Shown here: piece after piece, positions 1 through 64,000 of the stretch
Layout: each line of letters opens with the position of its first letter
Position numbering within the stretch: the stretch's first letter is position 1
DNA from: Wuchereria bancrofti
Taxonomy: Eukaryota; Nematoda; Chromadorea; Rhabditida; Onchocercidae
Length of the DNA: 64,000 nt
NCBI GenBank assembly: GCA_005281725.1
Contig: SSBO01000012.1
Coordinates: forward strand, 13,329,297 to 13,393,296
Direction: 5' to 3'
Program-made: the position numbers and the translations under genes
The notes under the pieces: generated by a model
Seen by the model: the letters and a program-made list of their open reading frames with translations, nothing else
What the model was told of the DNA's origin: nothing
The model's database searches: none

Positions 1-1848
1 TAAATGTTCAAAACTATACCGATAGCAAAATAAATCTGAGTTTCAAAGTTGAAAAAATTTACTAACACTGTATTATTATCCATTTTACTTATTTAAATGA
101 GCATAAACATAAAAATTATCCTTTTTTCTTGAAATTAATAATTGATACCACTAATTAATTAACTAATTACTATTTTTGAAAAGAAAACAGACCAAAAAGA
201 TTGTATAAATTATGGAAAGGGGAAAAAAATTGGATGAAAATTTACGAGTTTGTTCAATCACCATCGTTATAAAGAATAAGGGGTAGAGATGGAATGAGAG
301 GGAAAGGTGGTATTAGGGGCAGGGGGCAAAGAGGACGGGAAAAGTGTGGGCAAAAGAAGAGAAACGGGGAAAACGATGAATGGATGGAAAGGTGAAGAAG
401 AGGCGGAGGGAAGATATTTTGCGAGTCTATTTGTTTTTACCCCTTTTTTCCACCCATTTCTGGGGACGTTCCCGCCCCCTTCCTAACTTCTCATCCTATT
501 ACCCTTACCTTTACCCTTATTCATACACATACCCACATACTATCATTATTACTACAAGAGGCTTCCTCCTCTCTCCGCATACATCACAAACTCTTCAATC
601 CCTCCTACCCGCCCGCCGTTTCTTCCCTTTCCTCTTGTTATCCGCCTCTTATTCCATCTCTCCAGAAAACATATTATCGGAACAAAACATTACTCTCCTC
701 ATTCTCCTCCTTTAACAAACGTTGATGGAGGAGGGATGAGAGGAGGAAACAGAGGGGTCGCTCGGGTGAAGCGATAAAAGCGCCGATGACGAATCAATCA
801 CTATGTAAGGGGGAAGGAGAACCAGGAAAGGAAGGGGTACAAACCCTTGCCGTCCTCTCTCCATTCACTACCCCTCTCCTCCTTCTCCCCCTCCCCTCCT
901 CCTCCTCTATCGGCCTTATTATGGTGTATTTACTTATATTTATACACATCAAATTATATAAACACAAATACATATGAAATTTTTTCTTTATATTTCTTCC
1001 AAAGAGTAGGAAAGAATAAAAATTCAAGAAAAAAATAGGAATAGGAAGAAAAAAGAAAGGAGGACGAGAGGAGGAGAAAGAAGAAGCAGAAGAATGAATT
1101 TTAGGAGAAGAGGTGAAGAGAAATCATTTACTCCATATATATATGTGGTAAATATTTTTCATTTCAATTATTTCAAATGATGAGAACAGAATATTTGATA
1201 ATATTTTATCATATAGTAATATTGCGATTCGACAGTACGTACTTTTATAACAACGGAAAACAAAAGAAAGGAAGAAAAAAATGATAAATAAATGTTAAAA
1301 AATAAGCATGAAACAAATTGAAATGATTTAATCATTTCTAAATGATGTATGATTATCAATGATTGTCTAAATAATATTCATCGTTTTGTTATTCACATTA
1401 GATAATATCACTTTAATGAATTTAACATTCATTTATCTTCTTTAAAGCAATAATATTCTAAGATTCCTGAAATAAAAGAAAGAAAAGAAAATAAAGGAAA
1501 TGAGAAAATTATAATAATCAACAATCAATGATAAAATGAGAAAAGAGAAGAAAATAAGTTAATGATTACTTGAATGATTGACTGATTTTATTGTTCAAAG
1601 ATTTTTCCATTTATAAAACATAACAGAATTAAACAAAATGAAAGAAAAAAAAAATTAGGAATTGAAAAACCATTACGATAAAAATAATGCTATAACTATT
1701 CTCAATGAGGTCATCGTTTTTTTTTCGTTTATTGTTCACTGCAATGAATTGTATTTTAAAGTTAGGTCAAGGGTCAACGTTATTTAGTTAAATTCGATAT
1801 TTGGATAAGATTGAATTTGAAACACTAATAAATGCTGAAAATTAATTG
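1..1848. other. Intergenic region downstream of the seryl-tRNA(Sec) kinase gene
   Basis: No gene is supported here. The stretch from about 250 to 1110 is less AT-rich than the rest and alternates between strongly purine-rich (250-420, 720-850, 1000-1110) and pyrimidine-rich (430-660, 850-910) blocks. The open frames across it are low-complexity and lack splice signals or recognisable domains. From 1110 to 1848 it is plain AT-rich DNA containing the presumed 3' UTR of the kinase gene. Confidence 0.6.
1728..1733 (-). terminator. Putative polyadenylation signal of the seryl-tRNA(Sec) kinase gene
   Basis: The plus strand reads TTTATT, which is AATAAA on the coding strand, about 116 nt past the stop codon. 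It is the nearest canonical hexamer. In an AT-rich region this is weak evidence. Confidence 0.4.
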
Positions 1849-2706
1849 CTAAACGATTACCTGATATTCTTTCCATAAAATATTTTTTAATTCTTCCATA
1901 TCCCAATTAATTACATCTTTTGTTCGTATTCTCCAATAGAGATTTTTCTTTATTTTAGCTAATACATTACCATTTTTACCGATATTTTTCTCTCGAATTA
2001 ATTCACTAATACATTTACGCAAATCAAGTTCTAATTTCATCCATTTTCCATCTTTTGATGATATTTCATCATTTCCCTTAGATATCTTCGATTTAATATT
2101 ATTTGAAATAATCCATAGATTTTTTTTCCATCTAATACGGTCAATATATTCAACTAATGATTGCAAATCATTTGTTGATTGATAGATAATAAAATTACTA
2201 TCATCATTTGATGGTAATTCCATTTGTTGATTAATTTTTCGAATGGTACCTTCCGAAATGCGACACTTCATCGGACGTTGCATATTCCGTTCTAAAGCTA
2301 TAGCAAGTGGTACGTCTACTAGCACAACTAGAAACGGAAGATGAAACATTGTTGACATTCGATGAAAAGGTCTTCGCATACTTTTCAAATAAAATATATC
2401 GTCCACTACAGTTACCGGTGGTATGATATTCTCAGTTGATAATTTTACTTTCAAAAATTCTCTTATTCGATTTTCACATCTTTTTCGTTCACTATGAGCA
2501 CTCGTACTTTCATCTAAATCACATAGTTGTAGCATACTTCCATCAGTATATTCGTTACCCCATATGTACTTCATAAAACCATCATCATTGAAGATATCAT
2601 CGTATGAGAACGTAGCACAAATTTCATCGCCAAATTTCGCTTTCAGTTCTCTGCACAGGTATGTCTTACCGGAACCCGGTACACCCATCAGTAACACTAA
2701 AGCCAT
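1849..2706 (-). CDS. pstk: L-seryl-tRNA(Sec) kinase
   Basis: A 285-residue protein read from one uninterrupted ORF. It begins with a P-loop GVPGSGKT at residues 8-15. An SYDDIF segment, a VVDDIFYLKSMRRPF segment and a VDVPLAIALERNMQRP segment follow; these match the nucleotide- and tRNA-handling core of the PSTK family (P-loop kinases). The enzyme phosphorylates Ser-tRNA(Sec) to Sep-tRNA(Sec), the second step of selenocysteine synthesis in archaea and eukaryotes, so its presence implies that the worm keeps a selenocysteine pathway. The ATG directly precedes the P-loop segment, so this start is secure. Lack of introns is unusual beside its 10-exon neighbours. A donor-like CAG|GTAATC at 1863-1858, four codons before the stop, leaves open a spliced C-terminus. 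The vertebrate enzyme is longer (about 350 aa). Confidence 0.88.
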   Translation of the reverse strand: MALVLLMGVPGSGKTYLCRELKAKFGDEICATFSYDDIFNDDGFMKYIWGNEYTDGSMLQLCDLDESTSAHSERKRCENRIREFLKVKLSTENIIPPVTVVDDIFYLKSMRRPFHRMSTMFHLPFLVVLVDVPLAIALERNMQRPMKCRISEGTIRKINQQMELPSNDDSNFIIYQSTNDLQSLVEYIDRIRWKKNLWIISNNIKSKISKGNDEISSKDGKWMKLELDLRKCISELIREKNIGKNGNVLAKIKKNLYWRIRTKDVINWDMEELKNILWKEYQVIV

Positions 2707-2771
2707 TTAATTGAAGTGATGAATGAAATACCACAATTACATCATCCAATCATATTGATTAGCACAAAAAT

Positions 2772-2774
2772 CCT
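2772..2774 (-). promoter_or_regulatory. Putative trans-splice acceptor upstream of pstk
   Basis: On the minus strand CCTTTCAG ends at 2773 and the leader exon would begin at 2772, 66 nt before the ATG. The T-rich AG fits a nematode 3' splice site. With the helicase gene upstream on the same strand, it could serve spliced-leader addition to a downstream cistron. This is inferred from sequence only. Confidence 0.45.
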
Positions 2775-3062
2775 GAAAGGATAAACTGCAACTAAAGATT
2801 ATGTCTTCTAATCTCAAGAAGTATCCATGCATAAAACGCTTTGGACAACTCTAACAATACTCACCATGATTCTTTCCTAGAAAATTTACATCCATTTTAT
2901 GACCACTCTAAATCTTTCGTTATAAACGTTTCTAAAATATAGCCCAGTTTGCTTGATAACAGTGTACTGGTCTATTTGAACAAAAACCACCCTATATTCT
3001 CTTGACCCGATATACACACAGCTCTGTATAGCTCTCACATCAAGATCTTTTAACAGTACAAA

Positions 3063-3068
3063 TTTATT
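3063..3068 (-). terminator. Putative polyadenylation signal of the UAP56-type helicase gene
   Basis: AATAAA on the minus strand, about 225 nt beyond the helicase stop codon. It is a candidate only; AT-rich sequence makes chance matches common. Confidence 0.35.
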
Positions 3069-3292
3069 TTCCAAACAGTACTGAGAAATGTAACGATATA
3101 ATAATTATCAAAGGTAAATAAAAAAGGAAAAATATCATTTCTTGAAACAACTGTAATATTAGTTTAATAAGAAAACAATCATTGACAAACAAAAACACTA
3201 CTACAATGAAGAGAAATGTTTCTTTAACAGCAACAACTTTTTCTGCAGCATTCTTTCCAGGCCGCCAAATACAGCAAATAATTCACGCCACT

Positions 3293-6866
<3,574 letters not shown>

Positions 6867-6931
6867 TATTGCTTCCTTGACACTACTTTCAACTAACCAC
6901 GTGACAAAAACAATGTAAATGAACTTTGTTA

Positions 6932-6934
6932 TCT
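6932..6934 (-). promoter_or_regulatory. Putative trans-splice acceptor of the helicase mRNA
   Basis: The minus strand reads a run of T followed by CAG ending at 6933, with the leader exon starting at 6932, 66 nt ahead of the ATG at 6866. No matching donor-linked upstream exon is seen, which fits spliced-leader addition. Confidence 0.5.
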
Positions 6935-8316
6935 GAAAAAAACTTAGTGTAACACGAAAAGAATGTAAAAGGCTAACGAATGAAACTGAAAACACGCAAA
7001 ATATGCACGTCAACCCACGCCTTAGGAAACCGCCAAATAATATATAAGCAACCAACCAACTACACCCTAAATGAACCAATGTAAGAGAAATATCAAATAT
7101 TGATTTTTTATGCAACTCTGACATAACCGACCAAGCGACGCAACGCAACATGCACATCCCAAGGGGTGAACTTTCAAAACTCCAACACTACCAACGGGGA
7201 GAGCGGGCGTTTTGCCATATGCATTTGAGAGAAAGTCGATGCTTTTTCTCTAATATTTTCTAAATTCAAAATATTTACTCCACTGAAAGTTAAATTCATT
7301 AGTGACTTGGTTGCGACAATAAGCAGTTATAGCTTTAGAGTATGTAACGCGACGATATTGCACAAATGAATGAAGCAAAATCATCACAACTAAACGACCA
7401 CTTAAGGACAAAATTATTAGCACATTAAATAATACTTATTATTACTAATACTAATTGAATCAATAAGTTATCTGAGTAAAATTTAAATTAACTTAAATTT
7501 ATCTAAACTAAATTACAACAAATTTGTAATTGTCGTTTTCACCAAATCATCCGAATTTTACACACGCTTTGCTTTTTACGATTATTTCACCATATTATAA
7601 TTTAGATATTGGAATTGATTTTTCCTAATTCATCGATAAGTGAATTTGAAATTCTTAAAACCCAATAGCATTTAATTTAATTCTTGGCAATTATCACAAA
7701 AAAAGAAAAAAAAATCAGCAATGTGAAAACAGAGATATCCAATTCACAAAAATGCCTTACGAAAGCATCTGGAAACAAAATGATCAATGGAAAATTTTAA
7801 TTCTCAAAATTCTTGCCGAAATAGGAAAATATGGAATGGAACACACGTTTCTGATTTATGTCATATCCTCGACAATATCATTCAGTAAAATAAAATGTTT
7901 GAGTAATTTTGGTAATTCTAATTATGTTCCTTTCCATTTTGTTCATTTATTTTCTTATAGTTTAACAATTATTACAATATCGCTAAGAACATTAATATAT
8001 TGTTTTAGTGCCTAAATGATGAAAAGATAGTTACCAGGTATCGCAGAAAGAAAACAAGTATGTCATATTTCTTATTGTTATCAGCAAAATTCAATCAAAA
8101 ATCAAAAATTAATTCCTCGCAATGCTATAAAAGAATAACAATTATTCGTGCATTGTTCAAGATAATCTAATCCCATGTAATTAATCTTTCTTTTATTTTC
8201 AATTAAATTAGAAACCGGACAGAAATAAGGAATGGAAGAAGAGATGCAACAAATGATGAGAATGATGTTTCTTTGTTTCTTTTTTTTTTTCGCCGTAGAA
8301 AAAATGAAATTCAATA

Positions 8317-8322
8317 TTTATT
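8317..8322 (-). terminator. Polyadenylation signal of the glutamate dehydrogenase gene
   Basis: AATAAA on the minus strand only about 31 nt past the gdh stop codon, giving a very short 3' UTR, which is normal for nematodes. Confidence 0.6.
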
Positions 8323-8352
8323 TTGCCTAGGAAATGCATTCTGAATCAGAAA

Positions 8353-12300
<3,948 letters not shown>

Positions 12301-12344
12301 TTTTTTTCTTTGTTTTAAAAAAAAAAAATGAAAAGAAAATTGAT

Positions 12345-12348
12345 TCCT
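12345..12348 (-). promoter_or_regulatory. Putative trans-splice acceptor upstream of gdh-1
   Basis: TTGCAG on the minus strand ends at 12347, 46 nt upstream of the ATG at 12300, with no upstream exon seen. It could accept a spliced leader. Polypyrimidine content is modest, so this is tentative. Confidence 0.3.
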
Positions 12349-15300
12349 GCAACAAATAATTTATCATTTTTTTGAAATTTACAAATTCATTTCATTAATA
12401 TTCGTGTAAAAAATAAAAAAAAAAAGGAAAAACGAAATAAAAAAAAAAAAATCTTTGAATCAGACTATTTGATTTTTTATTCCAATTTTTCATTCTTCAT
12501 ACGCTACGCTGAAATTATTGGAAATAACAGAAATTTTCAATTTTTTTGTATCAAAAAATAAAACACTCCTTTTTTCTTTTCTTTTATATTATTTATAAGA
12601 ATTAATTTTTTATTTGAATTAAAAACTAAAAAAAAAGAAACAATGTTTCTAGATGCCTAAATCATATTGACATATATGTAATAAACTTCAATAACATTTC
12701 AAAATCTCACCTTAGTATAATCAAAAGATATGAAATTGGTTTTCCTTGCATAATTTACAAATTTAACATTTTTCTTCTCTTTCTACTACAGTAGATTACA
12801 ATGATTGCTTTCTATTACAAATAATTTATAGAAAAAAAAAATTTGTTCAAAGTTTAATTTGAAATTAAAGTAACAGAGAGAGGGAGGGAGAGAGAGGGAG
12901 AGAGAGAGGGAAAGAAAACGTAACGATATTAGCAATGTTGATAACTCACTCTGACGTCAGTTATTTACGACAAAGTTTACTAAGCTAATCAAACATACTC
13001 ATCAATAATCTGCAACAGTTTAATCAAAATGTCAGCAAAAAAAAAGCAATATTTTTGCATTGTTAGGGAAGATTATTATTATTTGACATTTTCAATTTAA
13101 AAAAAAAATTTTTTTAATAGTAGAAAAATTTGAATTCATACAAACCAAATGAAGTGCAAATAGTAGCTGTTCATTGTAAAATTAAAAGTTTTAAAACTAA
13201 TATATTAAATTAAAATAAATGAAATCATAAATATGAAATCGTAAATGATATTACACATATTTATTTGCTTTTCCTAATCTTTTCTGATTATTTAATAAAA
13301 TCAATTTTTCTTACGACTAGTTAATTTCTAAATAAAAAAAAGTATAGATTTTCGCATTAGCAAAATATGGAAATAAAAAAAATTCTGCAAGTTGAAAAAT
13401 ATATAAATTATATACAAAGATGAAAAATGTATGTATTGTAAAAGATTAAAAATATCAAAACTAAGATATTTTAATCATATCAAAATTTCAAAGTTAATTA
13501 ATCAAGTAAATAGTAGTCATAATTAAAAAATAGTAACAATAAAAATTTAACAATGAACAGTTAGGTATGGGAAGACAAAAAAAAAATGATTAAATTCAAT
13601 AGTTGTCGAATCATTGCGACATGATATGACCTTTGTTCATGAGAAAAAAGATTAAATCATTGCAATATGACCTTTGGTCGAGAAAACTCATTCATTTGCA
13701 ATTTTACTCATTTGATGTGTACGAATGATAGAGTGAGAAATCTGTCTCCGCAAAATTTGATGACTGTAAATAATCGACAAATGTACAAAGAATGAGAGAG
13801 AGTGAAAAGATTATTGCAGTGGTTAAAGTAATAAACACTGATAAATTGAAATGTGGAAAATCAGTATTTGCTTATATTTTATTCGTAGAAAAAAATAAAA
13901 AGTTGAAAAAAAACATAAGCAAAAATGTTTATAATTAAGTAGAAGAGACAAAACAAAAAGAAAAAAGTTGAAATTTTACTTAAATTTTATAAGCTTTGGA
14001 TAATTTCAATAAAATGTTCGTTCATTTTTATAAAGTGATACAAGTGAAATTAAAATAAAAAGCAATACGAGACAGATCAATGGATGGTTAATAGCGCTAG
14101 TTTAGATAAAAATGAAAAAAATACAGACAAGAAAAGGAATAAAAGGGAGAGGAAGAGAGAGGGAAAAGAAAAGAAGACATTGAAAGAAAATTTTTACATT
14201 AAAAAATTTGCAGGAAATTCTAATTTAGATATAAGAAATGTTTGCATACTATTATTACTAACTACTATTACTTATTAACTTACTAGATTCATTGATTATT
14301 TAATGTTTCCTCATGTGACTAACGGACACACATACACACAGATACGCAAACTTTAATTACTTTTAATTTACTCAATTAATTTAACAATTCTTAATCAGAG
14401 TTTGAATATTTTCATAATTTTATGTGAAAAAAGATTTCTAAGAGAAAATTAATAAATGTTATTGTGAAAATTAATGAAATAACCAGAAAATATGCATTAA
14501 TTTTTACAACAGATAAAAATTATATTACAAATAGAATATTTTAGGACTTTTTTTTGAATTAAAAATAGTTTACTACTATTACTATGTGTTGAAGATAAGT
14601 GGGTAAATGATTTCTTTTTTTCGCTAATTTATTATTTATAATAGAATCTTTTAAAAGAATTATGCTAATTTTTGCAATTTTTTTAGCTACCAAAAATTAT
14701 TCCTAATGAATTTATTCATATTCTATTACTCTTAAAATATCTTACTTATGATATTGTTAGTAGGAAAACAAAAGAAACAAATGAATTAATTAGAAATATG
14801 TTTAACTGAAATTAGTTTTTAAAAAAAAAAAGAAAATGAAAACGAATAAAGTGGTACGATTATTTTCCAAATTTTGTGAAAGAGATAAAGAAGGAAAGAA
14901 AGGAATGAAAAATTCTTCACTACAAATTCATCGAGAGATATAGAATTAGGATTATTCTTATCCACATTACTTTCATCCACCCTCTCTCGACTCCCTCTCT
15001 CTCTTTCCCTCTCAATCTCTCTTTTCACTACACAAACGATAGTGGTTGCATTATTGCAATTCGACGACATTTTCTAAAATCTAAATTAAGGATGGAACAA
15101 AATTAATCGATGAGAGAGTGAGACATTTGATGCATTTTGTGAGTGGAAAATGAGATAGAGAGAAAGGAAGAGAATGAGAGATATGCGTGAATGCAAGCAA
15201 ATAGTTTGTTTAATTTTAATAAAAATTTGGCAAATTTTTTAAATGATAAAGAAATTATTTGAAAAAATTAAATGCAAAAATAAATGAATCAAAGAAAATA

Positions 15301-15485
15301 AGAGGAGAAAGAGAGGGAGGGAGAAGGAAGGGGAAAAAAATGAAAATAACAATATGATAGAAATATATTTGCATATGAATATGTAAATTAAACTTTAAAT
15401 GTGTATAAAAGGTCAAAAAAAGAGGAAAAAAAAACAAATTAAAATGCAGTAATTTATGAGGAATTTCAGGATTATTCACTTCATA

Positions 15486-15582
15486 AATACATGTATGTAT
15501 GTATGTATGTATGTATGTATGTATGTGATGAACCAACACTCGTATGTATGTGTCTGTGTCCATGTACGTATGTATGTATGTT
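15486..15582. repeat. (GTAT)n microsatellite
   Basis: About nine tandem ATGT units run from roughly 15491 to 15526. A shorter, interrupted run follows at 15541-15582. Confidence 0.85.
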
Positions 15583-15999
15583 GTGATGATATATTGATTG
15601 TTAGAACAAGTTTGTCAATTGTCAAGTAATCATCATCATTCAACATTTAAAATTGAATTGTTGAACAGCGCTAAAGACTGCTATAAATGACTTTAAATTT
15701 ATTCGCTTCTTACCATTTCTCCTATTTCTCGTTTTTCCGGAATTATCTGACAACTTTTATTACGGATATTGCATTCCTAATTTTCTAAATTCATTCAGTT
15801 TTATTTCTGAAGAAATCAATAACAAAACTTCAATTCAATATTAATCATTCATATTTGTAAAAATTATAACACACAAATGTAAATGAAATTGCTTTTTCCT
15901 CAATATTTAATTAATAATAATAAGCCAATAATAAAAAAAAAGAAAAAATGGCATGGAACGAAACAAAATGAAGTAAACTATATGGACAAACATGATAAG

Positions 16000-16185
16000 A
16001 GCTTACTTGCAATACGTGATATGACACGTGACCATACATGAATAGGTATGTACAAATAGGATAAACATAAAAATACCTTACCTGTAACACGTGGTCGTAC
16101 ATGAATAAATGTGTATAAATAACATAAATACGAAAATATCTTACCTGTAATGCGTGATATGACACGTGATAATACACGAAAAGGT
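16000..16185. repeat. Three degenerate tandem units each carrying CACGTG
   Basis: Three units of roughly 62-77 bp share a start like CTTACCTGTAA followed by a CACGTG palindrome (about 16026, 16089 and 16154) and a trailing AT-rich segment. Read on the minus strand, each junction contains an ACAGGTAAG-like acceptor-donor pair. The encoded frame (15911-16177, minus) simply reflects the repeat and has no recognisable domain. Confidence 0.6.
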
Positions 16186-17002
16186 ATATATATATTTATA
16201 TATACATCTTGCTGAGAATTCGAAATTAATAGCCAATTGTATGAGTCGAAAGAAAAAGAGAAAATGAAGGAACAAAATGAGAGTTTTAACCTTTAAAGCA
16301 AAAAAAAAGCTTTTCCTATCGAATTTTCTTTTTTTTTCCCACTCGTACAAAGCAATTAAAAAAGAGAGGAAAAGCGATATAGAATATATGAATTTCAAAA
16401 AATTAAAATTAAAAATGATGCCATTTTCATAGTAACACAACACATCTACAACTCATCATCAGCATTAATGTTATCATTCTTTTTTTGTTTGAAAATAAAA
16501 TAAAATTGCAAGTGCAAAAAATTATTGTAAAAATTTTGGTGTAAAATAATTTGCATTTTCATTTTCATCTCATTCAATTATTTTTTTTTTTAGAGTTTGT
16601 AAACAAAAACGAAAAAAAAAAGAAATGAGAAGACAAAATAGTAAAAGATTCATTCATTCCTTCCCATTCATTACAAATTTTCACATTTACAAAAGAATTA
16701 TAAAATAAATTACACAAAGAAAAATTAATTGAAAAATAATTGAAATCGTTATTCAAAAAATTATTTTTTTTATTGTTCAAAAATTATTCAAATTACGTTA
16801 TTCAAAAAATTATTTTCTTTTATTATTGAAATATTTTTCAAAAAAATTATTCAAAATTATTCATTCAAAAAAATGTTCAAAGTAAATGCAAAATACATAC
16901 TAATTGTAAGTATCATATGAAATTAACTAATAAATGAATAAATAAATTCATAACATTCATAAATCGTGGAAAATAAATAGAAAATTGCAAACTTTATTCA
17001 TC

Positions 17003-17115
17003 TGATCAAGCAAGGTTATTATTGATTTCACTCAATTGATCAGGAAAAATATTATTGATTTTAACCAATTGATCAGAGAAAATACTATTGATTTTATTCA
17101 GTTGATCAGAGAGAA
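17003..17115. repeat. 33-bp minisatellite with TGATCA core
   Basis: TGATCA recurs at 17003, 17037, 17070 and 17103, a spacing of 34, 33 and 33 bp. The sequence between copies is similar each time (an ATTATTGATTT-like core). It lies just upstream of the point where the two haplotypes become alignable. Confidence 0.7.
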
Positions 17116-18496
17116 TATTAACATTGTTATTGTCGTCTATTTGTCTAAATATACAATCATTTTTGAATTAAATTACATTTCATTTTAGCTATACAATTAT
17201 TCATCTCATACTTTCTTGTCTTCCGCTTTTTTTCTTACAGAAACTTCCATATTTCCAAACAAAAAAGAAAATGAAAAAACATCAAATTCAAATATTTGTG
17301 CGTTTGCTTCTTTTTTTCTGTTTATATTTTAAATACATTTATTAACGAGCAGAAATTGATTTCCACATTATTTATCAAAAAATTTTGCATCTGACAATTC
17401 ATATGCAACATTTTCCATTTTTACAGCACTTTACAGTTTGCAGTGGATTATATTGTCAAAAAACAAAAGATTAAATTTTTTGAAATTATATTCAAATTCT
17501 GGTCAAAATTATCCCATATTTTAAAACCAAATTAATAATCGGAAATTATCAGTGAATATTTTAGTGTAAAAAAAAGAATTACAATGAGAATCTCTTAGAT
17601 TATTTATAACGTTTAAAAATTTTGGTCGTTTTTTTCCACTCTCTCTCTCTCTTACTCTCTCTCCCTCTCTCTCTTTATGACAACGACATTTAATGGAAAA
17701 ATGTATATCGAAGGAAATTTTCCTTATATACTTTTTCTTTTTTTTGCAGAGATTAATTAATTTGATAAACTATCTTTTTTATTGATATCATTATAAAATA
17801 AAATCTATTGTCGCCAAGTTTAGATTCAAAGTCTAATCCCATATAAGTGATAAATGTAAAATTTGAAGGAAATTTGTTGAATCATTTCAAAACTCATTTG
17901 TTGATAATCGAATATCACTTCAGTGACAAACCAAATTTTATTAAATCATTGTTGAATGGTTTGCAAATTGTTAAGAGTTATTATATTTTACTTATAACTT
18001 ATTAATAGTTATAATTAGTTTATTGATGATTTATATAATACTTGTTCTCTTTTTTCAGTGAGTGATATGCAGAAAATATATTTGAATGAGCATTAAATAA
18101 TAAAAAAAGTTACATCGAATGACTATTTCTCAGTAATATCAGAGAAAAAAATGAAGCAGATAATATCAGAAATATTAAAATATTCAGAGCAAATAAATCC
18201 TATATAATTTTTTCAGCATAAAGAAAAAGATAGGAAATTTGATAACTGAAATTTGGAAAACCAAATCCCAACAATTATGAAAATTATTAAAATTGAACAA
18301 AACTTCATGTAAAATAAGGTTTCAAATTCCTCCTAAGAGTTAATAATTGTAACTCAACTCCATAATATTCGAAAATTTTTTAAAAATTGAATTATGCTGC
18401 ATATCCTTCAAATGTAACCTCAAAAGATGATGCATACGTTGAGAATTGATACTAAAGTTTCAATCAAGATATTAAAGTATGCAAGTTAAACACTTT

Positions 18497-18582
18497 CACT
18501 TTAACTTTTGATCTTTTTAATGAACAAATAATCAGGAACAAATAATCACTTTAACTTTTGATCTTTTTAATGAACAAATAAT
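18497..18582. repeat. 50-bp direct duplication in haplotype 1
   Basis: A segment starting CACTTTAACTTTTGATC is present twice, 50 bp apart. The corresponding haplotype 2 sequence near 29395 has one copy, so this is a length polymorphism or a lineage-specific duplication. Confidence 0.7.
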
Positions 18583-19732
18583 TAGCATCAATATTATCTT
18601 TCCAATCTTTTCCTTTTTCCGATCAATGATTTTTGAATATTTCTTGCGTCTTTCTTTCTGAAATAATAACGTTAGCATTATTCAAAACTTAATAAAAACT
18701 ACGAACTAATAATTCTGAATGAATACGGCTAAATGGTAATGATTAATACGACAAATTTTCAATATATTTCAAATAAATCCATAAAAAAAACATGCAATTT
18801 TAAAAGTCATACATTTACTCTTTAAAAGTTATACTTTTAATCACAAATGTGTTAAAATAAAAAAGGACAAAATTGCGCATATATAAACAAAAATATAACA
18901 AACGAAAATTTTACATATGAAATAGTACATATATACTAAGTAATAACACTATCACAATGGATGAAAGTATTTATCACTTATCATTATAACTACTGTTTAT
19001 CACTCGCTTAGAAAAGTCAAACTCATAACAGTATCAATTTTAACAATAAAGTAAATCGTTCATTCCCGTATGTAACAAATTTAAAGATTAAATTTATCGC
19101 AGTAAATAAAATTTGTTCATTTAAACATTCGTAAAGTATCAAAGATATTTTGGTATGTTTAGGATGCAAAAATGTATGACAATTATCTATTCAAGTACAG
19201 GTATTCCTGAGACTAAATTATAGTTAGGATGACTGATTACTTGTATGAGCAATTATCAGCTACCGCACGTTGAAAATCTTTGAGCTATAAAAACAAACCC
19301 TTTTTTTTCTTTGTTTTTTTGTTTCGTTTTTTTTTTTTAATAACATGAAATAATATAACAATGTAAAGGTATGAAGCAATTATAGACGAAAGAAAGGAAA
19401 AAAAAATGGAGGACAAAAAAAAAGAAAATATGACTAGTAATATTAGAAAATTAAATTTATTTCGCAAAAATGCAAGAAAAAAAAGAGAAAACGGAAATGT
19501 TATAAAATCATAATTCATTTCATTTTTATATTACTATAACAGGATAATGAAATAATTCTAGGTAAAAGACAAAATGATTCAGTATGAGTTGCTCTCATTA
19601 TATTAACAAAAATATTCACCTAGAAAACACAATCTTATCACTAAATCAAATAGCACAATTTAATCAGTGCTAGTAATAGAAATATGTCCAGAATATTTCA
19701 AATATACCAAAACATTTGTTCATTTATTACTA

Positions 19733-19738
19733 TTATTA
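19733..19738 (-). terminator. Putative polyadenylation signal of the AMPK gamma gene
   Basis: AATAAA on the minus strand, about 226 nt past the stop codon of the proposed last exon. It is a candidate only. Confidence 0.3.
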
Positions 19739-19963
19739 TTATTGTTGTTGTTTTGTTGCTATCGCTATTGTTAGGATAAGCAAAATATAGTAATCCTATA
19801 GTGATTATTTAGTTATAAAATTAATTTACCTTATCACTTAGCAATAAGGTATGTTACAGAAGCAAATAAGACATAGTACTGTTAACAAAAAAAAAAAAAA
19901 AAAATCTAATCATTCAAATATTTCTTTAAATTCAATCAACACATGCAAAATGCAAATGATTAA

Positions 19964-21614
19964 TTAATTCATCGAAATTGTGCGAAACTTTTGGTGAAGT
20001 TCGTTTGCATCATTTTGTCGTTCTGATAAATCTTCCGCTTCATCGTCTATTTTTGTCTCCGAAAGATCATATGTCCTAAAAGATAACTCTCTCATTAACC
20101 GTTAATTATAACTTCGACAGTAAAAGAATCCTAATTTTTTGTCATACATTCAGTATATTATTGGTGCTCCTTGCAGGATTATTGCATGCCTCAATATTAT
20201 TTGTTCTTATTATCATCATTATTTCATTTTTATTTTTTTGGAATAGTGATCTATTTCAAGGAACTTCGATCTCTTGATTTCGTAATAAAATGTTTTCATA
20301 CCCAATTCTTCATAACTTTTTTAAAAGAAACTAACGATTCGAGTCCTTCTGGAAGTATGCCCAATCTGAAAAATGTATTCCTCTTTTTAATTCAAATTTC
20401 GCACCTGTTTCAATTAGATAAACGTCTTGGAATTATGTCATTTCCTTAAAATCCCAACAACACTCTAACTTGTAACACTCCTTTAACAAGAACATATGCA
20501 TGCTGTTTCATCTTTAATCCTAATATATAATAAGATCAAATAATTAGCATAAATGTCAAGTTAGCAGAATATTTACTTTTTCATAAATATCATTCAATAA
20601 AGCCATAATTTTAAGCTTTCAAAAAATTAAATATAAAAACATACGAGCTGTGCCGTGAATGCTGACTAAAACGCGAATGATAATGGAGATTTTCGGCTGA
20701 CATATCAGCTACATTAACAACCAAAAAATTCATTATATCAGATAAAGAAATCAAACCCTGTAAAGAAGATAAACTTTTAAATTAAATAATTTGAGAAAGT
20801 GAGAACTTATAAAAGGATATTATATTTCTTCACATAATAAAATAAATATATGATTACTTGAGAGGAACGACAATGTCATTGCCTATGACATGCAAGATCA
20901 ATTAAAATCTGAAATCTGAAAAAATTTGTATTGTTACATTTGAAGAATTACTACTCTTCAAATCTATTCGAATCACCAAATTAATAATAGCATGAACTTT
21001 ATATATTCTATAATTTTATTAGCTTCAGACGTGATATAAAATGCTCAAAACATAAAATCTAGAAATTACCTCAATTGCGCCATTATCTTTTAAAACACAA
21101 AGTCGATGAACATTCCTTTCAACAAGTACTGTAATCGCTGTCCACAATGAATCGTTTACTGATATTGAAACGACACGATCTTTTTCAAGCTATAAAAAAG
21201 TAAAAAATAAGTAAATAATTTACAAAAATGTCAGAATTGGCAAACATTTTGAAAAAGCTGTTTTTGGATGATCCTTTTCAACATTGAACGACTTTAAATT
21301 TCATTCAATTTTTAAAGAAATCAACCGAATTATTGTTATTATTAATAGAGATGTTTTTTGTATTCCTATATAATATTATATATATATATATATAAAGGAA
21401 TAAACTGAACCCTGAAAGTATTCCGGAAAGCTAGTGCTTCTTCAACCGTTACATCAAGCTCATCAATTTTATCCTCTAACGCTACACCAATCGCATCGAA
21501 TCGTGAATACATATCCACAACCCGGAATGTATTATGCTCCACAACTGGGACACCGCTGACACCTTTATTTAGTAATATATCAAGACATAAAATTAAAGAT
21601 GTATCCGGATAGAC
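19964..21614 (-). CDS. aakg: AMP-activated protein kinase gamma subunit, 3' exons 10-13 (haplotype 1)
   Basis: These are the 3' exons of the gene whose 5' part (same haplotype) lies at 54845-63577. Exon 10 (21411-21614) encodes CBS3, with GVSGVPVVE and YSRFDAIGVALED. Exon 11 (21070-21189) starts CBS4 and contains NVHRLCVLKDNGAIE. Exon 12 (20645-20757) contains SLSDIMNFLVVNVADM. The proposed exon 13 (19964-20075) adds an acidic tail and stops at 19964-19966. Conserved Asp residues of the nucleotide-binding CBS motifs are present (RFDAI, SLSDI), as is the HR pair of CBS4. The subunit senses AMP/ADP/ATP for the heterotrimeric energy-sensing kinase. Exon 9 is not reached before the gap at 22145. 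The C-terminus is uncertain: a competing terminal exon lies at 20296-20365, and exon 12 could also read through to a stop 12 codons later. Confidence 0.85.
20296..20365 (-). CDS. Possible alternative terminal exon of AMPK gamma
   Basis: On the minus strand TTTTTCAG precedes a 70-nt open segment in the phase left by exon 12. It would replace the exon 13 tail with about 23 residues starting LGILPEGLESLVSFKK and ending in TGA at 20296-20298. Sequence around 20330-20440 is conserved with haplotype 2 (31700-31830) better than most intron sequence, as expected for an exon. It does not splice in frame to exon 13, so it would be a separate end. No homology to known C-termini is recognised. Confidence 0.35.
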
Positions 21615-22144
21615 CTGAAATGTAAGGTAAATTATAGGTTATGAACCTAATATCTCTCAAGCATTTATTTATCCAATATAATTACTTCACTTCGATATAA
21701 AGTTCCTACACCCACTAGTAAAACTGTGGTAATTTCTAATTCTGCTGATTTCTTGGAATGATACTCACGATCAATTGAATAATATGGATCATCAACATAT
21801 GGCTCATTCTGGTTCACTCTACAACAATATGGTTCATTCTTCAGCCTATCTATGATAGCGTCCGCTACGACAGTTATTTAGTACAAAGTTTCATAAATTT
21901 AGCTTAGAAACTATTTTCTAAATCAGTAGATTTTTTCCATCATCAAATCTTTTTATTTTGATGAAGAATTTTTGAGAAAAAAAACCATTAAAAACAAGAC
22001 AAAAAAAAAAAACTTCATGTTAATTTGTCAAATAAAAACAAACAACTAACTTTTTTTTAAGTTAAATCTATTCCATTTCTTGTTCAAATGGATGTTTTCT
22101 TTTTTTTTTCCGAAAAATATATTTACTTCATAGAGTTTAGAAAC

Positions 22145-22145
22145 N
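22145..22145. other. Assembly join (single N)
   Basis: Left of this N is haplotype 1 intron 9 of the AMPK gamma gene, cut at a point that continues uninterrupted at 56344. Right of it is the inside of a BEL/Pao element. The two sides are therefore not true neighbours. Confidence 0.85.
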
Positions 22146-22776
22146 TGGGATAGCGATTGTGATGACTATCCTACGGCAAAAACTCGACTATATCGTCTCA
22201 AAAGATTGAAAAAATGTCCAATATGTTTTAGAGATAATCACAAAGGAGAAGCATGCAAAGTTAAAAAACAATGCTTCTATTGCAAAGGTTCTCATAACAG
22301 TGCCTTATGTGAACAAAGAAATATAATCAGCTCAGAACATATGGCGCGTTGGGAGAATAAGACGCCAGGAAACTCTCTCCAATTCAATATGTACGACTCG
22401 AATGGAAAAACCAGGTGAAACATTACTGCTATGCAGAGGAATAAAAGTATTCAATCCGAAACAGCCTCAACGGAAATTGAAGGCCTTAGCACTATTTGAT
22501 ATAGGGTCTCAATTATCCTTCATTTCGAAAAAATTATCTCATCAATTGGAATTGTCCGAATCCGAAACCCAAATCATGAAGATATCCCCATTTGGTACAA
22601 ACAAACCGAAACGGTGTCCAACAACCGGTGCGCAACTAAGTATACAAACCCAAGAAAACGGGATTATACCATTGCGTGCTAATGTAATAGACTATTTAAC
22701 GAATGAAGTAGAAGTTGTCGAGATACCAACGGAGTCACAATTCCAAGACCTAACTAGCAAATGGGAAAAACCTTAG
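22146..22776 (+). pseudogene. BEL/Pao gag C-terminus and aspartic protease region, broken
   Basis: The gag end has two zinc-knuckle-like motifs, CPICFRDNHKGEAC and CFYCKGSHNSALC. The reading frame then shifts near 22402-22418 into a DUF1758-type protease segment containing LFDIGSQLSFISKKLS. The catalytic triplet reads D-I-G where D-S/T-G is usual, which would probably impair it. An in-frame TAG at 22774-22776 separates it from the following polymerase, at a point where the family continues with an ILIGADYFF motif. The gag-to-protease frame change could be a mutation or a programmed shift; this copy alone cannot decide. Confidence 0.85.
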
Positions 22777-24738
22777 ATACTTATTGGCGCGGATTATTTC
22801 TTCAAATTCATAGATCTACAAGAACTCAAGGAACTACATTCTGGACACATATTGGTTCGATCAAAGGTTGGCCCTATGATTGTAGGGAATGGTGATATTA
22901 ATAAACTTCGTAAGAATAATAAATATCCTACAAAGGTTACCTGTTCGGTTAATGTAAATATCAATTCAGAATTAGACAAATTCTGGAAGTTAGAAATGAT
23001 AGGCATCCAAGAATCTCCTACTGCCGATGATGATGAACAAGCTCTAAAGCATTTTAAACAAACCATCATCAAACAAGATGGGAGATACCAAATATGCTGG
23101 CCATGGAGAGATTCTAAAGAGAAATTGAGTAATAATTATGGACCATATCTTGGACGGTTGAAGAACTTAATCAAACGCCTACGATACCAATCACTGATTC
23201 AACTATACCACAACACAATCCAGGAACAATTACGATCAGATATAATCGAAGAAGTTTCTTCAAACGATGAGGTTGGTGTTATACATTACTTACCACATCA
23301 TGAAGTATTCACTCCTAGTAAAAATACGACCAAATTAAGAATCGTTTATGACGCGTCAGCGCATCACAAAGGATTCAGAAGCCTAAATGATGTACTGTAT
23401 CGAGGCCCAGTAATGCTACCAGAATTAATTGGAGTATAACTACGGTTTCGAATGATGGAAATAGTGATCACTGCTGACATTGAAAAGGCATTCCTACAAA
23501 TAGGACTACAAAAAGAAGAAAGAAATTGTACACGATTTCTTTGGCTGAATAACCCTAAAAAAGGAGCCATCGATGAAAATATAAAATGTTATCGCTTCAA
23601 ACGAGTTCACTTTGGAGTGATCTTATCACCTTTTCTGTTGGCAGCAACTCTAAACTATCATCTAGAGAGTTATGGCAGTGAACTAGCGGACGAAATAAGA
23701 AAAAATCTCTACATGGACAATATTACGATATCAGCAGCTAACACTGTTGAGGCGTTAAACAAATATGAAGAAATGAAGATAATTTTTGGAGAAGCCTCAA
23801 TGAACATAAGAGAATTCCTTTCTAATGATAAAGAATTCAATGAGAGAATACCTCATGATGATCTAAGTCAAACGAAAAAAGAAAATTTTCTCAGACTTAG
23901 CTGGAACCCTAGAAAGGATACCATAAACGTGACATTAAAACCATGGAAAGGAAAAACCTTAACAAATAGAACAGTCTTACAATTCATAGCATCTCAATAC
24001 GACCCGCTGGGTTTCCTAGTTCCTGTATTGATCAGATTTAAATTGTTTATTCAACACCTATGGAAAGAAAATATGTCTTGGGATCAATCCTTAAATGAAG
24101 CAGATGAACAAAAATGGAGAAAACTCATGACGGATTGGCCAACGAATGTAAGGGAAACACCGAGATTTGTGACACAAGTTGCAAAACAAACGGAATTTCA
24201 TGTATTCACGGATGCTTCAAATGTTGCTTATGTCGCAGCTGTATATATACGAACATCACCGTGGTCAGACGGTACATCGTGGTCAGACTCCAAATGTGCA
24301 CTTTTCTGGATCATAAACTATACAAAATTACTTCCACGATTTGTGCGGAACCGAGTAGAAGAGATAAGGAGATCCAGATTTAAATTAAGATATGTTCCGA
24401 GCGAAAAAAATCCGGTCGATATTGCAACTAGAGGGTTCACACCAAACAAACTCGGAAGATACGATCCATGGTGGATTGGACCCCAATGGCTAAATGAAGA
24501 AAAGGACAGTTGGCCAAAATGTAAGTTCAATTACACAGAAAATGATGAATTTGAACGAGCAATTATTACAAATTTAGCAATAACAACAAATCGAACTACT
24601 GAGAGAGAAGCGATCCACTTTATTGAGGCACACCGCTTTAGTAAATGGATAAAATTAAAAAAAACAACAGTATGGGCTGTTCGATTATTAAGCAAACATG
24701 TAAAAGGAATTTATATTGGTTGCGATCATTATCTATGA
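22777..24738 (+). pseudogene. BEL/Pao reverse transcriptase and RNase H, broken
   Basis: It continues in the protease frame after the TAG. Reverse transcriptase features are [22 protein letters not shown] and the active-site box YMDN (second Asp replaced by Asn relative to YxDD). An in-frame TAA at 23437-23439 interrupts it before the ITADIEKAF segment. RNase H is recognised by [16 protein letters not shown]. Its middle, with the second catalytic region, appears deleted between VYIRTS and [10 protein letters not shown], with an 11-bp repeat CGTGGTCAGAC at the junction (about 24260-24290). The frame ends at a TGA at 24738, in a different frame from the integrase. Confidence 0.88.
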
Positions 24739-26120
24739 AAGGGAATTGTATGACCAATTACGACTACCAGATAGCAGAACGGTTATTGATTCAACAGGCG
24801 CAATCACAAAATTTATCTGCAGAGGAAAAGGAAAGGTGGAGTCTATTTCGAAATAGATCTGATAACTTATGGAGATCGAATAGTCGTCTAGGAGAATCGG
24901 AATTAAACGACGAAAGCAAATATCCTATATACTTGCCGAATCACGATTGCATTACTGATCTAATTACCTTGCAACAACATGAAGACCTGTATCACGCAGG
25001 AATCTCCCACACTTTGTCCGAATTGAGATATAGATTTTGGATACCAAAGGGGAGAGTTGCAGTAAAGCAAATTATCTCCTGTTGTAGAACTTGTATACAT
25101 TGGAAGGCCAAACCATTCAAGTTACCACCAATGCCAAACCTACCGGAAAGCCGAGTGAAGCGTTCAAAATCATTCGAACATGTGGGTTTAGATTATCTAG
25201 GACCTCTTTCAGTCAAAACTAAAATGGGCGTTGTAAAAAGATGGATGGCACTTTTTACATGTTTTACAACTAGAGCAGTACACTTGGAAATGGCAGAAGA
25301 CTTGTCCGCGGAGAATTTTTTGCATGTTTTAAGAAGATTTGTTGTAAGACGAGGATACCCGAAGTTAGTCCTGAGCGACAACGCTAGTCAATTTCAACTT
25401 GTTTTCAAAACAATTATAGAGACAAACGCCAATTTCCTAGCAGAAAAGGGAATGGTATGGAAAAATACTATCCCAAGATCACCTTGGGGAGGTGGAGTAT
25501 ATGAAAGAATGATTGGACTCACAAAAGGAGCTCTAAGAAAAGCTATAGGGAGAAAACTTCTCAAGGAAGGCGAATTGATAACATTAACAGCGGAAGTAGA
25601 AGGGATTCTTAACACCCGACCACTAACATATGTAAGCTCCGAAGATTATAGAGTCGTACGTCCAATCGATTTTATTGCACCTACTTCAACATTGGACATA
25701 CCGATCAATTACGATAATGAAGAGGAAGAATATACTCCTAATCCACCAAAAACGAAGGATAAGCTACTCAAATACTGGGCCAATACCCTTAAAACACTAG
25801 ATGTTTTTTGGAAACTATGGAGAGAAGAATATCTTACAAGTCTCAGAGAACGAACACAAAAGGAATTAATCTGTCCTAGATTCGTAGAAAAAAGAATTCC
25901 GCGAGAAAATGAAATAGTTTTACTAAGCGAACCGGAAACGCCTCGCGGTATATGCAAATTAGCAAGGATAATCAAAATTAATAAAGGATGGGATGGGAGA
26001 ATAAGAAGCGCAACAATCCAAATGTCAAATGGGAAACAACTTGATCGTTCAATCAACAAGCTATGCCCCATGAGCGCCAAAGAACGCTCACTTCAAACCA
26101 AAAATGCTGTTGAAGATAAA
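24645..26120 (+). pseudogene. BEL/Pao integrase with DUF5641-like C-terminal domain
   Basis: This is the most intact module of the element. After [14 protein letters not shown] it shows the zinc-binding HHCC region (HEDLYHAG, then [11 protein letters not shown]) and the catalytic D,D,E residues in [16 protein letters not shown] and GGVYERMIG. The DUF5641-like region follows ([19 protein letters not shown] to [16 protein letters not shown]), which in Pao elements sits at the integrase C-terminus. The frame is offset from the upstream RNase H frame, so translation would require a frame change near 24700. It runs on into the envelope-like region without a stop. Confidence 0.88.
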
Positions 26121-27642
26121 TCCAATAGCTTCATGAAGACTTTACTACTGATGACTACTATATCATTGATGTCAGTACAGACAGTAGCGAAAACTAACTG
26201 CAAATGGACTTCCGGCATACCCTTTAATGTTCCCGAAAAATGGAACTGTGAAAAAATCTATGGGGAAAACGTTACTTGGCATAATATGGACGTACATACT
26301 CGCACTCATATACGAATACCAGCTATAAAATGCAGCAATATAACACGAACGGTGTGTACGAAAGCCTTCCTGAGACTAGCACTATCAGTAGTCTCAGATA
26401 AAACAACAACTTCTGTTGTAACTCCGCAATTTTGCCGAACTCTGTATTCTCAAACAAAAGTAACTGCGACCAAACTGATTCAATCTTTCCCTAACAAATG
26501 GATAACAAATAACGAAATACAGTATTCATATGGATGGTTGGGAGTTAAATGCCAATCGACAATAAATTTCGTAATGACAAAGGGAGAAATACTCTTCTAC
26601 GAAGGAAGAAGATTAGTTTCTAATCTTGATGATACAGACAAATGTATGGTGCAAGTACGTGACTAATACTAGTACCGTTTTATGGAACAGTACTGAAGCA
26701 ATCAATCAATGTCCATATAAAAGAATTGGAAGATTCAACACTATCAAATATGGAAATCACTTCATCATCAAAGAATTGCAATCTTCATTTATACTTGATA
26801 ACGAAACCCACTCAAGTACAATGAAAAATTGCAAATTTGACAATTCTTATATAATGAAAGGATATATCATCTTTGAAAGGAATACAAGAGAAGAAAGAAA
26901 CTTCACTACAAACTCAAATCAAGAGACAACAAACCAATTATTCATGATGGAAATGTCTCCAGGTGATACATCAGACCCCAATAACGTAAAACTCCAATAT
27001 GCCGTCGATTTATTAAGACAAGAGTTTATACAACAATTTGAAGATACCTACCAAAGAAGTTGTCAAAACAGAAATAATCTTCTTTACTTGATTGAAGCTT
27101 TATCGAGTCATTATCCCACCATTACAACAAGAATGATATTACAAAGGAGCGATGTAATAGCCAAAAATGAAAACGGAACATTGCTCATAGCACCTTGTAA
27201 AATGGATAGGCTTCCATTTCAAAACATCGAATTTAAAGGAGGACTAATAGATAAATTTGAAGCCGAAAGAATTAATGCGGGGCTAGAAATCCTAGCTCAC
27301 AAACACGAGATAGTTAACACATTACCTCATGAACAGAAGGATGAATCTCTATGGCAAGAAATCTCAGGACAAGAAGAAGAATTGGCGAAACAAATAGAGA
27401 GTGGATTCGAGAAAGTAACCAATTCGATACAAGAAAAACTTGAAGGCTTGATGATGCATTGGAAAGTAATCACTGCATGCATAATTATTGTAGCCATATC
27501 AATAGTAATAATTGCTCTTACACTGAAATTCAGATTTCTCCAATCTTTATTCTGCTCTTCTCGTAAGCGAGAGTCAAATTCAAGAGATATCATTCTACTC
27601 CCCACGATCCTATGTCAGTTAATAGAGAACTCCATTAGTTAA
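26121..27642 (+). pseudogene. Envelope-like glycoprotein ORF of the Pao element, frame-broken
   Basis: It follows the integrase domain in the same frame and opens with a hydrophobic signal-like segment (about 26130-26190). A Cys-rich ectodomain with several N-X-S/T sites follows. The frame changes near 26640-26665. The second part ends in a heptad-like helical stretch (about 27340-27450), a transmembrane helix (about 27465-27530) and a basic tail. This is the layout of a membrane fusion-type glycoprotein. I cannot assign it to a known envelope class (nematode Pao elements are known with envelopes of different viral origin). The homologous C-terminal part at 54263-54639 supports it being a regular element gene. 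This copy is disrupted and not translatable as one protein. Confidence 0.75.
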
Positions 27643-27742
27643 ACTCAATACCTTTTATTATACACCTGGAACCCCCTAATTAAAACTATCACATCAATTT
27701 CACACTCCTTCTCTTCTTTTGCCTCTTTTGCCCCGTTGGGAG

Positions 27743-28320
27743 TGTCGCGAATTTCAATTCGCAAAAATTCCAAAGGATATATGAAGTTGTTTCAATTATT
27801 AAACGATCGTATATCTAGTTTAATCTTTCGTCAAATTGTTAAAATAAGTGTAATTCTTCCTAGTTACTTCTGCCTGAGCAGTTGTAATGCAATTCATAAG
27901 AACTTTGATCTTTTAACATAATTGTAAAAGTCTTCCTAGTTACTTCTGCCTGAGCAGTTATAAGGCAATTTCTGAGAACTTTGATCTTTATGTATCTCTA
28001 TTAAAATAACTACAGCTAAACCACGCCTACTTTTTTTGATATATAAACTATACTCGGTGTTAAAAATGTTCAGTTGTTGATATTACTACGCTTGATTAAC
28101 CTCATCCCTCCTGTTATCTTTACCATTGGCAAATAAAGATTTAACTCATCTCTTTATCCACAACGTAACACACACAAACACACCTTATTCCCTACCAACT
28201 TGGTGCAACTAACCCTCCAAATCATCACGAACCTTCAAGCCTCTACACACAATATACAGACGTCCTCTACTTATTTCAACTATTGACTAACTACAAATAC
28301 TGCAACAAAACTCCACGACA
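27743..28320 (+). repeat. 3' LTR of the BEL/Pao element
   Basis: 578 bp beginning TGTCGCGAATT and ending CTCCACGACA, with TGTCG/CGACA inverted termini. It contains a 76-bp imperfect tandem repeat (27855-27930 and 27931-27993), a TATA-like TATATAAAC at about 28040 and AATAAA at about 28132, the expected U3-R order. GGGAG and a pyrimidine-rich tract precede it. The 5' LTR is not in the window, so LTR identity and target duplication cannot be checked. Confidence 0.8.
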
Positions 28321-31300
28321 TTTAGATTAAATTCAAAAAAAGATTAAATTTTTTGAAATTATATTCAAATTCTGATTAAAATTATCCCATATTTTAAAAT
28401 CAATCAGAAATTATCATGATCAGAAATTATCAGTGAATATTTCGGTGCAAAAAAAAGAATTATAATGAGGATCTCTTAGATTATTTATAACGTTTAAAAA
28501 TTTGTCGTTTTTTTTCTCTCTCTCTCGATGACAACAATATTTAATGAAAAAATGTGTATTGAAGGAAATTTTTCTTACTTTTTTTTGCAGAGACTAATTA
28601 ATTTGATAAACTATTTGTCTTTTTTATTGATATCATTGTAAAATAAAATGCATTGCTGCCAAGTTTAGATTCGAAATCTAATCTCATATAAGTGATAAAT
28701 GTAAAATTTAAAGGAAATTTGTTAAATCATTTCAAAACTCATTTGTTGATAATCGAATATCACTTCATTGACAAATCAAATTTTATTAAATCATTGTTGA
28801 ACGATTTGCAAATTGTTAAGAATTATCATATCTTATAAGTATACGTATACTAATAACTTATTATTAGTTATAGTTAGAAGTTTATTGAAGGTCTATATAA
28901 TACTTTTTCTCTTTTTTCAATGAGTGATATGCAGAAAATATATTTGAATGAGCATTAAACAATAAAGAAAACCTTACATCGAATGACTGACTAATTTTCA
29001 GTAATATTAGGAAAAGAAAAATGAGGCAGACAATATCAAATCATTTCAATTAATTAGAATATTAATTAGAATACTTTAGAGCAAATAAATCCTACAATTA
29101 AAAAAAAATCCAATTTCTAGAGAAAAAGAAAGGAAATTTGATAACTGAAATTTGGAAAATTAATTTTCAATTATGAAAATTATTAAAGTTGAACAAAACT
29201 TCACATAAAATAAAGTTTCAAATTTCTCCTGAGAATTAATAATTGTAATTCAACTCTATAATATTCGGAAATTTCTCACAAGTTGAATTATGCTGTATAT
29301 TCTTCAAATGTAACTTCAAAAAATGATGCATACGTTGACAACTGATACTAAAGTTTCAATCAAGATATTAAAGTATGTAAGTTAAACACTTCCACTTTAA
29401 CTTTTGATCTTTTTAAGAACAAATAATCACGATTTAGCATCTATATTGTCTTTTCATCTTTTCCTTTTTCTGATCAATGATTTTTGAATATTTATTGCGT
29501 TTTTTTCTGAATAAAGTTAGCATTATTCAAAACAATAAAAACTACGGACTAATAATTCTGAATGAAGAAGAATACGGCTAAATGGTAATGATTAATATGA
29601 TACATTTTCAATACTTTTCAAACAAACCATTAAAAAAACTTATTTTAAGACTTATACATTACTTTTTACAAGTTATACATTTAATCACTAGTGTGTTAAA
29701 ATAAAAAAGGAAAAGAACAAAACTGCGCATGTATAAACAAAAATATAACAAAAGAATTTTACAGATGAAATAATACATCTATGTTAAGTAATAACGCTAC
29801 TTATCATAATGAATGAAAATATTTATCATTTATCATTATCAGTACTGCTTATCATTCGCTTAGAAAAGTCAAACTCATATGAGTATCATTTTAGCAATAA
29901 AGTAAATCGCGTATGTAACAATATTTAAAGATTAAATTTATCGCAGTAAATAAGATTTGTTCATTTAAACATTCGCAAAGTATCAAAGATATTTTGGTAT
30001 GTTTAGGATGCAAAAATGTATGACAATTACCAGTACAGGTATTCCTAAGATTAAATTATAGTCAGGATGACTGATTACTTATATGAGCAATTATTCAAGG
30101 TAAGCTACCGTACGTTGAAAATCTTTGAGCTATAAGAAAAATCAAAAATATACAGAAATAAACAAATCCTTTTTTTCTTTGTTTTTTTTTTAATAACATA
30201 AAATAATATAGCAATGTAAAGGTATGAAGCAATTATAGATGAAAGAAAGGAAAAAGAAATGGAGAGAAGAAAAAAAAGGAAATATGACTAGTAATATCAG
30301 GAAATTAAATTTATTTCGCAAAAGTGCGAGAAGAAAAAGAGAAAAGAAAAAAGAAAAAGTAAATGTTATAAAATCATAATTCATTTCATTCTTATATTAC
30401 TATAACAGAATAATGAAAAGACAAAGTGATTCAGTATGAAGTGCTTTCATTATATTAACAAAAATATTCACCTAGAAAACACAATCTTATCACTAACTCA
30501 AGTAGCACAATTTAATCAGTGCTAGTAATAGAAATACGTCCAGAATATTTCAAATATACCAAAACATTTATTACTATTATTATTATTGTTGTTTTGTTGC
30601 TATCGGCATTGTTAAAATAAAAAAAAATATAGTTGTAAAAACAAATTTAGTATTCCTTTCTCTGCTTCCTTACGAAACAAAGTAGTTCCCCTTTCTCGAT
30701 AGTTCAGATCGTTGGCTTGTTTGCCTTCGATACTGGTAGATTCTCGAATCTGTACTGGTTCCGTTCTGTGTACGTGTACTGTGGCAGTCTTCGTGAAATA
30801 CTTTATTATTCAAACCTCAAACTTTGGTAATTAAACCACAGTTTAACATTAAAAATTATATAACATTACAATAACGAACTGATACATTACACACAAATAT
30901 AACTTAATTATAAAACGTTTAAAGATATAAGCAAGCTATACACCTCCCAACCGACTCACACCAAAACAAAAAACTATAATAAATGACTTTGTAAGGAAGA
31001 AAATTGGGAGGGACTTTATGGATGCTAAGGTTATAAAGTAGATTAAAATCATTTAAAACAATAATCTTTGTTCACTACGTTATAGCTTCGCATTGTGGCG
31101 ACAATAGTAATCCTATAGTGATTATTTAGTTATAACATTAATTTACCTTATCACTTAGCATTATTAGTTGATGGATGATGATTTTTCTCATATTATCAAT
31201 GTTAACATAACTAATACAATAAACTATGTTATAGAAGCAAATAAGGCAAAGTATTGTTAACAAAAAAAAAAAATTCTAATCATTCAAATACTTTTTTAAA

Positions 31301-31333
31301 TTCAATCAATACATGCAAAATGCAAATGATTAA
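28321..31333. other. 3' flank of the AMPK gamma gene, haplotype 2
   Basis: Alignable by eye to 17460-19960 with frequent substitutions and small indels, and no gene. The one large difference is the 470-bp solo LTR at 30634-31103, absent from haplotype 1. Confidence 0.75.
30634..31103 (-). mobile_element. Solo LTR (470 bp) containing an SL1-like leader, haplotype 2 only
   Basis: Flanked by perfect 5-bp target duplications ATAGT (30629-30633 and 31104-31108). Haplotype 1 at about 19786-19796 has the single uninterrupted copy. Ends are TGT...ACA; read on the minus strand it begins TGTCGCCACAATGCG, like Pao LTRs (TGTCGCG). On that strand a 22-nt segment at 30837-30816 matches the nematode SL1 leader at 21 of 22 positions (one C to A), followed closely by AATAAA (about 30808-30803). 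A solo LTR from a BEL/Pao-type element is the best reading. Confidence 0.85.
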
Positions 31334-31432
31334 TTAATTTATCGAAACTGTGCGAAACTTTTGGTGAAGTTCGTTCGCATCATTTTGTCACTCCGACTCA
31401 TCGTTTATTTTGTCTCCGAAAGATCATTCGTC
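31334..31432 (-). pseudogene. AMPK gamma exon 13 counterpart, haplotype 2, prematurely stopped
   Basis: Homologous to 19964-20075. The acceptor is kept (TTTTAG at 31434-31433). A 1-nt deletion in an A run gives TAA at 31405-31407 after eight codons, and a further net deletion of about 12 nt follows. Either the tail is dispensable, or this copy is decaying, or exon 13 is not a true coding exon. Confidence 0.6.
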
Positions 31433-31992
31433 CTAAAAGATAACTCTCTCATTAACCGTTAATTATAACTTCGACAGTAAAAGAATTCTAATTTTTTGTC
31501 ATACATTCAGTATGTTATTGATGTTCCTTGCAGGATCGCATGCTTCAATATTATTTGTTCTTATTATCATTATTATTTCATTTTTTATTTTTTGGAATAG
31601 CGGTCTACTTCAAGGAACTTCGATCTCTTGATTTCGAAATAAAGTGTTCTTTTCATAATTTTTTTTTTTCATAAACATCCAATTTTTCATAATTTTTTTA
31701 AAGAAACTAACGATTCGAGTCCTTCTGGAAGTATGCCCAATCTGAAAAATGTATTCCTCATTTTAATTCAAATTTCGCAACTGTTTCAATTAGATAAACG
31801 TTTTGGAATTATGTCATTCCCTTAAAATCCTTTAACAAGAACATATGCATGCCGTTTCATCTTTAATTCTAATATACATAGATCAAATAATTAGCATAAA
31901 TGTCAAGTTAGCAGAATATTTACTTTTCCATAAATATCATTCACTAAAGCCATAAATTTTAATCTTTCAAAAAATTAAATATAAAAACATAT

Positions 31993-33567
31993 AAGTTGTG
32001 CCGTGAATGCTGACTAAAACGCGAATGATAATGAAGATTTTCGGCTGACGTATCAGCTACATTAACAACCAAAAAATTCATTATATCAGATAAAGAAATC
32101 AAACCCTGTAAAGAAGATAAACTGTTAAATCAAATAATTTGAGAAAGTGAGAACTTATAAGAGGATATTACATTTCTTCACATAAATACATGATCATTTA
32201 AGAGGAACGACAGTGTTACTGCCTGTGACATGCAAGATCAATTAAAATCTGAAATCATTTGTATTGTTACATTTAAAGAATTACTACTCTTCAAATCTAT
32301 TCGAATTACTAAATCAATAATAGCATGAATCTTATATATTCCATAATTTTATTAACTTCAGACATAATATAAAATGTTTAAAATATAAAATCTAGAAATT
32401 ACCTCAATTGCGCCATTATCTTTTAAAACACAAAGTCGATGAACATTCCTTTCAACAAGTACTGTAATAGCTGTCCACAATGAATCATTTACTGATATTG
32501 AAACGACACGATCTTTTTCAAGCTATAAAAAAGTAAAAAATAAATAATTTACAAAAATGTCAAAATTGGCAAAACATTTTGAAAAAGCTGTTTTTGGATG
32601 AATCTTTTCAGCATTGAACGATTTTAAATTTCAATTTTTAAAGAAATCAATCGAATTATTTTTATTATTAATAGAGATGATTTTTATATTCTTATATAAT
32701 ATCATATATATATATATATAAAGGAATAAACTGAACCCTGAAAGTATTCCGGAAAGCTAGTGCTTCTTCAACCGTTACATCAAGCTCATCAATTTTATCC
32801 TCTAACGCTACACCAATCGCATCGAATCGTGAATACATATCCACAACCCGGAATGTATTATGCTCCACAACTGGGACACCGCTGACACCTTTATTTAGTA
32901 ATATATCAAGACATAAAATTAAAGATGTATCCGGATAGACCTGAAATGTAAGGTAAATTATAGGTTATGAACCTAATATCTCTCAAGCATTTATTTATCC
33001 AATATAATTACTTCACTTCGATATAAAGTTCCTACACCCACTAGTAAAACTGTGGTAATTTCTAATTCTGCTGATTTCTTGGAATGATACTCACGATCAA
33101 TTGAATAATATGGATCATCAACATATGGCTCATTCTGGTTCACTCTACAACAATATGGTTCATTCTTCAGCCTATCTATGATAGCGTCCGCTACGACAGT
33201 TATTTAGTACAAAGTTTCATAAATTTAGCTTAGAAACTATTTTCTAAATCAGTAGATTTTTTCCATCATCAAATCTTTTTATTTTGATGAAGAATTTTTG
33301 AGAAAAAAAACCATTAAAAACAAGACAAAAAAAAAAAACTTCATGTTAATTTGTCAAATAAAAACAAACAACTAACTTTTTTTTAAGTTAAATCTATTCC
33401 ATTTCTTGTTCAAATGGATGTTTTCTTTTTTTTTTCCGAAAAATATATTTACTTCATAGAGTTTAGAAACTATTTCAAATACTTACTACACGTATGCCAT
33501 CATATGTGCCAACACCAAGCTCTTTACAGGTTTTATTATGATAACCAGGAATGTAAAGTGATTGACC
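31993..33567 (-). CDS. aakg: AMPK gamma exons 9-12 (haplotype 2, switching to haplotype 1)
   Basis: Exon 12 (31993-32105) and exon 11 (32403-32522) are haplotype 2 versions. Exon 11 differs from haplotype 1 only synonymously, whereas exon 12 has Met to Thr and Ser-Ser to Asn-Leu at its end, and its donor GT is AT. From the TA repeat at about 32715 onward the sequence is identical to haplotype 1 through exon 10 (32737-32940) and exon 9 (33487-33567, encoding IPGYHNKTCKELGVGTYDG). A haplotype switch inside the contig explains this. Function is as for the main entry at 54845. Confidence 0.8.
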
Positions 33568-33894
33568 CTAGAAAAAATAAAGAAAATATGACCAGTAAAG
33601 GATAAATAACAATAATTGGAAACAAAATGAACACTGACTATAACCAAATAATACAATACTAACACTTTTTGCTAGGACCGATATTATGGAAGGTATTTGT
33701 CTCTTATGCTCAACACATTTCTTAGTAGCTCTTCTAGCCGAATTAAAGATTATTTAATTCTCCAAACAAAGTTCACTTAGATTTACCAACTTAGCAGTAA
33801 AAATTGCCTCAAATTTAGTCTCTTTCTACATTAAATAACATCAAGTTGGCATCCAATCTTGATAAGACATCTACATAAAAATTTGAAGGAAAAT

Positions 33895-33895
33895 N
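33895..33895. other. Assembly join (single N)
   Basis: Left is haplotype 1-like sequence that continues at 56768. Right starts inside exon 10 of haplotype 2, so exons 9 and 10 are repeated across the join. Confidence 0.85.
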
Positions 33896-36800
33896 TCGTA
33901 TCGAATCGTGAATACATATCCACAACCCGGAATGTATTATGCTCCACAACTGGGACACCGCTGACACCTTTAATTAGCAATAAAAATTAAAAACAAGATA
34001 TAAAATTAAAGATGTATCCGGATAGACCTGAAATGTGAGATAAATTATAGGTTATACTTATAAACCTAATATCTCTCAAGCATTTATTTATCCAATATAA
34101 TTACTTCACTTCGATATAAGGTTCCTACACCCATTAATAAAACTGGTGGTAATCTCTAATTCTACTGATTCCTTAGAATCATATGCATGATCAATTGAAT
34201 AATATGGCTCAACAACATATGGCTCTGGCTCACTCTACAACAATATGGCTTCAACCCATACGGCTCATTCTTCAGCTTATCTATGATACGCTATGACAGC
34301 GTCCGCTACAATTACTTAATACAGAATTTTATAAATTTAGCTTAGAAACTACTTCCCAAATCAGTAAATTTTTCCATCATAAAATCTCTTTATTTTGACA
34401 AAGAATTTTTAAGGAAAAACCACAAAAAAAACCTTTCTTTATCATGAATACTTCATGTTAATTTGTCAAATAAAGACAAAATCTTAAACAACTAACTTTT
34501 TTCTAAATTAAATGCATTCCATTTCTTGTTCAAATGGATGTTTTGAAATACTTACCACACGTATGCCATCATATGTGCCAACACCAAGCTCTTTACAGGT
34601 TTTATTATGATAACCAGGAATGTAAAGTGATTGACCCTAGAAAAAAAGGAAAATATGACCAGCAAAGAATAAATAACAATAATTGAAAACAAAATGAACA
34701 CTGATTTTAGCTGACTTTAACCAAGTAATACAATACCAATACTTTTTACTAGGATCGATATTACAGAAAGTATTTGTTTGTTATGTTCAACACATTTCTT
34801 AGTAGCTCTTCTAGCCGGATTAAAGATTATTTAAAGAATTAAATAATCTTTAATCCGACTAGAAAGTTCACTCAGATCTACCAATTAGCAGTAAAAATTG
34901 TCTCAGATTAAGCCTCTTTCTACACTAATTAAATCAAGTTGGCATCGAATCTTGATAAGACATCTACATAAAAATTTGAAGGAAAATAATGACGATCGAT
35001 AAATAATAATATAATACAATAAATAAATGACTTACGAAAAGCCATAAAAATTTTAGAATTCGTTTATGGGTCAAAATGAACAATGGACTTCCATCACTTG
35101 GATCTAACACTGGTAAACGATGTATATGTTGTTTACTGAGTAAAAAAGCGGCTTTCAATAAACTGAAATTAACAGACAATGAAGCAATCATTTAAGTATA
35201 ACGTATCCTAGAAATAGTAAAATACAAAAAATTGTAGAGAATTACAAAACTGTTTTGAAAATGGATTCGATGAGAAATCTTACCCATAAATGGTTCAAGA
35301 AAATAAATATCTCACATTTGAATCCTGAAGATGGGGACAAATTGAGAAACTATTTGTTCGAAATTTTATTTCGTAAAATTTTAAATTGCCCGAAAACCAT
35401 TTCTCAAATTTAAAAGTTTCTCACAAAAACAAACCCACTTTATTTAGTAATAATAAGAGGGTTTGTTTTGATAAATACGTATACCTTTCTTCTGCAGTTA
35501 TTGATACAAGATCCATTAATTTTCCTTCACGGCACACCAAATCTGTAAAAATTAAAAATGAAAAAAAAAAGAAAAAACGAGAATTACACAATTTCCGGCA
35601 AATGCACAAAACTAATGAATAAAATTGCCAAACATTAATATTACTTGTTTACATTTCGGAAATGGTTTTTTAGCAATGCAAATTATGCTTTCATCCGGAA
35701 AGATTAATTTAGAAAGAATTAAAAATGAAATAAAAACCTCGATATTCGGATATGGTAAGGGTTCCGATGTCTTCATTTGGTGTATTTATTATGGCACCCG
35801 CCACTTCTATTATTTTCTTTTCATTCTGACATTTATCATTCATTGTATTGATTTCTTGCTTCTCCACATTTGACATTTCCGATTCTTTTAGTTTATCATT
35901 CAATTCTAAATCCATATTTTTATTTATATCTTCCTTAATTATTGCAGAATTTTTTTCTCCCTCGCACACAGCTCCTTTTTTCTCATCTTTCCCTTCTTTT
36001 TTCATCCTGAAAAGAAAAAACAATAAAGAATAACAAACAAAAAAAATCCGGAAGAGTATATTATGATAGAATTTCAGATTTTTGTAATTGACCCCATTCG
36101 GCTATATGCTCAGAAATGAAATCTCAAAATATAGCAAACCTAACCTAATAGTTTTAGTTTTAAATAATAACCACATTAACCATGCATTCTTTTTTTTGGA
36201 TTAAATTTGATTTAATACATTTTTCGGATTTTCAATTTAAGCTTGGTGTGAGATTTAAAATCTCAAATATTAAAAAAGTTACTTGTGTAATAACAAAAGA
36301 ACTTGGATAAAATCTGTCACAGATAATATACCAACAACTGCATTATTTTTAGCTGAATCCGATAGCAATACATGTCGTGCATCTATAAGAAATTATTCAT
36401 AAATATTATTTTAACAATTATTATTTTAACAATTAGAAAGTAAATTCATTTTCAATCTAAATTAAAGAGAAGTGGGTTGAAATTTTTTTTAGAAATAAGG
36501 TATATATCAATTATTTTTGGCATCCAATATTTCAGAAAAAAAAATTTTTAAACTTTGACGAGCAAATATGCTTTTTACGGACGAAACTTCATAAATATAA
36601 TAAAAATAATAATTTAGATAGGTACAATTCTCATGAAACTAATTACTCAGATATAGTGGGATTCGAGATATAAGATTAAGGAATTAGATCATAATTTAGT
36701 GTAAATAATTTATGTACACTTTAAATTTAGTGTAAATAAAAAACTTATGTACCGGTGTAAATAATTTATAAAAATAACTTTGTATAAAATTTAATAATAT

Positions 36801-37132
36801 AACAGTGTTATAGTAATGATTAAATTCAATAAATTTAAGCAAAAAGATGAAATATAAAAACAAAACAGTCCATTTCCAAAATTTCCACAAATCATTATTA
36901 AATTTGAAACTTACTCTGATATATAAGTCCATTAAAAGCTTTTTTGAGTTGCAACTTAGTGTCAAAAACAACCATTTTAGAACTTGTTGGCATCGCTTCA
37001 TAGCAAGCATTAAATTGCATCATCAAATGAACATAATTTAATTTCAAATTTGAACTATTCTGCACATTTGAACTGTGTTGTGAATTGCCAACCGTTGATG
37101 AAGCTTCAGTTTCCCGACAAGTTGAACTAAAT
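33896..37132 (-). pseudogene. aakg: AMPK gamma exons 4-10, haplotype 2, exon 10 frameshifted
   Basis: Exons: 10 (33896-34027, cut by the join), 9 (34556-34636), 8 (35036-35162), 7 (35485-35542), 6 (35738-36006), 5 (36283-36382) and 4 (36915-37132). Exons 4-9 are open and in phase. Exon 8 (LLSKQHIHRLPVLDPSDG) is identical in protein to haplotype 1, and the exon 6 insert differs at about ten residues. Exon 10 carries a net 8-nt insertion in the segment after YPDTSLIL and reaches TAA at 33974-33976, removing CBS3 and CBS4. The lesion is about 80 bp from a contig end, so a sequencing or assembly error is possible. Exon 4 has one extra Met codon relative to haplotype 1. Confidence 0.75.
34811..34862. 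repeat. Near-perfect inverted repeat, haplotype 2 only
   Basis: Two 22-bp arms (34811-34832 and 34841-34862) pair with one mismatch around an 8-nt spacer. Haplotype 1 at about 56602-56640 has only the left arm and different sequence after it. Confidence 0.8.
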
Positions 37133-37156
37133 CTGAAAAAAAAATTTAATATGATT

Positions 37157-37157
37157 N
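37157..37157. other. Assembly join (single N)
   Basis: The sequence after it (37158-38399) repeats 35618-36859 base for base at an offset of 1540, so this is an unmerged overlap. Confidence 0.9.
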
Positions 37158-37277
37158 AATAAAATTGCCAAACATTAATATTACTTGTTTACATTTCGGA
37201 AATGGTTTTTTAGCAATGCAAATTATGCTTTCATCCGGAAAGATTAATTTAGAAAGAATTAAAAATGAAATAAAAAC

Positions 37278-37922
37278 CTCGATATTCGGATATGGTAAGG
37301 GTTCCGATGTCTTCATTTGGTGTATTTATTATGGCACCCGCCACTTCTATTATTTTCTTTTCATTCTGACATTTATCATTCATTGTATTGATTTCTTGCT
37401 TCTCCACATTTGACATTTCCGATTCTTTTAGTTTATCATTCAATTCTAAATCCATATTTTTATTTATATCTTCCTTAATTATTGCAGAATTTTTTTCTCC
37501 CTCGCACACAGCTCCTTTTTTCTCATCTTTCCCTTCTTTTTTCATCCTGAAAAGAAAAAACAATAAAGAATAACAAACAAAAAAAATCCGGAAGAGTATA
37601 TTATGATAGAATTTCAGATTTTTGTAATTGACCCCATTCGGCTATATGCTCAGAAATGAAATCTCAAAATATAGCAAACCTAACCTAATAGTTTTAGTTT
37701 TAAATAATAACCACATTAACCATGCATTCTTTTTTTTGGATTAAATTTGATTTAATACATTTTTCGGATTTTCAATTTAAGCTTGGTGTGAGATTTAAAA
37801 TCTCAAATATTAAAAAAGTTACTTGTGTAATAACAAAAGAACTTGGATAAAATCTGTCACAGATAATATACCAACAACTGCATTATTTTTAGCTGAATCC
37901 GATAGCAATACATGTCGTGCAT
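37278..37922 (-). CDS. AMPK gamma exons 5-6, redundant assembly copy
   Basis: Exon 6 (37278-37546) and exon 5 (37823-37922) are identical to those at 35738-36006 and 36283-36382. They are best treated as the same exons assembled twice. Confidence 0.85.
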
Positions 37923-38399
37923 CTATAAGAAATTATTCATAAATATTATTTTAACAATTATTATTTTAACAATTAGAAAGTAAATTCATTTTCAATCTAA
38001 ATTAAAGAGAAGTGGGTTGAAATTTTTTTTAGAAATAAGGTATATATCAATTATTTTTGGCATCCAATATTTCAGAAAAAAAAATTTTTAAACTTTGACG
38101 AGCAAATATGCTTTTTACGGACGAAACTTCATAAATATAATAAAAATAATAATTTAGATAGGTACAATTCTCATGAAACTAATTACTCAGATATAGTGGG
38201 ATTCGAGATATAAGATTAAGGAATTAGATCATAATTTAGTGTAAATAATTTATGTACACTTTAAATTTAGTGTAAATAAAAAACTTATGTACCGGTGTAA
38301 ATAATTTATAAAAATAACTTTGTATAAAATTTAATAATATAACAGTGTTATAGTAATGATTAAATTCAATAAATTTAAGCAAAAAGATGAAATATAAAA

Positions 38400-38400
38400 N
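38400..38400. other. Assembly join (single N)
   Basis: 38401-39266 repeats 36191-37056 at an offset of 2210. Confidence 0.9.
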
Positions 38401-38492
38401 TTTTTTTGGATTAAATTTGATTTAATACATTTTTCGGATTTTCAATTTAAGCTTGGTGTGAGATTTAAAATCTCAAATATTAAAAAAGTTAC

Positions 38493-39266
38493 TTGTGTAA
38501 TAACAAAAGAACTTGGATAAAATCTGTCACAGATAATATACCAACAACTGCATTATTTTTAGCTGAATCCGATAGCAATACATGTCGTGCATCTATAAGA
38601 AATTATTCATAAATATTATTTTAACAATTATTATTTTAACAATTAGAAAGTAAATTCATTTTCAATCTAAATTAAAGAGAAGTGGGTTGAAATTTTTTTT
38701 AGAAATAAGGTATATATCAATTATTTTTGGCATCCAATATTTCAGAAAAAAAAATTTTTAAACTTTGACGAGCAAATATGCTTTTTACGGACGAAACTTC
38801 ATAAATATAATAAAAATAATAATTTAGATAGGTACAATTCTCATGAAACTAATTACTCAGATATAGTGGGATTCGAGATATAAGATTAAGGAATTAGATC
38901 ATAATTTAGTGTAAATAATTTATGTACACTTTAAATTTAGTGTAAATAAAAAACTTATGTACCGGTGTAAATAATTTATAAAAATAACTTTGTATAAAAT
39001 TTAATAATATAACAGTGTTATAGTAATGATTAAATTCAATAAATTTAAGCAAAAAGATGAAATATAAAAACAAAACAGTCCATTTCCAAAATTTCCACAA
39101 ATCATTATTAAATTTGAAACTTACTCTGATATATAAGTCCATTAAAAGCTTTTTTGAGTTGCAACTTAGTGTCAAAAACAACCATTTTAGAACTTGTTGG
39201 CATCGCTTCATAGCAAGCATTAAATTGCATCATCAAATGAACATAATTTAATTTCAAATTTGAACT
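38493..39266 (-). CDS. AMPK gamma exons 4 (partial) and 5, redundant assembly copy
   Basis: Exon 5 (38493-38592) and most of exon 4 (39125-39266, cut by the join at 39267) are identical to 36283-36382 and 36915-37056. Confidence 0.85.
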
Positions 39267-39267
39267 N
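39267..39267. other. Assembly join (single N)
   Basis: 39268-39769 repeats 36655-37156 at an offset of 2613, after which the sequence continues into new intron 3. This contig therefore extends the one ending at 37156. Confidence 0.9.
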
Positions 39268-39527
39268 AGTGGGATTCGAGATATAAGATTAAGGAATTAG
39301 ATCATAATTTAGTGTAAATAATTTATGTACACTTTAAATTTAGTGTAAATAAAAAACTTATGTACCGGTGTAAATAATTTATAAAAATAACTTTGTATAA
39401 AATTTAATAATATAACAGTGTTATAGTAATGATTAAATTCAATAAATTTAAGCAAAAAGATGAAATATAAAAACAAAACAGTCCATTTCCAAAATTTCCA
39501 CAAATCATTATTAAATTTGAAACTTAC

Positions 39528-42500
39528 TCTGATATATAAGTCCATTAAAAGCTTTTTTGAGTTGCAACTTAGTGTCAAAAACAACCATTTTAGAACTTGT
39601 TGGCATCGCTTCATAGCAAGCATTAAATTGCATCATCAAATGAACATAATTTAATTTCAAATTTGAACTATTCTGCACATTTGAACTGTGTTGTGAATTG
39701 CCAACCGTTGATGAAGCTTCAGTTTCCCGACAAGTTGAACTAAATCTGAAAAAAAAATTTAATATGATTTAAAAAGCTTTGTACCCGAAAATTATTAAAA
39801 TTGTCTTTTTTGGGCAATTATCAAAAATTAAAATTCAAATTTTTGATTACTGTGCGTACATAAGTTCAAAAATTTTCTTAATCTTATAGCAATAAATAAT
39901 GCTATAGTATAAGTAAAAGAGATATTGCAAAATTGACTTCCCATTATGAAAACAAAAAAACAAAACAAAACAAACAAAAAAGAAACAAAGAAATAGAAAC
40001 AAAACATTTCTTTCTATTTGCTACCTTCTAGAAATCATAAATAAGTGACAGAATGATTATTTTTCTATTATGCATTTTTTCCTTTCTCTTCATCCAAATT
40101 ATCATATTCTTATTTAAATCACTAAAATTATCATTCTGTTATCAATGCTATAACAATTATAAACGTAAAAGATTTGACCCTAGTGAAGTTAAACCATTTG
40201 TAGTATAAGAATGATTTATACGATGTACAAATATGTACTTATTGTTATATCGCCGAATATTTCTAGTAAATATATAATACATACTCTAATTTATAATCTA
40301 ACTTCCTAACTTATAATAGTAATAATATAAAGCACAGAAATAAATCAAAAACACAGAGAGTTGTTTTCAAAATGAAAATGTTCAGACAGTAGGAAAGAGA
40401 AAATTTAGTTTTAAAACAATGAATTCATCACAGTTACTGAAATGAAATGAATTTTGAAAAACAAATATCTATTGAAATACTTCAACTAGATGGCAAAATA
40501 AATAATTTAAGCAAATTAAAATTAACAAAAGTTTCAAGCATAATACAGCCATAAAGCTAGAGCTGAGCAAATTTCAAATAATTCTAATTGAATGAAAAAA
40601 TTGAAAAGTGAAAGTGTAACGAAAAATGAAATTTACTCAAGACTCAGTGTAATCAATGTATTTATCCGAAAAACAATCTGTGATAACAAATATTTATATG
40701 CAAAACTTTTTTTTTTATATGGAATTAAAATAAGTCGAAATATAATTGGGAGCATATTTCAAACAACTTACAAATTTATCAAATACTTTCAGAAATTTAG
40801 AAAATCATATGACTGATGAATTAAAAAATTTCTGACTCCTACTTTATACTTGTTAAGTGAAAAATATTCATAGACAATTACTATAAGAAAATAATAATTG
40901 AAATTACAAATATTACTCTATTCACTTTCATTGTTATTCACAAATAGCTGTGTGATAACAATCTGTGGTAACAATCAAAACAGTAACAAATACACACATT
41001 TGTGATGGATAAAATTAACTCACTAAGATTCAACAATGATTACATCTGATAAATAACATTAAAAATTACAAATAAGAGAGATTATTGTTAACTGCTCAAA
41101 TTATTTCCATTAATTACTGTAGTAAGCGTAAAGTATACAATGGAAAAAAGGTGTTCACAAAATATTTGAAGTATAATATCCAGCAAATACAACTGATATG
41201 TGTATCAGAGTAAACAATCACACTGTATCATTACAGTGTGATCATTACACTGTATCATTAGCTAAAAATCAGGTTAACATCAGATAATAATTCGAATCTG
41301 ATGTTAACGCAAAACAATTAAAACAAAATATTCTAGAAAAGATTCAAAAAATATTCAAAACAATAAAATATTCTTTTTTTTTTATTTGACAAATGTGCTT
41401 GCTGAAGTTTTCGTTTCACATATATTTATTACGATAATTAATAATAACAATAATAACAATAATAATAGTAAGAATAATAATAAATAAACAATAATAACGA
41501 TAACATAATAATAATAAAAAATAATATAATAAATAATAGCTTTATTGCAAAAAATATCATATTCATTTAATCTGACAGAGTCAACATACTATAGTTTAAT
41601 TTACCTTTCAAGTTCAACACTACCAATCCTATTTTTATCTTTCAATGTGGTAGAATATCCATTATTAAAATATTAAAAAAAAAGGAAGGAAAAGAAAAAA
41701 AAGTAGAATAAATATTAGGAAAATTCTATTTTTTCTAAAATTTCATACATAAAAGAATAGTTTTTAGAATTGTATTTATTTTATCATAGAATTTTTATTT
41801 CTATTCAAATCTAATTAATCATTTTGCTCTATTTTAAAATTTATTTTCTCATTTCATTATTTTCTTCACAATGCTATCATTTGAATGAGATAATGCTATG
41901 CTAATCAGTAATAAATCAGCAATGATGCTTAGCCATAACTAAACGAAATAAACGTACACAAAAATTGACAAAAATTCTCAAAAATTACTATCTGCAATAA
42001 CTTTGTTTTTTCATCACTTTCTATCTCTTCTTCTCATCATGACTTCACTTTTTTCCTTGGTTTAGCAAATCTATTTTACTTAGTCAATAAAATAAAAAAA
42101 AAAGAAAAAATTGGTGGGATCATTGGTGATATACTTTTCAGCTCTTTTCTATTTCGATTTCTTACTTTGTTACACATGGATTTTAAAAAGTTTCTTGTAT
42201 AATCTAGAAAATCTTACAAAATTCATAACTGATAGTCTTATTTCTCAATTACATTATTAATAACCTGTTCGTAGGTTACCAGTAATGTGATTACATGATA
42301 AGAATATAATTTTTGAAATTCCCCTCCTTTTACTACTATTTTAATCTTTTTCTCTATCACCTGTGTAAACACTGATCTTGTATATATAAGCATATTTTTT
42401 TTCCAATTTCATAAATAATTTATCTACTCTTCGTAAATATCATTTACAGCTAAATCTGTGAGAAAATGCAGCAATTTCATTTCCTATCTCATTTCACTTA

Positions 42501-43134
42501 ATATTCTTGCGAAAAAAAAAATATTATTTAAAATTCCTTCGGGAAATTCAAATGTCGAATTTTTGCTAATGTGAGAATAGCAAATAATAAGACTTTTCTA
42601 ATAAAAAAAAGACAAAGTACAAAGATAATCTTAATCATATTTCTGCTTGAATTATCTCTTTTCACTTCGTTTTTTCCAACAACCAATAAAAAACGAAGTC
42701 AAAATTCTCAAGCTTATACAACATTATATAATGTAATGATGGAATAAAAATATTAAATTACGTAGTTGTTGAAAGGATAGAAAGAGAGATTTAGAAGATA
42801 TTAACAAAATATTTAAAATACAAGAAGTAGGATAAATTTTTATGCATTACTAGAAAAAAAAATTGAAAGTAACTTCATGAATCATTGTTACTTTTGCAAA
42901 TGAAAAACTAGTTTTCTATGCGATATCAAACTTACCAAATTTTCTAGATGATCTCTGAACAATAAAACATTCCAAAAATTGATATAATTAAAATGGAATT
43001 GGTGTAAAAAAAAACGAAAATGCAAACAACTACTAAATTACCTCACGGTACTTGAAGGAATATTTCGATGTGATGAAAAATTTCGAAGTTGGATAACATT
43101 CACCTTCTCCTGTACTGATTTCGAAACAATAGAA
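39528..43134 (-). CDS. aakg: AMPK gamma exons 3-4 with intron 3, haplotype 2
   Basis: Exon 4 (39528-39745) encodes a Ser/Asn-rich stretch, then [20 protein letters not shown] and [19 protein letters not shown], the entry into CBS1. Exon 3 (43042-43134) encodes SIVSKSVQEKVNVIQLRNFS. The 3.3 kb intron between them contains hairpins at 41273-41308 and 42251-42288 and AAT-rich tracts (41440-41540) but no supported exon. The 74-codon plus-strand frame at 40592-40816 is not supported. Confidence 0.8.
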
Positions 43135-43373
43135 CTGAAAATTAATTTTACAATTAAATACTTAGGCACAAAATATGCCGCTAATAATTATAATTCTATA
43201 ATATTACATTTGCAACAAATGAAAACAAATTAGCATACAAATTAATATAATTGAAATTCATTTTGTTTTGTTTTCAGTATTAAATAATTTGACAATAAAT
43301 GAATTGAAGTATAAAATATACATTATGAAACAAAATAGTCGTGGCTAAAACAGAACTCTTCTTTTTTACCGAA

Positions 43374-43386
43374 NNNNNNNNNNNNN
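43374..43386. other. Assembly gap (13 N)
   Basis: 43387-43539 repeats 43221-43373 at an offset of 166, so the true gap is negative (an unmerged overlap) in intron 2. Confidence 0.9.
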
Positions 43387-43978
43387 GAAAACAAATTAGC
43401 ATACAAATTAATATAATTGAAATTCATTTTGTTTTGTTTTCAGTATTAAATAATTTGACAATAAATGAATTGAAGTATAAAATATACATTATGAAACAAA
43501 ATAGTCGTGGCTAAAACAGAACTCTTCTTTTTTACCGAAACTGCAAATTTAAAAAAAAAACATTTGAAATTTAGAATGAAAATGATTGCACATAAAATAT
43601 AAGACAAAGTTATCCTTAAAAGTATCATCAATCTATCACATTGAACCAATCCATTTATGCGATTCAGATGAGGAAGCAAAGCGATAAATTCAACAAGTCC
43701 TTAAGAGATGCACCAATTCCAAGAAATTCAGCAAATAATTTGAAAACAAAAAGATGAGAAATGTAAGCTGAGACAAACGGCAATCGATTCTTGAAATAAT
43801 AATAATCCAGTCCTTTCATCTATTTCAACAGAACAACATAATGGAATCAAATTGAAGCAATAAAATCTTTAAAAAGATGTTTACATGTCAACTATCAGCA
43901 ACAACCATCATACACAAAAATATTACTTTCTTTATCTGAACTAACACAAATATAGTGTTCCTTAATTAACAACAATAC

Positions 43979-44437
43979 CTTTCATTACCACTAGTATCCT
44001 TTCGAAAAGCACTCAATCTTCGTCGCAAGGTACGTCCCATTGAGTTAGTCCATGTTTTCGAACCCGATGCTGCATTTTTTGCATTATTATCATCCACCTC
44101 TTCATTATTTTTTTCTGCATCAAGTTCAATTTTTGTGAAACTTGCGCTCTTCCTGAAATATAAACCATATAAAGAAAATTCCTTCATTTCAGTCTCTCTA
44201 AAATCTAATCGTATTTTTTCCCCCTTCTTTCTTTGTAGACAAAACTTTTTCCTAAATTAATGCATTACTCTTAAGTGATACTGTCGTATAACATTAATAT
44301 ATTTTTTATTTAGTACATTACAAATAAAAACTAAAGCATAAATAAGTAATTTTGCATACAACATTAAACATTTAATTTCATTTCTAAAAGTGATCAATAT
44401 CAGTAAAGAGAAAATTAATTTACCTGAGAAAATTCAT
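43979..44437 (-). CDS. aakg: AMPK gamma exons 1a and 2, haplotype 2
   Basis: Exon 1a (44424-44437) encodes Met-Asn-Phe-Leu and two bases of Arg. Exon 2 (43979-44152) encodes KSASFTKIELDAEKNNEE, an acidic segment, then NSMGRTLRRRLSAFRKDTSG. The Arg-rich, Ser-containing segment resembles a basophilic kinase target region, but that is inference. Phase joins exactly to exon 3 at 43134. Confidence 0.75.
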
Positions 44438-44773
44438 TTAGTTTCACCTTTACTAATTTTTAAAAAAATCCGAAACGAATACATTTACACTTACCAATCA
44501 TTAAATGCAATTTAGCAATAATTAGACCAAAAAAAAAAAAAATATAAAAACAGATGATCAATTTAAAAATATCGTCATACTATTTTCTTAAGGAATACAA
44601 CAAAATGTATTCGTTTAGGATTTCTTCAGTGACAATTATCATATCAGTTTCAAACTTATCATAGAATAAATAAGAAAAAAAGTCATATATTATGAAAATT
44701 CTTTTCCATCACTATACAACCTTTAGTTATCGCCTATAAATTTGTGATATTTTGCACAAAATTTTGAAACAAC

Positions 44774-44826
44774 CTCCTAAAAATGCGATGCTTCAATTGA
44801 TCCATTGATGTACTGCGATGCGACAT
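44774..44826 (-). CDS. Candidate alternative first exon 1c of AMPK gamma, haplotype 2
   Basis: An ATG opens 17 codons (MSHRSTSMDQLKHRIFR) plus two bases before AG|GTTGTT, the phase needed by exon 2. The haplotype 1 counterpart is at 63902-63954. Between them most changes are at third or synonymous codon positions (CAT/CAC, CGC/CGG, AGG/CGG, TCG/TCA), which points to coding use. The donor is weak. Confidence 0.55.
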
Positions 44827-46648
44827 AATCAATCCTTACCGATAATTCGAATTTTCGACGACGCACAAAAAATATCACTTTAAATGACTGTAATATAAAA
44901 AGAAACAACTTTGCTGATTTATTAATTCTTATAATATTATTTCACGAATTGTAAAGATCAAAAAATAAGAAAATATCGATATAAATTGATCGCACAATAA
45001 ACGGATAAATATGCATAATTAAGCAAAACAATCGATATATTAGATGAAATAAGTTAATAATGAATAAATGCAAGTTAATGATTAATAAGCATAGTTAGCA
45101 TTTTCTTTTAATCAAAAATTACGAATGATATGATATTTGATCATTCATCATATGGATATTAAACTTATAGCAAATTTTTAATTATATGACATAATTATGA
45201 AAATTTGCAAAAGAAAGGAGAGGAGGAGAGAGATAAAAAGAAAAATATATAATAGTGTGTGCAATATAAATGTGCACATGTATACGTATGACATAATTTA
45301 GAAATGAGGAAGGAAATATAATTATGGTGGATTAGTCATTCTTATTCATTTCATTTTATTCCTTCTTTCTTTTTCCTTCCTTCCTTCGTCTTTCTTTTCT
45401 TTTTATCGTTTTAATTCAAAAAAACAGAAACAAAAAAACAAAAATTGCATTCTTTCTCTTCTCTATTCAAAATTTTGTAATCTCTTAATTGAAAATGAGA
45501 AAAGATTTTATATTTTCCTGTTCTCCTTACCTCTCTTTCTCTCTTTCTTGATCCTTTTTCCTCTATCAACAAAACAATATATTATTGTTGAAAGAGCTGC
45601 AAAAATAAATCGATTATATAAAGATCAGCTTAGGTCCATCGTACCGGAAAATAAATGATACCAAAATATTTTTAAAAAAATTTTTCTTCCTCTCTGATTT
45701 TCTGTAAAAACTTCTTTTTACTTCTCTCTCCCTTTTTTTAATGTATCATTTCATAATTTCGTTGTGAAAAAGATACTAAATTTATCATAAAAAACAAAAA
45801 TTCGGTTAATTATGTCAGAATTTATAAAAACTTACGGATTGTTCAGCACTGCCTGTTTCTTCGTCTTCCAATGTTTACCTTCCATTTTCTGTCTTTTTCT
45901 TCCTTTCTCTCTCCCTCTCTGCTCTTTCCAAAGCTAACATTTTTTTTTAACTAACACTAACTAACCTTAACTAACATTTTTTTGATTATTTAATAATAGA
46001 TATCAACGGTAACCTGTAAAAAAATCCCTAAATTAGCCTTCGACTGCTATTCTTTATGAGTAAAAAGTGTCCTCAAAAAAAAAAGATTGTAATGATAAGA
46101 AAGACAAGTAAGATGTAATCACTAACAAGTTTAAACAAAAAAACATCTTGTCAGTTATTAAAAATTTTATTTTAAAAAGATGACTCATTAATTAGTAACT
46201 AGTAACAATAATCAATGTCATATGAAAATATAAACAAATCATTCAAATGAAATAAATTAATCTCACATAATAAATATAACATACAATTAATACATATATA
46301 AATATAAGTTCGAAAAAAGAAGGAAAAGCGTCAATTTTTTTATTACTAGCTAAAACACATCGCAAACACTCATACTTTATATTTCATTCTAAAAGTCAAT
46401 ATTATAAAGTGAAATCTTATAAACGAATAGAAAAAGAAAAGGAAGAAAAGAAAATCAATTCTAGCTTAATAGAATAGAAAATTTAATTTATTTATAATTA
46501 TCATGGAATAAAGAATAAGTTGAATTGATTTTTAATTATAAATGAAGGAATGATCAAAATTAATTCTCTCATAACGATTAGAGAAAAATTATAACTTTTT
46601 ATTACGAATATATAAAATGGAAAAAAGAAATCGATTATTAATAGTACA
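44827..46648. other. Upstream region of AMPK gamma, haplotype 2
   Basis: Apart from candidate exon 1b (45836-45885) this is AT-rich non-coding DNA with purine and pyrimidine tracts. From about 45271 it is repeated at 47083 onward at an offset of 1812, with a few single-base differences. Confidence 0.65.
45836..45885 (-). CDS. Candidate alternative first exon 1b of AMPK gamma (first assembly copy)
   Basis: An ATG opens 16 codons (MEGKHWKTKKQAVLNN) plus two bases, ending at a strong donor CC|GTAAGT. The phase matches exon 2 exactly. The product would have a Lys-rich N-terminus in place of MNFLR. The matching window of haplotype 1 ends before this point, so conservation cannot be tested here. 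Confidence 0.5.
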
Positions 46649-47004
46649 TGTCGGCAAATAGGCCGAAAGTATCAATACAGTAATTAAGAACCAAGGGAGG
46701 GCGCTAACACAGGAGTCAAACTGACAAGCAACCAGATAATAAAAATGCAATTTAACGATGTGGATATTTGACCTCAACAAAGAACCATTTTAAGCGGTAT
46801 AGCAGGGGCAATTTCTCTTTATGGATGTTACAACGGATCGACGAATTGGGGGACAGTGGTCTTAGGACAGCTACAGGACGATGCGTGCACAGGATTTTAA
46901 CTGATAAACGGATAACCCTTTGTTACAAACGATGTAGCTGGAAAGCGAGGAGAAGCAGCCAAGAATCTCTTTGTTCATAAATTAACCTCGCTTTACACAC
47001 ATTA
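46649..47004 (+). mobile_element. Partial copy of the 826-bp solo LTR, cut by an assembly join
   Basis: It begins TGTCGGCAAATAGG after the flank GTACA and matches 48461-48816 with a few single-base differences. It stops at the N at 47005, so the leader-bearing part is missing. Confidence 0.85.
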
Positions 47005-47074
47005 NAAAGAAGGAAAAGCGTCAATTTTTTTATTACTAGCTAAAACACATCGCAAACACTCATACTTTATATTN
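47005..47074. other. Two assembly joins around a 68-bp fragment
   Basis: Single Ns at 47005 and 47074 bracket 47006-47073, which is the same sequence as 46316-46383. From about 47083 the sequence restarts at the equivalent of 45271. Confidence 0.9.
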
Positions 47075-47647
47075 TATATTAATGTGCACATGTATACGTA
47101 TGACATAATTTAGAAATGAGGAAGGAAATATAATTATGGTGGATTAGTCATTCTTATTCATTTCATTTTATTCCTTCTTTCTTTTTCCTTCCTTCCTTCG
47201 TCTTTCTTTTCTTTTTATCGTTTTAATTCAAAAAAACAGAAACAAAAAAACAAAAATTGCATTCTTTCTCTTCTCTATTCAAAATTTTGTAATCTCTTAA
47301 TTGAAAATGAGAAAAGATTTTATATTTTCCTGTTCTCCTTACCTCTCTTTCTCTCTTTCTTGATCCTTTTTCCTCTATCAACAAAACAATATATTATTGT
47401 TGAAAGAGCTGCAAAAATAAATCGATTATATAAAGATCAGCTTAGGTCCATCGTACCGGAAAATAAATGATACCAAAATATTTTTAAAAAAATTTTTCTT
47501 CCTCTCTGATTTTCTGTAAAAACTTCTTTTTACTTCTCTCTCCCTTTTTTTAATGTATCATTTCATAATTTCGTTGTGAAAAAGATACTAAATTTATCAT
47601 AAAAAACAAAAATTCGGTTAATTATGTCAGAATTTATAAAAACTTAC

Positions 47648-47697
47648 GGATTGTTCAGCACTGCCTGTTTCTTCGTCTTCCAATGTTTACCTTCCAT
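47648..47697 (-). CDS. Candidate alternative first exon 1b of AMPK gamma (second assembly copy)
   Basis: Identical to 45836-45885, at the 1812-bp offset of the unmerged overlap. It is the same exon, not a second one. Confidence 0.5.
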
Positions 47698-48460
47698 TTT
47701 CTGTCTTTTTCTTCCTTTCTCTCTCCCTCTCTGCTCTTTCCAAAGCTAACATTTTTTTTTAACTAACACTAACTAACCTTAACTAACATTTTTTTGATTA
47801 TTTAATAATAGATATCAACGGTAACCTGTAAAAAAATCCCTAAATTAGCCTTCGACTGCTATTCTTTATGAGTAAAAAGTGTCCTCAAAAAAAAAAGATT
47901 GTAATGATAAGAAAGACAAGTAAGATGTAATCACTAACAAGTTTAAACAAAAAAACATCTTGTCAGTTATTAAAAATTTTATTTTAAAAAGATGACTCAT
48001 TAATTAGTAACTAGTAACAATAATCAATGTCATATGAAAATATAAACAAATCATTCAAATGAAATAAATTAATCTCACATAATAAATATAACATACAATT
48101 AATACATATATAAATATAAGTTCGAAAAAAGAAGGAAAAGCGTCAATTTTTTTATTACTAGCTAAAACACATCGCAAACACTCATACTTTATATTTCATT
48201 CTAAAAGTCAATATTATAAAGTGAAATCTTATAAACGAATAGAAAAAGAAAAGGAAGAAAAGAAAATCAATTCTAGCTTAATAGAATAGAAAATTTAATT
48301 TATTTATAATTATCATGGAATAAAGAATAAGTTGAATTGATTTTTAATTATAAATGAAGGAATGATCAAAATTAATTCTCTCATAACGATTAGAGAAAAA
48401 TTATAACTTTTTATTACGAATATATAAAATGGAAAAAAGAAATCGATTATTAATAGTACA

Positions 48461-49286
48461 TGTCGGCAAATAGGCCGAAAGTATCAATACAGTAACTAAG
48501 AACCAAGGGAGGGCGCTAACACAGGAGTCAAACTGACAAGCAACCAGATAATAAAAATGCAATTTAACGATGTGGATATTTGACCTCAACAAAGAGCCAT
48601 TTTAAGCGGTATAGCAGGGGCAATTTCTCTTTATGGATGTTACAACGGATCGACGAATTGGGGGACAGTGGTCTTAGGACAGCTACAGGACGACGCGTGC
48701 ACAGGATTTTAACTGATAAACGGATAACCCTTTGTTACAAACGATGTAGCTGGAAAGCGAGGAGAAGCAGCCAAGAATCTCTTTGTTCATAAATTAACCT
48801 CGCTTTACACACATTATATTGTATAAAATACATGACAATTAAATGCATGTAATAGGCTATTGTAACAAGATATCTATGCTTAAACAAATCTCCTTTCTTC
48901 CCAATTTCACATTTTTTGATCTTCAGTCTCAATTAACTCCAACACCAGCTCTTAATTGCAGTTAATCATTTTTTACAGTTGTACATTTATAGTGTGGTTG
49001 CGGTTTCAGCTCTCTGGTAATGTTTAGCGTTTTATAACTGTGTAGCATCCGTGCGATATGTATAATGCGCTATTATGATGTTGATTTGTTTTATGCTAAA
49101 TAAAGGTTTAATTACCCAAGTTTGAGGTGCGGAAAACAATCAGTTCGTCCAGTTCTACTGAGAGTACAACGAGAACGACGAGAATAGACGTAAGAATAAA
49201 TTAAAGTAGGAAACAATTAAATAAACAGATATTCGTCCCTTAAAGAAAGAGGAGGGAATATCATAACAACCTTATTTTTTCCTACA
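48461..49286 (+). mobile_element. Solo LTR (826 bp) carrying an exact SL1 leader
   Basis: TGTCGGCAAAT...CCTACA with perfect 5-bp target duplications GTACA at 48456-48460 and 49287-49291. A 22-nt segment at 49105-49126 equals the canonical nematode SL1 spliced leader, directly preceded by AATAAA (49099-49104) and followed by GTGCGG. About 160 bp follow to the end. No coding capacity or internal region remains. Boundaries rest on the duplication and TGT/ACA ends; assignment to BEL/Pao rests on the 5-bp duplication and the TGTCG start. Confidence 0.8.
49105..49126 (+). other. Exact 22-nt SL1 spliced-leader sequence inside an LTR
   Basis: The segment begins GGTTTAATTACCC and ends GTTTGAG, identical to the SL1 leader that nematodes trans-splice onto mRNAs. 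It is followed by GT, as in SL RNA genes. The following sequence does not resemble the conserved SL RNA 3' part, and I see no Sm site in the usual place. It therefore appears to be a leader embedded in an LTR rather than an SL RNA gene. Confidence 0.85.
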
Positions 49287-52200
49287 GTACATCTTCGCAC
49301 CATATCATTATTAAATCTCAAGAAGTTACTTTTCGAATTGAACATGAACCTGTTGTTAAGTTATATCTTACATGCATACATCAAATACACGTAAACGTAC
49401 ATGTACGTACGTTTATAGAATTTATATAAGACAAATAAATAAACAAACAAACAAACAAAACGTCTAACATTTATAGAAAAAAAAGTGCAGAATTAATGAA
49501 ATGTTCGCATCCATCCTCACTCCATTGCTAATTTTAATAGATAAGGAAAAGAGAAAGAGGGAATGATAGAGAGAGAGAAAAGGAATGAGGGTGAAAGTGG
49601 AGGAAGTAGAAAGAGAGAGAGAGGGAGGAAAGAAAGAAAGAAGGATGAATAGAAGATAAAAGGAAACATGTTTTGTTATCTTCAGTATTATCTTCTCAGT
49701 TTTTCTCTAACCTTTCTTATTCTATCTTATATTCTAACACTCTTTTCATTTATCATCAATCTTAACCATTTGATACAATATATTGTTTATTGTATTTTTT
49801 ATTCTCTGTCAACATTATATTTCCATGCACCCTTTTCAATAAGTTCTTTTTTTCTTTTCTTCATATTATCTCCTAAAATTATCAAATTATTTTGTACAGT
49901 TTTATTTTTCTTTTTCAGACATTTCCATATATGTTATATATGCTTTCTTCCGTTAAAATTTTCCTTTTTACTTTTCTTCCTTATATTTTAAAATTATTTA
50001 AATTAAGTCTTATTTGTTATGATTACTTTTCATTAATCCACGCTTTTTCCTTTTCTTTTTCTCTCTGTCTTTCTCTCTCTCTCCCTACTCATTCTTTCTT
50101 AAAATTTCTTTTTATTTTACCAAATAATCACAGCGATAATTTCATTAGAATAAAATGACAAATTGTCATCATTCTTTTCCTAACATTATATTGATTTTTT
50201 TGCTTACAATTATATTATTTCTTATGATAAAAATAACCTTTAAAAATATTTTTAAATTATTATTAAATTAGAAAAAAAGGAAAACCAAAAAACTAAAAAA
50301 TAAAAACCAATTATAAAAATCAATGAAATATAAATAAGATTGCAAAGAAAACAATTATTTAAAATAAAGAACAAAAAGTAAAAGGATGAAACGTAACAAA
50401 AAAAAAACTAAATGAATTAATGTGTTAATTAGGATGAAACGAATTGAATACACACATCGATGCTTTCATGTAAAATTCCTTTTTTTCTCCTCTTTCTCTC
50501 TCTATTTTCACATCGTTTTAATGTATTATTCATTTATCGCTAAAATATATTTACTTTTCTTCCAATTCTTTTTTCCTACCTTTCTTTCTTTCTCTTCTTT
50601 CCTTTCATTTCTTTTTAATTTTATTTGAAAATTTTATCAAATATTTCATAGCATTAATAAAGACAGAACAGAAATAAATCATGCGAAATAATTGATTTTA
50701 TTTGAAAAAGAAAGAAAGGACAAATAAATAATAATTGAATATTTATGAAAGATATTTTTCGAATTTTTAATAAAAAAGATAGTAATATAAAAGATAATTG
50801 TGTTAAATTTAAAAAAATATGAAAAGGAGAGAGATAGAGAGAAAAAAAGAGAAAAAGAAAAAAAAGAAGCGAATCATTTTATAATAAACAATCATAAATT
50901 TTTTTTTTGTTTTTGTTTTAAACACCATTTATACGATTATAAATAATTGTTGAAGGAAAATAAATGAGATGGAAAGAAGAGAAAATTATTTACCATATAA
51001 TTTCACTGTTTTAACTATTTACTGTTTCAAATATTTTTCTCTTATTATATTTGTTAATGTTAATTAACTGTATATGTTAAAATATATATGTTAGATATTT
51101 AAGTTCTATCAACTTTATTAGAAGTATATCTTTAAAAAAAATATCTTTAAAAAAAATTATATAACTATATTGCATATGCTATGTGCAAATTAAATTTTAA
51201 ATTGTAAAGTAAAATTTGAGTAAAGTGAATGAGTATGAATATGAAGAATGAATGTATAAAGAATAAAGAATGAAGAAATGAGTATGAATAAAGAAATAGT
51301 TTGAAATTTAATACATATGGATAAAAATTTCATTATTGAATTCTTCATTTTAACAACTTATTTTTTTATTATTTATTTTTTTAAGAAAAAAGAAAGAGAC
51401 ATAAACAGTTGTTGAGTTTAGCTTTTTAAAATGAAGCAAAAATATTTGCGACAAAAAAAACTAAGAAAGTTTTACTTCAATTATTAACAAAAAGATATAA
51501 ATAATGTTTTCGTAGATTTTTAAAATAGTTTAACTTCATTTATCTTAATTAAATAGAGCAAAGGTTTTAAATAATGAAAGACGGAATTAAAATAATGAGA
51601 TTAATTTTCAAAAGAAACACGATAGTTGTTCAAACTGGAATGAAACAATGATTTCAAAATCGTAGCTTATTTTCTGGTCACGAAAAAAAAAGAAAAAAGG
51701 AAAGAAATAATATTTATATTGATATTAATATAGTTTGCTTAGTTAAACGTTGTAATAGAATTTTTTCTGCCTTAATTTTTAATTTTTAATAGAGAATTTT
51801 TCTTTTGACTTCTGACTCAAATTTTTAAATATAAGTGAATTCTGCTACAAAAATGAAGTATTTGTTAGCAAATTAAATCTTTTTATCCAGCATGACAAAT
51901 ATGAACAACGCTAATGAATTATTTCAAACAAACTAGAATTTAAAAAAAGAGAAAAAGAAAAAAAACGAACTTTCTAATCAAGAAGTGAAGATAGAAAAAA
52001 AGTATTGTTTTTGAGATAAATTTATTTGTATTAACTTGGTGANGAATTGAATACACACATCGATGCTTTCATGTAAAATTCCTTTTTTTCTCCTCTTTCT
52101 CTCTCTATTTTCACATCGTTTTAATGTATTATTCATTTATCGCTAAAATATATTTACTTTTCTTCCAATTCTTTTTTCCTACCTTTCTTTCTTTCTCTTC

Positions 52201-53861
52201 TTTCCTTTCATTTCTTTTTAATTTTATTTGAAAATTTTATCAAATATTTCATAGCATTAATAAAGACAGAACAGAAATAAATCATGCGAAATAATTGATT
52301 TTATTTGAAAAAGAAAGAAAGGACAAATAAATAATAATTGAATATTTATGAAAGATATTTTTCGAATTTTTAATAAAAAAGATAGTAATATAAAAGATAA
52401 TTGTGTTAAATTTAAAAAAATATGAAAAGGAGAGAGATAGAGAGAAAAAAAGAGAAAAAGAAAAAAAAGAAGCGAATCATTTTATAATAAACAATCATAA
52501 ATTTTTTTTTTGTTTTTGTTTTAAACACCATTTATACGATTATAAATAATTGTTGAAGGAAAATAAATGAGATGGAAAGAAGAGAAAATTATTTACCATA
52601 TAATTTCACTGTTTTAACTATTTACTGTTTCAAATATTTTTCTCTTATTATATTTGTTAATGTTAATTAACTGTATATGTTAAAATATATATGTTAGATA
52701 TTTAAGTTCTATCAACTTTATTAGAAGTATATCTTTAAAAAAAATATCTTTAAAAAAAATTATATAACTATATTGCATATGCTATGTGCAAATTAAATTT
52801 TAAATTGTAAAGTAAAATTTGAGTAAAGTGAATGAGTATGAATATGAAGAATGAATGTATAAAGAATAAAGAATGAAGAAATGAGTATGAATAAAGAAAT
52901 AGTTTGAAATTTAATACATATGGATAAAAATTTCATTATTGAATTCTTCATTTTAACAACTTATTTTTTTATTATTTATTTTTTTAAGAAAAAAGAAAGA
53001 GACATAAACAGTTGTTGAGTTTAGCTTTTTAAAATGAAGCAAAAATATTTGCGACAAAAAAAACTAAGAAAGTTTTACTTCAATTATTAACAAAAAGATA
53101 TAAATAATGTTTTCGTAGATTTTTAAAATAGTTTAACTTCATTTATCTTAATTAAATAGAGCAAAGGTTTTAAATAATGAAAGACGGAATTAAAATAATG
53201 AGATTAATTTTCAAAAGAAACACGATAGTTGTTCAAACTGGAATGAAACAATGATTTCAAAATCGTAGCTTATTTTCTGGTCACGAAAAAAAAAGAAAAA
53301 AGGAAAGAAATAATATTTATATTGATATTAATATAGTTTGCTTAGTTAAACGTTGTAATAGAATTTTTTCTGCCTTAATTTTTAATTTTTAATAGAGAAT
53401 TTTTCTTTTGACTTCTGACTCAAATTTTTAAATATAAGTGAATTCTGCTACAAAAATGAAGTATTTGTTAGCAAATTAAATCTTTTTATCCAGCATGACA
53501 AATATGAACAACGCTAATGAATTATTTCAAACAAACTAGAATTTAAAAAAAGAGAAAAAGAAAAAAAACGAACTTTCTAATCAAGAAGTGAAGATAGAAA
53601 AAAAGTATTGTTTTTGAGATAAATTTATTTGTATTAACTTGGTGACATGTTAGGAGATTTATAAAATGAGAAAAAAAGTGAAAAAAAAGGTTTAATTTTT
53701 TGAAGATGCTCGATTACAAAACAAAAACTAAATGCAAAGTTTTTGAAAAAAATTTGAAAATTAAAACTTTGGCTTTCTTTCACATACATACATGTATTAC
53801 AGTGTGACAAATTATAGTTGTTGATGTATACAGGATTAGCTATGCTAATAAATGATAAAAC
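49287..53861. other. AT-rich non-coding region with an unmerged 1.6 kb assembly overlap
   Basis: 50441-52042 and 52044-53645 are the same sequence on either side of the N at 52043. The region contains an (AAAC)n-like tract (about 49436-49460), a purine-rich tract (49555-49665) and pyrimidine-rich segments (about 49680-50130). The open frames are low-complexity Phe/Leu/Ser-rich artefacts. No exon is supported. Confidence 0.7.
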
Positions 53862-54198
53862 TGTCGTGAAAATTGGTTGGTTTTATATACAAAGCAGAAA
53901 TACGTAATACTTGAGAAGAAAAATAACGACGATAGTGACTCCTCCTCGATCAAGATTTTTTAGTCTTAGGTTTATATATGTTAAGAGTTGGGAGTGGTTT
54001 ACAATAGAATTACAATGAATTACAACAGATATTACACCGGATATTCATTTGCATACATGATAGGAGATAAAAGCAAGATAAAATGAGAAGATTAGTTGTG
54101 AATGTGAGAACAAATTGTTAATATTTGATAACAATTTTTAGAATATGACTAATAGATCTATATTATTATTGGAGTATCGCGATATTGAATTCGCGACA
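53862..54198 (-). repeat. LTR of a second BEL/Pao element, minus strand
   Basis: Read on the minus strand it begins TGTCGCGAATTC and ends TTTTCACGACA, sharing both termini with the LTR at 27743-28320, and carries a TATATAAAC box. It lies directly after an envelope-like ORF end and the same GAGAG|TGTCG junction. At about 337 bp it is shorter than the first LTR, so it belongs to a related but distinct family. The 3' boundary is set by similarity, not by a target duplication. Confidence 0.7.
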
Positions 54199-54262
54199 CT
54201 CTCAAAAGGGGAAAGAGATGGATTAATGAGAAACCTTGAATGAGGGATTTTCTGGTACATAA

Positions 54263-54639
54263 CTAAAGTATTAAGTTTAATAGATGGAACTTATACTTCA
54301 TTGTGTTGGACAGAGGTATGAAGAAGTCCCACATTAATAGTAAAATTATCTTTTTGTTTATGAGAACAGAATAAAAGTTGAAATTCCATTTAAGAACAAT
54401 AAGTACAGTTGCTATCATAATGATATTTACACAAATAACTATTAATCTCCAGTGTGCTTTTACACTTTCAATTTCTTCTTGTATTGATTTAGCAACTTCG
54501 TCAAATTCGTTTTCTAGTTGTGTTGCTATTTCTTCTCCTTGTCCATAGATTTCTTGCCAAAGAGGCTCGTCCTTTGGTTGATACGATGCTGAATTAACCA
54601 TCTCTTGATTGCTAGCGAGGAGTTCCAATTCTGCGTTAA
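54263..54639 (-). pseudogene. C-terminus of a Pao envelope-like protein, truncated by the gap
   Basis: About 125 residues homologous to the end of the envelope-like ORF at 27250-27530. Shared features are the DEPLWQEI/DESLWQEI block, a Glu-rich amphipathic helix and a transmembrane segment. It is cut by the N at 54640. It shows that a second, diverged element sat at this end of the haplotype 2 contig. Confidence 0.75.
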
Positions 54640-54640
54640 N
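54640..54640. other. Assembly join (single N)
   Basis: Left is a Pao element in haplotype 2. Right (54641-56343) is the same sequence as 20441-22144, apart from one base in a poly(A) run, and then continues as haplotype 1. Confidence 0.9.
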
Positions 54641-54844
54641 TTTCCTTAAAATCCCAACAACACTCTAACTTGTAACACTCCTTTAACAAGAACATATGCA
54701 TGCTGTTTCATCTTTAATCCTAATATATAATAAGATCAAATAATTAGCATAAATGTCAAGTTAGCAGAATATTTACTTTTTCATAAATATCATTCAATAA
54801 AGCCATAATTTTAAGCTTTCAAAAAATTAAATATAAAAACATAC

Positions 54845-57800
54845 GAGCTGTGCCGTGAATGCTGACTAAAACGCGAATGATAATGGAGATTTTCGGCTGA
54901 CATATCAGCTACATTAACAACCAAAAAATTCATTATATCAGATAAAGAAATCAAACCCTGTAAAGAAGATAAACTTTTAAATTAAATAATTTGAGAAAGT
55001 GAGAACTTATAAAAGGATATTATATTTCTTCACATAATAAAATAAATATATGATTACTTGAGAGGAACGACAATGTCATTGCCTATGACATGCAAGATCA
55101 ATTAAAATCTGAAATCTGAAAAAATTTGTATTGTTACATTTGAAGAATTACTACTCTTCAAATCTATTCGAATCACCAAATTAATAATAGCATGAACTTT
55201 ATATATTCTATAATTTTATTAGCTTCAGACGTGATATAAAATGCTCAAAACATAAAATCTAGAAATTACCTCAATTGCGCCATTATCTTTTAAAACACAA
55301 AGTCGATGAACATTCCTTTCAACAAGTACTGTAATCGCTGTCCACAATGAATCGTTTACTGATATTGAAACGACACGATCTTTTTCAAGCTATAAAAAAG
55401 TAAAAAATAAGTAAATAATTTACAAAAATGTCAGAATTGGCAAACATTTTGAAAAAGCTGTTTTTGGATGATCCTTTTCAACATTGAACGACTTTAAATT
55501 TCATTCAATTTTTAAAGAAATCAACCGAATTATTGTTATTATTAATAGAGATGTTTTTTGTATTCCTATATAATATTATATATATATATATATAAAGGAA
55601 TAAACTGAACCCTGAAAGTATTCCGGAAAGCTAGTGCTTCTTCAACCGTTACATCAAGCTCATCAATTTTATCCTCTAACGCTACACCAATCGCATCGAA
55701 TCGTGAATACATATCCACAACCCGGAATGTATTATGCTCCACAACTGGGACACCGCTGACACCTTTATTTAGTAATATATCAAGACATAAAATTAAAGAT
55801 GTATCCGGATAGACCTGAAATGTAAGGTAAATTATAGGTTATGAACCTAATATCTCTCAAGCATTTATTTATCCAATATAATTACTTCACTTCGATATAA
55901 AGTTCCTACACCCACTAGTAAAACTGTGGTAATTTCTAATTCTGCTGATTTCTTGGAATGATACTCACGATCAATTGAATAATATGGATCATCAACATAT
56001 GGCTCATTCTGGTTCACTCTACAACAATATGGTTCATTCTTCAGCCTATCTATGATAGCGTCCGCTACGACAGTTATTTAGTACAAAGTTTCATAAATTT
56101 AGCTTAGAAACTATTTTCTAAATCAGTAGATTTTTTCCATCATCAAATCTTTTTATTTTGATGAAGAATTTTTGAGAAAAAAAACCATTAAAAACAAGAC
56201 AAAAAAAAAAACTTCATGTTAATTTGTCAAATAAAAACAAACAACTAACTTTTTTTTAAGTTAAATCTATTCCATTTCTTGTTCAAATGGATGTTTTCTT
56301 TTTTTTTTCCGAAAAATATATTTACTTCATAGAGTTTAGAAACTATTTCAAATACTTACTACACGTATGCCATCATATGTGCCAACACCAAGCTCTTTAC
56401 AGGTTTTATTATGATAACCAGGAATGTAAAGTGATTGACCCTAGAAAAAATAAAGAAAATATGACCAGTAAAGGATAAATAACAATAATTGGAAACAAAA
56501 TGAACACTGACTATAACCAAATAATACAATACTAACACTTTTTGCTAGGACCGATATTATGGAAGGTATTTGTCTCTTATGCTCAACACATTTCTTAGTA
56601 GCTCTTCTAGCCGAATTAAAGATTATTTAATTCTCCAAACAAAGTTCACTTAGATTTACCAACTTAGCAGTAAAAATTGCCTCAAATTTAGTCTCTTTCT
56701 ACATTAAATAACATCAAGTTGGCATCCAATCTTGATAAGACATCTACATAAAAATTTGAAGGAAAATAAAGACGGTCGATAAATAATAATACAATACAAT
56801 AAACAAATAACTTACGAAAAGCCATAGAAATTTTAGAATTCGTTTATGGGTCAAAATGAACAATGGACTTCCATCACTTGGATCTAACACTGGCAAACGA
56901 TGTATATGTTGTTTACTGAGTAAAAAAGCCGCTTTCAATAAACTGAAATTAACAGACAATGAAGCAATGACTTAAGTATAACGTATCCTAGAAATAATAA
57001 AATATAAAGAATTGTAGGGAATTATAGAACTGTTTTGAAAATTGATTCGATAAGGAATCTTACCCATAAATAATTCTAGAAAATAAATATCTCACATTTG
57101 AATCCTGAAGATGGGATAAATTGAGAAACTATTTGTTCGAAATTTTATGAGAGATATTTTTCGTAAAATTTTAAATTGCCCCGAAAACCAATTTTCAAAT
57201 TTAAAAGCTTCTCACAAAAACAAACCCACTTTATTTGGTAATAATAAGAGGGTTTGTTTTGATAAATACGTATACCTTTCTTCTGCAGTTATTGATACAA
57301 GATCCATTAATTTCCCTTCACGGCATACCAAATCTATATAAAAAAATAAAAAAGAAAAACGAAAAATTTCCGGCAAATACACAAAACCAATGAATTAATA
57401 TTACTTGTTTACATTTTAGAAATGGTTTTTTCTCAGCAATGCAAATTATGCTTTCATCCGGAAAGATCAATTTAGAAAGAATTAAAAATGAAATAAAAAC
57501 CTCGATATTCGGATATGGTAAGGGTTCCGATGTCTTGATTTGGTGTATTTATTATAGCATCCGCTACTTCTTCTATTATTTTCTTTTCATTCTGACATTT
57601 ATCATTCAATGTATTGATTTCTTGCTTCTCCACATTTGATATTTCTGATTCTTTTAGCTTATCATTCATTTCTAAATTCGTATTTTTATCTATATCTTCC
57701 TTAATTATTGCAGAATTTTTCTCTCCCTCGCACACAGCTCCTTTTTGCTCATCTTTCCTTTCTTTTTTCATCCTGAAAAGAAAAAATAATAAAGAATAAC

Positions 57801-60800
57801 AAACAAAAAAAAAGTACCCGGAAAAGTATATCATGATAGAATTTCATATTTTTGTAATTGACCCTATTCAGCTATATGCTCAGAGATGAAATCTCAAAAT
57901 ATAGCAAACTTAACCTAATAGTTTTAGCTTTAAATAATAACCACACTAACCACGCACTTTTTTTTGGATTAAATATGATTTATCCTGAAATAGTGAGATA
58001 GAGCTAAAGAGTCATCGTTACTGTCGCTAGTTAAGTTTGCCGCAATATTTTGAAGATTAGTGTGAGATTTAAAATCTCAAATACTGAAAAAGTTTACTTG
58101 TGTAGCAACAAAAGGACTCGGATAAAATCTGTCACAGATAATATACCAACAATTGCATTATTTTTAGCTGAATCCGATAGCAATACATGTCGTGTATCTG
58201 TGAATCAATTATTCATAAATATTATTTTAACAATTATTTACTCAGAGTAGAAGGTAAATTCATTTTCAATCTAAATTAAAGAGAAGTGAGGTGAAATTTT
58301 TTTAGAAATTATTTTTGGCATCCAACATTTCAGGAAAAGAAAATTTAAACTTTGACGAACAAACGAAACTTCATAAATAAAAAAATTAAACAATAATTTA
58401 GGTAGGTTTCAATTCGCATGAAACTAATTATTCAGATAAGGAGTCAGATCATAATTTAGATGTAATGGGAGCCGGTGTAAATAATTTATAAAAGTAACAT
58501 GTATAAAATTTAATCATATAACAATGTTCCGTTATAGTAATGATTAAATTTAATAAATCTAAACAAACAGATAAACTATAAAAATAAAACAGTCCATTTC
58601 CAAAATTCTCACAAATCATTATCCAATTTAAAACTTACTCTGATATATAAGACCATTAAACGCTTTTTTGAGTTGCAACTTAGTGTCGAAAACAACCATT
58701 TTAGAACTTGTTGGCATTGCTTCATAGCAAGCATTAAATTGCATCAAATGAACATAATTTAATTTCGAATCTGAACTATTCTGCATATTTGAACTGTGTT
58801 GCGAATTGCCGACCGTTGATGAGGCGTCAGTTTCCCGATAAGTTGAACTAAATCTGAAGAAAAAAAACAATTTAAAATATGATTTAAAAGGCCTTACATC
58901 CGAAAATTACTAAAATTGTCTTTTTTGGCAGTTGTCAAAAATTAAAATTCAAATTTTCGATTACTTTGTGTACATAAGTTCAAAAATTTTCTTAATCTCA
59001 GCAATAAATAATGCTATAGTATAAGTGAAGCAGATATTGAAAAACTGACTTCCTATTATGAATACAAAAAAACAAAACAAAAAAAAAGAAACAAATAAAT
59101 GGAAATAATAATAAAACGTTTCTTTCTATTTCTATTTGCTACCTTCTAGAAATCATAAATAAACAACAGAATGATTATTTTTCTATTACGTATTTATATT
59201 TTTTCCTTTCTCTTTATCCAAATTACCATATTCCTATTTAAATCACTAAAATTATCATTCTGTTATCAATGCTATAACAATTATAAACATAAAAGATTTG
59301 ATCCTAGTGAAGTTAAACTATTTGTAGTATAAAAATGATTTATACGATGAATAAATATGTAATTATTGTTATATCGCTGAATATTCCTGGTAAATATATA
59401 ATACATACTCTAATTTATAATCTAACTTCCCAATTTATAATAGTAATAATATAAAGCATAGAAAAAAATCAAAAACAAAGAGAGTTGTTTTCAAAATGAA
59501 AATGTTTAGACAGTAGGAAGAGAAAATTCATAGACAAGCTCTATAGCAATAGATCGATACGCATTGTTTTGGAAACAGCAAATCAGTGAGCGATCATAAA
59601 TTGAAACAGCTGAAGAGAAAAAAAAAACACTCTAAAATTTTATCTAATACAAACAAACAAAGTAACTAACTTGAAGAATTCATTAGTAACCTGAAACCTT
59701 ATTATTTGTTTTAATTTTATTAAATAATTACATAGGATATTTAGTTTTGAGCTAATTCTTGAACATTTGTCTTCTTTTAGAAATACAATGCATAATATTT
59801 CACTTATATCTATTGAAATACTTCAACTAGATAGTAAAATAAATAATAATTTAAATAAATTAAAATTAACAAAAGTTTCAAGCATAATAACAGCCATAAA
59901 GCTAGGATCTGAGCAAATTTGATTCAAATAATACTAATTGAATGCAAAAATTGAGAAGTGAAAATGTAGCAAAAAAAAATGAAATTTACTCAAGACTTAG
60001 TACAATGTATTTATATGGAAAACTTCTTTTTATATGGAATTCCAGCAAGTCGAAATATAATTAAGAGTATATTCCAGACAACTTACAAATTTATCAAACA
60101 CTTCCAGAAATTTAGAAAATCATATGACTGATGACTTAAAAAATTTCTGGCTCCTACTTTATGCTTGTTAAATGACAAATATTCATACACAATTACTATA
60201 AGAAAATAATAACTGAAATTGCAAATATTATTCTATTCACTCTCACATTGTTATTCACAAATAGCTGTGTGATAACAATCTGTGATAACAATCAAAACAG
60301 TAACAAATACACATATTTGTAATGGATAAAACTAACTCAATATTTAAGATTCAACAATGATTACATCGGATAAATTACGTTAAAAATTACAAATAAAAGA
60401 GATTATTGTTAACAACTGTTCAAATTATTTCCATTAATTGTTGTAGTAAGCAAAGAGTATACAGTGGAAAAAAATGTCCACAAAATATTTGAAGTATGAT
60501 ATCCAGTAAATACAAAGAGTAAACGATCACACTGTATCAATAACTAAAAGTGAGGTAAACATCAGATAAGATACATAATTCGAATCTGATGTTAACGCAA
60601 AACAATTAAAATAAAATATTCTGGAAAAGACATTCCAGTTTTTTTTATTCAACAAATATGCTTGCTAAAGCTTTCGTTTCACATATATTTATTATAATAA
60701 TTAATAATAATCAACAACTAATAATAATAATAGTAAGTAAACAATAATAATGATAATAATAAATAATAATAGCTTCGTTGTAAAATCATATTGATTTAAT

Positions 60801-63577
60801 CTGATAGAGTCAACATACTATAGCTTAATTTATCCTTCAAATTCAACACTATCAATCCTATTTTTATCTTTCAATGTGCTAGAATATCCATTATCAAAAT
60901 ATTAAAAAAAGAAAGGAAAAGAAAAAGTAAAGTAAATATTAGGAAAACTCTATTTTTTCTAAGTTTTCATATATAAAAGAATAATTTTTAGAACTGCATT
61001 TATTGTACCATACAACTTTTACTTCTTTTCAAATCTAACTAATCATTTTGCTCCATTTTAAAATTTATTTCCTCATTTCACTTTTTTTTTTCATAATGCT
61101 ATCATTTGAATGGGATAATGCTATGCTAATCCGTAATAAATCAGCAACGATACTCAGCCATAACTAAACGAAATAAACGTACACAAAAATTGACAAAAAT
61201 TCCCAAAAACTACTATTTGCAATAATTTTGTTTTTTTTTTTTTCATCACTTTTTATCTCTTCTTCTCATCATCACTTCACTTTTTTCCTTAGTTTAGCAA
61301 ATCTACTTTACCTAGCCAATAAAATAAAAAAAAAAGAAAAAATTGGTAGGATCACTAGTGATATACTTTTTAGCTCTTTTCTATTTCGATTTCTTACTTT
61401 GTTACATACGGATTCTAAAAAGTTTCTCGTATATTCTAGAAAATCTTACAAAATCCACAGATGATAGTCTTATTTCTCGATTACATTACTAATAACCTGT
61501 TCGTAGGTTATCAGTAATGTGATTGGATAATAAGAATATAATTTTTGAAATTTCTCTTCCTTTTACTACTATTTTAATCTTTTTCTCTCACTATGTAAAT
61601 ACTGATACATATATATATATTTCGTAAATAATTTATCTACTCTTCGTAAATATCATTTACAGCTAAACCTATGAGAAAATGCAGAAATTTCATTTTCTAT
61701 CTCATTTCATTTAATATCCTTGCAAAAAAAGAAAATTTATTATTTAAAATTTCTTCGGAAAATTCAAATGTTGAATTTTTGCTAATATGAAAATAGCAAA
61801 TAATAAGATTTTTCTAATAAAAAAAAAGACGAAGAAATACAAAGTTAATCTTAATCATATTTCTGCTTGAATTATTTCTTTTCACCTCATTTGTTCAAAC
61901 AATTAATAAAAATAAACGAAGTTAAATTCCTGAAGCTTATACAACATTATATAATGCAATGATGGAATAAAAATATTAAATTACGTAGTTGTTGAAAGGA
62001 CAGAAGAAGAGGTTTAAAAGATTAACAAAATATTTAAAATACAAGAAGCAGGATAAATTTTTATGCATTACTAGAAAAAAAAAGTGCCAGTAACTTCATA
62101 AATGATTGTTATTTTTGCAAATGAAAAACTAGTTTTCTATCGATACTAAACTTATTAAATTTTCTAGATGATCTCTGAACAATAAAACATTCCAAAAATT
62201 GATAATTAAAATGGGATTGATGTCAACAAAAAAAAGAAAAAAAAGAGAAAATGCAAACAACTACTAAATTACCTCACGGTATTTGAAGGGACATTTCGAT
62301 GTGATGAAGAATTTCGAAGCTGAATAACATTCACCTTCTCCTGTACTGATTTCGAAACAACAGAACTGAAAATTAATTTTACAGTTAAATATTTGGGCAC
62401 AAAATATACTGCTAATAATTATAATTCTATAATATTACATTTGCAATAAATGAAAACAAATTAGCATACAAATTAATATAATTGAAATTCATTTTGTTTT
62501 GTTTTCAGCATTAAATAATTTGACAATAAGTGAATTGAAGCATAAAATGTATATTACGAAACAATAAAGCATTAATTTTACAAAACAATTTATGAAACAA
62601 AACAGTCATGGTTAAAACAGGACTTTTTTTTTGACCGAAACTGCAACTTAAGTTGACTGGAATATTCAAAATTTATAAAATAAGCAAAATTCAGAAAAGA
62701 AGATTTAAAATTTAGAATGAAAATGATTGCACACAAAATATAAGAAATAGTTATCCTTAAAAGCATCATCATTACAATCTATTATACTGAAGCAAACGAT
62801 TTACGTGATTCAGATGAGGAAGCAAAGTGATAAATCCAACAAGTCCTAAAGAGATATGCACCAATCCCAAGAAATTCAGCAAATAATTTGAAAACAAAAA
62901 GATGAGAAATGTAAGCTGAGACAAATGGCAATCGATTCTTGAAATAGTAATAATCCTGTCAGCAGCATTTCATCTATTTGAATAGAACAACATAACGGGA
63001 TCAAGTTGAAGCAATAAAATCTTCAAAAAATGTTTACATGTCAACCATCAGCCAACCAACCAACCAACCAATCATACACAGAAACATTACTTTCTTTATT
63101 TGAAACAAATATAGTATTCCATAATTAACAACAATACCTTTCATTATCACTAGTATCCTTTCGAAAAGCACTCAATCTTCGTCGCAAGGTACGTCCCATT
63201 GAGTTAGTCCATGTTCTCGAACCTGATGCTGCATTTTTTGCATCATTATCATCCACCTCTTCATTATTCTTCTCGGCATCAAGTTCAATTTTTGTGAAAC
63301 TTGCGCTCTTCCTGAAATATAAATCATACAAAAAAAAAAAAATCTTTTTTCATTTCAGTCTCTCTAAAATCTAATTTTTTCATCTTTTTTTTCTTTCCTC
63401 TTCTTTTTTTTAGACAAAACTTTTTCCTAAACTAATGCATTACTCTTAAGTGGTACTGTCGTATAACATTAATATATTTTTTATTTAGTACATTACAAAT
63501 AACTAAAGCTTCTAATTTCATTTTTAAAAGTGGTCAATATCAGTAAAAAAAAAATTAACTTACCTGAGAAAATTCAT
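54845..63577 (-). CDS. aakg: AMP-activated protein kinase gamma subunit, exons 1a-12 (haplotype 1, contiguous)
   Basis: Exons: 1a 63564-63577, 2 63138-63311, 3 62273-62365, 4 58639-58853, 5 58098-58197, 6 57501-57772, 7 57276-57333, 8 56816-56942, 9 56360-56440, 10 55611-55814, 11 55270-55389, 12 54845-54957. The end (exon 13) is at 19964-20075. All phases close, for 560 aa. CBS1: [19 protein letters not shown] with SVTDFIRVLL. CBS2: HIHRLPVLDPSDG and THKRILKFL. CBS3: GVPVVEHNTFRVVDMYSRFD. CBS4: NVHRLCVL and SLSDIMNFL. The conserved Asp and Arg/His residues that bind adenine nucleotides in mammalian gamma subunits are kept. A ~91-residue Glu/Lys/Asn-rich insert (exon 6) lies in the CBS1-CBS2 linker, where the mammalian protein has about 20 residues. 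It is the regulatory subunit of the energy-sensing kinase heterotrimer. I cannot say which C. elegans paralogue (aakg-1 to -5) is closest. Confidence 0.93.
61483..61520 (+). repeat. Conserved intronic hairpin (haplotype 1 copy)
   Basis: 16-nt arms (61483-61498 and 61505-61520) around GTTCGT, with one mismatch. The haplotype 2 copy is at 42251-42288. Its role is unknown. Confidence 0.6.
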
Positions 63578-63901
63578 TTAGTTTTACTAATTTTTTAAAA
63601 AAATCCAGAACGAAAACATTTACACTTATTAATCATTAAATGCGATTTAGCAATAATTAGACCAAAAAAAAAAAAATAGAAAGATCAAATGACTTGCCAT
63701 ATATACTACTTTCTTAAGGAAAACAACAAAATGTTTTCGTTTAGGATTACTTCACTGATAATTACCATATCAGTTTCAACCTTATCATAGAATAAGAAAA
63801 AAGATCATATATTATGAAAATTCTTTTACCTATAAATCACTACACAACCTCTAGTTATCACTTATAAATTTTTGATATTTTGTAAAAAATTTTGAAACAA
63901 C

Positions 63902-63954
63902 CTCCGAAAAATCCGGTGCTTCAACTGACCCATTGATGTACGACGATGTGACAT
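63902..63954 (-). CDS. Candidate alternative first exon 1c of AMPK gamma, haplotype 1
   Basis: MSHRRTSMGQLKHRIFR plus two bases, then AG|GTTGTT. It matches 44774-44826 in length and phase, with two amino-acid changes and otherwise mostly synonymous differences. It would replace exon 1a with a basic N-terminus. Confidence 0.55.
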
Positions 63955-64000
63955 AATTAATCAATCCTTATCGATAATTCGAATTTCCGACAACACACAA

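Follow-up and report, generated by a model that had tools for sequence, protein, structure and literature searches.

The spliced leader SL1 is an integral part of BEL/Pao long terminal repeats in the genome of Wuchereria bancrofti

Introduction

The nematode spliced leader SL1 occurs, with all of its 22 nucleotides, inside a long terminal repeat (LTR) of Wuchereria bancrofti. Does the leader belong to the repeat, and by what route did it come to lie there? The repeat is located in a 64-kb stretch of DNA (the window), which we analysed together with the 86.5-Mb assembly. An initial annotation of the window had suggested that the leader may have been captured into the LTR during reverse transcription, or that the LTR may encode a leader of its own with which its transcripts could pass as SL1 mRNAs, and had considered an LTR family with the leader a new strategy of retroelements if it proved to be general.

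Results

We confirmed all the features on which that suggestion rested: an 826-bp element that starts with TGT and ends with ACA, is flanked by GTACA duplications, and carries SL1 directly after AATAAA and directly before GT (Table 1). The 22-mer (GGTTTAATTACCCAAGTTTGAG) is an exact SL1 within a solo LTR and starts at LTR position 645. Dinucleotide shuffles of the window (n=100) contained a mean of 0.00 SL1 matches at up to three mismatches, and the Rfam model of SL1 RNA (RF00198) gave no match at gathering score in the 64 kb.

Table 1. Coordinates of features in the window
Feature	Coordinates	Strand	Remarks
Segmental duplication, first copy	17535-21167		direct; 84-96% in pieces
Empty target site ATAGT	19787..19791	.	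for the 470-bp LTR; within segmental duplicate
Decayed BEL/Pao element	22327-27642	+	several frames
Segmental duplication, second copy	28416-32500		carries the extra 470-bp solo LTR
Second solo LTR	30634..31103	-	470 bp; U3 type 1 + U5 type 1; ATAGT duplications
SL1 with one mismatch	30816..30837	-	C to A at position 13
Three similar short reading frames	35709-36101, 37249-37641, 57472-57843	-	two identical
Truncated copy of the 826-bp LTR	46651..47004	+	first part of the LTR; 99%; stops short of SL1
Left target-site duplication GTACA	48456..48460	.	
Solo LTR	48461..49286	+	826 bp; U3 type 0 + U5 type 0; TGTCGG...CCTACA (TGTCGGCA...TTCCTACA)
U3-side part of the 826-bp LTR	48461..49104	+	presumed boundary, from poly(A) signal and SL1
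AATAAA	49099..49104	+	abuts SL1 upstream
Exact SL1 22-mer	49105..49126	+	presumed start of R
Segment 3' of SL1	49127..49286	+	presumed remainder of R, and U5
Right target-site duplication GTACA	49287..49291	.	

The window holds a second solo LTR with SL1, on the opposite strand, and a decayed BEL/Pao element with DUF1758, RT, Peptidase_A17, H2C2 and DUF5641 domains and an integrase core below the cut-off; RT and integrase domains were checked in this element alone. A further frame of 341 aa without a Pfam match lies at its 3' end, a spot that env-like frames can occupy. Comparison of 20901-22600 with 27201-28700 did not find LTRs of its own. The element is bracketed by a direct segmental duplication. 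Elsewhere in the window, the three similar short reading frames may stem from a local duplication of recent date or from haplotypes that the assembly did not resolve. The window also includes 22 Ns, stretches of 300 nt recur exactly at 45264/47076 and 50441/52044, and the GC content is 28%.

Across the assembly we found 371 SL1 matches at up to two mismatches, and none with the reversed pattern as control. Four finer patterns returned exact lists of 24, 94, 30 and 28 sites, and of the 222 SL1 coordinates that we used, 195 are sites from exact lists and the other 27 were placed by estimate, from matches to LTRs. The fetched DNA contained 156 distinct SL1 contexts at up to four mismatches, identical contexts being counted as one; 147 were kept after removal of four SL-RNA-like contexts and of those with more than two mismatches or short flanks. 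SL1 was exact in 138 of the 147, a fraction that is biased upward because most sites had been located via SL1 itself. Nearly all of the fetched contexts, which represent part of the 371 matches, were LTR-like. When eight LTR-type loci and three true SL RNA loci were scanned together with the Rfam model of SL1 RNA, the latter three matched and none of the eight did. The three (L063, L064 and L065) are true SL1 RNA genes by RF00198, and two of them share their locus with 5S rRNA. Viral contigs scanned for SL1 gave no matches.

A less biased view came from LTR copies chosen by similarity instead of by SL1, with four queries: the 826-bp family of the window, LTR type 1, U3 type 0 and U5 type 3. 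With the 826-bp LTR we obtained 46 match rows, the best 40 of 254 candidates having been scored; all 30 excised copies carried SL1 at up to two mismatches (27 exact, two with one mismatch and one with two). LTR type 1, to which the second LTR of the window belongs, had SL1 at the same threshold in 40 of 40 LTR-length rows (32 exact, eight with one or two mismatches), these 40 having been scored out of 112 candidates after exclusion of 16 shorter rows with fragments of the LTR start. For U3 type 0 the figure was 37/40, with 27 exact sites (20 from the site lists and seven from fetched DNA), nine with one mismatch and one with two; the other three were cut or degenerate, and the set represents 43 rows less one that ended at 361 and two fragments. 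U5 type 3 yielded 35/40 (27 exact, five with one and three with two mismatches), and the other five had indels or a degenerate SL1. Among the rows of the four queries there was no intact relative without SL1, and a few copies retained no more than remains of it. We also found no precursor in which a 3' splice site occupies the joint: the 40 rows each of U3 type 0 and U5 type 3 all have SL1 or remains of it. Together with the genomic matches, these sets support SL1 as an integral LTR part, general in the W. bancrofti genome examined. As a separate feature of LTR type 1, the first ~83 nt are tandemly repeated in variable number at the LTR start of several copies, with three extra ~83-nt units at C12:13733511-13733762.

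The Pao-type protease domain Peptidase_A17 had 116 matches in the assembly, which merged to 95 loci. With the 222 coordinates, SL1 lay within 7 kb on the same strand at 25 of these loci, on the opposite strand at nine and on both sides at six; with the 195 exact-list sites alone, the counts were 23, eight and six. At six loci the Peptidase_A17 matches sit between same-strand SL1 sites. The flanking 22-mers are all exact there, which is a selection effect, since the site list used held exact sites. The cleanest element, on C1 (2.887-2.894 Mb), has 398-bp LTRs that are 99.5% identical, GTTAC on both sides and SL1 in both LTRs; its LTR terminus reads U3-SL1-GTTTCACGACA and ends 11 nt past SL1. 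The LTRs of the C9 pair are 100% identical over 435 aligned bases, with no matching 5-bp duplication seen. U3 is rearranged in the C12 pair, one copy of the C8 pair contains N and the other an additional TTTGAG, and additional copies are present at the C48 locus. The C11 pair is similar over 877 bases, extending past the LTR, and is probably a tandem duplication. In the 826-bp family, the 5' LTR L017 is followed ~2.8 kb downstream by a Peptidase_A17 match in the same orientation; no complete LTR pair was established.

SL1 was thus present in both LTRs at elements having both, among them the C1 element with its matching duplications, and full-length members without the 22-mer, which the initial annotation had named as evidence against its proposal, were not seen at the six two-sided loci. 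These loci are a weak test because they had been picked for SL1; the similarity sets are a better one. Ends of the TGT...ACA form with 5-bp duplications were found for GTACA and ATAGT in the window and for GTTAC, CAGTT, GCGTG, ATGGC and GATAG elsewhere, and a putative primer binding site (TGGTGCC... or another sequence starting with TGG) follows the LTR directly in L004, L005, L017, L070, L073 and L080. The SL1-bearing repeats are best read as a set of BEL/Pao LTR families.

Clustering of the last 40 nt upstream of SL1 gave 12 clusters (U3 types) and that of the first 22 nt downstream 18 (U5 types); some singleton clusters were merged for the counts of U3/U5 combinations. In most sites of 14 of the 19 combinations, AATAAA or ATTAAA is found at -6/-7 or at +1 to +15: at -6 or -7 with U3 type 0, and at +1 to +15 with U5 types 1, 4, 5 and 6. 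A signal of this type is at -6 in 25 of the 27 fetched sites that combine U3 type 0 with U5 type 0. In the other five combinations, neither AATAAA nor ATTAAA occurs in the 40 nt that precede SL1 or the 45 nt that follow it; one of these combinations (3,4) is the inner joint of double LTRs described below. Since the poly(A) signal adjoins SL1, the leader would be the start of R or most of R. The initial annotation, too, had suggested the R region. By eye, U3 type 0 differs from type 2 by ~13 additional nt in front of SL1, so that R may begin elsewhere than at G1 of the leader in type 0.

GT follows SL1 at 119 of the 147 sites, most of which had been selected via SL1. Random trans-splice acceptors would be expected to yield fewer, and the excess is not accounted for by simple capture. 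The GT may stem from common ancestry of the U5 starts, from an origin in SL RNA, or from a function as splice donor.

The two sides of SL1 occur in varied combinations. U3 type 0 is followed by U5 types 0 (27 sites), 2 (20), 3 (22), 4 (1), 7 (5), 8 (3) and one other, and two further copies, L228 and L233, join it to U5 type 4. Conversely, U5 type 2 is preceded by U3 types 0, 2 and 8, and U5 type 4 by U3 types 0 and 5 and by the second SL1 of double LTRs. Representatives of U3 type 0 with U5 types 0, 3 and 4 agree in 95-98 of the last 100 nt of U3, and the first 40 nt of these U5 types share best local matches of 4/4, 7/8 and 7/7 alone. U5 types 2, 7 and 8 are borne by more diverged subtypes of U3 type 0 (0 versus 2, 71/86; 2 versus 8, 94/98). 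The entire 365-nt U3 of the C1 element, which has U5 type 2, is ~91% identical to U3s leading into U5 types 0, 3 and 4 (C3:7910385, C9:2101308 and C12:10886054).

We compiled an ungapped identity profile of 2218 pairs that share their U3 but not their U5. Identity was 0.97-1.00 at the three bases upstream of SL1; downstream it was 0.78 and 0.98 at the first two bases and then mostly 0.06-0.43 (0.72 at +9), approximately the level of unrelated pairs. Upstream beyond about -16 it also dropped, to 0.29-0.89, which we ascribe to indels. U5 type 5 was judged from the printed sequences because the ungapped comparison was one base out of register. Between U3 types, the 5' side of SL1 differs from the first base on, at sites mostly located via SL1. 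SL1 looks like a fixed joint where LTRs exchange their ends.

Some LTRs contain the leader twice. Nine contexts have the structure U3-SL1-32 nt-SL1-U5 type 4, with a spacing of exactly 32 nt in all, and four have U3-SL1-~100 nt-SL1-U5 type 5. Both SL1 copies are visible in L050, L057 and L060 of the latter; in the fourth, L134, the stretch includes the end of the first SL1 alone. The downstream parts of the double LTRs are also found after a single SL1 (L136, L228 and L233; L045 and L047). Single and double forms could reflect two landing sites of one strong-stop DNA, SL1 in one case and the end of the old R in the other. As a further irregularity, SL1 is extended by TTTGAG at C8:560637, C12:906950 and C107:2276. 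The extended sequence AAGTTTGAGTTTGAG has eight genomic matches, three of them at known SL1 LTR sites; a new leader spliced at the AG inside the old SL1, in the manner of the dinoflagellate relics, or slippage may have produced it.

Variants of the leader are shared between copies. The change of C to A at position 13 is common to the second LTR of the window, L206 (C9) and L208 (C3), and the last two also share G22C. These are separate insertions, as their duplications differ (ATAGT, GCGTG and ATGGC, respectively). L221 and L222 have the same insertion inside SL1 and unlike 3' flanks. G20A occurs in both L028 and L150, which are 0.7 Mb apart on opposite strands and were compared in SL1, not in their flanks. 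Other common variants are found in neighbouring copies (L216/L217, L225/L226, L230/L231 and L024/L096), which may be local duplicates. Since independent insertions share variants, SL1 is transmitted as LTR sequence and not renewed in each cycle, and since an SL1 with an insertion was propagated, the exact leader is not strictly required.

SL1 is not uniquely conserved in the 826-bp family: 30 of 805 windows of its length are more conserved, and two 11-nt blocks at -33 to -12 vary less. Two states in at least three copies each were found in none of the 22 SL1 columns versus 118 of the 826 LTR columns, and 169 of the 805 windows are likewise without any two-state column.

Discussion

How did the leader enter the LTRs? 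We consider it most probable, at about 0.6, that SL1 was captured by trans-splicing and reverse transcription and then became a heritable segment of R used in first-strand transfer, a reading that draws on the sequences of the copies. RNA of an element would have been trans-spliced to SL1, and reverse transcriptase would have copied the leader into strong-stop DNA. Transfer of the strong-stop DNA to the 3' end of element RNA would then have written SL1 into the LTR. From that point on, the LTR would itself encode the leader, whose inheritance is seen in the shared variants and whose use in replication we infer. The leader would lie on both ends of the RNA, and SL1 would make up the whole R repeat or its initial portion. 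Since many families share SL1, strong-stop DNA of one element could anneal to the 3' end of another. Such cross-annealing would fuse an old U3 precisely at SL1 with a U5 that is new to it, and end-to-end joining would leave LTRs with two copies of SL1. Capture by reverse transcription, one of the options of the initial annotation, stands as the most likely reading; its novelty does not, because a study of 2020 had already put forward that PAO elements acquire SL1 when their RNA is trans-spliced (PMC7181701, to judge from the part of the article available).

A broader proposal, to which we give somewhat less than an even chance, is that SL1 serves as the common R of many BEL/Pao families and as a universal homology for first-strand transfer, so that U5 and the leader region would be exchangeable among any RNAs ending in SL1. 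If this is true, LTR evolution is modular at the spliced leader, and the swapping of 5' ends between LTR families is explained. More generally, a retroelement group would have made the trans-spliced leader of its host a working, heritable part of its replication. There is also a warning here: genomic SL1 matches or SL1-primed cDNA in such worms may include leaders encoded by LTRs besides those of trans-spliced transcripts.

SL1 might instead have been retained as a promoter or initiator, with RNA polymerase II starting at its first G. In SL RNA genes of Ascaris, the leader is said to direct the polymerase to start at this base, as Hannon et al. reportedly found in 1990. Such a role would suit the retention of SL1 across otherwise dissimilar U3 types and the TATAAT that, by eye, lies 22-27 nt upstream of it in U3 types 1 and 2, and if transcription began at G1, SL1 would form the 5' end of R with no need for trans-splicing. 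However, the 5' flanks of the true SL RNA genes L063-L065 are by eye unlike the U3 ends, which indicates that the SL RNA promoter at large was not acquired. The promoter role also leaves the double SL1 and the exact U3/U5 joints unexplained, and the copies with a broken SL1 (L221 and L222) were still propagated. We regard it as unlikely.

A still less probable source of the leader is a template switch of reverse transcriptase onto SL RNA itself instead of onto trans-spliced element RNA. GT is the next dinucleotide after the leader in SL RNA, as it is at the 119 of 147 SL1 sites, and GTAATT, with which U5 begins at three of the six sites that join type 4 to U3 type 5, likewise follows the leader in the SL RNA genes L064 and L065. 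Elsewhere, however, agreement past the leader mostly extends over 2 nt, GT is missing in U5 types 5, 6, 7 and 9, and none of the eight LTR-type loci matched SL1 RNA in Rfam.

Renewal of SL1 through trans-splicing in every replication cycle would agree with the many exact contexts (138/147, biased upward by selection mostly via SL1) and with the lack of two-state columns in SL1 (0/22 versus 118/826), yet 169 of 805 windows lack them as well. Inheritance of C13A, G22C, G20A and the insertion variants weakens strict renewal in each cycle. SL1 itself ends in GAG, and GAG is a poor 3' splice site in nematodes. We therefore hold renewal to be very improbable. Finally, we reject a chance match, for which shuffles and reversed control both gave zero, and an inserted fragment or pseudogene of an SL RNA gene, the other objection that the initial annotation had anticipated, since nothing but the identity of the letters speaks for either, the 22-mer is at the same position in dispersed copies and in both LTRs, no SL RNA body follows the leader, and Rfam, which recognized the three SL RNA loci, matched none of the LTR-type loci and nothing in the window.

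Several known systems come close to the one described here. Foster et al. (2020; PMC7181701) observed SL1 next to PAO elements of Brugia malayi, which they attributed to leader addition and integration. They counted 316 SL1 signatures, of which 196 were SL RNA genes; among the remaining 120, 60 lay within 1 kb of PAO. These figures are not comparable with our 371 matches, which were taken at up to two mismatches and inspected in part. Leader, superfamily, the presence of SL1 to either side of certain elements in the same strand and the inference drawn are all alike in the two species; the available part of the B. malayi account, however, neither locates SL1 within the LTR or at U3/R nor mentions mosaics, double SL1 or inherited variants. 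In flatworms, partial leaders at LTR and LINE elements have led to a similar inference (PMC12582326); unlike those in W. bancrofti they are incomplete, and no position within the element is described in the portion of the report at hand.

Relict leaders in dinoflagellates are likewise explained by trans-splicing, reverse transcription and reintegration, and some are in tandem (PMC12014239, PMC3229502). According to the accessible parts of these papers, however, they belong to host retrogenes instead of LTRs and are cut at an internal AG, whereas the Wuchereria LTR copies inspected mostly have full 22-mers. Cer1 of Caenorhabditis elegans, another LTR retrotransposon from a nematode, produces an RNA that bears SL1 (PMC3315495). 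In contrast to the present families it is of the Gypsy/Ty3 type, SL1 is trans-spliced to a spliced RNA, the 8-kb RNA is not trans-spliced there, and the sections available report no SL1 in the LTR. The ta-TRIM solo LTRs of Echinococcus interact with the trans-splicing system too (PMC4558846), but there the transcript of the LTR is joined by cis-splicing to a trans-splice acceptor and, in the part of the study available, the LTR has no leader.

Among the open-access titles and abstracts listed, none dealt with SL1 inside LTRs, with mosaics at SL1 or with double SL1, part of which the supplementary data of Foster et al. may hold. The link between SL1 and PAO elements was already known; as far as the available parts of these publications go, our analysis adds the location of SL1 at the presumed U3/R boundary, the modular joint, the double SL1 and the inherited variants of the leader.
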